Notes under the pieces: generated by a model
Databases searched by the model: none
The model's input: only the letters and a program-made list of their open reading frames with translations
Told to the model about the DNA's origin: nothing
Made by a program: the position numbers and the translations under genes
Part shown: positions 1 through 64,000 of the stretch, one piece after another
Layout of the letters: each line of letters opens with the position of its first letter
Numbering within the stretch: the stretch's first letter is position 1
Origin: Sorangium cellulosum
Lineage (GTDB): Bacteria > Myxococcota_A > Polyangia > Polyangiales > Polyangiaceae
Assembly: GCF_004135735.1 (NCBI RefSeq)
Contig: NZ_CP012670.1
Coordinates: forward strand, 8,200,501-8,264,500
Direction: 5' to 3'
DNA length: 64,000 nucleotides

Positions 1-1
1 C

Positions 2-478
2 GCCTTCCAGAAGGACGGGACCATCACCGCGGCGAACGCCTCGTCGATCAACGACGGGGCGAGCGCGCTCGTCCTGGCGAACGAGCGGGCCGTCAAGGAG
101 CACAAGCTCACGCCGCTCGCGCGCATCGTCGGCTACGGCGGCGCCGCGCAGGCGCCCGAGTGGTTCACGACGGCGCCGGCCGCGGCGATCGCGAACACGA
201 CGAAGAAGCTCGGCCTGACCACGGACCAGATCGATCTCTACGAGGTGAACGAGGCGTTCGCGGTCGTGGCGCTCGCCGTGAACAAGCTCGCGGGGCTCGA
301 CGCGCAGAAGGTCAACGTGCGCGGCGGCGCGGTCGCGCTCGGCCACCCGATCGGCGCGAGCGGCGCCCGCATCCTGACGACGCTGCTCCACGCCATGAAG
401 GACCAGGGCGCGAAGCGCGGCCTCGCCACGCTCTGCATCGGCGGCGGCGAGGCGCTGGCGCTCGTCGTCGAGCGGTGA
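2..478 (+). CDS. Acetyl-CoA acetyltransferase (thiolase), C-terminal part
   Basis: The 5' end lies outside the window; about 158 codons are visible. Thiolases condense two acetyl-CoA or cleave 3-ketoacyl-CoA. The visible part carries family signatures in order: NASSINDGASALVL, the VNEAFA segment, the GGAVALGHPIGASGAR block with the active-site His, and the C-terminal LCIGGGEALA block with the second catalytic Cys. The protein stops at the usual distance after the Cys block, so the C-terminus is complete. The stop overlaps the GTG start of the next gene, which suggests an operon in which a hydrolase follows the thiolase. Whether it is biosynthetic (AtoB/PhaA) or degradative (FadA) cannot be told from this fragment. 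Confidence 0.93.
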   Translation, partial: AFQKDGTITAANASSINDGASALVLANERAVKEHKLTPLARIVGYGGAAQAPEWFTTAPAAAIANTTKKLGLTTDQIDLYEVNEAFAVVALAVNKLAGLDAQKVNVRGGAVALGHPIGASGARILTTLLHAMKDQGAKRGLATLCIGGGEALALVVER

Positions 479-1362
479 TCCGGCCGCGGGCCGTCGCGCG
501 CGGCGCGCGCTTCGTGGAGGCGTTCGCCGCGCGCACGCCGACCTTGCCGCCGGCGACGCACACGAACAGCTACGCGCTCGGCGGCCGCGAGGTGCTGCTC
601 GTCGAGCCGGCGACCCCGTACGAGGACGAGCGCCGCGCGTGGCTCGCGTGGGCGCGGGGCCTCGCCTCGCAGGGGCGGACCGTGGTCGCGATCGCGCTGA
701 CCCACCACCACCCGGATCACGTGGGCGGCGCGCGCTTCTTCGCGGCCGAGCTCGGCGTGCCGGTCTGGGCCCACGCCGAGGCGGCGCCGCGCCTCTCGGA
801 CGTGCCGATCGCGCGCCGGCTGGCCGACGGGGACGTCGTGCGGCTCGACGGGCCGGAGCCGATGGCGGTGCGGGTGCTGCACACGCCGGGGCACGCGCCG
901 GACCACCTCTGCTTCTTCGACGAGGCAGGGGGCACGCTCATCGCCGGCGACATGGTGGCCGGCGTGGGGACCATCCTCATCGACCCCCGGGAAGGGGACA
1001 TGGCGGTGTATCTGGCGCAGCTCGAGCGGCTCGCGGCGCTGGGGGCGCGGGTCGCGCTGCCGGCGCACGGCGAGCCGATCGACGCGCCCGAGGCGCTGTT
1101 CCGGCGCTACGTCGCGCACCGGCTGGGGAGAGAGCGGCAGGTGCTCGCGGCGCTCGGAGCAGCGGCCGGCGCGGCCGGCGCGACGGGGGCGACGGGGGCG
1201 ACCCTCGAGGAGCTCCTGCCGGTCGCGTACGCGGACACGCCGCGCCTGCTCTGGCCGCTCGCGCGGCTGAGCCTCGAGGCGCACCTCCTCAAGCTGGCGC
1301 GCGAGGGTCGGGCCGAGCAGCGCGAGGGCCGGTGGCGGCAGGCGGCGGAGGGCGGGGCGTGA
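475..1362 (+). CDS. Metallo-beta-lactamase-fold hydrolase, LACTB2-like
   Basis: About 295 residues. The GTG start overlaps the thiolase stop (GTGA), so translation is probably coupled. The metal site is clear: THHHPDHVGG (the HxHxDH motif), then HTPGHAPDH, an Asp in AGDMV and a final His in PAHGEP. The C-terminal 90 residues lack these ligands and look like the small helical or winged-helix cap of LACTB2-type enzymes, which hydrolyse thioesters or cut single-stranded RNA. A Gly-Ala-Thr run (GATGATGAT) sits between the two parts. Next to a thiolase, thioester hydrolysis is the simpler guess, but the substrate is not shown by the sequence. Confidence 0.85.
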   Translation: MIRPRAVARGARFVEAFAARTPTLPPATHTNSYALGGREVLLVEPATPYEDERRAWLAWARGLASQGRTVVAIALTHHHPDHVGGARFFAAELGVPVWAHAEAAPRLSDVPIARRLADGDVVRLDGPEPMAVRVLHTPGHAPDHLCFFDEAGGTLIAGDMVAGVGTILIDPREGDMAVYLAQLERLAALGARVALPAHGEPIDAPEALFRRYVAHRLGRERQVLAALGAAAGAAGATGATGATLEELLPVAYADTPRLLWPLARLSLEAHLLKLAREGRAEQREGRWRQAAEGGA

Positions 1363-1546
1363 CGCCTGACGGAGGGCGGCGCGGTCAGGCGAGCCGGCGC
1401 ACGTGCGGTGACGAGGAGGGCAACGCAGGAATCCAGCGGAGGTGTCCAGCGACCGAGCGGCGGCGTCCAGGAACCGATCCGCCAAGACCCATCGCTGCTG
1501 CGGGAGGTCGGGCCGAGAGGCGAACCGCCATGACGCCAAGACGGGC

Positions 1547-2392
1547 TCACTCCAGCGCGGTGGTCACGACATTCCGCGTCCTGCCCGAGTCCGGATCATC
1601 GCAGTCCTTGTAATACTGCCCCGGCGGATGGAGCCCGCCGCAGAGGTCCTGGCAGCTGCCGACGATCTCGATCATCCCGCAGTCCTCGATGCCTCCCGCC
1701 CCGTCGAGCTGACCGGCGGCGCAATCGCGCTGCGCCGAGCGCGCGACCGGGACGCTCGGCTCGTGATAGCAGGCGCGCAGGCACGGCGTCTCCGCGAAGA
1801 GGTTCCCCCAGAAGGCCCCTTCGACATGCGCGTACGCATCGAGCTCGTCCTCCGCGACGTCGTGACGCAGCGGCTTCTCGTGGGAACGCATCGAGATGAC
1901 GACCGACACACCATAACGGTTCGTCCTGGCCGCCAGACAGGCAGAGACCATCTGTTTGCCGACCGCGTCGAGCGCGCCCTCGCCCCACGCCGCGGCGAGG
2001 CCGAGCTGTCCTGGATAGACCTCTTCATGCGTCGTGCCCGCGCCGTCCGTCCAGGAGAAGCTGAACGACTGGGTCCCGGTGAGCGCGCAGCTCACCGTGT
2101 ATCTCACGAGCGTCCGGAAGAGATCACCCCCCTCGCCCGGATCCTGGAGCGCGCTGGTCGCCTCCGATTCCAGCGCGTTGAAGCTCAGCGCGTTGAAGCT
2201 CAGCGCATTGAAGCTCAGCGCGTTGAAGCTCAGCGCGTTGAAGCTCAGCGCGTTCATGCTCACGAGCGCGCCGGCGCCCGAGCCGAGGTCCTCGGCTCCC
2301 ACGTCGGCGTCGATCTCGAGCTCGGTCGCCATGCAGCCGGTCGCGGTCATGAGAAGGATGCCTAGGCATCCGAGCACATCCATGGTTTTCAC
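1547..2392 (-). CDS. Predicted lipoprotein with NALSF pentapeptide repeats
   Basis: About 281 residues. I chose a GTG start that gives the short basic N-terminus VKT and has GAGG about 9 nt upstream; an ATG three codons later is possible. A hydrophobic stretch ends in TATGC, a plausible lipobox, so the protein is probably lipid-anchored. Near residue 55 it has six near-identical NALSF pentapeptides, then a roughly 200-residue domain with several Cys and conserved-looking Trp and Tyr residues. I do not recognise that domain. Repeats of the NALxx type are known from myxobacterial secreted proteins of unknown function. It lies downstream of the kinase gene on the same strand with a 170-bp gap, so it probably has its own promoter. 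Confidence 0.75.
   Translation of the reverse strand: MKTMDVLGCLGILLMTATGCMATELEIDADVGAEDLGSGAGALVSMNALSFNALSFNALSFNALSFNALSFNALESEATSALQDPGEGGDLFRTLVRYTVSCALTGTQSFSFSWTDGAGTTHEEVYPGQLGLAAAWGEGALDAVGKQMVSACLAARTNRYGVSVVISMRSHEKPLRHDVAEDELDAYAHVEGAFWGNLFAETPCLRACYHEPSVPVARSAQRDCAAGQLDGAGGIEDCGMIEIVGSCQDLCGGLHPPGQYYKDCDDPDSGRTRNVVTTALE
2171..2260. repeat. Six tandem 15-bp units encoding NALSF
   Basis: Six head-to-tail copies of a 15-bp unit (cagcgcgttgaagct on the plus strand). One single-base variant occurs in copy three, and a diverged last copy ends in catgct. The length is a multiple of three, so the lipoprotein gene stays in frame. Near-identity of copies at the DNA level suggests recent expansion by slippage. 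Confidence 0.95.
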
Positions 2393-2562
2393 GTGATGAG
2401 ACCTCGGTCGCGGGCCAAGGGGAGCCCCCGCTCCCCGATCGCAGCACGCCCTCCGGCGCGTCGCCTTCGGCGACGACAGCCGGGAACTCCCCACGTCGAC
2501 GAGCAGAGTACGGCGGACGCCCGCCGATGTCAGCCATTTAAATTGGCATGTCCCGCGTGGAT

Positions 2563-5500
2563 TCAGCCGTGATCAACCTGACACGCTGCACCGACCCACT
2601 GCTCCGCGAGCGATAGCGTGCGGGCATTGTCAGGAACGAGACATAAAAAGCGCCATCGCCAGGCGGGGTCGCGGACGCTCGCCGCCCGCGCGAGCAGCCG
2701 GTCGCGCGCCGCGGCGATGGCGGCGGCGGCCCTCTCCGGATCGCCGCTCGCCGCGAGCGCCTCGGCGTGGACCAGCCGGATCATCGACTCGCCCTCCTCG
2801 AGCCCGCCGAGCGACTCGAGCGCGCCGAGGGCCTCGCCCGCCGCCGCGAGCGCCTCGCCGGCGCGCCCCAGCCCGAGCAGCGCCCGGGCCCGGATCGCGG
2901 CGGCGGCCACGCGCAGCGGCGACGCGCTCTCCAGCGCCTCGGCGAGGCGCGCCTCGCGCTCCGCCGCCGCGAAGTCGCCGGCGAGCAGCGCGATCTTCGC
3001 GAGGTACGAGCGCGACACCACCTCGGCGCGCGGGTCGCCGAGCCGCTGGCTCGAGGCGAGCGCGGCCTCCTCGACGGCCCGCGCCTCCGCGAGCTTGCCG
3101 CGGTAGGCGAGGACCTGCCCCAGGCTGGCCTGCGCCGCCGCCGCGACCTCGTGGAGCCCCATCCTGTCCGCGGTCTCCAGCGCCGACCGGAGCGCCGCCT
3201 CGGCGCCGCCGAAGTCGCCGAGCTCCCCGTAGCCGTAGCCGAGGTTCGCGCGGGTGATGCAGGCGTTGCGCCGGTCGCCGACCTGCTCGAACGCCGCGAG
3301 CGCGGCCTCCAGGCCGGTGACGCAGGCGCCGGGATCGCCGCCGCTCATGGCCCGGAACGCGCGCGCCTGGTGCAGGCCCGCGACCACCTCGGCCGAGGCC
3401 GACGGCCCGTCCCCGAGGGCGCGCTCCACCGCCGCCATCAGCGCGTCGACCACGGCGGGGCGGCCGGCGAACGCCAGCGTCGCGGCGCCGGCGCAGAGGC
3501 ACGTGCTCCTCGCGCTCTCCGCGCCGGCGAGCGCGGGCGCGGCGAGCGCCGCGGCCATCCACCGCTCCACGCGATCGAAGCCGCCCTGCTTGCTCGCCGC
3601 GGCGACCACCTGGAAGATCGCCGCGAACCACGGCGCCGAGCCGGGCGCGAGGTGCTCCACCGCCTCGGTGCCCCGCTGCTCGGCGAGCGCGAGGTCGCCC
3701 CGCCACACGTGGGCCTCGGCCTGCGCCAGCCGGAGCGCCCCCATCACCGCGGGCTCCGGCGCGCACGCGAGCCCGCGCTCCGCCCGCGCGATCGCGGCGC
3801 CGAGGTCGTTGCCCTCCAACGCGTGCTGCGCGGCGCGCAGGTACGCCGCCGCGGCCCGCGCGGGCACCGCGCCGCGCTCGAAGTGCTCGGCGAGCGCCAT
3901 CGCGTCGGGCTCGCCCGCGCCCTCGAGCCACGCGCCCGCCAGCGCGTGGCCCAGCCGCCGATCGGCCTCCGTCAGCATGCCGTACGCCGCCTCGCGCACC
4001 AGCGCGTGCCGGAAGCGGTACTCGACCTCCCCCCGCAGCCGCCCGGGGCCCCGCCGGTGGACGATCTCGCGCCGCTCCAGCTCCGAGAGCCACCGCGTCG
4101 CCTCGGCGCCCCCGAGCAGCGCGCTCACCCCGCTCGGCCAGAACGCCTGCCCGAACACGCTCGCCGCCCGCAGCACGCGCCGCGCCTCGGCGTCCAGCGC
4201 CTCGATGCGCGCCTGCACCATCGCCAGCACCGTCTCCGGCAGGTCCGCGCCGTGGCCGGCCGCGACCGCCCGCGCCTGCTCCTCGAGGTAGAACGGGTTG
4301 CCGTCGGCCCGCTGCACCAGCGTCGCGACGAGCTCCCCGCTCACCTCCTCGCCCAGCGCCGCGCGCACCAGCCGCTCGCTCGCCCGGCGCGTCAGGGGCG
4401 GCAGCGCGAGCTGGTTGCCGAAGGCGCCCTGCGACAGCCCCGGGAAGAGCTCGTGCACCTCGGGGCGGCCCAGCCCGAGCACCAGGAGCGGCAGATCCTT
4501 GAGGCGCCTTAGCGCCGCCTCCACCATCGTCAACGTCGGCAGGTCGCCCCACTGCAGGTCCTCGAGGATGAGCAGCACCGGCTGCTTCGCGCACTCGGCC
4601 CGGATGAGCTCCTCCCACGACAGGCGGAGCTGATCGCCCATCAGCAGCCGGTTGCGCCGCGCCGCGCCGACCTGGACGTCGCCGTCCGGGAACGGCGCCC
4701 CCACGAGCTCGCCCAGGAACGCGCTGACGCGCGCGACGTCGAGCTCGGGGTGGCGCTCGACCCGCGCCCGCACCTTGCGCCGCCGCTCCTCGATCGGCTC
4801 GCCGCCCACGATGCCCATCGCCCGCCGCAGCGCGCGCGAGAGCAGCCCGAACGCCGAGCCCGAGCTCATCGGGTCGCCCTGGCCCATCCAGACCTCGACG
4901 CGGGGGCCTCCGCGCGCCGGCAGCCCCGCGAGGAGCTCCTGCCGCAGCCGCGACTTGCCCATCCCCGCCGCCGCCACCACGAGCAGCGCGCCCGAGGTCG
5001 ACTCCTCGATGCACCGGTCGAGCTCCGCGCGCAGCACCGACAGCTCCCGCTCGCGCCCGACGCACGCCACCTGCTTGCCGAGCAGCGCCGGCGCCGTCAC
5101 GCCCCCGAGATCGTCCAGCGCCCCGTGCACGAAGCGCGCGCCGCCCTCGCAGCTCGTCTCGAAGCGGCCGCCGAGCAGCCCCGCCGTCAGGTCGTCGATC
5201 CGGACCGCGGCCGGAGGCGCCGGCTCGCCGCGCGGCGGGAGGAGCTGCACCGCCCGGTCGATGAGCTCGCCCATCGGCACCCTCGCCGACAGCTCGGCCC
5301 GCCCGGTGACCAGCGAGACCGGCGCGCCGCCGAGCAGCGCCTGGAGCGACAGCGCGCAGCGGGCCGCCTGCGCCGCCAGGTCCGTGGCCGCCTCGGCGCT
5401 CGTCAGCACGAGCAGCGGCGACCTCGCGTCGATGAGCTCCATCTGCCCCTGGTAGCGCGCCGCGAGCGCGCGCAGCGCCTCCGCCCGGCCGAGCGCGCGC

Positions 5501-6468
5501 TCCTGCTCCTCCTCCTGCGAGCGCGTCTCGTCGTCGGGCCCCGTGCTCTCGTGCGCGAGCACGAGGCAGGTGACGCGCCGCTCGCTGCTCGTGAGCTCCA
5601 GGACGCGCGCCGGCGCGGCGGGCTCCCCGCCGGCCGACCCCTCCGCGGCGCGGAGGTCGAGCGCGCGCAGCGCCTCGGCCACCTCCGCGCCGTCGCGGGG
5701 CCGCGCGCCCGGCTGCTTCGCGAGCATCCTGGCGACGAGCGCGTCGAGCGCCGCCGGCAGCTCGGGGCGGAGCTCGCGGAGGCGGGGCGGCTCGTCGAGG
5801 AGCACCTTGACCAGCACCGCGAGCGCCCCGGCGCCCTGGAACGCGGCGCGCCCGGTGAGGCACTTGAACAGCACGCAGCCGAGCGCGAAGACGTCCGCCC
5901 GGGCGTCGACGCTCCGCTCGCCGCGCGCCTGCTCGGGCGCCATGAACTCGGGGGTCCCGAGCACGGTGCCCGGCATCGTGAGCCGTTGATCGATCCGGAA
6001 CCGCGCGATCCCGAAATCGAGCACCATCACCCGATCGAGCCGCCCCTCGACGAGCAGCAGGTTGCCGGGCTTGAGATCGCGGTGCACGACCCCCCGGCGG
6101 TGCAGGGCGCCGAGCGTCTCCGCGACCCTCGCGACGACCTCGACGCCCTCGACCGGCGTGAGGCCCCTCCGCGTGATGCGCTCGGCGAGCGTCTCGCCAG
6201 AGACCCACTCCATGACCAGGTAAGGCTTGCCGCCCGCCGTGATGCCGTGAGCGAGGTACCGCACCACGCCGGGGATGCGCAGCGCGGCGAGCGCCTCTAC
6301 CTCGCACGAGAAGCGGCCGAGCTCGCTCTTTCCGGAGCGGCGGAGCACCTTGAGCGCCACCGGCTCGCCGGTGTGCCGATCGCGCGCGCGGTAGACGTGC
6401 CCCATCCCGCCCGAGCCCGCGAGGCACTCGACTTCGAACCGCCGGTCGACGATCTCCCCCGCACGCAT
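2563..6468 (-). CDS. Ser/Thr protein kinase with cyclase-like, AAA and TPR-like regions
   Basis: About 1,301 residues from the ATG at 6468. Residues 11-270 are a Hanks-type kinase: GSGGMG loop, Lys40, HRD at 129-131, DFG at 151-153, then GTPEFMAPEQ. Residues 300-465 resemble a class III nucleotide cyclase fold (ERRVTCLVL, then ARCALSLQALL and PMGELIDRAVQLL) but without visible catalytic Asp residues, so it is probably a sensor remnant. A large AAA/NTPase region follows: Walker A-like AAAGMGKSRL near 510 and Walker B LLILEDLQWGD. The last 500 residues are Ala-rich helical repeats like TPRs. This order is common in myxobacterial signalling kinases of the PknK/adenylate-cyclase-like group. An upstream in-frame GTG at 6630 would add 54 residues, but the kinase fold begins right after 6468, which favours that start. 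Confidence 0.88.
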   Translation of the reverse strand: MRAGEIVDRRFEVECLAGSGGMGHVYRARDRHTGEPVALKVLRRSGKSELGRFSCEVEALAALRIPGVVRYLAHGITAGGKPYLVMEWVSGETLAERITRRGLTPVEGVEVVARVAETLGALHRRGVVHRDLKPGNLLLVEGRLDRVMVLDFGIARFRIDQRLTMPGTVLGTPEFMAPEQARGERSVDARADVFALGCVLFKCLTGRAAFQGAGALAVLVKVLLDEPPRLRELRPELPAALDALVARMLAKQPGARPRDGAEVAEALRALDLRAAEGSAGGEPAAPARVLELTSSERRVTCLVLAHESTGPDDETRSQEEEQERALGRAEALRALAARYQGQMELIDARSPLLVLTSAEAATDLAAQAARCALSLQALLGGAPVSLVTGRAELSARVPMGELIDRAVQLLPPRGEPAPPAAVRIDDLTAGLLGGRFETSCEGGARFVHGALDDLGGVTAPALLGKQVACVGRERELSVLRAELDRCIEESTSGALLVVAAAGMGKSRLRQELLAGLPARGGPRVEVWMGQGDPMSSGSAFGLLSRALRRAMGIVGGEPIEERRRKVRARVERHPELDVARVSAFLGELVGAPFPDGDVQVGAARRNRLLMGDQLRLSWEELIRAECAKQPVLLILEDLQWGDLPTLTMVEAALRRLKDLPLLVLGLGRPEVHELFPGLSQGAFGNQLALPPLTRRASERLVRAALGEEVSGELVATLVQRADGNPFYLEEQARAVAAGHGADLPETVLAMVQARIEALDAEARRVLRAASVFGQAFWPSGVSALLGGAEATRWLSELERREIVHRRGPGRLRGEVEYRFRHALVREAAYGMLTEADRRLGHALAGAWLEGAGEPDAMALAEHFERGAVPARAAAAYLRAAQHALEGNDLGAAIARAERGLACAPEPAVMGALRLAQAEAHVWRGDLALAEQRGTEAVEHLAPGSAPWFAAIFQVVAAASKQGGFDRVERWMAAALAAPALAGAESARSTCLCAGAATLAFAGRPAVVDALMAAVERALGDGPSASAEVVAGLHQARAFRAMSGGDPGACVTGLEAALAAFEQVGDRRNACITRANLGYGYGELGDFGGAEAALRSALETADRMGLHEVAAAAQASLGQVLAYRGKLAEARAVEEAALASSQRLGDPRAEVVSRSYLAKIALLAGDFAAAEREARLAEALESASPLRVAAAAIRARALLGLGRAGEALAAAGEALGALESLGGLEEGESMIRLVHAEALAASGDPERAAAAIAAARDRLLARAASVRDPAWRWRFLCLVPDNARTLSLAEQWVGAACQVDHG

Positions 6469-6610
6469 GAACCGCCGTGGATCCAGCGATATCACGCGTC
6501 CGGGCCGTCCGGCACAGGCCCGCTTGTTTTCCGCGCGGGGCGCCGTGCGCGCACGGCCGACAACCATGTTCAGCGCGCCCGCCCGGTACGGAGCGCCCTC
6601 GACGCTCACA

Positions 6611-6783
6611 GTCAGCCTCATCACGTTCACCCCATCACGACATCACCGTTGATGCGTCCCCTGTGTTCGCGTCAGCCTCATTACGTTCACCCCATCACGA
6701 CATCACCGTTGATGCGTCCCCTGTGTTCGCGTCAGCCTCATTACGTTCACCCCATCACGACATCACCGTTGATGCGTCCCCTG
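6611..6783. repeat. Three tandem 60-bp repeats in a divergent promoter region
   Basis: Units are at 6611-6670, 6671-6730 and 6731-6783. They are identical apart from one base in the first unit and divergence at the end of the third. Each unit contains a short inverted repeat, CATCA-N4-TGATG (first copy 6641-6654). The array lies between the kinase (leftward) and mrpA (rightward). It could hold regulator sites for either gene. The rest of the gap to 7018 shows no gene that I can support. Confidence 0.95.
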
Positions 6784-7018
6784 GGATCGCGATTCCGGCG
6801 CTGCGGGATCGAGCGCTCCGCGCGATCCGCCGCCACAGGTCCTCTTCCCGCGCGGCGCGCGTTCAGGACGGGCGATCCGCGCGGGCGGCACGCTTCTTCC
6901 AGGAGGTCCAGCGGAGAGGGCCCCACGAAGCCCTCCGAGGGCTCCGGGCGGCGCCAGGCGCCCCGCGCTCGGGCCAGTTGTTCCCACCCTTGCCCTGCGA
7001 GGACGTGATTCCGGACAC

Positions 7019-9364
7019 ATGATGGGAGTTCTCTCGATTCGCGTGCTGCCCTGGATCCCGCTCTTGCCGCTCGCGCTCGCCGCGGCTGTGCTCCCGCTGC
7101 CCGCGCGGTGGGCGGGGCGGGTCGCGCTGCTCGCCCCGGCGTCCGTCCTCTTCCTCGGGCTGCCGCTCTGGCCCGCGGCCGCGGCCGGCGGCTCGGCGCG
7201 CCTGTCCATGCCGTGGCTCCCCGCGCTCGGGATCAACGCGGATCTGCGCCTCGATCACCTCGGCGCCTTCTTCGTGCTGCTGATCGGCGGGATCGGGCTC
7301 GCCGTCGCGCAGTACGCGCGGCACTACCTGAAGGACAGGGGCAGCGGCCGCTTCTGGGCGGCGATGCTCGCGTTCATGGGGTCGATGCTCGGCCTCGTCC
7401 TCTCGGACTCGCTCGTGCTCCTCTTCGTCTTCTGGGAGCTCACGACGGTCACCTCCGCGCTCCTCATCGGCATGGATTTCGAGCAGGCCGGGGCGCGGCG
7501 CGGCGCGGTGCAGGCGCTGCTGGTCACCAGCGGCGGCGGGCTCGCGCTGCTCGCCGGCGCGATCCTGCTCGGGCAGCTCGCGGGGACGACCACCCTGTCC
7601 GCGCTCGAGCCCCGCGGCGCCGAGCTCGTCCGGGATCCGGCGCACGCGCTGCCCCTCGCGCTCCTCCTGGTCGGGGCGTTCACGAAGTCGGCGCAGTTCC
7701 CCTTCCATTTCTGGCTCCCCGGGGCGATGGCCGCCCCGGCGCCCGTGAGCGCCTACCTGCACTCGGCGACCCTGGTCCAGGGGGGCGTGCTCCTGCTGGC
7801 GCGCCTGTCCCCCATCTTCGGCGCCTCGCCGCTCTGGCTCCCCGCGCTGACCGCGGTCGGGCTCACCACCTTCGTCGTGGCCGGCCTCCAGGCCGCGCGC
7901 GCCTGGGATCTCAAGCAGCTCCTCGCCTACAGCACCGCCGCGTACCTCGGCCTGTTGACCGCGCTCTACGGCCTCCACGCGCGGACGGGCCCGCACGGGG
8001 AGCTCGTCGCGATCGCGAGCCACGCGCTCTACAAGTCCGCGCTGTTCCTGCTCGTCGGGTGGCTGGAGAAGGCGACCGGGACGCGCGACCTCGGCCTGCT
8101 CCGGCGCGAGCGCTGGTGCCGCGCCGAGCCGGTCGGCTGCGCGCTGATCGGCGTCGGCGCCCTCGCGCTCGCCGGGGCCCCGCTCGTCCTGAGCTTCCTC
8201 GCCAAGGAGATCTTCTACGAGGCCGTGCTCGCGGCCGGCCCGGGCCTCGCGGGCCCCCTGCGCGCCGCCGCGCTCGCCCTCGCGCTCGCGGGCAGCGCGC
8301 TCGCGGTGACCTACGCGCTCGCGCTGCTCGCCGGCGTCCTCGGGGGCGAGGCCGCGCCGCCCCGGGGCCGGGGCGCCCCGCGGCGCGCGATCTCGGGCTG
8401 GCTGCTCGTCACGCCGGCCCTCTTGCTCCTGCCGCAGGTCGTGGGCGGCGTCGCGCCCGGCCTCGTCAGCGCCGCGCTCGCGCCGCGCGCGGCGCGCCCG
8501 CCGGCGGGGGGCGTCGCGCTCTGGCACGAGGTCGACGCGCGGCTCGCGCTCGGCCTCGCGGGCTACGCGCTCGGCGCCGCCGGCCACCTCGCGTGGCGGC
8601 GGCGCGCGGCCCCGCCCGGGCCGCTCCCCGCCGAGGGCGGCGCGCGCGACCCGGTGGCCGCGCTCGTGGCGCGCGCGCTCGCCGGCGCGCGCTGGGTGAG
8701 CCGCGCCGTCCAGGCGGGCGGGCACCCGAGGTACGTCGCGGTGACGCTGCTCGTCGCGACGGCCGCCGCCTTCGTCCCGCTCGTCCACGGCGCGCGCGGC
8801 CTGGCGGCGGGCGGCGCCGCGGCGCTCTTGCCCTCGCCGCGGGTGTCCTGGCTCCCGGTCGCGATGATCGTGGCCGGCGCGCTCCTCACGCTGCGCGTCC
8901 GCCGGCGCGTGACCAAGGTGCTCATGATGGCGATCGCCGGCTACGGCACCGCCGTGCTCTACGTGCTCTTCCGCGCGCCGGACCTCGCGCTGACGCAGAT
9001 CCTCGTGGAGACCGCCTCGCTGCTCCTGCTCCTGCTCGCCTTCCGCCGCCTCCCCCCGCTCGGCGAGGACAGCCGCCCGCGGGCGCGCCGCCTCGCGCAC
9101 GCGGCCGTGGCGCTCGCGTCGGCCGCGGGCGCGTCGGCGCTCGCGTGGGCGGCCGGCGTCCACGCCGCCAGGGACCCGGCCGGCGCGGCGCAGGTGGCGC
9201 TGTCCTTGCCGGAGGCGGGCGGCAGGAACGTGGTGAACGTCATCCTCGTCGACTTCCGCGGCGCGGACACGCTGGGCGAGATCGCCGTGCTCGCGCTCGC
9301 GGCGCTCGGGGCGGTCGCGCTCCTCTGGGCGGGCCGGGGGGCGTCGCCCGGGGAGGCGCCGTGA
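7019..9364 (+). CDS. mrpA: Mrp-type Na+/H+ antiporter subunit A
   Basis: 781 residues, close to the roughly 800 usual for MrpA/MnhA. It is a membrane protein homologous to the NuoL family of complex I. The N-terminal half has the antiporter-type repeats, for example LVLLFVFWELTTVTSALLIG, FPFHFWLPGAMAAPAPVSAY and the SHALYKSALFLLVG block with its Lys. The C-terminal part has the MrpA-specific region (KVLMMAIAGYGTAVLYVLF, then APDLALTQILVE) and ends with NVVNVILVDFRGADTLGEI. The ATG at 7019 is preceded by a weak, distant GAGG. It is the first gene of a seven-gene operon; its stop overlaps the mrpB GTG. The complex exchanges cytoplasmic Na+ for H+, giving pH and salt tolerance. Confidence 0.96.
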   Translation: MMGVLSIRVLPWIPLLPLALAAAVLPLPARWAGRVALLAPASVLFLGLPLWPAAAAGGSARLSMPWLPALGINADLRLDHLGAFFVLLIGGIGLAVAQYARHYLKDRGSGRFWAAMLAFMGSMLGLVLSDSLVLLFVFWELTTVTSALLIGMDFEQAGARRGAVQALLVTSGGGLALLAGAILLGQLAGTTTLSALEPRGAELVRDPAHALPLALLLVGAFTKSAQFPFHFWLPGAMAAPAPVSAYLHSATLVQGGVLLLARLSPIFGASPLWLPALTAVGLTTFVVAGLQAARAWDLKQLLAYSTAAYLGLLTALYGLHARTGPHGELVAIASHALYKSALFLLVGWLEKATGTRDLGLLRRERWCRAEPVGCALIGVGALALAGAPLVLSFLAKEIFYEAVLAAGPGLAGPLRAAALALALAGSALAVTYALALLAGVLGGEAAPPRGRGAPRRAISGWLLVTPALLLLPQVVGGVAPGLVSAALAPRAARPPAGGVALWHEVDARLALGLAGYALGAAGHLAWRRRAAPPGPLPAEGGARDPVAALVARALAGARWVSRAVQAGGHPRYVAVTLLVATAAAFVPLVHGARGLAAGGAAALLPSPRVSWLPVAMIVAGALLTLRVRRRVTKVLMMAIAGYGTAVLYVLFRAPDLALTQILVETASLLLLLLAFRRLPPLGEDSRPRARRLAHAAVALASAAGASALAWAAGVHAARDPAGAAQVALSLPEAGGRNVVNVILVDFRGADTLGEIAVLALAALGAVALLWAGRGASPGEAP

Positions 9365-9783
9365 GATCGCTGATCCTCGACACGGTGACGAGGGGCATCC
9401 TGCCCGTCACGACGCTGTTCGCCCTGTACCTCCTGCTCCGCGGCCACGACCGGCCCGGCGGGGGCTTCATCGCCGGGCTGGTCACCTCGGTGGCGATCGT
9501 CCTGGAGGCGCTCGCGTTCGGCGCCGCCCGGACCGAGGCGGCGCTCGCCCGGGCGCTGCGCCCCGCGGCGTGGATCGGGCTCGCGCTCGCGGCGGGCACG
9601 GGCCTGCTCTCGACCGCGGCCGGCGACGGGTTCCTCGTCCACTACCGCGCCGAGGTGCGCGTGAGCGCCGCGCGGGCGCTGCACCCGACCACGACGCTCC
9701 TGTTCGACATCGGCGTGTACCTGGTCGTGGTCGGCGTGACGGCCACGGTGCTGTCGCTGTTCGCGCGGGAGGGCCCGCCGTGA
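9361..9783 (+). CDS. mrpB: Mrp antiporter subunit B
   Basis: 140 residues from a GTG that overlaps the mrpA stop. It begins SLILDTVTRGILPVTTLFALYLL and has the MnhB signature GHDRPGGGFIAGLV, followed by further hydrophobic helices and the FDIGVYLVVVGVT segment. Length and motifs match MnhB/MrpB. It is a small membrane subunit that packs against MrpA in the antiporter complex. Its stop overlaps the next start, so subunits A to C are probably translated as a coupled set. Confidence 0.95.
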   Translation: MRSLILDTVTRGILPVTTLFALYLLLRGHDRPGGGFIAGLVTSVAIVLEALAFGAARTEAALARALRPAAWIGLALAAGTGLLSTAAGDGFLVHYRAEVRVSAARALHPTTTLLFDIGVYLVVVGVTATVLSLFAREGPP

Positions 9784-10160
9784 TCGGCCCCGCGGCGATC
9801 GGCGCCTTCGCCCTCTTCGCGGCGGGCGTCTACCTGATGCTGTCCACGAGCCTGCAGCGGGTCGTGATCGGGTTCATCCTGCTCTCGAACGGCGTGAACA
9901 TCCTGGTGCTGGCCTCCGCGGGGCTGCCCGAGGGGGCGGCGCCGCCGATCGTCGGGGGCGCGCCGGCGGGCCCCTTCGCCGATCCCCTCGCGCACGCCTT
10001 CCTGCTGACGGCGATCGTGATCGGGCTCGGGATGACGTCGTTCCTGCTCGCGCTCTCGCTGCGCGCCCACGCGCACGCCCCCGCGCCCGGCGACGGCGGC
10101 GGCGGCGGCGACGGCCGCGGCGACGGCGGCGACGCCCTCGACCAGGGGCCGTCCCCATGA
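9780..10160 (+). CDS. mrpC: Mrp antiporter subunit C
   Basis: 126 residues from a GTG overlapping the mrpB stop. It is NuoK-like, with three hydrophobic helices: GVYLMLSTSLQRVVIGFILLSNGVN-type helix one and two, and the DPLAHAFLLTAIVIGLG helix typical of MnhC. The C-terminal 30 residues are a Gly/Asp-rich cytoplasmic tail coded by gcgacggcgg-type triplets, longer than in most homologues. Its stop overlaps the ATG of mrpD (ATGA). Confidence 0.94.
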   Translation: MIGPAAIGAFALFAAGVYLMLSTSLQRVVIGFILLSNGVNILVLASAGLPEGAAPPIVGGAPAGPFADPLAHAFLLTAIVIGLGMTSFLLALSLRAHAHAPAPGDGGGGGDGRGDGGDALDQGPSP

Positions 10161-11794
10161 GCGCGGCGCTCGTCGTCCCGGTGGTCGCCCCGCTGCTCAC
10201 CGGGGTGGCGCTGCTCGGGCTCACGGGCCGGGCGCGGCGCCAGCGCGCGCTGTCCCTCTCGAGCGCCGCGGCCGTGCTCGCCGCGGCCGGCTGGATCGCC
10301 GCCCGCGCGGCCCGGGGGCACATCCTCGTCCTGCGGCTCGGCGGCTGGGATCCGCGGGTGGGCATCGTGTGGGTCGCGGACGCGCTCACGGGCGCCATGC
10401 TCCTGCTCGCGGCGATCGCGTCGCTCGCGACGCTCGTCCACGCGCCGGCGTCCCTGCGCGGCCCGCGCGAGGCGAGGTACTTCCTCCCGCTCCATCACCT
10501 GCTGGTCGCGGGCGTGAACGGCGCGTTCGTCACGGGGGACTACTTCAACCTCTTCGTCTTCTTCGAGGTGATGCTGCTCGCGTCGTTCGCGCTGATCGCG
10601 CTGGGCGGGCGCGAGGTCCAGCTCCGGCGCGCCGTCCCCTACGTGATCGTGAACCTCATCGCGAGCCTGCTCTTCCTCGGCGGCGTGGGCGCGATCTACG
10701 GCACCGCGGGCACGGTCAACATGGCCGAGCTCGCGCGGCGCGCGGCCGCGGGCGCGCTGCCGGGCGCCTTCTGGTCCGCGGCGGCGCTCGTGCTCGTGGT
10801 CTTCGCCGTCAAGGCGGCGCTCGCGCCGCTCTTCGCCTGGCTCCCGGACGCGTACCCGGAGGCGCCCATCCCGGTGAACGCGGCCTTCTCCGGGCTCCTC
10901 ACCAAGGTCGGGGTGTACGCCCTGTTCCGCTCGGTCCCCCTGCTCGGCCGGCACGCGCCCACCGCCTCGTGGCAGACCGCGCTGCTGATCGCGGCCGGGG
11001 CGACCATGGTGCTCGGCGTGGTCGGCGCGCTCGGGCGGGACACGATCCGCGGCGTCCTCTCGTTCCACATCGTGAGCCAGATCGGCTACATGGTCTTCGG
11101 CCTCGCGCTGCTCACGCCGGGCGCCGTCGCCGCCGGCCTCTTCTTCGTCGCCCACCAGATCCCGGCGAAGATGGCGCTCTTCCTGGCGGGCGGCGTCGCG
11201 GAGCGCGTCGGCGGCACGGGGGCGCTCGGCGGGGTGCGGGGCATGGCGGGCACGCACCCCTGGGTGGCCGCCGGCTTCCTCGTGCCGGCGCTGTCGCTCG
11301 CGGGCGTGCCGCCGTTCAGCGGCTTCTGGGGCAAGCTCCTCCTGCTCATCGAGGGGTACGGCGCCGGGGCGGGCCTCGTCGCCACGGTGGCGCTCCTGGT
11401 GAGCTTCCTCACGCTCGCCTCGATGCTGAAGATCTGGGTCGCCGTGTTCTGGGGTGCGCCGGAGGGCCAGCGTGCGCCCACGCTCGGCCGCGACCCGGGG
11501 ATGGTGGCGGCGACGCTCTCGCTCGCGTCGCTGTCGGTGGTCATCGGCCTGCTGGCGCCGCCGCTCCACCGCTACGCGGGGCTCGCGGCGGGGCAGCTCC
11601 TCGACCCGACGGCGTACCTCGACGCGGTGCTCGGCCCCCGCGGCGGCGCCGCGCCGCGGACCGGGGTGTTGGGGCCGGTGGGGTGCTCCCCGGAGGGGCT
11701 GAAGTGCAGGCGAGCCACAGAAGGGGCTCGCCGGAACGCAAGCCCCGGAGGGGAGCACCCCACCGGCCCCACCACCCCGGCCGGGGGGCTTTGA
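10157..11794 (+). CDS. mrpD: Mrp antiporter subunit D, with an unusual C-terminal tail
   Basis: 545 residues; the usual MnhD/MrpD length is about 495-500. It is a NuoN/NuoM-like membrane subunit. Typical segments include TGDYFNLFVFFEVML, PLFAWLPDAYPEAPIPVNA (with the conserved Lys just before) and SHVV-type SFHIVSQIGYMVFG, followed by ALSLAGVPPFSGFWGK. The family-like sequence ends near TAYLDAVLGP. The last 40 or so codons are coded by a 120-bp imperfect palindrome (11661-11780) and resemble nothing in the family. The stop and the mrpE start overlap as TGATG, so coupling survives the insertion. Confidence 0.95.
   Translation: MSAALVVPVVAPLLTGVALLGLTGRARRQRALSLSSAAAVLAAAGWIAARAARGHILVLRLGGWDPRVGIVWVADALTGAMLLLAAIASLATLVHAPASLRGPREARYFLPLHHLLVAGVNGAFVTGDYFNLFVFFEVMLLASFALIALGGREVQLRRAVPYVIVNLIASLLFLGGVGAIYGTAGTVNMAELARRAAAGALPGAFWSAAALVLVVFAVKAALAPLFAWLPDAYPEAPIPVNAAFSGLLTKVGVYALFRSVPLLGRHAPTASWQTALLIAAGATMVLGVVGALGRDTIRGVLSFHIVSQIGYMVFGLALLTPGAVAAGLFFVAHQIPAKMALFLAGGVAERVGGTGALGGVRGMAGTHPWVAAGFLVPALSLAGVPPFSGFWGKLLLLIEGYGAGAGLVATVALLVSFLTLASMLKIWVAVFWGAPEGQRAPTLGRDPGMVAATLSLASLSVVIGLLAPPLHRYAGLAAGQLLDPTAYLDAVLGPRGGAAPRTGVLGPVGCSPEGLKCRRATEGARRNASPGGEHPTGPTTPAGGL
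11661..11780. repeat. 120-bp palindromic element inside the 3' end of mrpD
   Basis: Two 56-nt arms, 11661-11716 and 11725-11780, are inverted copies matching at 47 of 56 positions by my count, around an 8-nt loop (acagaagg). The outer 31 positions match except one. Length 120 is exactly 40 codons, so the reading frame into the mrpD stop is kept. It looks like a mobile palindromic (REP or MITE-like) element inserted in a coding region. No transposase or target duplication was seen. Confidence 0.9.
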
Positions 11795-12300
11795 TGAGCC
11801 CCCTCGCGCAGAACCTGGTGCTCGCCCTCGCGTGGGTGTTCCTCACCGGCGATTTCTCCCTGCTCGGCGTCCTGTTCGGCGCGCTGCTCGGCTTCGTCAG
11901 CCTCTCGTTCGGCCAGCGCGCCCCGGTCCGGACCCGCTACGCGCGCGCCGTGCTCGGGTCGCTCCGGCTCCTCGGCATCTTCCTCTGGGAGCTCGTGCTC
12001 TCCAACGTGCAGCTCGCGCGCGACGTCCTCCGGCTGAAGCTCCCCTTCCACCCGCAGCTCCTCCGGCTGGACGTGGGCGATCTCGGGCGGACGCAGGTCG
12101 TGCTGCTCGCCAACCTGATCTCGCTCACGCCGGGCACGATCACGGTCGACGCCGAGAGCGACGGCTCGGCGCTCCTGGTGCACACGCTCTACGCCGCGGA
12201 TCCGCCGGCGGTGCAGGCCCGCATGCGCCGGCTGGCCGACCTCATCCTGAGCGCGTCCGGCGAGAGGCCGCGCCGGCGCCCCGCCGAGGACGGGCCGTGA
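11794..12300 (+). CDS. mrpE: Mrp antiporter subunit E
   Basis: 168 residues from an ATG that overlaps the mrpD stop. Two or three N-terminal hydrophobic segments are followed by the MnhE core: FLWELVLSNVQLARDVL, then LANLISLTPGTITVDAE and LLVHTLYA. This matches the family in order and length (about 160). MrpE is a small subunit of the Mrp complex with one to two membrane helices and a cytoplasmic ferredoxin-like domain. The GTG of mrpF overlaps its stop. Confidence 0.95.
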   Translation: MSPLAQNLVLALAWVFLTGDFSLLGVLFGALLGFVSLSFGQRAPVRTRYARAVLGSLRLLGIFLWELVLSNVQLARDVLRLKLPFHPQLLRLDVGDLGRTQVVLLANLISLTPGTITVDAESDGSALLVHTLYAADPPAVQARMRRLADLILSASGERPRRRPAEDGP

Positions 12301-12578
12301 TCGCGCTCGCGCCGATGTCCGCTGTGCTCCTCGGCGCGCTCGCGGCGCTCGGGCTCGCGATGCTGCTCTGCGGCATCCGCATCGTCCGGGGGCCCTCGCT
12401 GCTCGATCAGGTGCTCGCCTTCGACTGCTTCGTGCTGAACGTCGTCGGCGCGGTGCTGGTCTCCTCCATGCTGCTCGGCACGACGCTGTTCATCGATGTG
12501 GTGCTCGTGATCACCCTGCTCGGCTTCGCCGGGACCGTCGCGCTGGCCGCCTACGTGGAGGGGACCCTTGTGGATTGA
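12297..12578 (+). CDS. mrpF: Mrp antiporter subunit F
   Basis: 93 residues from a GTG overlapping the mrpE stop. It has three hydrophobic helices and the MnhF signature IRIVRGPSLLDQVLAFDCF, then LFIDVVLVITLLGFAGTVALA. The length matches the family (about 90). It belongs to the same coupled operon, and its last codons overlap the start of mrpG. Confidence 0.94.
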   Translation: MIALAPMSAVLLGALAALGLAMLLCGIRIVRGPSLLDQVLAFDCFVLNVVGAVLVSSMLLGTTLFIDVVLVITLLGFAGTVALAAYVEGTLVD

Positions 12579-12894
12579 CGTGCTCGCGCTCGCCGCCGTC
12601 GTGCTCGGCGTCTTCTTCATGCTCGTCGCGTCGTTCGGCGTGCTGCGCCTGCCCGATTTCATGCAGCGGATCCACGCGCCCACGAAGGCGGCGACCCTCG
12701 GGCTCATCTTCCTCCTGCTCGCGCTGTCGCTGCACGCGCGGGAGGGCACCGTGGTGACGAAGGCGCTGATCGCGCTCCTGTTCATCGGGGTGACCGCGCC
12801 GGTAGGGGCGCACATCCTCGCCCGCGCCGCGAAGCGTCAAGGCGGCGCGCGACCTCCGGAGCCTCCGGAGCCGAATCGGAAGCATCATGAATGA
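12568..12894 (+). CDS. mrpG: Mrp antiporter subunit G
   Basis: 108 residues. The only suitable start is TTG at 12568, inside the end of mrpF, with GGAGGGG 4 nt upstream; the GTG two bases later is out of frame. The family signature is plain: VASFGVLRLPDFMQRIHAPTKAATLG, here split as FGVLRLPDFMQRIHAPTKAA, followed by two more helices. The C-terminus is a Pro/Lys-rich tail. It closes the mrpABCDEFG operon. The order A-B-C-D-E-F-G with separate A and B is the group 1 arrangement. Confidence 0.93.
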   Translation: MWIDVLALAAVVLGVFFMLVASFGVLRLPDFMQRIHAPTKAATLGLIFLLLALSLHAREGTVVTKALIALLFIGVTAPVGAHILARAAKRQGGARPPEPPEPNRKHHE

Positions 12895-12965
12895 AGTTTT
12901 CTCATCTTGATGTCGTCTACACGCGGGCGGCGCATCTCAACGCCGCTCTATGCCCCAGCCGCCGG

Positions 12966-12996
12966 TTGACAACCGCCGGGGGAGCTGCGATGGAAT
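12966..12996 (+). promoter_or_regulatory. Possible sigma-70-type promoter for the CxxCH gene
   Basis: A perfect TTGACA at 12966-12971 is followed after 19 nt by TGGAAT (12991-12996), a 4/6 match to a -10 box. It lies 35 bp before the start of the 13031 gene. The spacing is longer than ideal, so this is a weak call. Confidence 0.3.
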
Positions 12997-13030
12997 CGAA
13001 GAGCTTGGCCTCACGTACAGGAGACGTCGG

Positions 13031-13441
13031 ATGTCGATGAGCATGAAGTTGATGAGTGCTGTGTTGATGAGCGTCGGCGTTGGCTTTGCTGGGGCCGCGT
13101 GGGCCGCGGGTGGGCCGCCGGACGCCCCCGCGTCGGTCACCGAGGAAGCGAAGAAGTTCGACTGCGGTAAAAAAGGACAGAAGGCCTGTCCGATGCAGGG
13201 CTGGATGAAGAAGGTGATGCAGACGGCGACCACGAGCGGAGACGGCGCGAAGATCGCGAAGGCGCTCGAGTACATCGCGTCGAAGCCGCCGCCCGGGATG
13301 GGCAAGTGGGTCTCCATCTCGAAGGAAGGCGCGGAGAAGGCCAAGAAGGGCGACATCGACGGCGCCAAGAAGAGCTGCAAGACCTGCCACGATATGTACA
13401 AGGCGGACTACAAGGCGAAGCACCGCGACCTTCCCTTCTGA
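13031..13441 (+). CDS. Small secreted CxxCH (cytochrome c-like) protein
   Basis: 136 residues. I chose the ATG at 13031 because AGGAGA lies 7 nt upstream and a signal peptide follows at once (MSMKLMSAVLMSVGVGFAG, cleavage after AWA or AAWA). The mature part is Lys-rich with two Cys near the front (FDCGKKGQKACPMQGW). It ends in SCKTCHDMYKADYK, a single CxxCH heme-attachment motif close to the C-terminus, as in small periplasmic cytochromes related to cytochrome c'. A distal axial ligand is not obvious. It probably acts as a periplasmic electron carrier or redox protein; partner unknown. Confidence 0.7.
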   Translation: MSMSMKLMSAVLMSVGVGFAGAAWAAGGPPDAPASVTEEAKKFDCGKKGQKACPMQGWMKKVMQTATTSGDGAKIAKALEYIASKPPPGMGKWVSISKEGAEKAKKGDIDGAKKSCKTCHDMYKADYKAKHRDLPF

Positions 13442-13536
13442 CGCGTCGCCCCGCTCTCCTCTCCTCCCTGTCCTCTCCCTCTCCCGCCGGACCGCTTCCC
13501 CTTGCAGCCCTGGTGATGTCCACCGGGGCTCGCGCC

Positions 13537-13653
13537 GGCCGTCGGGCGGCCCTGACGGCCCGCGATGCAATGAAGGCCATCAGGAGACCCTTCGGGGCGT
13601 CCATCAGGAACCCCTCGGGGGCCTCGATGTAGCGAAGGCCGTCGGGCGGCCCT
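13537..13653. repeat. Degenerate short repeats in a convergent intergenic gap
   Basis: A 17-bp sequence (ggccgtcgggcggccct) occurs at 13537-13553 and again at 13637-13653, exactly 100 bp apart. Between them lie weaker related copies around ccatcaggagacccttcgg and ccatcaggaacccctcgg. The gap 13442-13697 separates converging genes. No coding role is supported. Confidence 0.7.
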
Positions 13654-13697
13654 TCGGGTCCCGGACAGGGGAGTGCCGAGGGCGGTGGGCGCGCCGG

Positions 13698-14573
13698 TCA
13701 GCAGCCGTCCTTGCTGGCAGCAGCGCAGATCTCCTCGGGCGCGAGCGTCCGGCTCCAGACGCGGAGGCTGTCGATCAGCCCGTTGAACTCGTCTCGACCG
13801 GAGGGCTGCTCGGAGCCGATGTGAATCGGCTGTGCCTCCATGGCGAGCACCGGTCCAGAGGTGCTCCGGTCGATCTGGACGCCGTTCACGTAGAGGCTCT
13901 GCGTGTGGCCGTCCGAGAGACAGGCGATGTGCGTCCACTCCCCCGGGACGATGGGATAAGGCACGTTCCTCTCGATGCCCATGGTGCAGCGGATCACGCC
14001 GCCTGGCATCAGGAAGAGGGACGGCTTCCCGTTGCTGTCGATCACGGTGAATCGATGGTGCTCCGGGAGGGAAGCCGGCTTGATCCAGACATCGATGGTC
14101 ATCTCGGGGACGGTCCACGCGGCGTCATGGGGAAGGCGGAGGCTGCTCGAGGGCGTCAAGAGGAGCGCCTGTCCCTGCTTTCCGGGCGCGTAGCCCAGGT
14201 CGTGCGCGACCTCGGGCGTGAAGGCGTGCACCGAGCCGTCGTCGGGATTTCCATCGAACGCGAAGCACGCGATGAGCGACTCCGACGGCTCACACAGCGC
14301 CACGGGCTCCTCACCGGGCGGCTCGGGCGGCGACGGTGGGTCGGGTTGCTCGGGCGGCTCCGGCTGCTCCGGCTGCGGGGGTTGCTCCGGTGGCTCGGGT
14401 TGCTCCGGTGGCTCGGGTTGCTCCGGTGGCTCGGGTGGCTGAGGGAGCTCGACCTGGTCGGGTTGCCGGTGGAGCAGGCCGCCGGTGCCTTCGACATCGA
14501 GGATACAACCCGACAACAACACGACGATCGCGCCGCCCAGGCAGCCCGTGAACCGGTGAACTGGAAAGGGCAT
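13698..14573 (-). CDS. Lipoprotein with a LamG/concanavalin-type domain
   Basis: 291 residues; AGGAG lies 9 nt before the ATG. A short hydrophobic segment ends in VVLLSGC, a good lipobox, so the protein is lipid-anchored. Residues 40-90 form a Pro/Gln/Glu-rich linker built of PPEQPE repeats, coded by an 18-bp tandem repeat near 14392-14445. The C-terminal 200 residues fit a LamG-like jelly roll: LIACFAFDGNPDDGS, APGKQGQALLL, WTVPEMTIDVWIKP, EWTHIACLSDGHTQSLYVNG and FNGLIDSLRVWSRTLAPEEI. Such domains bind glycans or matrix at the cell surface. No catalytic residues are evident. Confidence 0.85.
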   Translation of the reverse strand: MPFPVHRFTGCLGGAIVVLLSGCILDVEGTGGLLHRQPDQVELPQPPEPPEQPEPPEQPEPPEQPPQPEQPEPPEQPDPPSPPEPPGEEPVALCEPSESLIACFAFDGNPDDGSVHAFTPEVAHDLGYAPGKQGQALLLTPSSSLRLPHDAAWTVPEMTIDVWIKPASLPEHHRFTVIDSNGKPSLFLMPGGVIRCTMGIERNVPYPIVPGEWTHIACLSDGHTQSLYVNGVQIDRSTSGPVLAMEAQPIHIGSEQPSGRDEFNGLIDSLRVWSRTLAPEEICAAASKDGC

Positions 14574-14792
14574 GAACGAGGCTCCTACGGCTCACCAGCG
14601 TAGCCCAAACGATCGCGTCATGTCACTGGACCTCGCATGACAATCACGATTCATGGCGTCCGGGACCCTCGCCCGTCCAGGCGCACAGCCCGTCCGTGCT
14701 GCCGTGAGGAGAGAAATGAACCGCAGCGTCGCAGAGCCCTCGGGTACGTTGCCGCCCAAGTTCGTCCTTGGTCCCGTGAGGGGGAAGAATTT

Positions 14793-14846
14793 GAACGACA
14801 GAGGCACAGAGAAGAGAATAAAGAACCTCTGTGTCCTCTGCGGTTC
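14793..14846. repeat. Intergenic imperfect hairpin (REP-like)
   Basis: Left arm gaacgacagaggcacagag (14793-14811) and right arm ctctgtgtcctctgcggttc (14827-14846) are inverted copies with a few mismatches. They lie in the 343-bp gap 14574-14916, in which I see no gene. A related piece, ctttgcggcctggcgtcttt, lies near 20605. These look like members of a dispersed palindromic family, or a terminator for a neighbour. Confidence 0.55.
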
Positions 14847-14916
14847 CTCCTCACATCGAGGCGTTCCAGCGGGCCGGCGACCCCGCGCTCATCGGCGCGG
14901 TCCAGGCGCAGCGCGC

Positions 14917-15477
14917 TCACTCCCAGCCGGAGCTGCTGGCGGCGCCCAGGATCGCGCTCACGCCGTAGACCTCACCGCCGCGCATCTTGAACATGTGCAT
15001 GTCGGTGTTCCCCATGAACATGGTGAACCCGACGCCGATGCCCGCCTCGACGTCGGCGAAGATGAGACGAGGGGACAACTCGGGCGTCCCTGAGCCCGGC
15101 TCGCCAGGAGCGCAGCTCGCGCCGGCGCTGCAAGCAAACGAGCCACCACCGTTCTCGATGCGCTTGCAGTCGCTGACCGTGTTGCAGACGCCGCGCGGGA
15201 ACAGCCAGAAGTACTTGTTCATCCAGCCCATGAGCTCGTCCCGCGCGTTGCGCTCGATGCTCCCACCGGTGCCGGAAACCTCCGTCCCCCCTGTGGACGC
15301 CGGCCCACCCCCCGTTCCACCGGTTGCACTGGTCCCCATGCCGCCGCTGCCATCTGTTTCCAGCGGAGGCGACGTATCGGCGCCGTCTCCGCTGCAAGCG
15401 ATGAGCGCAAGCAACGGCAGGCAGCCGGCGAGGGAGCGACACGCAGCGAGGAGGGATCTCACGCTATGGTCAGCCAC
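14917..15477 (-). CDS. Predicted lipoprotein of unknown function, Gly/Thr linker
   Basis: 186 residues from a GTG at 15477; a second GTG at 15462 also fits, since the AGGAG upstream is too close to the first and rather far from the second. The signal ends in LLALIAC, a lipobox. A linker of GTGG/GGTG repeats follows (residues 40-75). The C-terminal 110 residues contain four Cys and the stretch ARDELMGWMNKYFWLFPRG, then a region rich in Met and His (GNTDMHMFKMRGG). I do not recognise the family. It is probably displayed on the outer membrane. Confidence 0.6.
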   Translation of the reverse strand: MADHSVRSLLAACRSLAGCLPLLALIACSGDGADTSPPLETDGSGGMGTSATGGTGGGPASTGGTEVSGTGGSIERNARDELMGWMNKYFWLFPRGVCNTVSDCKRIENGGGSFACSAGASCAPGEPGSGTPELSPRLIFADVEAGIGVGFTMFMGNTDMHMFKMRGGEVYGVSAILGAASSSGWE

Positions 15478-15615
15478 TCTCCTCGCCTAGTTCTCCCACT
15501 CCGGCGAGTCAAGGCGATCTCGCCTATAATGCCCCCGCGCCTCTCGAATGCTCATTCGGGGGATAGAAAAGAATCGTCACAGCGCACCGCGCTGTTCATT
15601 TGCCCCCCCGCGCGG

Positions 15616-15693
15616 GTGGCCCCATCCTCCTGCGTTTGGGGTGGCCCCATGACCCTGCAACAAACGCCGCCAGGTGGCCCCATGAGGCTGCAA
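15616..15693. mobile_element. Three GTGGCCCCAT repeats, possible IS21-type end remnant
   Basis: GTGGCCCCAT occurs at 15616-15625, 15641-15650 and 15674-15683. The last two extend to GTGGCCCCATGANNCTGCAA. Multiple GTGGCCCC-type short repeats near the ends are known for IS21-family insertion sequences. No istA or istB gene is in the window, so if this is an end it is a solo remnant. The gap 15478-15916 holds no supported gene. Confidence 0.35.
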
Positions 15694-15721
15694 ACTGGCA
15701 CGCAGCACGCCGATGCGCCCT

Positions 15722-15748
15722 TCTGCACGCTCTGCACGCTCTGCACGC
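15722..15748. repeat. Three 9-bp tandem repeats
   Basis: Three perfect copies of tctgcacgc, with a partial fourth. Noncoding as far as can be judged. Confidence 0.8.
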
Positions 15749-15916
15749 TCTGCGCCGCGCTCGACCCACTCTTTCGACCCATGAACGAGGCGTCGCGACG
15801 CTCGCGGTCCCGCCACTTCGGTTCGCCGCGCCACACTTCTTCGCGCAGCGATCCGGCTTCTTTTACCCACGCGCCGAGTGGCGAAAGATTACTCGGGCGC
15901 AGGCAGATGTGGAGGC

Positions 15917-18295
15917 TTATAGCGCACCAGAGATCCGCGACCCCTGCAGCGCCTCACGACGTCTCCCCCGACGCCACGCGACCAGGCCAAGGCCGAACAG
16001 CGCGGCGAATTGCCAGCGTTCCGACGAAACACGACTGAGACTGCAGGAACAACCCGAACTGCCCTGGTCCGTGGTGCCACCATCCGCGCCCCCCGATCCA
16101 CCGGAGCTGCCCTCGGACGCGCCGCCAGTCGAACCGCCGCCAGTCGAACCGCTGCCAGTCGAACCGCTGCCAGTCGAACCGCTGCCAGTCGCACCGCTGC
16201 CAGTCGCACCGCTGCCAGTCGAACCGCTGCCAGTCGAACCGCCGCTTTCCGAAGACGAGACGCTATCGCACAGCTTGCCAGTTCCAGGAGGGGGCGAGCA
16301 CACGCCGGCGTCTGGGATGTTTTCACCCGCCGTCCCAGTGAGACGGAAGTAGATGCCGTACCTATCTGCGTATCGCTGATAGTGTGGAGTGAACGTCAAC
16401 GTGCTATCGGAGTCCGTGTTCCGCAGCGTGAATTCCGCCGTGCCCGGGGTTTGAACCAGGTTGTTCTTGATGTCGGCGATCCACTCGTTGATCGTGATGC
16501 CGTTGTTGATACCGATGGTGTCTTTGATGATGACACCAGGGGGAATAGTAGCCTTCTCAGATGCCCACTGGGGCTCCGACAGCATCCTTTCCGTCCCGAG
16601 ACCGGCGCTCAGGACGATCGGTCCGTAGACGAACGCCACTGCATTGGGGTTGTCGGGAAGTCTCGACACCTTCACCTCCATTGGCAGCGTGAGCTCCACC
16701 TTGTCTCCGGGCTTCCAGGTGCGACCTACCGTAAGGTAGCCGTTCGCTTCCGTTGCGTCGCATGCCTGACCGTTGACCGTAATCGTCACGGGCTGGCACC
16801 AAGCAACCCAGGACGGCTTTCTGAAGTTGATCGTGACCGCATCGGCCGGGGCAGCGGTAATCTCGAAAACCGCCTTGTTGGAAAGAGGGAAATTGGAGGT
16901 CTGTTTCAACGACAGACCCCGCGCGGACCAAGTCAACGTCGAGCTGAGGAACATGTTGACGTACAGATCCGTGTCGTCATGGAAGTACAAGCTGTCATTG
17001 AGCTTGGTATAGTTCTCCATACCGGTTCCGTTGCAGCACCAGAAAGTGTCCTCCGGTTTGCCGAACACCTTGAAATACCCTGTTCCCATGGGTTTGAAGT
17101 AGGTCGTCATTCCATTCGTCGGATTGACGGCAGACATGATTTCGTTGATATGGGTCTGCTCGTAGTAGTCGGCGTACTTGACGTCCCCCGTGGCTTTGAA
17201 GAGCCCTCTCGAGAGCTTCAACATGTTGTACGCGTTGCACGTTTCGTTGTTCACATTGTCCCTTTGCGCGTCCAACTGCCTGGGTTCGTGAAAATGCTCG
17301 AGTTGGCTATTCCCACCGGTGACATAGGTGTGATCCCTCAACACGATGGACCAAAACTGTTCTGCCGCGGTGTAGTAGAACTTCTCCGTTTCGCCCAGCG
17401 TCCGATAGCGGTTCAGGGCGCCGATGAACTTGGGGATTTGCGTATTGGCATGCTTGCCTGGCAGGATGTTGTTGCCTTGAGAAATCGGAGTGAAGAGCGA
17501 GTCCTCGTCGAAAACGTGGGCTGCCGTCAGGTGATTGACGTTGTTCGTCAGCCTGTACAGATCGTACAGGCAATCGTTCATGCCGCCGTACTCAACGCCC
17601 AGGACCTTCCTTCGAAGGTCCGCATCCCAGGTTGAGCTGCGATTGTAGGTCCAGTCCCCCAACTTGCTCGCGATTTCGAGGGCTGTCGCATTTCCTTCGA
17701 ACTCGTAGACGTCGATGAGGCCTGCGATGATCTTGTGCATCGTGTACCATGGCGCCCAGCTGGAGCCGTCGGCCTTCCCCTCGATGACGTCGAAATGCGT
17801 CTCCGGCGACGCGAACAGGTATCCTTTAAAATTCGCGTCTTGAAATGATTTCAATTGACTGATCGTGTAGTCGATCTTCTGCGCGATAGCGGCGCTTTGC
17901 TCCGCGTCGGAGCCATTGAGTTGTTTGTACGCTTGCGCCATGGCGGACATGTAGTGGCCTATCGTGTGCCCGCGCAAGAGGCTCCAGCCACCCTCCCACC
18001 CGCCGTAGAGATTGATGCCCGGCGAATTCCCAGGGTCCTTTCCTTGCGACACCGCCTTGAAGCCCGCCAGAAGTCGGTCGGGGTCGAGGCTCATGATGTA
18101 CGCGAGCTCTTTCGAAGAGACGTTCTGGTAGTACGCGTCGGTCACGCTCACCTCGTCCAGTTCGAACTCCTGCAGCTTCTCGACGGAGTCCGCGGCGGAC
18201 GCCACCCCGGGAGTGAGGGCTCCAAACAGAAGCGAAACAGTCAACGCGGTGGCGCCCGAGAGCGAGCGCCGGTACTGCAGGATTCTCTTGCTCAT
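15917..18295 (-). CDS. GH127-type beta-L-arabinofuranosidase, secreted, MYXO-CTERM tail
   Basis: 792 residues from the ATG at 18295, which has AAAGGAG 5 nt upstream; an ATG five codons earlier lacks this. A Sec signal ends at ASA-ADS. The body matches the GH127/DUF1680 family: GGWEGGWSLLRGHTIGHYMS, WAPWYTMHKI, then NNETCNAYNML (Glu351, Cys353) and FWCCNGTGMENY (Cys420, Cys421). These correspond to the Glu and three Cys of the zinc/nucleophile site described for the family. A 15-bp repeat codes a GSGSTGS linker. The C-terminus has CSCSL, a hydrophobic helix and an Arg-rich end, the MYXO-CTERM sorting pattern. It probably removes arabinofuranose from plant polymers. The gene is visibly less GC-rich than its neighbours, which hints at transfer. 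A decayed sugar transporter lies upstream. Confidence 0.9.
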   Translation of the reverse strand: MSKRILQYRRSLSGATALTVSLLFGALTPGVASAADSVEKLQEFELDEVSVTDAYYQNVSSKELAYIMSLDPDRLLAGFKAVSQGKDPGNSPGINLYGGWEGGWSLLRGHTIGHYMSAMAQAYKQLNGSDAEQSAAIAQKIDYTISQLKSFQDANFKGYLFASPETHFDVIEGKADGSSWAPWYTMHKIIAGLIDVYEFEGNATALEIASKLGDWTYNRSSTWDADLRRKVLGVEYGGMNDCLYDLYRLTNNVNHLTAAHVFDEDSLFTPISQGNNILPGKHANTQIPKFIGALNRYRTLGETEKFYYTAAEQFWSIVLRDHTYVTGGNSQLEHFHEPRQLDAQRDNVNNETCNAYNMLKLSRGLFKATGDVKYADYYEQTHINEIMSAVNPTNGMTTYFKPMGTGYFKVFGKPEDTFWCCNGTGMENYTKLNDSLYFHDDTDLYVNMFLSSTLTWSARGLSLKQTSNFPLSNKAVFEITAAPADAVTINFRKPSWVAWCQPVTITVNGQACDATEANGYLTVGRTWKPGDKVELTLPMEVKVSRLPDNPNAVAFVYGPIVLSAGLGTERMLSEPQWASEKATIPPGVIIKDTIGINNGITINEWIADIKNNLVQTPGTAEFTLRNTDSDSTLTFTPHYQRYADRYGIYFRLTGTAGENIPDAGVCSPPPGTGKLCDSVSSSESGGSTGSGSTGSGATGSGATGSGSTGSGSTGSGSTGGGSTGGASEGSSGGSGGADGGTTDQGSSGCSCSLSRVSSERWQFAALFGLGLVAWRRGRRREALQGSRISGAL
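16121..16240. repeat. Eight tandem 15-bp units coding a Gly-Ser-Thr linker
   Basis: Eight units of gcNgccagtcgNacc lie in frame in the GH127 gene and code the linker before the sorting tail. Copies differ only at two positions. Confidence 0.95.
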
Positions 18296-18414
18296 GATAG
18301 CTCCTTTCATATCTAGAATGCGTGGTATCTAGGAAATTCAAAACGAGACTACGCCGCGCCAAACAGCGACGAGGCCTCCTCTTTATTCACTTAGCGACTG
18401 TCGCACCATCGCGA

Positions 18415-18763
18415 TCAAGCACTGCCCAGACCGCTCTTCGGGGTTGGTAAATTAACTATGTGATCGATGCCGATGGGCTGCATGCTGACGAGGAACGCCG
18501 CGCCGCGGGCGAAGAACATGCCCGCGAGCGTCACCAGGAACGGGGGCAGAGAAGACCGATGGCTCAGGTGCCCCGTCATCGCGCCGAACGAGACCGACAC
18601 CGCGAGGCCGATACAGGAGGAGCGCCAGGAGGCCGAGCAAAGTCCAAGCCTCGCGGCGCCCGCGCATGAGCAGCAGGGCGCCGGCGCACCCGATGAAGAG
18701 GAGGATCCCGATGCCCGTGGGATTGGCGTTCGTGGGCGCCGCTTCCATGATCTTTTCAAGCAT
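18415..18763 (-). pseudogene. Remnant of a sugar ABC transporter permease (YjfF/YtfT type)
   Basis: An ATG at 18763 opens a frame beginning MLEKIMEAAPTNANPTGIG with hydrophobic helices, but homology then continues in another frame. There the segment LPPFLVTLAGMFFARGAAFL followed by VSMQPIGIDH closely matches the YjfF permease of the E. coli galactofuranose importer. The frame shifts near 18620 and the product is about a third of the usual 330 residues, so the gene is dead. The start overlaps the end of the ATPase remnant, as in an intact operon. Confidence 0.75.
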
Positions 18764-18968
18764 CGGGCGGAGCCTCCTTCTGATGGGCGATAGCCTGGAT
18801 GATCGACAAGGGCGTCACCGACTCTCCCGCGAGCTCGCCTGCTGCTTGCGGTCCCTCAAGACCGCCACCCTGGAGCAGTTGCGCGCGATCTCCTCGAGCT
18901 CCGACGAGATCAAGACCGTGGCGACCCCCTTCTCGCTGAGCGACTTCGCCAGCGACTGGAATAGACGC
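18756..18968 (-). pseudogene. Remnant of a sugar ABC transporter ATPase, C-terminal end (YtfR type)
   Basis: Only the last 65 or so residues remain: FQSLAKSLSEKGVATVLISS, then ELEEIARNCSRVAVLRDR, a frameshift, and AGELAGESVTPLSIIQAIAH. This matches the end of RbsA/YtfR-type sugar ATPases. It is joined directly to the binding-protein remnant upstream, so a deletion removed the ATPase N-terminal 400 residues, including both Walker A motifs. Confidence 0.75.
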
Positions 18969-18969
18969 C

Positions 18970-19441
18970 GTGCATGGGTTGCACTCGACCGTCGCGTTCA
19001 GCTTCCCCTCCATCCTGGCCTCGAACGCCGGCTTCACGTCGTCGATCGATATCACCAGGATATCCCGCCCGGGCTTCAACCCTGCCGCCAGGATCGCCTG
19101 AATCGCCCCGAGCGCCATGTCGTCGTTGTGAGCGTAGACGGCGTTGATCTCGCCCTTGTGGGCTGAGAGCAGCGTCTCACGGCTTTTCCCTTGGCGCGCG
19201 TGAAGTCACCGCTCTGGCTCGCGATGATCTTCATGTCCGGAGGTTTCGCGATGGCCTCGGCGAAGCCGGTCTTGCGCATCACCGCCACGTCCGCCGCCGG
19301 CGTGCCCACGAGCTCGATGATGCACGCGTTGCCGTTCGTCTGCTTTGCGAGCCACGCCTCGCGGGAGCAGCCGGCGGCGACGGATGCCGAGCCCAGGATG
19401 GCCAGGGACATCCTCCGTGACACGTGGCTTTGAGGGTTCAT
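18970..19441 (-). pseudogene. Remnant of a sugar ABC transporter binding protein (YtfQ type)
   Basis: It starts with an intact lipoprotein-like signal (MNPQSHVSRRMSLAIL, then VAAGC), but jumps to the C-terminal lobe: IIELVGTPAADVAVMRKTGF, MKIIASQSGDFTRAKGK. A frameshift near 19183 follows, and then HKGEINAVYAHNDDMALGAI and LKPGRDILVISIDD. The order and wording match YtfQ, the galactofuranose-binding protein. About 100 residues of the first lobe and the end of the second lobe are missing. It is the first gene of a decayed three-part operon next to the GH127 enzyme. Confidence 0.78.
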
Positions 19442-19751
19442 GCTCCTCAACATAGATTACGCCGTCCCCGACGGTTGTGATCCGGCCACGTCGCAAGCAC
19501 CGCCGGATCTTTGAAGGAATCATCTCCGGTGAACAGCACTCGATATTTCACGACAGCCGCCGAACAAGCGCGGTATGCCGTGTTCTCTGGTGGAGCACCC
19601 TCGGCCCGATGCCAATCCCCATCGTTCAGCGATCGCTTCCGCGACGACCGAGCGAACAGAGTTGGTACAAAAAATCGATCAGACGATGAATGCCTCGGTA
19701 CGCGCGGCGACCCGAGCAAGGCGCAGCCACAAGGATACCCCTCGGCGCAAA

Positions 19752-19765
19752 TGTGAACGATCACA
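19752..19765. promoter_or_regulatory. LacI-type operator-like palindrome
   Basis: TGTGAACGATCACA: 5-bp perfect arms (TGTGA/TCACA) around a central CG step, as in LacI/GalR-family operators. It lies 311 bp upstream of the decayed binding-protein gene. Confidence 0.45.
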
Positions 19766-20129
19766 TGGCCATCGTCAATTCCAATCGACAGGTCCGTAAG
19801 TATCTCGATCCCGAGGGAGCACGAGGCTGGCGGGGCTCCTCCGGAGCGCCGCGGCAAGAGGGGCGGGCGCCTTACCGCGATCATCGCCGGCCCGATCGAC
19901 GAACTCGAAGCCGAGCAGCGCATCGGCAGCTGGCGCGCGACGCGGCGCATGGCGTCCGCATCGCCAGCTCGAGGTCGCGTCGCCGCGCGCCGGTGGTGGC
20001 GGCGCTGCAGCGCCTGTGTGACCGCGACCCGATGCCCGCCCCTCTTGACGCGGCGCTCCGGGAGGAGACCTGTCTGCCATCGGGGCGCGAGGGCGGTCTC
20101 CGGCGGCCGTTTCGAGTTGACATCGCGTT

Positions 20130-20143
20130 TGTGAACGTTCACA
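20130..20143. promoter_or_regulatory. LacI-type operator-like palindrome, perfect
   Basis: TGTGAACGTTCACA is a perfect 14-bp palindrome with a central CG, differing from the site at 19752 by one base. The pair is 378 bp apart and probably binds the same regulator. Confidence 0.5.
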
Positions 20144-20669
20144 CTTTGTCTCGAGGCCCCGCTTCGGCGCTGCCCAGGACTGGTCTCGACTTGGACACTC
20201 TTCTCGTGGAATCCGCGGCCATTGTTACATCAACGAGGACCGACTTTCGGTGGTGTGCGATCGTGCGCCGTGGTGATTTGGCGCTGGGGATAATCGTCCG
20301 CGGTGCGAAACGAAACCGCGCGCGCCCGCGGGCGACCTGAGCTCCGGCGGCATCGACGCGCATCGGAAGGGACCGGCTCCAGGTCACCTGGCACGGGCGG
20401 GCACGGCCACGCTCCACGGAGGGCGCTGGGTCGATGCTGCCGTGCGCGGCAGCGCTGAGGCGTCCGCTACGCCGCGCCGAGGACGATGCCCTTGCGCCCA
20501 CAGGGCGCGATTTCTCATGCAAAATCAGCACTGTGCCCTGGCGACGGGAGGTCTTGAGAGGCGCTCTTCTTATCTCCCCTTCCCTCTGTCCCTTTAGCGC
20601 CCTTTGCGGCCTGGCGTCTTTGCGTTTCACGCTCGCCCCCCCGCAAGGCAGCAACGCCCCTGGCGGCGC

Positions 20670-22163
20670 TCAGCGGAAGTCGTCGACGTTCATGTTGTAC
20701 CGCTTCATCCACCGGTGCACCTGCACGCGATCCCGCCCGAGCACGCGCGCCACCGCGGCGACGTTCCCCTGGTGCTGCACCAGGAGCTGCCGCAGCGCCT
20801 TCTCCCCCGGGGCGGTCCGCGGCGGCAACGGCCCGTTCAGCGCGGATACGCCCTCGCCGTCCGGCGCCGCCTCGTCCTCCGGCGGCGCCGCGGAGGCGCG
20901 GAGCTCCTTCATTGGCGGGGGCCGGGACGCCGTGCTCCGCGCTGCGTACGTCTTCATCCGGTCCCGCATGCTCTCCCCGAGATCCTCGAGCTCGAGCGAG
21001 GCGCCCCGATCCGCCGCGGCCCAGCGCTTGATGAGCGCCTCCACCTCTCGCACGTTGTACGGGAAATCATAGTGGAGCAGGCCCGCCATGAACGCCATGC
21101 TGGGGCGGATCTCCGCCCCGCCGTGGCGTCCCGCCAGCGCGATGCAGAGCGAGAAGATGTCTTCCTTGCGTTCCCGGAGGGGAGGCAGGGTGATGCTGAA
21201 ATCGTTCAGCCGAGCGAAGAGATCCGCCCGGAAGGAGCCTGTCTGCTGGAGCTTGTCGAGATCGCGGTGGGTGGCGGCGACGATCCGGACGTCGATCTGC
21301 TCGGGCTGCGTCGCGCCGAGCGGCGTGATCTCCTTCGACTGGATCACCCGGAGCAGCTTCGCCTGCGCCTCCGCCGGCATGTCCCCGATCTCGTCGAGGA
21401 AGAGCGTGCCCTGATGGGCTGCGCGGAGGATGCCCGCCCGGTCGCGGTCGGCGCCCGAGAAGGCGCCGCGCCGGTGTCCGAAGAGCTCCCCCTCGACGAG
21501 AGCCGCCGGAATGGCGGCGCAGTTGACGGCCAGGAACGGCCCGCTCCGGCCGCTCCACTCGTGGAGCTGCCGGGCGAAGATCTCCTTTCCAGTCCCGCTC
21601 TCGCCGCGGATCAGCACCGAGAGCTCGCTGCGCGCGACCTCGCGCAGCCCCGTGGCAAGGCGCTGGATCTGGTATCCGCCGACGATCCGCCCCGTCGAGA
21701 AGCGCGGCCGGACGTCCGGCGCGGCCGGTTCGTCGAGGTAGGCGCCGTCGATGCGGTAGTGGGCATAGCGCTCGGCGTCGCTCTCGACGAACTTGAAGAT
21801 GGCGTCGCCGATCCGGATCTCGTCGAGGTGCGCGAGGGCCGCCTCCGTCACGAACTCGCCGTTCCGGAGCGTGCCGTTGCGGCCGCCGAGATCGGTGAGC
21901 ACCCAGGCGTCGCCGCGCCGCTCGAACCGCGCGTGCTGCCGCGACGCGGCCCGCGTCGGAACATGAATATCGGCGCCCGGATCCCGGCCAAGGACCGCGC
22001 CCCGCTCGGGCAACGCGTAGGCAGGACGAATCTGCTCGTAGTTGTCGGCGTAGAGCAGCACGATGCCCGCACCTCCCCCCTCGCCACGCGGGACCGGCAT
22101 GTAAATTTGCATCGACGCTGTAGTATCGATACCCTTCGGCCATGATCTGCTGTCGCTGGGCAT
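20670..22163 (-). CDS. Sigma-54-dependent activator with FHA domain
   Basis: About 497 residues from an ATG at 22163; other starts at 22112 and 22100 are possible and none has a clear ribosome site. Residues 35-125 are an FHA phosphothreonine-binding domain (GAVLGRDPGADIHVP, SRQHARF, LGGRNGTLRNG). The AAA+ domain follows: Walker A GESGTGKE, Walker B GTLFLDEIGDM and the sigma-54 contact loop. That loop reads GAFSGA instead of GAFTGA. The C-terminus is a Fis-type helix-turn-helix (GNVAAVARVLGRDRVQVHRW). FHA activators replace the receiver domain by reading Ser/Thr kinase output, which suits a genome with many such kinases. The target genes are not evident. Confidence 0.93.
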   Translation of the reverse strand: MPSDSRSWPKGIDTTASMQIYMPVPRGEGGGAGIVLLYADNYEQIRPAYALPERGAVLGRDPGADIHVPTRAASRQHARFERRGDAWVLTDLGGRNGTLRNGEFVTEAALAHLDEIRIGDAIFKFVESDAERYAHYRIDGAYLDEPAAPDVRPRFSTGRIVGGYQIQRLATGLREVARSELSVLIRGESGTGKEIFARQLHEWSGRSGPFLAVNCAAIPAALVEGELFGHRRGAFSGADRDRAGILRAAHQGTLFLDEIGDMPAEAQAKLLRVIQSKEITPLGATQPEQIDVRIVAATHRDLDKLQQTGSFRADLFARLNDFSITLPPLRERKEDIFSLCIALAGRHGGAEIRPSMAFMAGLLHYDFPYNVREVEALIKRWAAADRGASLELEDLGESMRDRMKTYAARSTASRPPPMKELRASAAPPEDEAAPDGEGVSALNGPLPPRTAPGEKALRQLLVQHQGNVAAVARVLGRDRVQVHRWMKRYNMNVDDFR

Positions 22164-22750
22164 TGCGCGCTGCGATGGTATCAAACACACATCCGGGAAG
22201 CGTAGAATTCGTTTCAGGCGTTGCCCGCGGCGCGGAGCGGTATCCGGATCGCCCCTCTCACCCACCCGCTGCTGAGCCCACCCAGCTTCTCCCACCGCCG
22301 CCGCTCGGCGGCCCCGCGAGGCCACGCCGCAGCGCTCGTCGGGCGCGGGCCGAGGAGGCTCCGCGCGCCCGTCGCGCAGGACGTCGCGGAGCTCGAGGGC
22401 AGAGGGCGAGCGGCGCTACCCGTTGCTCGCCAGTCGCCGGCGGTCGTCCGTTGCTGGCGCTCCGCTGCTCGCTGGTTGGGCGGTCCCGCTGCTCGCTGGT
22501 TGGGCGGTCCCGCTGCTCGCTGGTTGTTGGGCGAATCACCCGCCGCGCGGCCGAGCAGCAGGACACCACGCAATGCGCAAGGAGCGATTGCGATCCGCGC
22601 GGCGTCAGCGCGGGCGATTGAACTTTGCAGTGGACGCGGGCTTGTCGAACCCGGTAGCGTTCTCCATTGTCGTGTCAGGTCCCCCTGGGACAGCTCGCGA
22701 ATCCGCGCGGGACTGTCGATATTGCGACACGGTTCAAGCGGGAGGATGCA
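22164..22750. other. Intergenic region without a supported gene
   Basis: 587 bp between the activator gene and a small secreted-like ORF. It contains the 24-bp tandem repeat at 22463. The open frames here are Arg- and Ala-rich shadows without start signals. Confidence 0.5.
22463..22533. repeat. Tandem 24-bp repeat, nearly three copies
   Basis: Two identical units (cgctgctcgctggttgggcg plus gtcc) at 22463-22486 and 22487-22510, then a partial third with an inserted ttg. Noncoding as far as can be judged. Confidence 0.9.
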
Positions 22751-22966
22751 ATGAGGTATCTCGCTGTGCTCGCCGTCGTGGGCGTGGTCAGCGCGCTCGC
22801 CCCCACGTCGCCGCCGGTCATCGGGATCGATGCCGCCGGGGCGCATGACTGCGCGCGTCAACAGGGCATCTGCACGGAGCCGTCCTCCGGGGAGCACCAC
22901 GAGCTCCTCGTCTTCGTGGGAGAACGGCACCGCCCCGCGGACCGAGAGGCGCTCCCCGGGCGGTGA
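22751..22966 (+). CDS. Possible small secreted peptide
   Basis: 71 residues. The ATG is preceded by GGGAGGATGCA, a strong ribosome site at good spacing. The N-terminus MRYLAVLAVVGVVSALAPTS looks like a signal peptide. The remainder has two Cys (DCARQQGIC) and no known domain. It may be a short exported peptide or a chance frame; only the ribosome site and signal argue for it. Confidence 0.35.
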   Translation: MRYLAVLAVVGVVSALAPTSPPVIGIDAAGAHDCARQQGICTEPSSGEHHELLVFVGERHRPADREALPGR

Positions 22967-23004
22967 GGGGCTCTCCCGCGGCGCCTTGACGCGCGCGCGG
23001 CGGC

Positions 23005-25662
23005 TCAGGCGCTGAGGCGCGGGGCCGCGTCGCTGTCCGGAGGCCCCGCGTCGGCGCGGGCCGCCTGCGGCCGGTCGTCTTCGGCCAGGAGGTCCGCGCT
23101 CCGCGCGACCGCGTACACGGCGCGGATCTGCGCCGCGGGCGTGGGCTCTGGCCCGGGGTTGAGGAGCACCGCCCCGCCGTCGAGCTCCAGCGCCACCGGG
23201 ATCGCGCCCCGCAGCTCGAGCGCTGCCCGCAGGTCCTCGAAGCCCAGCGCGCCGCCCGCCTGCGCCGCCTCCTGTGCCTCGATGCGCAGGAGCTCCTGCC
23301 CGCCCGCGCCGAGCAGCTCCTCGTAAAGGGACGTCACCCCCGGCACGAAGGCGCTGTGCACCATGAAATAGTTCTTGATGCGCTCCGTGCTGACGAGGCT
23401 GAGCCGCAGCCGATCGGGGCCGGCGAAGCCGCACCTGCCCGCGTCGAGCAGGCTCCGGACGTGCTCGCCCTTGGCCACCGAGGAGAACTCCGCGAGCACG
23501 TGCAGCCGCCCGCCGTGCAAGAGCTCCCGGCTCTCCAGCGCCCGCGCGAAGCGGATGAGCCGCAGCGCGGTCCGCGCGTCGCGATCGAGCCCCTCGGGCT
23601 CGCTCAGGAACACCGCCGCGGAGGGCGGCGCCCCGCGCGCGGCGCAGCGCACCGCGAGCGAGGCGAGGTCGTGGCCCCGCTGCGTGTACACGGTGGCGCT
23701 GCCGCCGCGCACGAGCGGGACCGTCGCCCCCTCCGCGCCCGGCGGCGGGCTGTCCGGCGCGAACCGGAACCCGAGCGAGGCGAGCCGCTCCGGGAGCGGC
23801 ATCCGCTCGTCGCCGCGCTCGCCGAGCACGAGCGTCACCTCGATGCCGGGGACGAACTGCGCGAGCGCGTGCAAGAGCGCGGGCAGCGCGGTGCTGTACC
23901 CCACGATCAGCACCCGCCCGAGGTGTCCGCGGCGCAGGCAGAGCCGCGCTGCCCACGCCCGCGCGGCGTCGCTCGGCCCGGGGGGCGCCTCGGCGGCGGC
24001 GATCCCGCGGCCCATGAGCAGCTCTCGCCCGTGGCGCCGCAGCGGCGCGTAGGTCGCCGTCACCCCGATGAGCCCCCGCAGCCGCCGCGCCGGCACCCGG
24101 TCCGCGCGCGCGCCGAGCGCCCAGGCCGGCGACCCCTCGGGCGGATCGAGCAGCGGATTCACCCACGGGACGAGCCCCTCCACGGACACGAGCTCGCCCT
24201 TCCCCCGCCGCGGCACCTCGTCCCCGAGGAAGACGCCCGTGAGGATCACCCGGTTCCGGCAGGCGGCCCGCGCCATGCGCGAGAACGAGATCTCGCCGCT
24301 CCCCGCCTCGCCGAGCGCGGCGATGGCCCGGATCTCGGCCTCTCCGAGGAAGATGTGGGTGTAGAACTCGGAGCCGTCCGCGGTCATGAGATCGGTGTAG
24401 AGCGACTCGACGCCCGGCGAGATCAGGTGCTGGCACAGGAACAGCCCGAGGAAGCGCGGCATGTCGAGCGGATAGGTCCCTGGGCCGCCCACGGCCTGGA
24501 GCAGATCGCGGTTCCGGCTCTCGTACACCTCCACGAACACGTGCCCCCTGCGGTTCTGCGCCCGGAAGGACGAGAGGGCCATCGCGGTCAGGGCGTCGGC
24601 GTCGGGGCCGGCGTCGGACCGCGCGAGGATCAGCGCGCGCTTGACCCCCGCGGCGCCGACGAGCGCGAGCGCCTCCGGCTGCGCGCCGTCGCCCTTCCGG
24701 TAGGCCACCCAGCGCATCCCCGGCGCGTAGAGGTACGCCGGCGGGTCGTCCTGGGTGCCGAGGAGCGCCATCCGCGGCAGCGCGTGCCGGGTCGGCGGGG
24801 GCCCGCGGTGGGCGAGCCACTGCCACACCTCCGAGAGGCGGAGGCTCCTGAGCGCGCGGTGGCGCTCGTACAGCCGGACGAGCTCCTGCACCAGGAGCTC
24901 CGCCTCGTGCACGGCGCCGATGACGAGCGCGTGCCCCGCGTAGCCGACCGGCCGGCGCCGCGCCGCGCGCACGACCTGGTCGACCACGTTGGCGCCGATG
25001 CCGATGATGAACGAGGTCACGAAGACGCCCACCAGGGTGAGCCCGAGCGAGACCACGGCGACGGCGGGGTGCACCCGCAGGTGCTCGACGAGGTTGTCCG
25101 CGCTCTCGAGCTGCCGGAACGACCACCACATCCGGTCGAGGAAGGTGGCGTCGGGGACCGGGCCCCGGCCGTCGTAGTCGTGCGCGACCGCGAGGTGGCC
25201 GAGCAGGACGGCGGCGCCAAACGCGAGCCCCCAGACGGCCAGCGTGACGAGCCCGAACTGCTCGAGCAGCTCGCGCCGCGTCATGATGGCGTAGAGGTCG
25301 CGCGCGATCTCGCGCGTGAAGCGCAGGAGCAGGAACAGCCGCGAGAGCCGCAGCACGGGCAGCGCGGCCGCGGCGTGCGCGTCGAGGAGCTGCTCGAGCG
25401 GCAGGAAGCTCAGCCAGGCGATGACGTCGACCGCGAAGAGGAAGACGTCGAGGCGCGGCCGCTCGGGGCCGAGCCTGCGCAGGAGGACGGCGCGCAGGAG
25501 GAGCTCCGCGCCGAAGATCCCGAGGAAGTACGGCCGGAGGGCGTCCTCGAGATCCGGGGCGGGCAGCACCGAGGCGAGGATCAGGATCGAGAGCGCGGCC
25601 TTGACGGGGCGGGTCTCCAGCCCGCTGGCCAGGCGGAGGAGCAGGGGCGGGCGGGGCGCCAT
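23005..25662 (-). CDS. CASTOR/POLLUX-like ion channel with RCK-type domains
   Basis: 885 residues. The N-terminal 250 residues hold about five to six membrane helices, with an Arg-rich S4-like helix (LRLSRLFLLLRFTREIARDL) before the pore part. The pore loop reads MWWSFRQLESADN and lacks the TVGYG filter of K+ channels, like the CASTOR/POLLUX/DMI1 group. After HALVIGAVHEAELLVQELVR, a Rossmann-like RCK region, a second such unit begins at GRVLIVGYSTALPALLHAL. The long cytoplasmic part with a domain around 500-870 matches the size of that family. It probably carries cations and is gated by a cytoplasmic ligand; selectivity cannot be told. It starts about 120 bp after the xylanase gene on the same strand. 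Confidence 0.75.
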   Translation of the reverse strand: MAPRPPLLLRLASGLETRPVKAALSILILASVLPAPDLEDALRPYFLGIFGAELLLRAVLLRRLGPERPRLDVFLFAVDVIAWLSFLPLEQLLDAHAAAALPVLRLSRLFLLLRFTREIARDLYAIMTRRELLEQFGLVTLAVWGLAFGAAVLLGHLAVAHDYDGRGPVPDATFLDRMWWSFRQLESADNLVEHLRVHPAVAVVSLGLTLVGVFVTSFIIGIGANVVDQVVRAARRRPVGYAGHALVIGAVHEAELLVQELVRLYERHRALRSLRLSEVWQWLAHRGPPPTRHALPRMALLGTQDDPPAYLYAPGMRWVAYRKGDGAQPEALALVGAAGVKRALILARSDAGPDADALTAMALSSFRAQNRRGHVFVEVYESRNRDLLQAVGGPGTYPLDMPRFLGLFLCQHLISPGVESLYTDLMTADGSEFYTHIFLGEAEIRAIAALGEAGSGEISFSRMARAACRNRVILTGVFLGDEVPRRGKGELVSVEGLVPWVNPLLDPPEGSPAWALGARADRVPARRLRGLIGVTATYAPLRRHGRELLMGRGIAAAEAPPGPSDAARAWAARLCLRRGHLGRVLIVGYSTALPALLHALAQFVPGIEVTLVLGERGDERMPLPERLASLGFRFAPDSPPPGAEGATVPLVRGGSATVYTQRGHDLASLAVRCAARGAPPSAAVFLSEPEGLDRDARTALRLIRFARALESRELLHGGRLHVLAEFSSVAKGEHVRSLLDAGRCGFAGPDRLRLSLVSTERIKNYFMVHSAFVPGVTSLYEELLGAGGQELLRIEAQEAAQAGGALGFEDLRAALELRGAIPVALELDGGAVLLNPGPEPTPAAQIRAVYAVARSADLLAEDDRPQAARADAGPPDSDAAPRLSA

Positions 25663-25783
25663 GGGGCGCGAGGATAAGCGACCTCGCGCCCGTCCGCCTC
25701 CGGGCGGCGCGGGCGCGACGGCCCGGGGGGTGGAGGGGCGCGCCGCGCCGGGGGCGACCCGGCGCGGCGGCCGTCCCCGCGAC

Positions 25784-27283
25784 CTACTGGCGGCCGAGGT
25801 AGCTCATGAGCCAGGTCATGGCCGGCCGCATGGGGCCGTCGTTGGCCTGCTGAAGGCCCGTGTTGGCCCTCCAGGTGGCGCCGATGACGTGACCCCAGAG
25901 GGTGATGCCCGTGACCTTCGGGTGCGTGTAGAACATCGTGAACTGCTCCTCCATCACCCGCTTCTGCTGGTTGTCGTCCGCGAGGCCGATGTCGTACTCG
26001 GTGATGTGCACGGGCTTGCCCAGGGAGGCGAGCTGGTCGATGTACCTCTTCACCGTGGCGGTGTTGATCTTGTACGCGTCGTGGGCCTGCGCGCCGAGGG
26101 CGTCGACCGGGGCGCCCGCCTGGATCACCGCCCTCGCGATCTTCATGAAGTTCTGGTGATCGGCCTCGTACTCGATGTTGTTGTAGTCGTTGAGGATCAG
26201 GACCGCGTTCGGGCAGAGCTCGCGGGCCCACTTGAAGGAGTTGACGATCCAGTCATAGCCGCTGGCGCCGTCGCCGCCGATGGCGTTCTTGTAGGAAGGC
26301 GTGGTGTGGGGCGGCGGCTCGTTGACGACGTCGATGTACTTCGTGTTGGGGTAGCGCTGGCAGAACGCCTGCATCCAGTCGCGCACGGCCTGCCGCTGGT
26401 CCGCCGCGGAGAGCTGCGTGATCCAGGTCGGCTGCTGGCTGCCCCACACGAAGACGTGCTGCTTGAAGATGATGTTGTTCTGCTGCGCGAACTGGTAGAT
26501 CCGGTCGAGCGCGCTCCAGTCTCGCTGGCCCCGGGACCGCTCGACGGAGCCCCACTTGCCCTCGTTCTCGGGCGTGATCTGGTCCCAGTGCCTCTCGAAG
26601 CCCCTCTCCACGGCGTTCCTCGTCGTGATGTTGCCGACGAACTTCTTGCCCGGCGTGCCGCCGCCGCCGCCCGAGCCGCCGCCGCCCGAGCCGCCGCTGC
26701 CGCCGGAGCCCCCGGCGCCGCCGCTGCCGCCGGAGCCGCCAGCGCCGCTGCTCGTCGAGGAGCTCGATGAGGTGCTCGTCGAGGAGCTCGATGAGGTGCT
26801 CGTCGAGGAGCTGCTCGTGCTGGTGCTCGAACCTCCGTTGCCGCCGCCGTTGCCGTTGCCGGTGACGGAGACGAGCGTGGGCATCCCGGCGCCGTTCGCG
26901 CAGAAGCCGAACGACGCCGTGCCGCCGTTCTTGGCCACTGTCCCGTTGTAGCCCACGTTGACGGCGTTCAACTGCCCGTTCGACTGGGTGAGGGTCGCGT
27001 TCCACCCGTTGCTCAGCGTCGCGCCGTTGAGCCCGACGACCACGCGCCAGCCGGTGGTCGCGCTCTCGCCCAGGTTCTTGATCGTCACGTTCGCGCAGTA
27101 CCCATTGTGCCACTGCGACGGAACCGTGAGCGTCGCCTCCGTCCCGCCATCCTGGCTGACCACCCCGGAGCTCAGGAAATCGCTGTCTTCCTCGTCGAGG
27201 GGCTCGACGGTGCAGGCGACCAAGCAGCAAGCCAGAGAGGCAAATGAAGCAGCGAAGTAACCAAGCAAGCGATGGGTATACAT
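25784..27283 (-). CDS. Secreted endo-1,4-beta-xylanase, CBM2 plus GH10
   Basis: 499 residues from an ATG with AGGAGA 6 nt upstream. A signal ends in CCLVAC, probably a lipobox. Residues 45-140 are a cellulose-binding module of family 2 type (SQWHNGYCANVTIKN, TGWRVVV, SNGWNATLTQ, ASFGFCANG). A linker of Ser/Thr and then Gly/Ser repeats spans 150-210. The GH10 domain occupies 215-499: TPENEGKWGSVE, the acid/base Glu322 in YIDVVNEP, and the nucleophile Glu429 in VHITEYDIG. It cuts the xylan backbone. With the GH127 enzyme this indicates use of plant hemicellulose. The catalytic domain is somewhat short for GH10 but has all key blocks. Confidence 0.94.
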   Translation of the reverse strand: MYTHRLLGYFAASFASLACCLVACTVEPLDEEDSDFLSSGVVSQDGGTEATLTVPSQWHNGYCANVTIKNLGESATTGWRVVVGLNGATLSNGWNATLTQSNGQLNAVNVGYNGTVAKNGGTASFGFCANGAGMPTLVSVTGNGNGGGNGGSSTSTSSSSTSTSSSSSTSTSSSSSTSSGAGGSGGSGGAGGSGGSGGSGGGGSGGGGGTPGKKFVGNITTRNAVERGFERHWDQITPENEGKWGSVERSRGQRDWSALDRIYQFAQQNNIIFKQHVFVWGSQQPTWITQLSAADQRQAVRDWMQAFCQRYPNTKYIDVVNEPPPHTTPSYKNAIGGDGASGYDWIVNSFKWARELCPNAVLILNDYNNIEYEADHQNFMKIARAVIQAGAPVDALGAQAHDAYKINTATVKRYIDQLASLGKPVHITEYDIGLADDNQQKRVMEEQFTMFYTHPKVTGITLWGHVIGATWRANTGLQQANDGPMRPAMTWLMSYLGRQ

Positions 27284-27783
27284 CAAGGTTCTCCTGGTCG
27301 GATCGGCCGACCCGCGGACGTCTGTTCGAGACGAATAATTAAACCAAGGATGCGCCCGCGAGCGCTGCCGGTCCATGGGTTGAATCCACGATTCCCGGTC
27401 AGCGCTCTCTTATCACGGTTATGCCGATCGGCATGCCTCCTTTGTACGCCGAACGTCAAAGTGGCCGCGGGGGCAACCCTCGCACACAGCCGCCTTCCCT
27501 GCGCGAAGGGGCGAACACGGGATCATGCCGGCAATACAGCGGCGCGGTACGCGCTGGCCACGTGAAGAATCATGGCCATGTCAATCCGCCCTCCCGGGAA
27601 AGACACGACGACTCGACAATTCATCCATGGTACGGCCGGGCACCACGGCAGTCCGACGCTTCGCCTGGAGCGCAAACACTCCATGACACCGGACAGGCGG
27701 GGAGCCAGGCGCGCGGGGGCCGCGGCGGCGCGACCTCGGCCTCCTCACTTCCGGAACGGCTGAGCTTGCCCTACAGTCCGGCG
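27284..27783. other. 500-bp divergent intergenic region
   Basis: It lies between the xylanase (leftward) and the flavin oxidoreductase (rightward). It is AT-richer near 27320-27480 and probably holds both promoters. No gene or clear operator is supported. Confidence 0.5.
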
Positions 27784-28938
27784 ATGACCTCCGCCGCCGA
27801 GCCCCTGTTCCAGCCGCTGCGACTGCTGCGCCTCACCCTGCGCAGCCGCATCGTCATGTCGCCCATGACACGCCAGTTCTCCCCCGGCGGCGTGCCCGGC
27901 CAGAACGTCGCGGACTACTACCGTCGCCGCGCCGAGGCGGGCGTGGGCCTGATCGTCGCCGAGGGGACCGGCATCGATCACCCCTCGGCGATCGGCAGCG
28001 ACGCCCCGGGGGAGAACAACATCCCCGTGCTCCACGGCGAGGCCGCGCTCGCGGGCTGGAAGAAGGTGGTGGACGACGTGCACGCCGCGGGCGGGATCAT
28101 CTTCCCGCAGCTCTGGCACATGGGCGTGCTCCGCGTCCCGGGCACCGGCCCCTCCCCCGACGCGCCGTCCTCCCGCCCGTCGGGCCTCTGCGGCGTGCGG
28201 GTCGGCGCCCATTCCCTGCGGCCCGGGGTCGTGGAGCGGCTGCTCCCGCCGACCGAGCCGATGACGGACTCCGAGATCGCCGACGTGATCGCCGGCTATG
28301 CCCGCAGCGCGGCCAACGCCAGGGCCGTCGGCTTCGACGGGATCGCGATCCACGGCGCCCATGGCTACCTGATCGACACCTTCTTCTGGGAAGAGACCAA
28401 CAAGCGCACGGACCGCTGGGGCGGCGATCGGGTCGGCCGCGCGCGCTTCGGCGCCGAGGTGGTCAAGGCCGTCCGCGCGGCGGTCGGCCCCGACATGCCC
28501 ATCATGCTCCGCTACTCCCAGTGGAAGCAGCAGGACTACAGCGCCCGGCTCGCCCGCACCCCCGAGGAGCTGGAGATGCTGCTCGGGCCCCTGGTGGACG
28601 CGGGCGTGGACGTGTTCGACGCCTCGACGCGCCTCTTCTGGAAGCCGGCGTTCGAGGGATCCGACATGACGCTCGCCGGCTGGACGAAGAAGGTCAGCGG
28701 GAAGCCGTCCGTGGCGGTCGGCGGCGTCGGCCTGTCCAAGGACCTGCAGACCGGCTTCGCCGGAGACATGGTGTCGGTGAACAACCTCGATCAGGCGATC
28801 ACGCGGATCGAGCGCGGGGAGTTCGATCTCCTGGCGGTCGGCCGCTCGCTCCTCGTCGATCCGGAGTGGGCGCTCAAGGCGCGCGAGGGCAAGCCGTTCA
28901 AGCCGTTCAGCGTCGAGCCGTTCAGCTATCTCCATTGA
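27784..28938 (+). CDS. NADH:flavin oxidoreductase, Old Yellow Enzyme family
   Basis: 384 residues. It is an FMN-binding TIM barrel: FQPLRLLRLTLRSRIVMSPM at the front, LIVAEGTGIDHPSAIG, PQLWHMG, and the active-site block FDGIAIHGAHGYLIDTFFW. Phosphate-binding segments SVAVGGVG and LLAVGRSLLVDPEW lie near the end. Such enzymes reduce activated C=C bonds of enones with NAD(P)H. The upstream frame is open far back, but sequence identity to the family starts at this ATG. It stands 10 bp before the kinase-like gene, so the two may be co-transcribed. Confidence 0.92.
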   Translation: MTSAAEPLFQPLRLLRLTLRSRIVMSPMTRQFSPGGVPGQNVADYYRRRAEAGVGLIVAEGTGIDHPSAIGSDAPGENNIPVLHGEAALAGWKKVVDDVHAAGGIIFPQLWHMGVLRVPGTGPSPDAPSSRPSGLCGVRVGAHSLRPGVVERLLPPTEPMTDSEIADVIAGYARSAANARAVGFDGIAIHGAHGYLIDTFFWEETNKRTDRWGGDRVGRARFGAEVVKAVRAAVGPDMPIMLRYSQWKQQDYSARLARTPEELEMLLGPLVDAGVDVFDASTRLFWKPAFEGSDMTLAGWTKKVSGKPSVAVGGVGLSKDLQTGFAGDMVSVNNLDQAITRIERGEFDLLAVGRSLLVDPEWALKAREGKPFKPFSVEPFSYLH

Positions 28939-28948
28939 GCCAGGGTCG

Positions 28949-29830
28949 ATGAGCATCGAGGACGACGCCCCGCTCCTTCGGGCGATGAGCCACTTCGGCG
29001 TGAGCCGCGACGCGCTGCTCGGCATCGGCGGCGAGGCGTGCGTCTTCGCGCTCGGGAGGGACAGGATCTTGCGCGTCCACCACCCCGGGGCGACGCGGGA
29101 CGCGGTCGCTCGGCGGGCCCGGCTGCTCGAGGAGCTCAACCTCAGCGCAAGCGAGGTGCCGTTCTCGATCCCGCGCGTGGTGGAGACCCACGAGGCGCAC
29201 GGGCGCCTCGTCACGATCGAGCCGCGGCTGCCGGGGCGGCCGCTCCTGCACGTCCTCGGGGAGGTGACAGGGGCCGAGCGTGACCACCTTCTCGTTCGCT
29301 TTCTCGATTGCTCGACGCGCATGCACGCCCTGCGCGTGGACCGTCCGTGGTACGGGGACCTGTGCGAGGCGGCGCCGGTCCGGGCGCGCTCTTACCGCGC
29401 ATACCTCGAGCGGCGCGCCAGGAAGAGCCTGGACGCTGCCGGAGATGACCTGGAGCGGATCGACGCGGCGCAGCTCTCGGCCGCGCTGCCCGAGCCGGAT
29501 CGGCCGAGCTTCGTTCACCTGGATCTCTATCCAGGCAATGTGCTGGTCGAGGCGCGGGAGGTGAGCGCCGTGGTGGATTTCGGGGGACCATCCCTCGTCG
29601 GCGACGCTCGGCTCGACCCGGTGTCGTCTGCCATCTATCTCACGCCCTACATCAGCCCAACTGCCACGGATCGCGATCGAGGCCTCGCCCGCGAGTGGTT
29701 GAAGGCGCAGCGCCTCGACGAGCTGTTCGCGCCGGCGGAGCGCTGGCTCGCCGCCCGCTGGTCGTTCGCTCGGGACGATGAGCGCCTGCATCGATGGTGT
29801 CGGATGGTGTTGCTCGGGCAGGGCGGTTGA
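28949..29830 (+). CDS. APH-type phosphotransferase
   Basis: 293 residues with an ATG just after the oxidoreductase stop. It has the aminoglycoside/choline kinase fold: a small N-lobe (GIGGEACVFALGRDRILRVH), the catalytic HLDLYPGNVLV block (HxDxxxxN) and the Mg-binding Asp in AVVDFGG. This large family phosphorylates antibiotics, sugars or amines, and close relationship to a resistance enzyme cannot be claimed. Its neighbour is an AAC(3)-family acetyltransferase, so the pair could act on an aminoglycoside-like compound. That is inference from position only. Confidence 0.85.
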   Translation: MSIEDDAPLLRAMSHFGVSRDALLGIGGEACVFALGRDRILRVHHPGATRDAVARRARLLEELNLSASEVPFSIPRVVETHEAHGRLVTIEPRLPGRPLLHVLGEVTGAERDHLLVRFLDCSTRMHALRVDRPWYGDLCEAAPVRARSYRAYLERRARKSLDAAGDDLERIDAAQLSAALPEPDRPSFVHLDLYPGNVLVEAREVSAVVDFGGPSLVGDARLDPVSSAIYLTPYISPTATDRDRGLAREWLKAQRLDELFAPAERWLAARWSFARDDERLHRWCRMVLLGQGG

Positions 29831-29884
29831 GCGGCCGTCGCCCGGTTGCAGCGCGCCGGCGACGGTGCGACGGACAGCGTCGCC

Positions 29885-30703
29885 ATGAACGAAGAGCGGA
29901 TCATCTGGATGCACCCTGACGCCCCCGTCACCATCCCATCGCTGGTGGAGGACTTCACGGCGCTGGGCGTCCAGCCCGGCATGACCTTGCTGGTCCACTC
30001 CTCGCTGAGCAAGCTCGGCTGGGTCTCCGGCGGAGCGGTCGCGGTGATCCTGGCGCTCGAGGAGGTGCTGACGCCCGAGGGTACGCTGGTGATGCCGACC
30101 CACTCGGCCGGCCTGTCCGACCCGGCGCTCTGGCAGGATCCGCCCGTGCCCGAGGCGTGGTGGGCGCCGATCCGAAGGACCATGCCGGCCTACGACCCGG
30201 ACCTGACGCCGACGCGGCAGATGGGCGCCATCCCCGAGACGTTTCGCAAGCAGCGCGGCGCGCGCCGCAGCGCGCACCCGCTCATGTCGTTCGCCGCCTG
30301 GGGCCGTCACGCCGAGCTGGTGACGGCGAACCACGGCCTCGCGTACGGCCTCGGCGACGGCTCGCCGCTCGGGCGCGTCCACGATCTCGACGGCTGGGTG
30401 CTGCTGCTCGGCGTCGGCCACGGCAACAACACCTCGCTCCACCTGGCCGAGCACCGCGCCGACTACCCGGGCAAGCGGCCCGAGGTGCGCCACGCGCCCG
30501 TCCTGATCGACGGAGCGCGGACGTGGGTCGCCTTGGACGACATCGCGCTCGACAGCGCGGATTTCGAGCAGATCGGCGCGGATTTCGCGAGGGACACCGG
30601 CCAGGAACGCCGCGGTCACGCCGGCGACGCCGCCGCCCTGCTGATGCCGCAGCGGGCGCTCGTGGACTACGGGGTCGAGTGGATGCAGCGAAATCGCAGG
30701 TAG
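29885..30703 (+). CDS. Aminoglycoside 3-N-acetyltransferase family protein
   Basis: 272 residues from the ATG at 29885; a TTG at 29846 could add 13. The family blocks are clear: [67 protein letters not shown] and [12 protein letters not shown]. These match AAC(3)/YokD enzymes, which transfer acetyl from acetyl-CoA to the 3-amino group of 2-deoxystreptamine. Distant members act on other amines. No transposon surrounds it, so it seems a resident gene rather than an acquired cassette. Confidence 0.9.
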
Positions 30704-30766
30704 GGTCGCGGCGACGGCGGGGCTGTCGCCGCTTCAGCTCGGCCGGGCCGTCGCCGCTTCGGCGGG

Positions 30767-31264
30767 TCAGGGCTCCCGCGCGGCCCGCGCTCGGGTACGC
30801 CTCCCGACGGCCAGATCGTACGCGTCGGCGAGCAGCGGCCGCACCGCCTCGAACGTCGCCTCGCTCGGGTTGAGCACGCACACCCAGGACTGCGGTGCGT
30901 GGACCGGGTGCGGCATGATCCGGTCCAGGGCGGTGAAGTCATGGCCGGTGCTCACGGCGCCGGACGGCCCGGGAGGGGATGGCTGAGGGCCGAACAACGC
31001 GCGGTACGTCTCCTTGCTCACGCCGATGTTCAGGCGGAACACGCCCGGGCGATCCAGGTTCGAGGCGCGATCGAAATCGCCATAGTCCTTGGTCACGAGG
31101 GTGGCGAACGGAAACCTCTGCCTGGGCTCGAGGTCGCGATCGGGGTCGTGGATGAAGAACGTATCGCCCACCGCGATCTCCGGGGCTTCGCCCGGCGCCG
31201 GGCGCACGACGTCGACGCCGGCGAACGTATCGGCGATGTAACGGATGATCGTGGCTTCGTCCAT
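30767..31264 (-). CDS. DUF6194 family protein
   Basis: 165 residues from an ATG preceded by GCGAGG at 5 nt. It begins MDEATIIRYIADTFAGVDVV and has the pattern TFFIHDPDR, FPFATLVTKDYGDFDRASNL and RPGVFRLNIGVSKETYRALF, ending with DRIMPHPVHAPQSWVCVLNP. This matches an uncharacterised small cytoplasmic family (DUF6194) related in sequence to DUF1801/MmcQ-like proteins. Function unknown. It converges with the acetyltransferase. Confidence 0.8.
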   Translation of the reverse strand: MDEATIIRYIADTFAGVDVVRPAPGEAPEIAVGDTFFIHDPDRDLEPRQRFPFATLVTKDYGDFDRASNLDRPGVFRLNIGVSKETYRALFGPQPSPPGPSGAVSTGHDFTALDRIMPHPVHAPQSWVCVLNPSEATFEAVRPLLADAYDLAVGRRTRARAAREP

Positions 31265-31428
31265 GAATCCTCGCTTCGGGCTGCCCGACCCTCGCGGATT
31301 GCGCCGCGGCTGCCGAGCGCGGCGATCCGGGCCGCTTCTCGGAAAAGGAGCGTGTATCAACGGCTCCTTCAGGCATCAAGGGGGTCGCCTCCGCGCCGCA
31401 CCGAGGGAGCCGCGCCGCGCCAGGGTCC

Positions 31429-31713
31429 GAGCTGGCGTTCATCACCGGGATCTCTCCCTTCGACCCGAGTGGCGGGCCGCTGTCCTGGTACGTCGACAAG
31501 CTCCCCGTGCTGGCGGACTCGCTGGTTCACCCCGAGGATCCGCCCGACCTGTCCGATTTCTGGGCGCTGCGGGGCCAGTACCTGAGCATCTTCGATCGGG
31601 TGATGGCGGAGCACGATCTGGATGCCCTCGTGTTTCCGCAAACCTACGAGGAGATCCCTCCGCTGTTCAGCGACGCCACCTACGCAGCGACCACGGAATC
31701 GGCGATCAACATC
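31429..31713 (+). pseudogene. Amidase C-terminal remnant
   Basis: In the frame of the following gene, the codons before and after 31507 read LAFITGISPFDPSGG, YVDKLPVLADSL and FDRVMAEHDLDALVFPQTYE. The last is typical of the C-terminal third of amidase-signature enzymes. The homology breaks at TTESAINI, where an amidase would go on with its substrate-lining loop. The catalytic Lys-Ser-Ser part is absent. It is probably the scar of a deletion that fused two genes. Confidence 0.5.
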
Positions 31714-32436
31714 GTCGACGAGGCGCGGCGGCGCACCGGCGCGCTGCCGCACGGCGTCGCGTGGGAGGCGGCGCCGCGCGCGGTGCCGCCCTCGCTCGAG
31801 CGGCACCTCGGGCAGGACATGGCCGAGGGCGTGGGCTGGAAGCTCGTGCCGCTGCAGCGGTTCCCGGACCTCTGGGAGCTCTCGCTCGACAACGACGTCA
31901 TCCTGTGGGACCTGCCCGCGGCGCTCGCCGCCTGGCTCGACGACGCGGAGGACCGCTGCCTCATCGCCGAGGACGTGCGCGTCTGCCTGGGCCAGTTCGC
32001 CGACCTGCTGCCGCCCGCGCCCCGCAACTCGGGCATCCGCGGGCTGCCGCCCGGCTTCGACCTCGACGCGGCGATGCGCGCGGTCCTCTGCGAGCGGCCG
32101 GCGCGGCTCACCTCCGAGCTCGACGAGCAGGGATTGCAGGTCGCGGCGGTGTCGCGCGCGCGCCCGCCGCTCCTGGTGACGACCGACGAGGTGAGCATCT
32201 GCTCGCCGTTTCCGCCGCACCAGCCGGACGTGGACCGCGCCGGCGCGCACTTCGTGGGGCTGAACGTGCGGCGGCTGCCGTTCGACTTCCACGGCCGACC
32301 GGCGATCGACGTCCGCGCCGAGCACTGGGAGAGGTGGCGACCGTACCTCTACGATCGCGTCGGGCTGCCGCTCGAGGGCGACGAGGGCGCAGCGCTGGCC
32401 TCGAGCGGCGAAGCGGAGCCAGCAAGCGCTCGTTGA
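31507..32436 (+). CDS. Chimeric or truncated protein of unknown function
   Basis: 309 residues from a GTG at 31507; the true start is uncertain. The first 70 residues belong to the amidase remnant. After about 31713 a different protein begins: GWKLVPLQRFPDLWELSLDN, then NDVILWDLPAALAAWL, LIAEDVRVCLGQFADL and NSGIRGLPPGFDLDAAM. It continues to HFVGLNVRRLPFDFHG and RAEHWERWRPYLYDRVGLPL. I recall similar uncharacterised myxobacterial proteins whose LDND segment resembles the DxD site of nucleotide-sugar enzymes. If so, this copy has lost its N-terminus. Expression of the fusion is not shown. Confidence 0.5.
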   Translation: MLADSLVHPEDPPDLSDFWALRGQYLSIFDRVMAEHDLDALVFPQTYEEIPPLFSDATYAATTESAINIVDEARRRTGALPHGVAWEAAPRAVPPSLERHLGQDMAEGVGWKLVPLQRFPDLWELSLDNDVILWDLPAALAAWLDDAEDRCLIAEDVRVCLGQFADLLPPAPRNSGIRGLPPGFDLDAAMRAVLCERPARLTSELDEQGLQVAAVSRARPPLLVTTDEVSICSPFPPHQPDVDRAGAHFVGLNVRRLPFDFHGRPAIDVRAEHWERWRPYLYDRVGLPLEGDEGAALASSGEAEPASAR

Positions 32437-32470
32437 GCGCGGGAAGTGGTCTGCTCGATCGATGAACGGC

Positions 32471-33111
32471 TCATGTGTGGGAGGGAGCTGCGATCACCGC
32501 GATCGCCGCCCGTAGCTCCTTCTCGAACTGTTGAAATGCCGGAAGGCGGCGCAGCGCGTCGAGGCGCACTTCGGCCCCGAGCACGGCATAGTACTCCTCC
32601 ACGCCCCGGCCCATCCGTGCGCCCAGGCCACCGAGCGCCTTCTCAAGGACATCCTTCGGATCGTCCTCCGCTTCCGGATCGCGAGGCAACGTCGGCAGCC
32701 GGTCGGTCTCGAAGATCCGACAGAACGCATCAGGGTCGGCCAGCATCCAGGCTTCGGTCTCCCGCACTGGCACGCAGGCAGCCGCCGCGAGGTCAGGGCG
32801 CACGCGCCGCGTGCGAGCGAGGCCCGGTTCGATGCGTTCGCGCCGCGCTTCCGCCGGCGCCCCCCGCCGTCGCTGTGCACGACGAACAGCGTGCACTCGC
32901 TCCAGCTCTCCTCGATCGCCGCGGCGATCCGCTCTTCTCGGCTCGCTCGCCGCATCCGCCGCGGCTCGCTGATGCGCCGGGCCTCGCCCATGTCGAATCT
33001 TCCTTTGCAGACCTCGATGGCGAGCGGCGGGAGGATTCGGTTGAGCAGGTTGCAGAGGAATCGGTCGTCGGTGGGGCCCTCGGCATAGACCCCTGCGCAT
33101 AACCAGATCAC
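32471..33111 (-). pseudogene. DUF4276 family protein, frameshifted
   Basis: The N-terminal third reads MIWLCAGVYAEGPTDDRFLC, FDMGEARRISEPRR and CTLFVVHSDGGG, the usual TOPRIM-like start of DUF4276 proteins. From there the homology passes to another frame: RRERIEPGLARTRRV, CVPVRETEAWMLADPDAFC, DPKDVLEKALGG. One extra base in the six-base run at 32860-32865 would join the two into an intact protein of about 213 residues. This is either a sequencing error, a real mutation or slippage. The ATG overlaps the stop of the ATPase gene upstream, so the two form an operon. Confidence 0.78.
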
Positions 33112-34418
33112 GCCTCGTCCTCCGGACGCGCGGCGTCCAGGATGCGCTCGATCTCCCGCCGGGAGACGGTGGTCGGGTCTCGCTCCGGGCTGTCGGTAGC
33201 GCGCACGTGGCGCATGCGCGTGGAGCGGAGATCGTCTCCCCGCCGGACGAGATCTGCGAACACGAGCGACTCGGGCCTCCCGTGGAGCGCGGCGAGGATC
33301 GCCGGCGAGTGGCTGGTGAGCAGCACCTGCCGCGGGAGGACGTCGCCTCGGGGCGTCGTCGCATCGACGAGCTTGTCGATGAGCGCGCGGAGCCGGCCGG
33401 GGTAGATGCCATTCTCCGGCTCCTCGACGGCGATGAGCGCGCCGGGCGGCGAGCCGCGCAGGAGCGTGAGCAATGCGACGAGGCGCAACGTGCCGTCGGA
33501 GAGGACGCGGGCCGGCACGCGGCCGCCGTCCGTGAACTCCACCTCCAGCCGGAGCTCCTCATCGGCCGGAACCACCTCGAACGAGCGAAACCCGGGGATG
33601 AGCTCCGCGAGATCAGCCCGGATCTGAGCGCGCGCCTCGGGGGCCAACGCGGCGAGCGCCGTGGGGAGGTTGGAGCCGTCGGCCGCGAGGGCAGGGCCTG
33701 CGGCGCGGTCGCTGGAGAGGCGAAGCTTGGAAGGCTCGAAGTGGATGACGCGGATCGCGCTGAGCTCCTTCGCGATTCTGCCGACCCAGCTCCGGGAGGA
33801 AAGCGACCCCACCAGGATGCCGCGTTGCTGAAGCGCCCGGGCGAAGGCAGGGTCCCACTCCAGTCCAGACTCATTCCAACGAGCCACCCGAGTGTCCGGA
33901 CCGGTGGCGGATCTCGTGCCCTCCAGCTTGAAAACGCTCTCCATGCGCGCGCTGCCAGGGCCGTTATAATGGGCGAACGGCAGCAGCGCCGGAGGCCGCT
34001 CCATCCACGTGTCCGCGGCTGGATCATCGAAGACGAGGAAGCGCTGTTCATCGATGGTGATGTCCTCGATCCCTGAGGAGAGGACGGTGCGCCCGATCTC
34101 GGTCTTGTGGAGCACCCTCGTCACCAATGGCTCTCCGCCAAGAGGATCCCTGGTTGTGCCAAGGAGCATCTCCACCGAGAGGCTGACGCGCCCCGCCGCT
34201 CCGTCCCGCAGCCGCGAGAACTGGTCCCGGATCGCGCCGCGGCCGCCCTTCAGCGCCTCGGTGACGCTGGTCTGGGCGAGCCGCGACAGGAGGTGCAGCG
34301 CATCGAGGAGGTTCGACTTGCCCGCCCCGCTGGCGCCCACGATCGCCGTCAGCGGCTCCAGATCCAGCGCGAAGCCGCGGAGCGACTTGAACCCATCGAC
34401 CTCGATCCGCGTGATCAT
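33108..34418 (-). CDS. RecF/OLD-like AAA ATPase
   Basis: 436 residues from the ATG at 34418, where the family-like start MITRIEVDGFKSLRGFALDL lies. It has Walker A GASGAGKSN, an ABC-type signature LSDGTLRL, Walker B LIAVEEPENGIYP and the switch His in LLTSHSPAIL. This set is typical of the SMC/RecF-like ATPases (AAA_15/AAA_21) that pair with nucleases in anti-phage systems such as OLD, Gabija and PARIS. The partner here is a DUF4276 protein. It is divergent from the nucleotidyltransferase at 34601 across a 182-bp gap. A defence role is inference by analogy. Confidence 0.85.
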   Translation of the reverse strand: MITRIEVDGFKSLRGFALDLEPLTAIVGASGAGKSNLLDALHLLSRLAQTSVTEALKGGRGAIRDQFSRLRDGAAGRVSLSVEMLLGTTRDPLGGEPLVTRVLHKTEIGRTVLSSGIEDITIDEQRFLVFDDPAADTWMERPPALLPFAHYNGPGSARMESVFKLEGTRSATGPDTRVARWNESGLEWDPAFARALQQRGILVGSLSSRSWVGRIAKELSAIRVIHFEPSKLRLSSDRAAGPALAADGSNLPTALAALAPEARAQIRADLAELIPGFRSFEVVPADEELRLEVEFTDGGRVPARVLSDGTLRLVALLTLLRGSPPGALIAVEEPENGIYPGRLRALIDKLVDATTPRGDVLPRQVLLTSHSPAILAALHGRPESLVFADLVRRGDDLRSTRMRHVRATDSPERDPTTVSRREIERILDAARPEDEA

Positions 34419-34600
34419 CGCCCGCACGTACCGCAGCCGCCCCCCTGGCGCACCGCCCCTCCAGGGCGCCCGCACTTCCGGTCCCGCCGCGTCGAGCGCT
34501 CTCGAGCGACCGCCGGGAGACAAGGGAGCCCTCACCGTATGTCCCGCACGAGCCCGCTCGACCACACCCTCGCGCATGCACGCATGGTAGCCTCCGCCTC

Positions 34601-35899
34601 ATGGAGCTCCGCCTGCGCGGCCTCACCCACCTCGATCCACGCGCCGTCCCCTTGCCCCACGGGACCGAGGTGACGACCCGGGTCGACCGCGTCCTCGGCG
34701 AGCGCCGCGTCCCCCAGGGCGCCGTCGGGCGCGTGGTCGGCTCGGCCGGCGCGGAGCTCGACGTGATGCTCGTCGGCGTGGGCGTCGTCCGCTATCGCCG
34801 CGACGAGCTCGTCCCGCGCAAGGCCGGCCAGGTGCGGCACGCGGAGCGGCGGAGCGCCGCGTGGGACGCGCTCCGGCCCGCGGTGGTCCTCGAGGCCGTC
34901 GTCGGCTCGCGCGCCTGGGGGCTCGCGGACGAGGGGTCCGACACGGACCGGCGCGGCGTGTTCGCGCTCCCCTTCCTCTGGACCGCGGGCCTCGCCGAGC
35001 CGCCGCGGGACCTCGTGAGCGCGGACGGCAGCGCCTCGTACTGGGAGGTCGAGAAGGCCATCCGCCAGGCCCTGCGCGCCGATCCGAACACGCTCGAGCT
35101 GCTCTTCGTCCCCACCGCCGAGGCGCGCGACCCCATCGGCGCGTGGCTCCTCGAGGCGCGCGACGCCTTCGTCTCCTCGGCCATCTACGGCAGCTTCGGC
35201 CGGTACGCGCTCTCCCAGCTCAAGCGCCTCGCGCAGGCGCAGCGGCTCGCCGAGCACCGGGAGCAGGTGCTCGACTGGCTCGCGGGCGACCCGTCGCTGT
35301 CGCTCGACGACGTGGCCCGGCGGCTCGCCGCCATCAGCCCCCGCGCCGCGCCGACCGAGGCCGACAGGGAGCTCCAGGCGAAGGAGCACATCAAGCAGCT
35401 CTACCGCTCGCTCCACGACCAGGGCCTGCTCCCGGCGCGCGACTTCGCCTCGCTCGCGCGCTTCGCGCGGGGCGACCGGGCCTCGCTCGATCTCGCGCGC
35501 GATCTCCGCCCCAAGAACGCCTACAACCTCGTGCGCCTCATCGCGACGGCCACGCGCTGGCTGCGGGACGGCGAGGTCGAGCTGACCGCGCGGGGCGAGC
35601 TCAGGGAGGCGCTCCTCGCCATCAAGACCGGCGCGTGGCCGCTCGACCGGACGATCGAGCTCGCCGAGGCCATGACGCCCGAGCTGGAGGCCGCGCGGCT
35701 CGCGACGAGGCTGCCGCCGCGCCCGGACGTGCCCCGCGCCGAGGCGCTCCTCCGGCGCGTCCGCGAGGAGATCGCCCGGCGGCACGTCGCGGGGGAGCCG
35801 GGCCCGCTCGGCAGGGACGCGCCCGCCGCGCCGGTCGCGGTCTGGGACGAGGGGGACGCAGGCCGCGCGCCGCCTGGCGGCGCCGGGGAAGAGCCATAA
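34601..35899 (+). CDS. RlaP-like nucleotidyltransferase with N-terminal small domain
   Basis: 432 residues. Residues 1-80 look like a small beta-barrel (TEVTTRVDRVLGERRVPQGA, VGVVRYRRDELVPRK). The polymerase-beta-type nucleotidyltransferase follows: VVGSRAWGLADEGSDTDRRG holds the GS and SDxD catalytic pattern. Helical stretches follow (PNTLELLFVP, HIKQLYRSLHDQG, DLRPKNAYNLVRLI). This fits PF10127 (RlaP), a family linked in the literature to RNA ligase and RNA repair operons. The next gene, 9 bp downstream, is a second member. Probably cytoplasmic, adding nucleotides to RNA ends; the substrate is not known. Confidence 0.75.
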   Translation: MELRLRGLTHLDPRAVPLPHGTEVTTRVDRVLGERRVPQGAVGRVVGSAGAELDVMLVGVGVVRYRRDELVPRKAGQVRHAERRSAAWDALRPAVVLEAVVGSRAWGLADEGSDTDRRGVFALPFLWTAGLAEPPRDLVSADGSASYWEVEKAIRQALRADPNTLELLFVPTAEARDPIGAWLLEARDAFVSSAIYGSFGRYALSQLKRLAQAQRLAEHREQVLDWLAGDPSLSLDDVARRLAAISPRAAPTEADRELQAKEHIKQLYRSLHDQGLLPARDFASLARFARGDRASLDLARDLRPKNAYNLVRLIATATRWLRDGEVELTARGELREALLAIKTGAWPLDRTIELAEAMTPELEAARLATRLPPRPDVPRAEALLRRVREEIARRHVAGEPGPLGRDAPAAPVAVWDEGDAGRAPPGGAGEEP

Positions 35900-35908
35900 G
35901 GAGGGGGC

Positions 35909-36688
35909 ATGAACACCGAGGTGCTCGAGCAACATCAGCAGGAGGTCGCGTCGCGGGTCATCGCCGAGGAGGAGGCGAAGCGGTCGCACCTCGTCATCGC
36001 CCTGAGCGGCGCGCACGCGTACGGCTTCCCGTCGCCGGACAGCGATCTCGACCTCAAGGCCGTGCACGTCGAGCCCACCGCGCAGCTGCTCGGCCTGCTC
36101 CGCAGCAGCGCGAGCCCCTCGCGCATGGAGGTCGTGGACGGGGTCGAGATCGACTACACGTCGAACGAGATCCACCCCGTCCTCCTCGGCGTGCTCCAGG
36201 GCAACGGCAACTACATCGAGCGGATCCTCGGCCCGCTCCAGCTCCTCGCCTCGCCGGAGCTCGCCTCGCTCCGGCCGCTGGTCGCCGCCGCGCTCTCGCG
36301 CCGGATCTTCCGCCACTACGTCGGCTTCGCCACGAGCCAGCTCCGCGCCTGGGAGACGGGGGGCCGCACGTCGGTGAAGAAGCTGCTCTACGTCCTCAGG
36401 ACCGCGTTGACCGGCGCCCACGCGCTCCGGACAGGCGAGATCGTCACCGACGTGACGGCGCTGCTCGACCCCTACGGCTTCGGCGCCGCGCGCGAGCTGA
36501 TCGAGGCCAAGCGGGCCGGGGAGAAGACCACGCTCACGCCCGAGGCCGCGGATCGCTGGGCAGAGCAGGCGTCCCGGGCCTTCTCGACGCTCGAGGCCGC
36601 CCACGACAGCGCGGTGCTGCCGGCGGAGCCGCCCAACGCGAGAGAGCTCGACGCGTGGCTGCTCGCGCTGCGCAAGGCGCGGCTCTGA
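35909..36688 (+). CDS. RlaP-like nucleotidyltransferase, single domain
   Basis: 259 residues; AAGGAGGG lies before the ATG. The active-site block is LSGAHAYGFPSPDSDLDLKA with GS-like SGAHAYG and the SDxD pair. The helical segment RHYVGFATSQLRAWETGG and KKLLYVLRTALTGAHALRTG follow, as in RlaP/YcgL-type nucleotidyltransferases. Its partner upstream has an extra domain, so the two may form a heterodimer. The pair sits about 9 kb from rtcBA in the same direction. Confidence 0.75.
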   Translation: MNTEVLEQHQQEVASRVIAEEEAKRSHLVIALSGAHAYGFPSPDSDLDLKAVHVEPTAQLLGLLRSSASPSRMEVVDGVEIDYTSNEIHPVLLGVLQGNGNYIERILGPLQLLASPELASLRPLVAAALSRRIFRHYVGFATSQLRAWETGGRTSVKKLLYVLRTALTGAHALRTGEIVTDVTALLDPYGFGAARELIEAKRAGEKTTLTPEAADRWAEQASRAFSTLEAAHDSAVLPAEPPNARELDAWLLALRKARL

Positions 36689-36719
36689 GAGGCGCGGCGG
36701 GCGGGCCGCGCTGGACAGG

Positions 36720-36739
36720 ATGTACATCCCAATGTACAT
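36720..36739. promoter_or_regulatory. Twin ATGTACAT palindromes before the antitoxin gene
   Basis: Two perfect 8-bp palindromes, 36720-36727 and 36732-36739, lie 12 bp apart centre to centre, and the second ends 6 bp before the antitoxin ATG. This is the expected layout for Phd-type antitoxin self-repression. Confidence 0.6.
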
Positions 36740-36745
36740 TTCAGT

Positions 36746-37024
36746 ATGTCGAAGCGTTACTCGATAGCAGAGGCACGAGCCAACCTGCCGACCCTCGTGG
36801 ATGAGGTCGAGGCGGGCACCCCGGTCGAGCTCACGCGCCGTGGCAAACCGGTGGCGATCGTGCTCTCCCGGAGGGAGTACGACCGTCTGCGCTCCGAGCG
36901 CCCCCCCTTCTCCGTTGCGTACCGGCGGTTTCTCGAGAAGTTTCCGCTGGACGAGGTCGGTGTCGAGCGCAGGTATTTCGACGCCCTCCGGGCAACGAGC
37001 GCCGGGCGCAAGGTCGCTCTGTGA
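36746..37024 (+). CDS. Phd/YefM-family antitoxin
   Basis: 92 residues. The N-terminal DNA-binding part reads MSKRYSIAEARANLPTLVDE and GTPVELTRRGKPVAIVLSRR, the Phd/YefM fold. The C-terminal 40 residues would wrap the toxin. No ribosome site precedes the ATG, and the operator almost touches it, so the mRNA may be leaderless. The stop overlaps the toxin GTG. It represses its own promoter and neutralises the PIN toxin, by family precedent. Confidence 0.9.
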   Translation: MSKRYSIAEARANLPTLVDEVEAGTPVELTRRGKPVAIVLSRREYDRLRSERPPFSVAYRRFLEKFPLDEVGVERRYFDALRATSAGRKVAL

Positions 37025-37452
37025 TCCTGCGATTCCTCCTGGACACCAACATCGTGTCGGCGCCTGTCTCGATCAGGCCGGATCCGGAGATCGTGCGCCG
37101 GATCGAGCAGCACGCGCACGAGTGCGCGATCGGCGCGCCCGTGTGGCACGAGCTCGTCTACGGGTGCAGGCGGCTTCCCCGCGGGCGGCGGCGAACGGCG
37201 CTCGAGGCTTACCTGGAGGAGGTCGTGCGCGCGTCATTCCCGATCCTCGCCTACGACGAGGCGGCGGCGGCATGGCATGGCGCCGAGCGCGCGCGCCTGG
37301 AGGAGCTCGGTGCGGCAGCCCCGTACGTGGATGGTCAGATCGCGGCCATCGCGCGGACGAAGGGGCTCACCCTGGTCACCGCGAACACGAAGGATTTCAC
37401 CCGCTTCAGCGAACTTGACGTCGAGGACTGGTCCAGGCGACGACGGCGGTGA
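37021..37452 (+). CDS. VapC-type PIN-domain toxin
   Basis: 143 residues from a GTG overlapping the antitoxin stop. PIN acidic residues are seen in FLLDTNIVS (first Asp), PVWHELVYG (Glu), APYVDGQIAA (Asp) and LVTANTKDF (last Asp/Asn pair). The layout with FSELDVEDW at the end matches the VapC FitB-like group. Such toxins are Mg-dependent ribonucleases that usually cut tRNA or rRNA. The pairing with a Phd/YefM antitoxin rather than VapB is common. Confidence 0.92.
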   Translation: MILRFLLDTNIVSAPVSIRPDPEIVRRIEQHAHECAIGAPVWHELVYGCRRLPRGRRRTALEAYLEEVVRASFPILAYDEAAAAWHGAERARLEELGAAAPYVDGQIAAIARTKGLTLVTANTKDFTRFSELDVEDWSRRRRR

Positions 37453-37521
37453 GAAGCAACGCCAGCGGCCTGAGCGGCCCCTGGCCGTTCGCCCCCTGCG
37501 ACAGGGCGGATCCCGCTCCCC

Positions 37522-39498
37522 TCACCGGGGCAGCGCGCACCCTTGCCCGCAGGCCATCCGGCCGTCGCGGCACCGCGTCGCCCGCCCCTGCCCCTGGCAC
37601 TCCACCTGGCAGCTCCCGGTCCTGGAGCACGACACCGCGCACGCCCCGGTGCAGATCACCTGGCAGCGCCCGACCCGGTTGCACCTCACGACGCTCCCGT
37701 CGCCCACGACCGGGCCGCACGAGGCCACGTCCTCGCAGGTGTACGAGCACCCGGCGCCGCAGGTCGCCTGACACGTCTCCGCGTTGCGGCAATCGATGGA
37801 GCAGCGGTCTCCGCACCGCGTGTCGCAGACGGTGCTCCGCGCGCACGATGCCTGGCAGTCGCCGGCGCAACGGCTCTCGCAGACGGTGCGGTCGGTGCAG
37901 CTCGGCTTGCAGCCGGGCGCCTCGCCGCACGTGAGCAGGCAGCGCTCGTCGGGCTTTCCGGGGCCGCCGCCCGGGCAGGTGCACGGGAGCCCCGGCTTGC
38001 AGCCGGCCGGGTCGGCCGCGGGCACCAGGGAGCTCGCGCCCTGGGGGATGTCCTTGAGCGACACCGTGGCGGCCGCGTCGCCGTCGCCGGAGGGCCAGAG
38101 CAGCAGCACGGCCCCGACGCCGACGCAGAAGAGGAGCGCCGCCACGCCGAGGAGGAGGGCGAGCTGGCGCGATCCCGGCGCGCGCGGCCGGGCGGTCGAC
38201 GCAGGGGCGTGACCCGGCCACGGCGCGCCCGGCGCCGCCGATGCGGGTGCGTGGCCCGGCCACGGCGCGCCCGGCGCCGCCGATGCGGGCGCGTGACCCG
38301 CCCACGGCGCGCCCGGCGCCGCCGATGCGGGCGCGTGACCCGCCCACGGCGCGCCCGGCGCCGCCGATGCGGGCGCGTGGCCCGGCCATGGCGCGCCTGG
38401 CGCCGCCGACTCGGGTGCGTGGCCCGGCCACGGCGCGCCCGGCGCCGCCATCGCCGGCGCCGCCATCGCCGGCGCCGCCATCGCCGGCGCCGCCATCGCC
38501 GGCGCCGCCATCGCCGGCGCGCCCGCGCCCGGCAGGGGCGCCCCCGCGGGCGGCCCGGGTGGAAGGGCCCGGCCGAGCGGCCGCGTGCGCTCATCCTGGC
38601 TCGCCATCTCCGCTGCCGCGCGCGGCGGCTTCTCGCCCCGGCGCGCGGCGCGCACGTCCTCGAGCATCGTTTGCGCGTCGGGATAGCGATGCTCGACCTG
38701 GAAGGCGAGCGCCCGGTCCACGATGCGCGCCACCCGCGGATCCACGCCGGGCGCCACGCTCGCGAGCGGGGGAGCCGGCAGGGTGCTCATCTTCACGAGG
38801 AGCTCTCCCTCCGTGAGCGCGTCGTGGATCCGGCGGTTCGTCAGGATGGTGAACATCGTCGCGCCCACCGCGTAAAGGTCGGCCCGCCCGTCCACGTCCC
38901 TGCCGAGGATCTGCTCCGGCGCCATGTAGCTCGTCGTGCCGAGCACGGCGCCCGTCCGCGTCCTCAGCCCGGAGCCGCCCTGCCTCATGCGCGCGATCCC
39001 GAAATCGAGCACCTTGAGCCGCCCGTCGCGGGTCAAAAAGAGGTTGTCCGGCTTGATGTCCCGGTGGACGATCCCCGCGTCGTGCGCGGCCTTGAGCACC
39101 TCCAGGAGCGTATCGATGATCCCGAGGAGCTCGGGCACGGGCATCCCGCCGAGGCGCGCGACGCGCTGGCGGAGGCTCTCGCCCTCGAGCAGCTCCATCA
39201 CGAGGACCGGCTCTCCCTGCTCGGTCACGTCCACGTCGAGGACCTGCACCGCGGCCGGGTGCCCGAGCCTCGCGGCGGCGAGCGCCTCCTGCTCGAAGCG
39301 GGCGCGGGCCTCGCGGGACACCGCGCTCTCGGGGTGCAGGATCTTGATGGCGACGCGGTGCCCCACGCGATGGGTCGCCGCATAGACGGCCGCCATGCCC
39401 CCGGCCCCGATCAGCGCGTCGAGCCGCCATTTGCCGGCCACGGTCGTTCCGACGCGGGCGCGCAGCCGCTGGAGCTCTTCCTCTTCCGCTTCCAACAT
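37522..39498 (-). CDS. Receptor-like Ser/Thr kinase with Cys-rich ectodomain
   Basis: 658 residues from the ATG at 39498. Kinase at 20-285: GAGGMAAVY, Lys52, HRD at 145-147, DFG at 165-167, GTTSYMAPEQ. A linker follows: five APAMA pentapeptides and six copies of a 14-residue APGAPWPGHAPASA repeat. One helix (LALLLGVAALLFCVGVGAVL) crosses the membrane. The outer part of about 160 residues has 30 Cys by my count, in CxxxC and C-x4-5-C spacings (CESRCAGDCQASC and like). No known EGF or knottin pattern was matched. It probably senses something in the periplasm and signals by phosphorylation. Confidence 0.9.
   Translation of the reverse strand: MLEAEEEELQRLRARVGTTVAGKWRLDALIGAGGMAAVYAATHRVGHRVAIKILHPESAVSREARARFEQEALAAARLGHPAAVQVLDVDVTEQGEPVLVMELLEGESLRQRVARLGGMPVPELLGIIDTLLEVLKAAHDAGIVHRDIKPDNLFLTRDGRLKVLDFGIARMRQGGSGLRTRTGAVLGTTSYMAPEQILGRDVDGRADLYAVGATMFTILTNRRIHDALTEGELLVKMSTLPAPPLASVAPGVDPRVARIVDRALAFQVEHRYPDAQTMLEDVRAARRGEKPPRAAAEMASQDERTRPLGRALPPGPPAGAPLPGAGAPAMAAPAMAAPAMAAPAMAAPAMAAPGAPWPGHAPESAAPGAPWPGHAPASAAPGAPWAGHAPASAAPGAPWAGHAPASAAPGAPWPGHAPASAAPGAPWPGHAPASTARPRAPGSRQLALLLGVAALLFCVGVGAVLLLWPSGDGDAAATVSLKDIPQGASSLVPAADPAGCKPGLPCTCPGGGPGKPDERCLLTCGEAPGCKPSCTDRTVCESRCAGDCQASCARSTVCDTRCGDRCSIDCRNAETCQATCGAGCSYTCEDVASCGPVVGDGSVVRCNRVGRCQVICTGACAVSCSRTGSCQVECQGQGRATRCRDGRMACGQGCALPR
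38200..38520. repeat. In-frame minisatellites in the kinase linker
   Basis: Six units of 42 bp (up to about 38450), then five units of the 15-bp gccggcgccgccatc. Both preserve the frame and code the linker between kinase and membrane helix. The boundaries are approximate. Confidence 0.85.
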
Positions 39499-39710
39499 CG
39501 GCGCCGAGCCTAGCACGGGGGTACATCCTGGTCGGAGCAACGCGCCCGGCGCGCCGCGCACTGTCCAGACATCGCAATTGCCGCAAAGCCCTCAGGGGCA
39601 CGCGCCTGCGCCCTCCGCGCTTCCGGGAGCACGGCGCGTCAGCGTTGCCGGCGCGGCGGATCCGCGCGCCATGTCGCGAGGGCGCCGGTCCGCGGAAGGG
39701 CATGGGCGGT

Positions 39711-39822
39711 CGGCGCGCGCGACGGACGGCCGACGCGCGCGAGGGGCGGTCGATGCGCGCGACGGACGGTCGACGCGCGTGAGGGGCGGTCGATGCGCGC
39801 GACGGACGGTCGACGCGCGCGA
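39711..39822. repeat. Tandem 20-bp degenerate repeats in a 444-bp gap
   Basis: Units of the form cgacgcgcgcgacggacggt alternate with cgatgcgcgcgaggggcggt, about five and a half in a row. The gap 39499-39942 between divergent genes shows nothing else that I can support. Confidence 0.85.
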
Positions 39823-39942
39823 CTACCCACGTCATGCTCTGGCGCGAGCCGCTGTCCGACTCCAGCCTTCACCCCTCGCAGACCGCGGCCTGCGCCCACC
39901 GCACGTGGCGAGGGCCGTCGCTTCCAGCACAGGGGTCAAGCC

Positions 39943-41280
39943 ATGCGCATGATCGGCAGAGCAGCCCTCCTCCTCATGCTTTCGTCGTGCACGTCCAGCG
40001 ACGAGAGGCGCGCTGGCGACGGGGACACCGGCGGCGGCGCGCCGGCCACGCGCGCCGGCGGCGGCCCCCCGGACAGCGCGGTGGCGAGCAGCACGGGCGG
40101 GGCCAGCGGCGCGGCCACCGCGGTCTCCGGCGCGGGCGGGGCGGCGATCCCAGGATCGAGCGGCAGCAGCGGCGACGACGGTAGCGGTGACAGCGCCGGC
40201 GGTGGGAGCAATGGCGGCGGCGGCGACGACACACCGGACTGCAGCGGTAGCGGCGGCAACGGCGGCAACGGCGGCGACAGCGGCGGCAACGGCGGCAGCG
40301 GCGGCAGCGGCGGCAACGGCGGCAGCGGCAGCGGCAGCGGCAGCGGCGGCGGCGCACCGGATTGCACCGGAGCAGCCGTCGAGGTCGTCGGTGATGTGTT
40401 CGATCCCGCGCAGGTCTATCTCGTCGGGACGCTGGACGAGGCGGCGCGCTGCGGCCGCGACGCGGTGGTCCACTGGAGCTCGCCGGGCTCGGCCGTCGTG
40501 GGCTTCGACTGTCTCTTCGACGAGCGGAGCGCGCGAATCCGTCCGACCGACGGACGCCTGCTCTACAGCAATGTCTTCGAGGGCATGCTCCGCGAGTTCC
40601 ACTGCGATGGATGCCTCCACACCGGCGGCGCGTATCCGCTCGTGCCGCTCGCCAACGATCCCGTGTTGCCCACGCCTCCGTGCGCGCCGGCGTCGCTCGC
40701 CTCGCTCGGCGGCTTCCTCGTCTCGCCCGGGGGCACCGTCTTGCACGGCTGCAGCTCGGGCGGCACGCTGGACGCCACCACCTGGTACGACCAGAGCGGC
40801 GCGGTCGTCTACGCCGATCCGGACAACCCGCTTCGCCACCTGGGCCACGGCGATCTCGCGCTGGCCGAGCGGAGCGTGGTCCACCTCGCCACGTCGGTGT
40901 CGCTGCCCCTCGTCGGGCTCCCGGACGATCGCCCGATTCACACCGTCCGCGCCAGAGCGCCGGACAGGTTCCTGCTCGTGCTCGAGGCGGAGCGCTCGAC
41001 GGACGACGGCAGCAGCCAGGAGCTCTGGGAGGTGGACGGCGGCGGCAAGGTGACGCGACTCGGCGCCTTCCCCCCGCTGCCGGCGGAGGCGGAGCAGGTC
41101 AGCGCCCACACGTCGAAGCTCGACGCCTGCGGCGCGCTGCTCCAGTTCGGGGGCGGCGCTGGGGGGTTCGAGGATGTCATCGTCCGCCGGGAAATCGGCG
41201 GGTCGAGCGAGGTCGTCTACACGGAGGCGGCGGACCCGATGGTGAAGATCCGCGTCTCCTCCCTGCTCACCGGGCCGTGA
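39943..41280 (+). CDS. Predicted lipoprotein with long Gly-rich linker
   Basis: 445 residues from an ATG with AGGGG 8 nt upstream. The signal MRMIGRAALLLMLSSC has a lipobox. Residues 20-145 are Gly/Ser/Asn/Asp-rich with short repeats (GGNGGNGGDSGG type). The remaining 300 residues have paired Cys (FDCLF, FHCDGCLH, PPCAPASLASL, LHGCSSGG) and repeating beta-like stretches (VVHWSSPGSAVVGFD, FLVSPGGTVLHG). They suggest a beta-propeller, but no known family is clear. It probably sits on the outer membrane. Confidence 0.7.
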   Translation: MRMIGRAALLLMLSSCTSSDERRAGDGDTGGGAPATRAGGGPPDSAVASSTGGASGAATAVSGAGGAAIPGSSGSSGDDGSGDSAGGGSNGGGGDDTPDCSGSGGNGGNGGDSGGNGGSGGSGGNGGSGSGSGSGGGAPDCTGAAVEVVGDVFDPAQVYLVGTLDEAARCGRDAVVHWSSPGSAVVGFDCLFDERSARIRPTDGRLLYSNVFEGMLREFHCDGCLHTGGAYPLVPLANDPVLPTPPCAPASLASLGGFLVSPGGTVLHGCSSGGTLDATTWYDQSGAVVYADPDNPLRHLGHGDLALAERSVVHLATSVSLPLVGLPDDRPIHTVRARAPDRFLLVLEAERSTDDGSSQELWEVDGGGKVTRLGAFPPLPAEAEQVSAHTSKLDACGALLQFGGGAGGFEDVIVRREIGGSSEVVYTEAADPMVKIRVSSLLTGP

Positions 41281-41294
41281 CGGCGCGGCTCACC

Positions 41295-41840
41295 TCACGT
41301 CGCGGGCGTGAGGGGCTGCTCCTCGGTCGCCAGCGCGTCGACGTGGGGCATCCAGGGGATATCGGTGCTCCCGATGTCCAGCCCCGCCTGCGAGAGCAGG
41401 GTCGTGATCTGACCGCGGTGGTGCGTCTGGTGATTGAACATCTGCACGATCAGCACAAACATGGGGATACGGCGCGCGCGCCGGTAGACCGCGCTGCGGA
41501 GCGCGTAGGTGCCGGAGAGCGCCCCTTCCTCGAGGTCTCTGGCCCAGCCGAGGAGCAGGTCGTCGAAGCGCTCGCGCTCTGCTCGCATCGCCTCGAAGTC
41601 GTCGAAGAGCACGTCGCCGGGCCTGCCGATCGTGAGGTCCGAGCCGAGCAGCCCGAGCCGGATCAGGTACGCGCGGTCGGCCCACATCAGGTGGTTGAGC
41701 GTGCCGTGGATCGACCCGAAGAACGCGCCCCGGTCGCGCTTGCGCTCGTCGTCCGAGAGCCCGGCGCAGACCTCGAACATCCGGCGGTTCATCCAGGCGT
41801 TGTATTCGGCCATCAGGGTGACGTAGTCGTGCTGGTTCAT
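41295..41840 (-). CDS. DinB family protein
   Basis: 181 residues; GAGGAGA lies 7 nt before the ATG. It has the four-helix DinB/YfiT-like fold with metal-binding His positions in IHGTLNHLMWADRAYL and FNHQTHHRGQITTLLSQAG, and the start MAEYNAWMNRRMFEV. Family members bind Ni or Zn; some are thiol-dependent transferases. A role in DNA damage is known only from the B. subtilis expression pattern. No operon partner. Confidence 0.88.
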   Translation of the reverse strand: MNQHDYVTLMAEYNAWMNRRMFEVCAGLSDDERKRDRGAFFGSIHGTLNHLMWADRAYLIRLGLLGSDLTIGRPGDVLFDDFEAMRAERERFDDLLLGWARDLEEGALSGTYALRSAVYRRARRIPMFVLIVQMFNHQTHHRGQITTLLSQAGLDIGSTDIPWMPHVDALATEEQPLTPAT

Positions 41841-41913
41841 CCATTTCTCCTCGTTCGACGCGTACTGGAGCACACCCGCCGATCGCCGGCCGGGGAGGCG
41901 CGCCGGCCGGGGA

Positions 41914-42510
41914 TCACGGCCCGTTCATGCCCGGGCCGCGGCCGCGCCCCGCGATGTCCCACGCCGTCGTCACGGCCTCTTCCGGGCTCGCGACCGCCAC
42001 GATGCGGTCGGAGCGCCGCTCGTCCACGCGCTCGCCTGCGAGCTGTCGTGCCCAGCCTCCGCTCGTCGCGAGGGCGAGCAGCGGCTTGCCGAGCTGCCAG
42101 GCGATGGCGATCTCGCTGAGCGTCCCCGCGCCGCCATCCACGACCACGACGACGTCGGCCGCCGCGACGACGAGGATGTTGCGCCCGATCTGCAGCCCGG
42201 TCGGGATGACGATGTCCACGTACGGGTTCGCCGCGGACGCCTCGTAGCCTGGCAGGATCCCGAGCACGTCGCCCTCGCGCCAGGTCGCTGCCTCGCGGGC
42301 GCCGCGCGAGGCGGCGGCCATGACGCCGCCGAGCCCCCCGGTGACGATCCGGAACCCTGCCTCCACGGCGCGGCGACCGAGCTCGACGCACGCGGCCTCG
42401 GTCCCCGCGTCCAGCGCGAGGCCGTTGCCGATCACCGCGAGCACGGGGCGACGCGCCATGTAGGGCGCGATGTCCCTCCTCGTGTCCTCGTCTTCCCGCT
42501 CCTCGATCAT
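41914..42510 (-). CDS. TIGR00725-type SLOG nucleotide-binding protein
   Basis: 198 residues from the ATG at 42510 with GGAGAGG just before; a GTG at 42546 is an alternative. It is a Rossmann-like LOG/DprA-type domain: RPVLAVIGNG, FRIVTGGLGGVMAAASRGA, and VVVVVDGGAGTLSEIAIAWQ with the PGGxGT-like loop (GGAGT). SLOG proteins bind nucleotides or their derivatives; the cytokinin-activating LOG enzymes have a PGGxGTxxE motif, which is altered here. Its substrate is unknown. It follows DinB in direction but a separate role is likely. Confidence 0.85.
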   Translation of the reverse strand: MIEEREDEDTRRDIAPYMARRPVLAVIGNGLALDAGTEAACVELGRRAVEAGFRIVTGGLGGVMAAASRGAREAATWREGDVLGILPGYEASAANPYVDIVIPTGLQIGRNILVVAAADVVVVVDGGAGTLSEIAIAWQLGKPLLALATSGGWARQLAGERVDERRSDRIVAVASPEEAVTTAWDIAGRGRGPGMNGP

Positions 42511-42758
42511 CTCCTCTCCGCCCCGGGGTGTCGCTGTCCGCGACACGAAAGCCGGCTGATGAGCTGATCCTGCCCCGGAGCGCCGTGCCCGGAGCTCGCC
42601 GCGCGCGGCATCGAGCTAGCCCGTGCCGCCGCGTGGCGTCAAGGCTCCGCGCGGCGACGGAGCGCGGCCGGGGCGCGCCCCGGGACCTGCGCCGCGCCGG
42701 GGCGCGCGTCCCGACCGAGCCTTCGCGTCCGCGGGGCGCCCGCTCCCCGCGTCGGGCG

Positions 42759-44105
42759 CTACGGCGCCTTCGTGTACAGGGAGTCCACGGCGTCGGCCCA
42801 GAGCTTGTTCATGGCGATCCGTCCGGCGGGCGACGGGTGCACGTCGTCGTCCAAGAGGCCTTCCGGGTGGTCCTTGAACCAGGTGTACAGATCGGGCCCC
42901 GGCACGAGATCGTTCTGCGCGGTGAGCTCGTCGATCGCCTCGTTGAACACATCGAGCGCGTCATGAGCGCCGTCGGGCGCGTACGGAATGCGCGCGAGCA
43001 CCGGGACGCGCCCTGCTTCCTTGATCTTGTCGATCAGCGTTTGCAGGTTCTTCTTGAAGGTGCTCGGGTCGGTCTGGTCCCAGGAGTCGTTGGTGCCATA
43101 GCCGATGGCGAAGAAGCGGTAATCGGGGTTCATCTCCAGGACCTGATCGATGCGATCGAGCGCGCTCGGGCGATCGTCCGAGGCCTTGGTGAGCTCGCCC
43201 CCGATGCCGCCGTTGATCATCGCGGGATAGTACGCGGCGTGCGCCTCGTGGATGTTCTCCGCGAAGCTCGGCTGGGTGGCCGGGGTGTCGCGGTCATAGG
43301 CGAACGCCGTGATGCTGTCGCCGAGGAAGAACCACGTGTCCTCCGCGCCGTTTGAGATGTCGTGCACGTCGATCTCGTCGATCTGGACGCCGTTGTCGGA
43401 GACGTCGGGCGCCGCGGTCACGACGAGCCGCACCCAGCGCTGCCCGCTGAAGTCGAAGCTGTGGGCGCGCGTGCGGACCGGGTTGTCGGTCACGGTCGCG
43501 ACGGGAGTCCAGGTGCCGTCCGCGCCGTTCGTGGAGTCGCTGGAGGTCTCCACGCGGTAGGCGGCCGGGGCCCCGTACTGCACGTCGGTGTAGTTGTAGT
43601 TGTACGAGGCGGTCCAGCTCAGCAGCAGCCGCTCGAAGCCGTCGCCGACCTGGATCGCGACCCACGCGGGCTCCTCGGCGGTGGGCTTGCCCGCGCTCCA
43701 GTTCCCAGCGGATCGGTACTTGCCGTCGTTGATCATGGACGCCGTCCCCACCGACGCGAAGGCCGGCTTCCCGCGCGAGATGATGGGATTGGGCTGGATC
43801 GCCCCCGTCTCCGCGTCGCCCCCCCCTCCCCCCGCCCCCGGGTCGGCCCCGCCCGAGCCGCCCTCACCACCCGTACCGGCCCCGCCCGAGCCGCCTTCGC
43901 CGACCGTGTCGACCCCGCCCGAGCCGCCTTCACCCCCCGTGCCGCCCTCACCGACCGAGCCGACCGAGCCGCCCTCACCCCCCGTACCCGCGCTGGCGCT
44001 GCTCGTACCGCCGGAGCCGCTGTCATCGGAGCATGCCGACAGGAGCGCTGCCGTCCCCAGCGCGAAAGCAAGCGAGCCCCGTTGAAGAATTGAACGAAAT
44101 GCCAT
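42759..44105 (-). CDS. SGNH/GDSL hydrolase lipoprotein
   Basis: 448 residues from the ATG at 44105, with GGAGG 10 nt upstream. The lipobox is ALLSAC. Residues 25-95 are a Gly/Glu/Ser linker with GEGGSGG repeats. Residues 105-250 resemble a carbohydrate-binding discoidin-like module (WVAIQVGDGFERLLLSW, RWVRLVVTA, IDEIDVHD). The SGNH hydrolase follows with block I FFLGDSITAF, a GGIGGE Gly, GYGTND (Asn) and DDDVHPSPAG with the Asp-His pair. It is probably an esterase on plant or microbial polysaccharides, consistent with the xylan theme. Confidence 0.88.
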   Translation of the reverse strand: MAFRSILQRGSLAFALGTAALLSACSDDSGSGGTSSASAGTGGEGGSVGSVGEGGTGGEGGSGGVDTVGEGGSGGAGTGGEGGSGGADPGAGGGGGDAETGAIQPNPIISRGKPAFASVGTASMINDGKYRSAGNWSAGKPTAEEPAWVAIQVGDGFERLLLSWTASYNYNYTDVQYGAPAAYRVETSSDSTNGADGTWTPVATVTDNPVRTRAHSFDFSGQRWVRLVVTAAPDVSDNGVQIDEIDVHDISNGAEDTWFFLGDSITAFAYDRDTPATQPSFAENIHEAHAAYYPAMINGGIGGELTKASDDRPSALDRIDQVLEMNPDYRFFAIGYGTNDSWDQTDPSTFKKNLQTLIDKIKEAGRVPVLARIPYAPDGAHDALDVFNEAIDELTAQNDLVPGPDLYTWFKDHPEGLLDDDVHPSPAGRIAMNKLWADAVDSLYTKAP

Positions 44106-44189
44106 TGTCGATTGACCTCCAGCCGCGGGCACTCTGGAGCATCGTGGCCCGGCGTTCAACAAGAGCCAACCCGGGACACCCGCCTGCCC

Positions 44190-45809
<1,620 letters not shown>

Positions 45810-45816
45810 AGAAGGA

Positions 45817-45835
45817 TGTATAGTCACCCTATACA
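45817..45835. promoter_or_regulatory. Inverted repeat, probable RtcR activator site
   Basis: TGTATAG-N5-CTATACA: perfect 7-bp arms with spacer tcacc. It lies 60 bp upstream of the -24 box of rtcB and 8 bp from the rtcR start. That suits an enhancer for rtcBA and a self-control site for rtcR. Confidence 0.7.
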
Positions 45836-45894
45836 CGAGGATAAACGCCGCGGCCAGCGGCCCGCGATCGCCGGGGATCCCGGCGCGCCCCGGG

Positions 45895-45909
45895 TGGCAC
45901 GCGCCGTGC
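45895..45909 (+). promoter_or_regulatory. Sigma-54 promoter of rtcBA
   Basis: TGGCACGCGCCGTGC: matches TGGCACG-N4-TTGC at every fixed base but one (G for the first T of the -12 box), with exact spacing. It is 68 bp before the rtcB ATG. Together with RtcR this predicts sigma-54 control. Confidence 0.75.
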
Positions 45910-45976
45910 GATGCGGTGCCGTGTCGCGCGGCGCGCCGGCCCGCCGGCGCAACCCCCTCTGCCTGGAGATGCCATC

Positions 45977-47203
<1,227 letters not shown>

Positions 47204-47269
47204 GCCGGGGCCCGGCGCCGTGGTATCGCTCATCGGGCGGTATCGCTCATCCAGGGAGAGTCGACTGCC

Positions 47270-48289
47270 ATGCTGACCATCGATGGATCCTTCGGCGAGG
47301 GAGGGGGCCAGATCCTCCGCACGACGCTCGGCCTCTCGCTGATCACGCAGACGCCCGTCCGGATCACCTCGATCCGCAAGGGCCGCGCGCGCCCGGGGCT
47401 CCTGCGGCAGCACCTCACCGCGGTGCAGGCCGCGGCCCAGGTCGGCCGCGCCGAGGTGACGGGCGCGGCGCTCGGATCGCAGGAGCTCGAGTTCCGGCCG
47501 ACGGCGATCGCGCCGGGCGAGCACGCCTTCCGGGTCGGCAGCGCGGGGAGCACGACGCTCGTGCTCCAGACCGTGCTGCCCGCGCTGCTCCGCGCGGGCG
47601 CGCCGTCGACGCTCACGCTGGAGGGCGGCACGCACAACCCCATGGCGCCGCCGTTCGATTTCCTGGACCTCGCGTACCTGCCGCTCGTGCGGCGGATGGG
47701 GCCGGACGTCCGGGCCACGCTCGTCTCGCCGGGCTTCTACCCGGCCGGCGGCGGGCGCGTCCGGGTCTCGATCACGCCGGCGCCGGCGCTCGCGCCGCTC
47801 GAGCTGCTCTCGCGCGGCGAGATCGTGCGCCAGAGGGCCGTCGCGACGGTCTCGAACCTCCCGGGCTCCGTCGCCACGCGCGAGCTCGACGCGGCGGCGG
47901 CGGTGCTCGGCTGGGCGCCCGCGTGCTTCGCGCCGAGCGTGCTCTCCGGAGGCCACGGGCCGGGCAACGTGCTCACGATCGTCGTGGAGAGCGAGCGCGT
48001 GACCGAGGTGTTCACCGGGTTCGGCGTGAAGGGCGTGCGCGCCGAGTCGGTCGCCCAGAAGGCCGCCGAGGAGGCGCGCGACTACCTCGAGGCCGGCGTC
48101 CCGGTGGGCGAGCACCTCGCCGATCAGCTGCTCTTGCCGATCGCGCTCGCCGGGCGCGGCGCCATCCGGACGGTGCGGCCGTCGTCGCACGCGACGACCC
48201 AACTGCGCCTGCTCGGCGAGCTGCTCGGGATCCGCGCCTCGGTCGAGCAGATCTCCGAGCGCGCGTGGCACGTCGAGATCGGGCGCTGA
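47270..48289 (+). CDS. rtcA: RNA 3'-terminal phosphate cyclase
   Basis: 339 residues, 66 bp after rtcB. It turns RNA 3'-phosphate into a 2',3'-cyclic phosphate using ATP. Family blocks: IDGSFGEGGGQILRTTLGLS, IRKGRARPGLLRQHLTAVQA, SAGSTTLVLQTVLPALL, GGTHNPMAPPFDFL, and RPSSHATTQLRLL with the catalytic His that takes AMP. A short direct repeat (cggtatcgctcat, twice) lies in the gap to rtcB. It forms the RNA repair unit with RtcB. Confidence 0.96.
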   Translation: MLTIDGSFGEGGGQILRTTLGLSLITQTPVRITSIRKGRARPGLLRQHLTAVQAAAQVGRAEVTGAALGSQELEFRPTAIAPGEHAFRVGSAGSTTLVLQTVLPALLRAGAPSTLTLEGGTHNPMAPPFDFLDLAYLPLVRRMGPDVRATLVSPGFYPAGGGRVRVSITPAPALAPLELLSRGEIVRQRAVATVSNLPGSVATRELDAAAAVLGWAPACFAPSVLSGGHGPGNVLTIVVESERVTEVFTGFGVKGVRAESVAQKAAEEARDYLEAGVPVGEHLADQLLLPIALAGRGAIRTVRPSSHATTQLRLLGELLGIRASVEQISERAWHVEIGR

Positions 48290-48463
48290 CGGGCGGCGGC
48301 GGCGCGCGATCTCGCGCCGCGCGGCGGGCCCTGGGCGGATTGACGCCGGCGTCCCGGTCGTGCCACATCACGGCGTGCGCGCGGCGCGCGCGATCCTCGC
48401 GGCGCTGTCACGACCGCGGCGCGCGGCGCGCATCCGGACAGGCCCGACGCGGAAGGCGAGACG

Positions 48464-49399
48464 ATGGCGAAGCGCGATTACCTCAAGATGACCGACATGA
48501 CCCTGGCCGAGGCGCACCGCGTGCTCCGGCTCGCCGCTCGCCTGAAGGAGGAGCCGAAGGGGCGGCGCACAACGCTGCTCGCCGGCCGCTCCATCGCGGT
48601 CGTCCTGGAGAAGGCGAGCACGCGCACGCGGGTGTCGTTCGAGGTGGGGATCGCGCAGCTCGGCGCGCATCCGGTGGTGCTCAGCACCCAGGGCAGCCAG
48701 CTCGCGCGCGGCGAGCCGATCCGGGACACGGCGCGCGTGCTCGCCCGCTACTGCGACGCGATCGCGTTCCGCACGTCCACGACCGCGCGGCTGCTCGAGA
48801 TGGCGGAGGCGAGCGTGCCCGTGATCAACGCGCTCTCGGACGACGGCCACCCGGTGCAGGTGCTCACCGACGTCTTCACGATCGAGGAGGCGCTCGCGGC
48901 GAGCGGCGACCGGAGCGGCATCGCCGGCCGGCGCATCGCGTTCATCGGCGACTGCGCGAGCAACATGGGGCGCTCCTGGCTCGAGGCGGCGCAGCTCTTC
49001 GACTTCCACCTCGTGCTCGCCGGGCCGGAGGGGTACATGCCGCCGGAGGACGAGATCGCGCGGGCGCGGGCGACGGGGCACGTGACCCTCGCGAGCGATC
49101 CGCGCGAGGGCGCGGCGGGCGCGGACGTGGTGAACACCGACGTGTGGGCGAGCATGAACCACGAGGGCGAGGCGGAGCGGCGCCGCGCCGCGTTCGCGGG
49201 GTGGACGGTGAACGCGGGGGTGCTCGAGGAGGCGGCGCCGCACGCGATCGTGCTCCACTGCCTGCCGGCGCACCGGGGCGAGGAGATCGACGACGAGACG
49301 CTGGAAGGGCCGCGCTCGCGGGTGTGGGACCAGGCCGAGAACCGGCTGCACGTGCAGAAGGCGCTGCTGCTCTGGCTGCTCGGCGTCGAGCTCGCCTGA
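48464..49399 (+). CDS. argF: Ornithine carbamoyltransferase
   Basis: 311 residues; GGAAGGCGAG precedes the ATG. Carbamoyl-phosphate site STRTR at 52-56, then HPVVLSTQGSQLARGEPIRD and HPVQVLTDVFTIEE (substrate loop). IAFIGDCASNMGRSWLEAAQ is the second domain, and the ornithine-binding HCLPAHRGEEI is near the end. It makes citrulline in arginine synthesis in the cytoplasm. VWASMNHEGE replaces the more usual VWxSMGxE, so a related transcarbamylase (for example acting on acetylornithine) is possible but less likely. No other arg gene is adjacent. Confidence 0.88.
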   Translation: MAKRDYLKMTDMTLAEAHRVLRLAARLKEEPKGRRTTLLAGRSIAVVLEKASTRTRVSFEVGIAQLGAHPVVLSTQGSQLARGEPIRDTARVLARYCDAIAFRTSTTARLLEMAEASVPVINALSDDGHPVQVLTDVFTIEEALAASGDRSGIAGRRIAFIGDCASNMGRSWLEAAQLFDFHLVLAGPEGYMPPEDEIARARATGHVTLASDPREGAAGADVVNTDVWASMNHEGEAERRRAAFAGWTVNAGVLEEAAPHAIVLHCLPAHRGEEIDDETLEGPRSRVWDQAENRLHVQKALLLWLLGVELA

Positions 49400-49520
49400 T
49401 CGCGAGGATCCCTCCCAGGCAAGCGCGGCTCTGTACCGCGATGTCGACTACGACCGTCCGGCGCCGCCGCGCCCAGACGCTCTGCGCAGGAGCGCTCCGG
49501 TCCCGGGGACGCCCCGGAGC

Positions 49521-51515
49521 TCACGCTCGCCCGGCGAGCCCCGCGATCACCCCGATGAGGTCGGAAGGATCGATCGGCTTCGCGACGTGCCGCTGAAACC
49601 CGGCGGAGAGCGCCCGCCGTCGATCCTCGACGCGGGCGTAGGCGGTCAGGGCGACCGCGGGGATCCTCCGGATCTCGTCCCGACCCGAGGCGCGCACCCG
49701 CTCGATGAGCGTGTAGCCGCTCTCTTCCGGCATCCCGATGTCGCTGACCAGGACGTCCGGGCGCTCCTGCGCAAGCACGCGCAGGGCCTCGCTCACCTGG
49801 GCCGCCGTGGTGACCCGCGCGCCGGCCTGCTCGAGCACGAACGCGATGAGCTCGCGGGCGTCCGGCTCGTCCTCGACCAGGAGGATGTGCACACCGCTCA
49901 GCGAGGTCGACGCGACGTCATCGAGCGCATGGCCCGCGCCCCCGGGCGGCGAGGTCGCGGGGGCCTGCCAGGACCCGGCCTTGACGGGGAGCGTCACCGT
50001 GAACGTCGCCCCGCGCCCCGCGCCCTCGCTCTCCGCTTCCACCGCGCCGCCGTGCAGCTCGACCAGGTGACGGACGATCGAGAGCCCCAGGCCGAGCCCG
50101 CCGTGCGCCCTCGAAGGCGAGGAGTCGCCCTGGCGGAACCGGTCGAACACATAGGGCAAGAACGCGCGATCGATGCCCTTGCCGGTGTCCGTGACCGAGA
50201 TCGCGACCTGGGCGCCGGCGCGCCTCGCCCGGACCGCGACGCGGCCCCGCTTCGGGGTGAACTTCACCGCGTTCGAGAGCAGGTTCCACAGGACCTGCTG
50301 GAGGCGATCCCGGTCGCCGCTCACGCGGCCGAGATCCTCGTCGAGCTCGACGCAGACCTCGACGTCCTTCGCGCTCGCCGTGGGCGTGATGGTGTCGACC
50401 GCGGCGGCGATCACGGCCGCGACGTCCACGGGGTGCGTGCTGAGCCGCACCTTGCCCGTGATGATCCGCGAGACCATGAGGATGTCGTCGACGATCTGCG
50501 CCTGCGCCTGGGCGCTCCGCTCGATCGCCGCCATGCCCTGCTGGAGGCGCTCCGGGTCGAGCTTCCGCTCCTTGATCAGCCGCGCCCAGCCCAGGATCGC
50601 GGTGAGCGGCGTCCGCAGCTCGTGCGAGACGATCGCGAGGAACTCGTCCTTGATGCGGTTGGCCTCCTCGGCCCGGAGGCGGTCCCCCTCGGACTGGGCG
50701 AGCGCCCGCTGCTCGCGGCGGAGCAGCTCCGTGCGCTCCTCCTCGAGCTGCTTCAGCCCGGTGATGTCGACGACGGCGCCCGTCAAGAACAGCGCGGCGC
50801 CCTGCGGATCGCAGATGATGCGCCCGCGATCATGCACCCACCGGATCGACCCGTCCGGGCGGACGATGCGATGGATGATGTCGTACACGCACCGCTCGTT
50901 GACGCATCGCCGGTGCATGTCGATCACGGCGTCGCGGTCTTCCGGGTGGACGCGGCTCATCCAGTCGCTGACGTCCTGGGTGGTCTCGATCTCCTCCAGG
51001 CCGAGGATGCGGTTCAGGCTCGCGTCCCGCGTGTCGAACCACGTCCCCAGGTCGATGCGCCACGTGCCCACGTCCGCCGCCCACGTGGCGAGCCGGAGCC
51101 GGTCCTCCCGGTCCCGGAGCGCGCTCTCCATCTGGAAGCGCTCGGTCAGATCGACCAGCGAGCCGACCACGCGGATCGCCGTGCCGCCCGCGTCGCGGAG
51201 CACGTAGGCGCGGTCGAACACGCGAGCGAGGGAGCCGTCGCCCCGGTAGACGCGGTAATGATCCGACCAGCCGTCGCCCTCGCCGCGGACGACCTCGTCG
51301 ATGCCGCGCACCACGCGGTCGCGATCCTCGGGGTGAATCCGATCCGTCCACCAGGAGCCGGCAGGCTCGACCTGCTCGGGCGCGTAGCGGAACACCTCGT
51401 AAAACGTCGGGTTGCGCTCGACCTGGTCCGTCCGGAGGTCCCAGTCCCAGATCGCATCCTTGATGGCGCGCGCGACGAGTCGATAGCGCTCGCGCTGGAC
51501 GTCGACCTCATCCAT
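49521..51515 (-). CDS. Hybrid sensor histidine kinase, PAS-PAS-HisKA-HATPase-REC
   Basis: 664 residues from the ATG at 51515; no ribosome site is evident. Two PAS/PAC units occupy about 15-125 and 140-255 (AIWDWDLRTDQVERNPTFYE, WWTDRIHPEDRDRVVRGIDE; GTWRIDLGTWF, MSRVHPEDRDAVIDMH). HisKA has His298 in AIVSHELRTPLTAIL. The ATPase has QVLWNLLSNAVKFTP (N box), DTGKGID (G1) and GGLGLGLSIVRHLV (G2). The C-terminal receiver begins HILLVEDEPDA with the phospho-Asp in VLVSDIGMP. It has no membrane helix, so it is a cytoplasmic sensor. No partner regulator is adjacent. Confidence 0.95.
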   Translation of the reverse strand: MDEVDVQRERYRLVARAIKDAIWDWDLRTDQVERNPTFYEVFRYAPEQVEPAGSWWTDRIHPEDRDRVVRGIDEVVRGEGDGWSDHYRVYRGDGSLARVFDRAYVLRDAGGTAIRVVGSLVDLTERFQMESALRDREDRLRLATWAADVGTWRIDLGTWFDTRDASLNRILGLEEIETTQDVSDWMSRVHPEDRDAVIDMHRRCVNERCVYDIIHRIVRPDGSIRWVHDRGRIICDPQGAALFLTGAVVDITGLKQLEEERTELLRREQRALAQSEGDRLRAEEANRIKDEFLAIVSHELRTPLTAILGWARLIKERKLDPERLQQGMAAIERSAQAQAQIVDDILMVSRIITGKVRLSTHPVDVAAVIAAAVDTITPTASAKDVEVCVELDEDLGRVSGDRDRLQQVLWNLLSNAVKFTPKRGRVAVRARRAGAQVAISVTDTGKGIDRAFLPYVFDRFRQGDSSPSRAHGGLGLGLSIVRHLVELHGGAVEAESEGAGRGATFTVTLPVKAGSWQAPATSPPGGAGHALDDVASTSLSGVHILLVEDEPDARELIAFVLEQAGARVTTAAQVSEALRVLAQERPDVLVSDIGMPEESGYTLIERVRASGRDEIRRIPAVALTAYARVEDRRRALSAGFQRHVAKPIDPSDLIGVIAGLAGRA

Positions 51516-51949
51516 GCGCGCCGCGCGCGCCCTGCACGACGGCTGCTCTCGATTGACCTTGTTCACGGCGTCCTCGGCCGGTCCCCGCGCCCTCGCGCCC
51601 GCCCGGGGCCGAGGGCCCGGGGCCGCCTTCCGGCGTGCGCTGGGAGCGCGCCCGGCCAGCCTCGGCTTGAGGATCGAGACATTGGAGCAAACAAACCCCG
51701 GTCGCACCGGGCAGGCCCCCGCTGGAGCACGGTCCCTTCGGAGCGCACCGAGGTCGGGGTACGCAGGGTGCCGGGTGAACCCCTGGTATAAGCGCGCGCG
51801 GACCTGCCGACCACCCTGGTTGCGCGCCGCCAGCGCGCGGCGGGCAGCGCGACGCGCGGACGGGCAGCGCGATGCGCGGACGGGCAGCGCGCCGGCCGGA
51901 CGCAGGATAGTTGGCCCGGTCTCCGGATTCCTGCGCAATCACGCGCCGC

Positions 51950-52504
51950 GTGGAGCTCCGCGACCTACCGCCCGAGGTGCTCCTGGCCGCGGCCGGCGTG
52001 GCGCTCTCGTTCGGGCTCGTCCAGACGCTCCGCCTCGCGTGGCAGCGCGCCCGGCAGCGGCGCCGGCTCGATCGCTCCCGGCAGCAGGGCGCCGCGGGAG
52101 AGGCCCGCGCCGAGGCGCTGCTCTGCGAGCTCGGCTACACCATCCTCGGCCGGCAGGTCGCGGTGTCGTACGGCGTCCAGATCGACGGCGAGCCCGTCAC
52201 CGTCGGCCTCCGCGCCGACTACGTCGTGTCGCAGGGCGACAGGCGGTACGTCGCGGAGGTGAAGACCGGCCGGCTCGCGCCGCGCATCGACACGCCCGCG
52301 ACGCGGCGGCAGCTGCTCGAGTACCGCCTCGCGTTCGACGTCGACGGGGTCCTCCTGGTCGACGCGGACACCCGCCGGGTGCGCTCCGTCGTGTTCCCGC
52401 TCCCCGCCGGCCACGCGGCGCGCGAGGCGCCCCTCGCGCGCCTCGCGTGGTTCGTGGCAGCGGTCGTGCTGGGCGTGATGGCCGCGATGGCGGCGCAGCG
52501 GTGA
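51950..52504 (+). CDS. Membrane-anchored PD-(D/E)XK-like protein
   Basis: 184 residues from a GTG; a TTG at 51911 could be used. It has a hydrophobic N-terminal helix (VLLAAAGVALSFGLVQTL) and a C-terminal helix (LAWFVAAVVLGVMAAMA). Between them, EARAEALLCELGYTILGRQV, then LRADYVVSQGD and RYVAEVKTGRLA give an E...D...ExK arrangement typical of restriction-endonuclease-like folds. The last part, RRQLLEYRLAFDVDGVLLVD, fits the core. It could be an inner-membrane nuclease or a structural relative. No known family assigned. Confidence 0.65.
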   Translation: MELRDLPPEVLLAAAGVALSFGLVQTLRLAWQRARQRRRLDRSRQQGAAGEARAEALLCELGYTILGRQVAVSYGVQIDGEPVTVGLRADYVVSQGDRRYVAEVKTGRLAPRIDTPATRRQLLEYRLAFDVDGVLLVDADTRRVRSVVFPLPAGHAAREAPLARLAWFVAAVVLGVMAAMAAQR

Positions 52505-52520
52505 CGGGGCGAGGTGGGCG

Positions 52521-54305
52521 TTACGCGCCGGCCCGGGCGCGGCGCCTGCGGCTGGCGAGCAGGAGGAGCCCGAGGCCGAGCGCGCCGAGGCGGGCCGGCG
52601 AGCTCTCGGAGGTCGCGCCCGCGCGGCACGCGCACGAGGAGTCCGGCTTGTCCACCGGGCTGCCCCCGTTGCTGCCGCCGCCGTTGCCGCTGCCGCTGCC
52701 GCTGCCGCTGCCGTCCCCCGAGCCGGTGGAGAGCGTCCCGGGGTCGTCCGGGATCAGGCCCCCCTCGTCCGGCCCCCCGCTCGCGGTCGTCGCGCCCGTG
52801 CCGATGAACACGGGCTCGCCGCAGTGCCCGTTGATGCAGGCGGCGTTGCCGGGGCAGACGACGCCCGCGCACGCGTCGACGCAGCTCCCGGCCTTGCAGT
52901 ACTGCCCTTCCGGGCAGCTCTTGTCCTCGCAGCCGGCGTCGACGCAGCGGCCGCTCTCCGTGCACACCGTCCCGTCGGGGCAGGCGCGGCACCCGCAGTG
53001 CGACTGGCAGACGCCGCGCTCGCAGACGTTGCCCTCGCCGCACTCGACGGCGGCGCAGAGGTCGACGCAGCGCCCGAGCTGGCATTCCTGGTTCGCGGGG
53101 CAGACGACGCCGTCGCACCCGCCCACGCAGGCGCCGCCGACGCAGACCTGGCCGCCCTCGCACACCACGCCCGCGCAGGCCGCCTCGACGCACTTGCCCT
53201 CGTCGCAGACGAGGCCGTCGTCGCAGATGAACTCGCCGCGCCCGCACACGGGCACGCAGCTCCCGCGGTTGCACACGAGCCCGTCCTCGCAGAGCCCTTC
53301 GCCGTTGTCCACCTCGCCGTCGCAATCGTTGTCGATGTTGTCGCAGCGCTCGCGCTGCTCGCCGGGCTCCAGGACGTTGAGGCACTCGGTGTCGCCGTCG
53401 ATCGCGCAGCCCGTCCTCCCCACGGCGCAGGCCCCCTTCAGGCCCGTGTCACAGACCTGGCCGCCGCCCTGACAGGTCACCCCCGTGATGAAGTAGACGA
53501 AGTCGTTGAAGTCGCCGTCGTTCTGGTATCCGCCCTGCGACCCGCGCCAGTCCGTCTCGGTCACGGGCAGATCCTCGAAGGCGACATAGAACGCGTCGGG
53601 CGTCGCGGTCGACGGGTAGATCAGCGTGGTCACCCACGGCTCGCGCGGCGTGCAGCCCGTGCAGACGGTGTTCAGCTCGCGCTGCGAGAACTTCGTCTGG
53701 GTGCAGTAGGTGCCCATCTTGCCGATCAGCGCGAAGCCGACGAGGCCGCCCTCGTACCGCGGATCGCTGCGGATGTCCGCCGCCGAGAACTGCCTCGGCG
53801 TCCAGGTGTGCTGCCCCGGCTGGGTCTCGTTCTCCATCGTGGCCAGCGGGCAGAAATCCTGGTCCCGGCAATCGAACGCCTCGCTCGGGTCATCGGGGAT
53901 GAGCTCGTAGATCTCGTTGTCCGGCGGGCGCACGCCGCTCGCGGTCGCGTTGTACCAGCCGAACGCGACCTTGCACCCGCCCCCGCGCAGCACCAGCTCT
54001 CCGGTGAACCCGCAGAGCGGCGAGAAGACGCCCGGCTCCGTGCCCGCGTCGGCCACGGGATCGATGTCCTCCCCCCGCTCGTCGAAGAGCCCCTCGAGCG
54101 TGACGGCGTGCTCCGGGAACCCCCGGCCCGTCACGAGGCCAACCTCGTTCTCGGGGACCGGCTGGGGCAGCGTCGTGCCGTCGAGCTGCTCCACCGCAGC
54201 GCGCGCGGGCAGGGCCCCCGCGAGCGGAGCGAGCGAGAGGACCAACGAGAGCGCGGCTCTGACCGCGCGACGGCGAGATGTGATGAAGCAAGGCGTGTGC
54301 GGCAT
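52521..54305 (-). CDS. Secreted Cys-rich protein with DUF4114 and MYXO-CTERM tail
   Basis: 594 residues from the ATG at 54305. Signal peptide to about residue 37 (AVRAALSLVLSLAPLAGALP, then ARA). A first domain of about 250 residues carries FGWYNATASGVRPPDNEIYE and ends with GDFNDFVYFITGV, the DUF4114 calcium-type motif. It is followed by CDNIDNDCDGEVDNG, the MopE-type repeat, and about 12 short Cys-rich repeats (CEDGLVCNRGSCVPVC, CPANQECQLGRCVDLC). A GSGSGSG linker leads to SSCACRAG, a hydrophobic helix and SRRRRARAGA: MYXO-CTERM. It is a surface protein, perhaps for adhesion; the partner is unknown. Confidence 0.85.
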   Translation of the reverse strand: MPHTPCFITSRRRAVRAALSLVLSLAPLAGALPARAAVEQLDGTTLPQPVPENEVGLVTGRGFPEHAVTLEGLFDERGEDIDPVADAGTEPGVFSPLCGFTGELVLRGGGCKVAFGWYNATASGVRPPDNEIYELIPDDPSEAFDCRDQDFCPLATMENETQPGQHTWTPRQFSAADIRSDPRYEGGLVGFALIGKMGTYCTQTKFSQRELNTVCTGCTPREPWVTTLIYPSTATPDAFYVAFEDLPVTETDWRGSQGGYQNDGDFNDFVYFITGVTCQGGGQVCDTGLKGACAVGRTGCAIDGDTECLNVLEPGEQRERCDNIDNDCDGEVDNGEGLCEDGLVCNRGSCVPVCGRGEFICDDGLVCDEGKCVEAACAGVVCEGGQVCVGGACVGGCDGVVCPANQECQLGRCVDLCAAVECGEGNVCERGVCQSHCGCRACPDGTVCTESGRCVDAGCEDKSCPEGQYCKAGSCVDACAGVVCPGNAACINGHCGEPVFIGTGATTASGGPDEGGLIPDDPGTLSTGSGDGSGSGSGSGNGGGSNGGSPVDKPDSSCACRAGATSESSPARLGALGLGLLLLASRRRRARAGA

Positions 54306-54560
54306 GTCCGACACTCTACACCTCCTGGAGAGCTCGGGGTGTATAAGATTCCACAGCTCCGCACCGCCGTAATTGTGCAGTACTGTTGCTCTCATGCCGC
54401 TGCGCGTATCGCGCTTTGACGCAATCCGTCAGCCGGGTACACCGCCGTTCGTTCTGACGGGACGTGTCGCTTGACTTCCGCGCGCTCGGCGCCGGCGTGC
54501 CCCCCGCCGGCCACGGTCGAGCGGCGATCGCGATCCCCGGCGGGGCAGGCGCGCGGGATC

Positions 54561-55664
54561 CTACTCGGCCGTGGCGGCGGGCTCCTGGCGCAGGACGGCC
54601 CAGACGAACTCCGGGATGAGCGCGAGCGAGTACGGGTCCTGTGTGACGCCGATGAGGCCGCTGATGAACTCCATCGAGTGCTCCCGGCGGTGCGCGTCGA
54701 TGAACCGCAGCGGCGCGCTGGTCAGCCCCGGCGGGAGCTGCGCGAGCCCCGGCCCCTCCGGCCGGGCCACCGCCGCGAGCGGGCTGCGCGGGGCCTCCGC
54801 CGCCTGCCACCGTTCGAGCCAGCCGTCGATATACGGGCTCGGGATGAAGTGGTCCGCGGGGAAGGCGCGCAGGTAAGGGAAGAGCACGTGAATCCAGCCC
54901 GTGAGCTCGTCCGCGGCGTTCTCGTAGCGGAAGAAGGAGCGCCAGAACGCGGGGTCCTGATGCCCCTCCGCGGCGGCGGTGATCCGGTCGAGCACGGGCA
55001 GGAGCGCGCCGGTCCAGCGCTCGGCGCCGAACGAGTCGAATGCTTCCGCGCGGGCGCGTACGGAGCGCCAATCCTCGGCCGTGCCGAGCAGATAAATGCG
55101 GGGGATCCCGCGGCTCGAGAACACCATGTCGGCCGGGAAGGGCGGCGTCCACTCGAAGTGCGGCGCGAACGGGGTCGTCACGGCGAGCTCCGAGGCCACC
55201 TGCTCGACCGGCCCCGTGGTCGAGAAGCGGGCGGTCACGTGCTCGGCCAGCTTGCCGACCCGCGCGGCGATCTGGGCGGAGAGCTCCTGGAACGAGGCGG
55301 GCCACGGGTTCACCTGACCGAGGGTGAAGTCCGGCCGATCGAGCGTCAGCGCGAACTCCCCATCTTCCTGGAGGACCTGACGCCGCTGCTCCTCGTGCGC
55401 GGCGATGTGGAGCGCGAGCCCCCGCGCCAGGCAAAGCCAGATCACGTCGGGCGAGAGCACGAGCGGATAGCGCTGGGTGAAGGCCATGGTCGCCGCCTGG
55501 ACGAGGGGGTGCACGTCCGTGCGCCCGACGAGCGGCAGCCGGTGGCGATAGGCGGCCTCGATCGGCGAGACGAGCAGGCTCTGCACCGCCTCGGCCTCGT
55601 CGAACGCGGGCAGCGGCGTCGTCGAAGGCTCGACCTCGGCGACGGCGATGGTTGTAATGCTCAT
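54561..55664 (-). CDS. DUF4419 family protein
   Basis: 367 residues; AGGACAGGGAACC precedes the ATG. It reads VHPLVQAATMAFTQRYPLVL, SPDVIWLCLARGLALHI, VNPWPASFQELSAQIAARVG, DMVFSSRGIPRIYLLGTAED and FWRSFFRYENAADELTGWIH, the DUF4419 pattern found across bacteria and fungi. Function unknown. No signal peptide or membrane helix, so it is probably cytoplasmic. It is divergent from the giant gene across 174 bp. Confidence 0.88.
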   Translation of the reverse strand: MSITTIAVAEVEPSTTPLPAFDEAEAVQSLLVSPIEAAYRHRLPLVGRTDVHPLVQAATMAFTQRYPLVLSPDVIWLCLARGLALHIAAHEEQRRQVLQEDGEFALTLDRPDFTLGQVNPWPASFQELSAQIAARVGKLAEHVTARFSTTGPVEQVASELAVTTPFAPHFEWTPPFPADMVFSSRGIPRIYLLGTAEDWRSVRARAEAFDSFGAERWTGALLPVLDRITAAAEGHQDPAFWRSFFRYENAADELTGWIHVLFPYLRAFPADHFIPSPYIDGWLERWQAAEAPRSPLAAVARPEGPGLAQLPPGLTSAPLRFIDAHRREHSMEFISGLIGVTQDPYSLALIPEFVWAVLRQEPAATAE

Positions 55665-55838
55665 GGTTCCCTGTCCTCTTTGCCCGGCGCGACGGCCTCA
55701 CGCTTCATCGCGGTCCTGTCGTAACACGGGGGCGCCGCTCGGAACAACTCGGCCCGGGTGGGATGGAACGGAATCCCTCGCCGGCGCGCGCGGGTGGAGG
55801 CGCTTGGCGCCGCGTGCATTTCGGGGCAAACATGGGTC

Positions 55839-58800
55839 ATGCGCAGGTCTTCGAGCAGTCGTTCGCCGTCGCCGTCCGCAGGCGCTCGTTCATCGCTGCG
55901 AGCTCAGGTGAAGAGCGCGGGCAACTTCGCGCATCCGTCGTCCGGCACCAGCAGCCCGACCGGCAGCACGGCCGCCCCCGGCGCCTTGAACCAGGCCGCG
56001 GCCCCGAGCCCGACCCCGAAGCCGAGCGCGGCCTCGGGCTGGGATCCCGTCACGCGGAAGGCGGTCAACACGGCGAGCTCCCCCGGCGCGACGTCCACGC
56101 CGAGCACCACGCCGCACACGACGGCGGGGAACCCGTCCGGGAGCACGACGGCCGGCAATCCTGGGTCCAGCATGGGGCAAGCGCCCACGAGCGCTTCCGC
56201 TTCGGCACACCCAGCGCCGAGGGCGCCTGCGTCTCCGGTCGATGTCCCGCGGGCCCAGCCCGCTGCGCCGAGTGCGCCTGCGTCTCCGGTCGATGTTCCG
56301 CGGACCCAGCCCGCTGCGCCGAAAGCGCCCTCATCTCCGGTCGATGTTCCGCGGACCCAGCCCGCTGCGCCGAGTGCGCCTGCGTCTCCGGTCGATGTTC
56401 CGCGGACCCAGCCCGCTGCGCCGAAAGCGCCCTCATCTCCGGTCGATGTTCCGCGGGCCCAGCCCGCTGCGCCGAGGGCGCCCACGCCTCCGGTCGATGT
56501 CCCGCGGGCCCAGCCCGCAACGCCGAGTGCGCCTGCGTCTCCGGTCGATGTTCCGCGGGCTCAGCCCGCTGCGCAGAAGCCGCCCACTTCTCCGGTCGAT
56601 GTTCCGCGCACTCAGCCCGCTGCGCCGAAGGCGCCCTCATCTCCGGTCGATGCTCCGCGGGCCCAGCCCGCTGCGCCGAAAGCGCCCTCATCTCCGGTCG
56701 ATGCTCCGCGGGCCCAGCCCGCTGCGCCGAAAGCGCCCACTTCTCCGGTCGATGCTCCGCGCACTCAGCCCGCTGCGCCGAAAGCGCCCTCATCTCCGGT
56801 CGATGCTCCGCGGGCCCAGCCCGCTGCGCCGAAAGCGCCCTCGTCTCCGGTCGATGCTCCGCGGGCCCAGCCCGCTGCGCCGAAAGCGCCCTCGTCTCCG
56901 GTCGATGCTCCGCGGGCCCAGCCCGCTGCGCCGAAAGCGCCCTCGTCTCCGGTCGATGCTCCGCGGGCCCAGCCCGCCGCGCCGAAAGCGCCCTCGTCTC
57001 CGGTCGATGCTCCGCGGGCCCAGCCCGCCGCGCCGAAAGCGCCCTCGTCTCCGGTCGATGCTCCGCGGGCCCAGCCTGCTGCGCCGAAAGCGCCAACTTC
57101 TCCGGTCGAGGCTCCGCGGGCCCAGCCCGCTGCGCCGAAGCCGCCCACTTCTCCGGCCGATGCTCCGCAGGCACAGCCCGCTGCGCCGAAAGCGCCCACC
57201 TCTCCGGTCGATGTCCCGCGGGCCCAGCCCGCTGCGCCGAAGCCGCCCACTTCTCCGGCCGATGCTCCGCAGGCCCAGCCCGCTGCGCCGAAGCCGCCCA
57301 CTTCTCCGGCCGATGCTCCGCAGGCCCAGCCCGCTGCGCCGAAGCCGCCCACTTCTCCGGCCGATGCTCCGCAGGCCCAGCCCGCTGCGCCGAAAGCCAG
57401 CGAGGCATCCGACAAGGCCGCGGCGAAGAACGGCGCGTCGACCCAGACCTCGACCACGACGGGCCAGAGCAGCGCAAAGACCGATGCGCAGAGCTCGCCG
57501 CCGGAAAAGCCCGCTGCGACCCCGCAGGGCGCGCCCGCCGGATCCTCAACCCCCCAGACGAAGACCGCCGGGCGCGACTCCCCGCCGCCCGGGCCCGAGC
57601 GCCCAGCGCCGCAGCCAGGGGGCTCGTCGACCACCACGACGACCTCCTCCAGCCCGCGCGGCCAGGTGACGTGGATCGCGGACAAGGCCGTCAAGGAGTC
57701 CAGCTTCCGGACCGACACGCGCAGGGGACAGCGCAACCAGGCCAAGCGAGGTGCCCCCACGATCGCCGACGTGCTGAACAGCGGCGGCTTTCCCAGCGAT
57801 CCCGCGAAGGCGAAGCAGGAGATCGGAAGGCGATTCCCCAAGGGATCGCTGCTCAGCGACGACGAGTGGAGCGCCTTCGAGCAGCTCTCCACGACCCCCG
57901 AGGGACAGCGCTGGCTCAACGCCTCGGGCATGCTCACGCACGACCAGGTCGAGAAGTACCTGTCGGACGACGAGCGCGACAACCCCGAGAGGTTCCGCGG
58001 CTTCCACCAGCTCCACAAGGCGAGCAAGGTCGTCCTCGCGAGCTACGTCGCGCGACAGCGGAACGGCGGCCAGGGTGGACAGCGGTTCAAGGGCACTCCC
58101 CCGGAGGCGATCGCCCTCTCGATGGAGGCGCGGCACACCCCCGACCCGGCGAGGAGAGAAGAGCTCAAGAACGAGATCGATCAGAACATCACCGCAGAGT
58201 GGGCGAAGACGCTCGAGTACACCGATCTCAACGACGACGCCATCACGGCGATCGAGCACGGCGCCGTGGCGGACCCGACCGACCCGGACACGAAGCTCTC
58301 GACGGACGAGGTCCGCGACAGGCACCTGCAGGCGACGGAGGTGCTCAAGAACATCTTCCACCTGCTCCAGGAAGGCGCCGAGATCTACGACGCCAGCGAA
58401 GGACGTCACGTCCCGCTCCGCGACGTGCCCGTGGCGAAGCTCCTGTCGCACGGCGGCCGTGTCAACATCCAGATCCCCGCGGGCAGCCCGCCGCACGCGC
58501 TGCCCGACCTCCTCGGCATCACCGACAAGGACGGCAACCCGACGACCGGCGTGTTCAAGCGCGCCTTCGGGACGCACCATGTCGCGCTCGGCAAGAAGAA
58601 GTTCAAGGAAGAGGGGGGGCACGTCGCCGCGATCAAGTCCAAGCTGGACGACACCAGGCTCCACGGCATGAACCTCGCCATCGGCGGGATCGGCCAGAGG
58701 GACTTCAACGGCGATGTCATCCTGCCCGACGGCGCGCACGGACACATCTTCATCGGCTACCGGCCGCCGAAGAAGGACAGGCCGGGAGCGCTCCAGATCG

Positions 58801-61800
58801 GCATCGAGACCACCGGGCCTCACGCGCCGAGCACCGTCGGCTACATCCACAACTGGCGCTCCACGGAGAAGACCGCCAACCCCGTCTCCAGCGTCGGCGG
58901 CCTCAAGCAGGACAAGATCGGCGACGAGCGGATCAAGAACGCGCGCACCGTCGACCTGAACAAGCTCGGGGACGACTGGGAGAGCACCCTCAAGGACCGC
59001 GCGGACAGGTTCGAACAGGACCTGAAGGACAATCCCAAAGAGGCGATCGGCAAGCTCGTCGGCCCGCGCGAGCTTCCGCAGGACGCCCCCCGGGATGCCG
59101 GGACGCGCGCTTCCGAGGAGCGGCCGGGCGGGTCCGACCACGATCCGCGGGACAACGACCCCCGCGATCCGCCCGGCGATGCGCCCGGCGCGACGCAGGC
59201 GCCCGCGGGCAACGTGACGGGGAGCCAGCCCAGGCAGGCTCCGGCGCCGCCCGGCGATGCGCCCGGCGCGACGCAGGCGCCCGCGGGCAACGTGACGGGG
59301 AGCCAGCCCAGGCAGGCTCCGGCGCCGCCCCTGGCTGCCGCCCCCGCGAGCGACGGCTCCACGGCCCCGAAGGGCGGGCTCTTCGCCACCGCGCCCGAGA
59401 CCGCCGCCGGAGACGCGACCGAGGACTCCACGGCGGACACCAGGGCCCAGGCCGAGGCGATGGAGGTGCTGAAGCAGCAGGAGACGCTCAGGATCTTCAT
59501 CCCCCGGGCGCGCGGCAACGGCCATCAGGGCAGCTCGGTGCAGCTCATGACCAGGCTCGCCCAGCTCGGCTTCTCGGGCGAGTTCGACGTGATCTACGAC
59601 GACACGGAGCCCAGGACAGAAGAAGACAGGAAGGAGTACGGCTCGAACCCGAAGAAGCTCGAGAGCCTCCTGCCAGGCTTCAAGGCGGGTGGCCCCCCCG
59701 TCCAGCGCCTCGAGACGCTCGGGCTCAAGGTCAACGTCATGGGCCTCGAGACGTTCGAGGCCCGGTCCGACCGGAAGCCAGCGAAGTACGGGCTCACCGG
59801 CGCCGTGGACAACCACCACAAGCCGAAGGACATCCTGACCAAGCTCGGTGTCGACGTCTTCGCGCAGCTCCAGCCCATGGACTGGAACCGCGAGAGCGGC
59901 AGGCGGGGGATCACCTACAGGGACAGCGAGGGCAATGAGCGGTTCCACGAGGCCCTGGCCCTCTCCGACCTGGGCTACATCTACGACACCACGCCCCCGG
60001 CCGACCCCAGGGCGATGATCAAGGACGAGCTCGCGAAGAGCGGCACCGAGGCCAAGGAGGCCGGCGTCCTCGCGTTCCTCGATCAGACCGACACGAGAGA
60101 CGCGCACACCATGGTCGTCTACGGGCTCGGCACGGCGACCGGGCCGCGAGCGCCCGTCCTCGAGCTGTTCAACCTCATCACGGGGGTCCTGTACGCCCAG
60201 GATGACAAGGACGCAGGGACGGACCTCAAGGACAAGGGCGCGATCATCGGGGCGGCTGGCTGGGTGAACCAGGACGAGATCGCCACGCTCAAGAAGATGC
60301 TCGACGGCGAATGGGAGGGCGGCCTCCGGCTCCTCGTCGACAGCGAAGACAGCACCTGGCGGGGCGACTACGAGGAGCTCATCGCGCGCCTGAAGAGCAA
60401 GCTCTTCGACGGCGAGACCCCGCGCGTGCGCGTGATCAACGTCGAGGAGCCGGGCGCGGCCGAGAGCATCAAGAACGTCGGCCCCGGCCAGGTGCTCGTG
60501 GTCGAGTTCTCGCCGGGCCGCCTCCCCATGCCCGTCTTCGAGCACCTCCGCTCCAGGACGTCCCTGCCCAACGGCTTCGAGAGCGTCAACGGCATGGACA
60601 AGGAGCGGCAGAACAAGCCCTATTTCCATGTCGCGAGCGAGGTCAGCAACAGGTTCCCGGGATCGGACAAGCTCGACGGCGTGCCCGGCGCGGATGACAT
60701 CGCGAAGGAGGCCGTGCGCGTCGGCGAGATGCTCCAGGGCCGCAAAGGCGTCGATCCCTGGAAACGAAACTACAGCGACAACGACCGGGACGGCATCTTC
60801 GAGGCGGTATCGCGCCTGGATCCGCCCCTCGTGCTGAAATCCCCCAGAAAGGAGGGCCGCAACGTCACGATCAAGCTCGGCAGCGGCGGGGTCATCGGCA
60901 CAGGAGAACCCAAGGTCAAGGGCAAGTACGACACCAGGCCCCGCGACAAAGCCTACACATCGACCGAGCTCCAGAAGCTTTATGATGACAACAAAGATGA
61001 CCTCATCAAGCCCAGGCTGCGGCAGGACGATCCCGACCGGATCATCGGGCGGTACATCAACGAGGCGCAGAAGCCCGACTCGGCGCTGAGCAGGTATTTC
61101 GAGGCGCTCAAGGAGCGGTCCAGGGCCAAGGATCAGGTGAAGCTCGCCTTCACGGAGCTCGTCAAGGTCGAGAAGGCTCCTCCCCCGCCGCCCGTCGAGG
61201 GCGACGGCATGGCGACCGCACCCGAGGCCGCTGCCTCCACCGGAGAGGGCAAGGAAGAGCTGTCCGGGGGCGGCGACCCCTCCGCGCCCCGCGAGGCCCC
61301 GGCCCCCTCGGAGGCAGCCGGCGCCGCCGCCGACCAGACCGCGACGGCCGAGGACGGGGCGCAAGGCCTCGGGCCGTCGCCGGCGGCGCAGGACCTGTCG
61401 CGGGCCGGGCTGACCGACAGGGGGATGGAGCGCGGCCTGCGGGGGAGCGCCCTCGAGGAGTATATCCAGCGTGCGCGGGCGACCGGCGACACGGATCCGA
61501 CCAGCTACCTGAAGTCGCTGGTGGACGATATCGACAGCATGCCTCCTGGATTCAAGGCCAGGGCCAAGGAGCTGCTCGAGCACCCCGGGCGGCTCCAGCA
61601 GCAGGACTTCGCCATCTGCGGGCTCGCGGCCATCGCCGAGGCGGCCCTGCACAACAACCCCATGAAGGCCATCGACGTCTTCAGGTCGCTGTTCGCGTCG
61701 ACGCCCTTTCCGCTGGAGTCGGGCGGGACCCTCCGCGTCACGCCCGGCCAGGACGAGGTGGCCCGGGGGAAGGACCCGAAGCGCAACGTCTTGCTCGGGG

Positions 61801-64000
61801 GCAGGCTCAAGCAGATCGACAGCATGTCCGCGCGGACGGGCAAGGACTACGGCGACAAGCGCCTCGATTTCCTGCTCGCCCGGGCCCTGCCGAAGCTCTG
61901 GAAGACGCGGTCGAAGGACGCGTACGACGCCTGGATCAAGGAGGTCGAGAGGGCCTTCGACGAGGACTTCGCCCAGGCGAGAGGGCAGCTCGACGCCAGC
62001 GGCGCGCGCCTGAAGCGCGGCGACTTCCCGATGAACGACGTCGCCTACGGCAGCATCCTCAAGGACGTCCTCGGGGCGGCCGACGTCGACATCCTGTCCT
62101 CGCCGCGCGGCGGGTACGACATCGACGCGATCAACGCGCTGTTCGACGACGAGGGCCGAGGGCCCTTCGTCCACGGCTTCGTCCTCGCCGCGCCGGTGAA
62201 CGCCGAAGCGAAGAAGTACGCGCCCGGCTCCGATCACCTCGGCGCGCCTCAGGGCATCGGCGCGTGGAAGGAGCCGGCCAGCTCGTTCAAGAGCCCAGGG
62301 CTGCACCAGGTCAGGATCGCCGGTCCCATCGAGACGACCACGACCCCCGAGGGCGAGGAGGCCTATGTCGTCCCCATCTCGACGTACGGGAAGGCCTTCC
62401 CGTTCGTGGTGCAGAAGGACAGGCTGGGGGAGTATTTCCCGAGCATCTTCACCGGCCGCTGGCACCCGCCGGCGCCGCCTCCGGCCGCGGGGTCGCCCTC
62501 GGCCGTCGCGCCCGAGGACGCCGCCCCCACGGCGGGCGAGGGCGAGCTGTTCGCTGCCGCGCCCGAGGCCGGCCCCACCGGCGCCGCGGACGCGGGCCGC
62601 GGCGCGACCGAGGGCGCCACGGATCCCGCGGCCCACGCCGAGGCGATGGAGGAGCTGAAGCAGCAGGAGAGGCTCAGGATCTTCGTGCCCCGGGCGCAGG
62701 GCAACGGCCATCAGGGCAGCTCGGTGCAGCTCATGTCGAGGCTCGTCAAGCTCGGCTTCTCCGGCGAGTTCGACGTGGTCTACGACGACACGCCCCCCGG
62801 GACAGAGGCCGACAGGAAGAAGTACGGCTCGAACCCGAAGAAGCTCGAGAGCCTCCTGCCGGGCTTCAAGGCGGATGGCCCCCCGGTCCAGCGCCTCGAG
62901 ACGCTCGGGCTCAAGGTCAACGTCATGGGCCTCGAGACGTTCGAGGCCGAGCGCGACCGGAGGCCGGCGAAGTACGGGCTCACCGGCGCCATGGACAACC
63001 ACGAGAAGCCGAAGGACCTCCTGACGAAGCTCGGCGTCGACGTCTTCGCGCAGCTCCAGCCCCTGAACTGGAACCGCGAGAGCGGAAGGCGGGGGATCAC
63101 CTACAGGGACAGCGAGGGCAACGAGCGGTTCCACGAGGTCGAGGCCCTCTCCAGGCTGGGCTACATCTACGACACGACGCCCCCGGACGACCCCGGGGCG
63201 ATGATCAAGGACGAGCTCGCGAAGAGCGGCACCGAGGCCAAGGAGGCCGGCGTCCTCGCGTTCCTCGATCAGACCGACACGAGGGACGCGCACACCATGG
63301 TCGTCTACGGGCTCGGCACGGCCATGGAGGACAACTCCAAGGCGCCCGTCTTCGAGCTGTTCAACCTCATCACGGGCGTCCTGTACGCCCAGGATGACGC
63401 GAGCGCGGGGACCGACCTCAAGGACAAGGGCGCGATCATCGGGGCCGCGGGCTGGGCGGACCAGGGCGAGATCGAGACGCTCAAGAAGATGCTGAGCGGC
63501 GACTGGGAGGGTGGTCTGCGGCTCCTCGTCGACCGGGGCGACGCCGTCGGCATGGATGGCTGGGAAGAGCTCGTGGATCGCCTGAAGGAGCGGCTCTTCA
63601 AGGACGGACGCCCGCGCGCGCGCGTGGTCAACGTCGAGGATCCGAGGGCCGCGGAGATCATCGCCGGCGTCGAGCCCCACCAGGTGCTCGTGGTCGAGTT
63701 CTCGCCGGGCCGCCTCCCCATGCCCGTCTTCGAGCACCTCCGCTCCAGGACGTCGCTGCCCAACGGCTTCGAGAGCGTCAACGGCATGGACAAGGAGCGG
63801 CAGAACAAGCCCTATTTCCATGTCGCGAGCGAGATCAGCAACAAGTTCCCGAAGTCGGATGAGCTCGACGGCGTGCCCAATGCGGACCGCGTGGCGAGGC
63901 GCGCCGAGCTCATCGGGGAGCAGCTCCAGGGGCGCAACGGCCTCCGGAGCTGGCTCTTGAACTACAACGACAGCGATCGAATCGAGATCTTCAAGGCGAT
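55839..64000 (+). CDS. Giant repeat protein with duplicated GT-B-like domain (3' end outside window)
   Basis: The frame is open for more than 2,720 codons. I chose ATG 55839; no strong ribosome site or signal peptide is seen. Residues 125-514 are 23 units of PAAPKAPSSPVDVPRAQ. A linker to about 620 is Ser/Thr/Pro-rich. A folded region of about 400 residues follows (IADKAVKESSFRTDTRRGQ, DLNDDAITAIEHGAVADP, NGDVILPDGAHGHIFIGYRP). Residues 1207-1660 and 2269 to the end are copies of one domain: RIFxPRAxGNGHQGSSVQL, KLESLLPGFK, DVFAQLQP, LVVEFSPGRLPMPVFEHLRS, SLPNGFESVNG, NKPYFHV. That is GT-B-like by pattern. Between them lies DFAICGLAAI with Cys1927. It could be a secreted toxin or effector; this is inference. 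Confidence 0.8.
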   Translation, partial: MRRSSSSRSPSPSAGARSSLRAQVKSAGNFAHPSSGTSSPTGSTAAPGALNQAAAPSPTPKPSAASGWDPVTRKAVNTASSPGATSTPSTTPHTTAGNPSGSTTAGNPGSSMGQAPTSASASAHPAPRAPASPVDVPRAQPAAPSAPASPVDVPRTQPAAPKAPSSPVDVPRTQPAAPSAPASPVDVPRTQPAAPKAPSSPVDVPRAQPAAPRAPTPPVDVPRAQPATPSAPASPVDVPRAQPAAQKPPTSPVDVPRTQPAAPKAPSSPVDAPRAQPAAPKAPSSPVDAPRAQPAAPKAPTSPVDAPRTQPAAPKAPSSPVDAPRAQPAAPKAPSSPVDAPRAQPAAPKAPSSPVDAPRAQPAAPKAPSSPVDAPRAQPAAPKAPSSPVDAPRAQPAAPKAPSSPVDAPRAQPAAPKAPTSPVEAPRAQPAAPKPPTSPADAPQAQPAAPKAPTSPVDVPRAQPAAPKPPTSPADAPQAQPAAPKPPTSPADAPQAQPAAPKPPTSPADAPQAQPAAPKASEASDKAAAKNGASTQTSTTTGQSSAKTDAQSSPPEKPAATPQGAPAGSSTPQTKTAGRDSPPPGPERPAPQPGGSSTTTTTSSSPRGQVTWIADKAVKESSFRTDTRRGQRNQAKRGAPTIADVLNSGGFPSDPAKAKQEIGRRFPKGSLLSDDEWSAFEQLSTTPEGQRWLNASGMLTHDQVEKYLSDDERDNPERFRGFHQLHKASKVVLASYVARQRNGGQGGQRFKGTPPEAIALSMEARHTPDPARREELKNEIDQNITAEWAKTLEYTDLNDDAITAIEHGAVADPTDPDTKLSTDEVRDRHLQATEVLKNIFHLLQEGAEIYDASEGRHVPLRDVPVAKLLSHGGRVNIQIPAGSPPHALPDLLGITDKDGNPTTGVFKRAFGTHHVALGKKKFKEEGGHVAAIKSKLDDTRLHGMNLAIGGIGQRDFNGDVILPDGAHGHIFIGYRPPKKDRPGALQIGIETTGPHAPSTVGYIHNWRSTEKTANPVSSVGGLKQDKIGDERIKNARTVDLNKLGDDWESTLKDRADRFEQDLKDNPKEAIGKLVGPRELPQDAPRDAGTRASEERPGGSDHDPRDNDPRDPPGDAPGATQAPAGNVTGSQPRQAPAPPGDAPGATQAPAGNVTGSQPRQAPAPPLAAAPASDGSTAPKGGLFATAPETAAGDATEDSTADTRAQAEAMEVLKQQETLRIFIPRARGNGHQGSSVQLMTRLAQLGFSGEFDVIYDDTEPRTEEDRKEYGSNPKKLESLLPGFKAGGPPVQRLETLGLKVNVMGLETFEARSDRKPAKYGLTGAVDNHHKPKDILTKLGVDVFAQLQPMDWNRESGRRGITYRDSEGNERFHEALALSDLGYIYDTTPPADPRAMIKDELAKSGTEAKEAGVLAFLDQTDTRDAHTMVVYGLGTATGPRAPVLELFNLITGVLYAQDDKDAGTDLKDKGAIIGAAGWVNQDEIATLKKMLDGEWEGGLRLLVDSEDSTWRGDYEELIARLKSKLFDGETPRVRVINVEEPGAAESIKNVGPGQVLVVEFSPGRLPMPVFEHLRSRTSLPNGFESVNGMDKERQNKPYFHVASEVSNRFPGSDKLDGVPGADDIAKEAVRVGEMLQGRKGVDPWKRNYSDNDRDGIFEAVSRLDPPLVLKSPRKEGRNVTIKLGSGGVIGTGEPKVKGKYDTRPRDKAYTSTELQKLYDDNKDDLIKPRLRQDDPDRIIGRYINEAQKPDSALSRYFEALKERSRAKDQVKLAFTELVKVEKAPPPPPVEGDGMATAPEAAASTGEGKEELSGGGDPSAPREAPAPSEAAGAAADQTATAEDGAQGLGPSPAAQDLSRAGLTDRGMERGLRGSALEEYIQRARATGDTDPTSYLKSLVDDIDSMPPGFKARAKELLEHPGRLQQQDFAICGLAAIAEAALHNNPMKAIDVFRSLFASTPFPLESGGTLRVTPGQDEVARGKDPKRNVLLGGRLKQIDSMSARTGKDYGDKRLDFLLARALPKLWKTRSKDAYDAWIKEVERAFDEDFAQARGQLDASGARLKRGDFPMNDVAYGSILKDVLGAADVDILSSPRGGYDIDAINALFDDEGRGPFVHGFVLAAPVNAEAKKYAPGSDHLGAPQGIGAWKEPASSFKSPGLHQVRIAGPIETTTTPEGEEAYVVPISTYGKAFPFVVQKDRLGEYFPSIFTGRWHPPAPPPAAGSPSAVAPEDAAPTAGEGELFAAAPEAGPTGAADAGRGATEGATDPAAHAEAMEELKQQERLRIFVPRAQGNGHQGSSVQLMSRLVKLGFSGEFDVVYDDTPPGTEADRKKYGSNPKKLESLLPGFKADGPPVQRLETLGLKVNVMGLETFEAERDRRPAKYGLTGAMDNHEKPKDLLTKLGVDVFAQLQPLNWNRESGRRGITYRDSEGNERFHEVEALSRLGYIYDTTPPDDPGAMIKDELAKSGTEAKEAGVLAFLDQTDTRDAHTMVVYGLGTAMEDNSKAPVFELFNLITGVLYAQDDASAGTDLKDKGAIIGAAGWADQGEIETLKKMLSGDWEGGLRLLVDRGDAVGMDGWEELVDRLKERLFKDGRPRARVVNVEDPRAAEIIAGVEPHQVLVVEFSPGRLPMPVFEHLRSRTSLPNGFESVNGMDKERQNKPYFHVASEISNKFPKSDELDGVPNADRVARRAELIGEQLQGRNGLRSWLLNYNDSDRIEIFKA
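56211..57380. repeat. 51-bp tandem array, 23 units
   Basis: One 48-bp unit followed by 22 units of exactly 51 bp, coding a Pro/Ala-rich 17-residue repeat (PAAPKAPSSPVDVPRAQ and variants). All three plus-strand frames and at least two minus-strand frames stay open through it, because 51 is divisible by three and the unit lacks stops. Units in the middle (56790-57070) are most alike, with codon-level variants at the edges. Confidence 0.97.
59169..59324. repeat. Perfect 78-bp tandem duplication
   Basis: 59169-59246 and 59247-59324 are identical. They code a 26-residue Pro/Ala/Gly linker twice (PPGDAPGATQAPAGNVTGSQ, then PRQAPA) just before the first GT-B-like domain. Full identity means the copy is recent. 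Confidence 0.96.
59454..60830. repeat. Intragenic direct repeat, copy A (about 1.37 kb)
   Basis: Codes the first copy of the GT-B-like domain, from EAMEVLKQQE to DRDGIFEAVS. It matches copy B, 3,186 bp downstream, over nearly its whole length with scattered substitutions and small in-frame indels. Many 40-60-base stretches are identical, such as at 60490-60620. Confidence 0.9.
62640..64000. repeat. Intragenic direct repeat, copy B (cut by the window end)
   Basis: Codes the second copy, from EAMEELKQQE onward. The linker before each copy also resembles the other (GGLFATAPETAAG versus GELFAAAPEAG), so the duplicated unit includes the linker. Confidence 0.9.

Follow-up and report, generated by a model that had tools for sequence, protein, structure and literature searches.

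A giant Ntox11-bearing protein of Sorangium cellulosum, probably a modular multi-effector

The stretch of DNA analysed here (hereafter the window) comprises 64,000 nucleotides of the Sorangium cellulosum genome (G000:C1:8200501-8264500; genome G000, a single contig of 11.26 Mb), and its right-hand end is occupied by the 5' part of a giant gene on the plus strand (55839..64000), delimited by its open reading frame and by the N-termini of relatives. The open frame of over 2,720 codons recorded in a preliminary description made from the letters alone is real, with 2,720 codons between an ATG at 55839 and the window end, and reading the genome beyond that end, as had been proposed, showed that the frame stays open up to a stop at window-scale position 70076 (L009:15076, the two scales differing by 55,000) and encodes 4,745 aa in total. 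The window thus holds 57% of the gene, and the remaining ~6 kb lie beyond it. An in-frame GTG upstream at 55758 would extend the portion within the window to 2,747 codons, and the ATG is preferred because relatives open with a similar head (MPSSRSSSRSPSPS.. versus MRRSSSSRSPSPS..). Coding is supported by a GC content of 0.89-0.91 at third codon positions, by relatives that keep these module types in intact frames, and by the conservation of the Ntox11 motifs in all 16 module copies. A minus-strand antisense frame of more than 2,000 codons (57546-63998) most likely arises as a side effect of GC-rich codon use. Immediately after the stop lies a 43-bp direct repeat of 8.3 copies (L009:15093-15448), followed by a sigma-70-family gene. 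Elsewhere, the window carries an RNA repair cluster with the RtcR regulator, RtcB ligase and RtcA cyclase (44190-48289), a GH10 glycoside hydrolase with a CBM2 cellulose-binding domain (25784-27376), and the 2-kb block of lowest G+C (16001-18000; 0.58, against 0.63-0.79 in the others), which contains few convincing frames and is possibly foreign.

The protein is built as a row of modules, whose residue numbers are counted here from the GTG (ATG numbering is lower by 27). Head and linker together span residues 1-658. The head (55839..56213) has a Ser/Arg/Pro-rich start (SRSPSPS..LRAQVK..GNFAHP) and a subsequent low-complexity stretch, and the 23-unit linker already noticed in the DNA follows as a tandem repeat at 56214..57397, where a 51-bp unit encoding 17 residues recurs 23.2 times with 91% matches to give a Pro/Ala-rich chain. 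Next come a 480-aa module, termed NT (residues 659-1138; 57732..59171), an inter-module linker with a 78-bp direct repeat of 2.1 copies at 100% identity (59169..59330), copy A of a transferase-like module with GT-B-like motifs and a putative fold (residues 1226-1800; 59433..61157), copy A of a module termed CYS, papain-like by motif only (residues 1901-2267; 61458..62558), and transferase-like copy B, assigned by its homology to copy A (residues 2288-2860; 62619..64000, continuing to window-scale 64337), all on the plus strand. ARAGORN reports a tRNA-Arg (ccg) on the minus strand at 61257-61342, within the linker between transferase-like copy A and CYS, probably by chance. Beyond the window follow a second CYS (residues 2936-3306), a PIN-like candidate proposed from a reading of conserved residues (3455-3890), a PolyA_pol-type nucleotidyltransferase supported by Pfam and PDB (3904-4129), an unassigned segment common to relatives up to residue 4480, a candidate RNase-like domain of the BECR type, likewise read from conserved residues (4441-4652), and a tail (4725-4772) matching positions 1-46 of the CYS profile. 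An architecture of two transferases in tandem, as first proposed, falls well short of this far larger row in the full gene. Just three Pfam families matched the whole giant at E up to 1, and the activities assigned to all modules are predictions from sequence.

The firmest assignment concerns the NT module. The folded middle domain with HGHIFIGYRP that had been singled out earlier falls within a match to Ntox11 (PF15521; 121 bits against a cut-off of 25, E 8.6e-35, profile positions 39-269 of 294, at ~58416-59003). In Zhang et al. 2012 (PMC3482391), the family is characterised by the motifs GxR, RxxxoH, H, GxE and GxxH; our readings of these (GGRVN, RxxGTHH, AHGH, GxETTG and YxHN) each occur 16 times in 16 module copies, with the Gly of the GxxH motif replaced by Ala in some copies. 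An NT profile matched five of six genomes of the genus, the exception (G002) being an 89%-complete draft, and a draft contig of G005 carries one copy in a 1,354-aa frame. A search of the phylum with Ntox11 returned the own genome alone (1 of 377), the genus siblings apparently lying outside that sample. A free-standing NT relative, 35.7% identical over 85%, is encoded on a Streptomyces plasmid (506-aa frame, L091:5743-7263, Ntox11 E 1.8e-47). Scans of viral sequences with the NT and transferase modules gave no match. According to a study of a Legionella effector (PMC11696984), a distant Ntox11-like domain contributes to toxicity in yeast.

The transferase-like module is harder to place. Alignment of the two copies over 574 residues gives 74.6% identity, which bears out the duplication seen at the outset and lengthens the domain from the ~450 residues then estimated to about 575 each. 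Their divergence (dN 0.176, dS 0.233) indicates weak constraint and is uneven, 50-codon blocks being 46-98% identical in protein, a pattern that a duplication followed by patchy gene conversion, under loose or diversifying selection, would be expected to leave. All four known sequences keep G-x-G-H near the start and E..N and P near the end; the GxGH, the E..N pair and the Pro persist in two free-standing relatives of 29% identity, one of which lacks the Lys of the KP motif that had been highlighted. We take this pattern to recall the acceptor and donor loops of GT-B glycosyltransferases, with which the module shares it, but no sequence-profile match to them emerged: Pfam gave nothing relevant, a PDB profile search gave no match with the module or with a relative as query, and hhalign of the four-sequence profile against one PF13528 protein of the same genome returned a probability of 0.2 per cent (0.0 for an OTCase control), a four-sequence profile against a single sequence being a weak comparison and little evidence against the fold. 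A structure model of the window's two copies, computed as had been suggested, was too poor for fold comparison (pLDDT 39.6, pTM 0.29); its order of strands and helices alternates and would fit GT-B, the two Rossmann lobes being neither visible in it nor excluded by it. Of the original proposal of two GT-B transferase units, the conserved motifs have thus held up and the support from Pfam, PDB and the PF13528 profile has failed to appear, and we consider a GT-B fold slightly favoured.

The profile search with the two copies that had also been suggested yielded few relatives, namely 2 of 59, 2 of 377 and 3 of 108 genomes in overlapping samples, with the own genome counted each time, and the rows of the four-sequence alignment stem from the same three genomes. 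Among the four giant loci compared, the module occurs in G000 only. G036 has a free-standing module of 29% identity; a TsiV immunity gene is ~2.3 kb away from it, and the VgrG-VRR_NUC partner of that gene, on the other strand, 3.3 kb. A search of phages with this relative gave no match, and neither did PADLOC. In G026 the module is flanked by two zinc-ribbon-like ends, both below Pfam cut-offs. Two genome contig scans and a plasmid scan with the module were empty. Residues 2883-3971 of the G001 giant (L052:14247-17513) form a 1,089-residue stretch that looks by eye like a possible second transferase-like domain; neither Pfam, at its cut-off, nor the PDB gave a match for it.

For the CYS module, the likeliest role is that of a cysteine hydrolase effector. 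In copy A the Cys is module residue 54 and the His module residue 283; both are invariant in all 11 copies aligned, and in an alignment that includes two distant relatives they are kept in 7 of 7 sequences, the third catalytic position, Asp or Asn in papain-like peptidases, being variable. Pfam returned no match for the module at E up to 10. The structure model, built like that of the transferase from window sequences only, is poor (pLDDT 40.6), with the Cys within a helix and the His shortly ahead of the terminal strands. Outside the genus the profile found two weak relatives (E 1e-4 and 9e-5), the phylum search giving 3 of 377 genomes including the own one, with five candidates scored per genome; a plasmid scan gave no match. 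One relative (L070:256-2430 in G378, 724 aa) has an N-terminal eCIS_core (PF13699, E 5e-9) and a C-terminal CYS, making it a candidate new eCIS effector family in its own right, and the other (L069, E 9e-5) is a small protein with a hydrophobic start.

Of the remaining modules, the excised nucleotidyltransferase domain matches PolyA_pol (PF01743, E 2.6e-17), the head domain of tRNA nucleotidyltransferases and poly(A) polymerases, and, in a PDB search, CCA-adding enzymes (1.7e-12), and scores far under the cut-offs of full-length NCBIfam models; it carries the GG..DxD region of such domains. In the candidate PIN-like and RNase-like modules, acidic or His/Lys residues are invariant in 5 of 5 aligned sequences, and Pfam at E up to 10 was empty for these parts except for one spurious-looking match at 0.21.

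The locus has counterparts in other members of the genus. Five other genomes were sampled (G001-G005, three of them near-complete at 13.5-14.8 Mb), and the giant locus, linked to a DUF4419 gene, is also present in three of them (G001, G003 and G004). Long homologues were found with a 1,721-residue stretch from the C-terminal half; this search matched 54 of 59 genomes, 50 of them without a long match, mainly in the nucleotidyltransferase part at ~27-51% identity, and these 50 were left out as relatives because they are presumably housekeeping enzymes. G002 and G005 also have a short match to the start of CYS. The sibling proteins are intact in G001 (8,709 aa) and G003 (7,949 aa) and interrupted in G004, where frames of 411 (the head), 4,037 and 2,649 aa were read; at G004:C1:11751546-11774249 (L056/L057), head and body stand in different frames, and the body contains one in-frame TAG. 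Cassettes vary in number and kind. In the order G000, G001, G003 and G004, there are 1, 7, 4 and 4 NT copies (one in G004 cut by the break), 2, 4, 3 and 3 CYS copies plus a tail resembling the start of CYS in each, and 1, 1 (with an extra nucleotidyltransferase), 2 and 1 PIN-nucleotidyltransferase-RNase blocks. In each of the four loci, CYS stands repeatedly between other modules, and the NT copies of G001 often stand without CYS between them. G003 and G004, two of the three sibling loci, add a ubiquitin-specific protease domain (PF00443, E 1e-13 and 8e-13) immediately ahead of the tail, with the Cys-box GNSC and the His-box GHYTA; the one in G003 matches USP2 and USP15 in PDB. G004 also has three stretches with HExxH, and a Pfam scan of the first of them gave no match.

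These proteins resemble one another in head and tail. By eye, the start is similar in G003, G004 and a small G001 gene, and looser in the G001 giant; the repeat linkers that follow differ in sequence among loci, G003 and the small G001 gene carrying another repeat. The tail ends in HSTCSCVR in the G001 giant, HSTCTCVR in G004 and HSACTCVR in G003; in G000 the tail, a repeat of the beginning of CYS, finishes in cysteines (MIECC), without the final CxCVR. A C-terminal frameshift that cuts a CYS after 48 residues was considered and rejected, since the same cut module also ends the G001, G003 and G004 proteins and is thus a kept tail and not a break. The small G001 gene (G001:C1:11602230-11605187, L052:2230-5187; a 985-aa frame whose probable true start is residue 238) adjoins DUF4419 directly before the 8,709-aa giant and consists of a head, a long (QPQDTKG)n linker and a tail ending in HSTCTCVR. 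None of seven module profiles matched it at E up to 10, and its tail was also missed by the CYS profile, though similar by reading to that of the neighbouring giant. The start of the Streptomyces plasmid Ntox11 protein has LGNQA, similar to the head of this gene. The head-linker-tail make-up of the small G001 gene, together with the tails kept among siblings, indicates that head and tail act as a frame for whatever cargo lies between them, and this cassette-free version offers the strongest single clue to how the giant protein works.

The route of delivery was considered from the neighbourhood and from the protein itself. A DUF4419 gene on the minus strand (54561..55664) is the divergent neighbour of the giant gene, and the same divergent arrangement holds in 4 of 4 loci compared, at 77-81% identity. 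The neighbour check proposed in the preliminary description came back empty: ten neighbouring frames were scanned, one merely overlapping the DUF4419 gene and one downstream frame being left out, and they included neither a secretion gene nor a named immunity family. Its label 'secreted-type' fared no better, as a simple Kyte-Doolittle scan of the whole protein gave no hydrophobic signal or membrane-like stretch (highest 19-residue mean 1.23, and -0.05 for segments starting in the first 60 residues). Pfam at E up to 1 gave no RTX, CPD, eCIS-core or secretion domain in the giant. An eCIS-like locus with two sheath matches and an eCIS_core in a 2,619-aa frame lies elsewhere in the genome (G000:C1:5052759-5061272), far from the giant locus. 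An eCIS as obligatory carrier was rejected, since neither an eCIS-core nor a sheath match was obtained in G001, the genome that encodes the longest protein.

The reading that we prefer, with a probability of roughly 0.6, is that of a modular multi-effector giant that acts in other cells, after delivery into them or release there, with eukaryotes as the likelier main target. A similar head and tail would frame a row of exchangeable enzyme cassettes on flexible Pro/Ala/Glu-rich linkers, and once the giant is delivered into or released within another cell, the modules would work there as separate enzymes; release upon ingestion or lysis would be compatible with the data. Relatives of CYS, NT and the transferase-like module are free-standing or stand in eCIS or type VI settings, which favours effector functions. 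The earlier idea of a multi-domain effector or toxin has in this respect gained good support, from Ntox11, from the ubiquitin-specific proteases of siblings and from these relatives. Eukaryotes, such as grazing protists or fungi, would be the likelier main targets, given that siblings repeatedly carry ubiquitin-specific proteases and Ntox11. A ubiquitin protease is missing from the window protein itself, whose PIN-like, nucleotidyltransferase and RNase-like parts would suit bacteria too, and the RNA-directed modules could serve against either. Also weighing against the preferred reading are the lack of a hydrophobic signal, of a membrane-like stretch and of RTX, CPD or eCIS-core matches in the giant, the empty result for secretion genes in the neighbouring frames scanned, the missing eCIS markers of G001 and the weak constraint on the transferase-like copies.

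A polymorphic toxin aimed mainly at competing bacteria, whose modules attack RNA and for which an unrecognised neighbour, DUF4419 for example, or another factor provides immunity, would fit the PolyA_pol domain with its GG..DxD region, the invariant acidic or His/Lys residues (5 of 5) of the candidate PIN-like and RNase-like modules, the DUF4419 gene beside all four loci and the transferase relative close to a type VI VgrG. We regard it as unlikely, for the ubiquitin-specific proteases of two of the three sibling loci lack a usual substrate in bacteria, the neighbours scanned include no named immunity family, and DUF4419 is 77-81% identical while the cassettes vary, unlike an immunity gene matched to its toxin. 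Another reading casts the CYS copies as processing peptidases that free the effectors in the target cell, in a self-cutting carrier of MARTX type. Their repeated placement between other modules in all four loci, the invariance of Cys and His across all 11 aligned copies, and the helix-borne Cys and His shortly ahead of terminal strands in the low-confidence model speak for it, but some CYS relatives, free-standing or preceded by an eCIS-core, have no cassette that they could release, the third catalytic position varies, Pfam is empty at E up to 10, and NT copies of G001 often adjoin without CYS between them. As the principal explanation this appears rather doubtful, and cutting the giant apart is a possible second role of CYS. 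Very improbable, finally, is a giant protein with an intracellular or structural role in the producer itself, built from retired toxin domains, or a decaying product of recombination. The lack of an export signal in the Kyte-Doolittle scan, the interrupted G004 copy (411, 4,037 and 2,649 aa) and the weak constraint between the transferase-like copies (dN 0.176 versus dS 0.233) would agree with it, whereas intact frames of 4,745, 7,949 and 8,709 aa persist in three genomes, the Ntox11 motifs in 16 of 16 modules, and the Cys and His of CYS in 7 of 7 sequences that include two distant relatives.

MARTX toxins are giant single proteins in which effector domains form a variable row accompanied by a Cys-type module, together with RTX repeats and a C80 cysteine protease. 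The giant described here shares the variable row and the Cys-type module, but has no RTX repeats or C80 cysteine protease domain in Pfam at E up to 1. According to Zhang et al. 2012 (PMC3482391), giant actinobacterial proteins likewise unite toxin domains of several kinds (metallopeptidases, caspases, ARTs, MCF1-SHE) within a very long polypeptide; judged from that description, the domains and the phylum are other here, and a similar head and tail surround duplicated Ntox11, CYS, transferase-like, nucleotidyltransferase and ubiquitin-protease cassettes. The same authors list Ntox11 as a toxin domain delivered by PVC, with an N-terminal metallopeptidase of PVC/eCIS type (eCIS_core, PF13699, equal to DUF4157) in the same protein, and argue that PVC toxins without immunity neighbours may target distant organisms. 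One CYS relative follows such an eCIS_core, whereas the 4,745-aa giant has no match to it at E up to 1 and the carrier genome G001 has no eCIS marker matches. A literature search, covering mainly freely accessible journals, gave no title on this protein family among the matches listed.

More tentatively, and with the odds somewhat against it, the locus may represent a genus-restricted new class of weapon, in which effector cassettes are acquired, duplicated and swapped within a carrier of head and Cys-ended tail that G001 also has without a recognised cassette, the largest loaded protein reaching ~8,700 residues in G001, with a new eCIS-independent delivery and with CYS and the transferase-like module as new families. 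What sets the locus apart is that effector cassettes vary within a single polypeptide instead of between genes, so that close relatives offer natural comparisons and the cassette-free gene a natural empty vector. The question posed by head and tail is how proteins of roughly 0.5-0.9 megadalton get to their target, and the presence of ubiquitin proteases among relatives of what is probably a soil myxobacterium would indicate an arsenal against eukaryotic grazers or prey.
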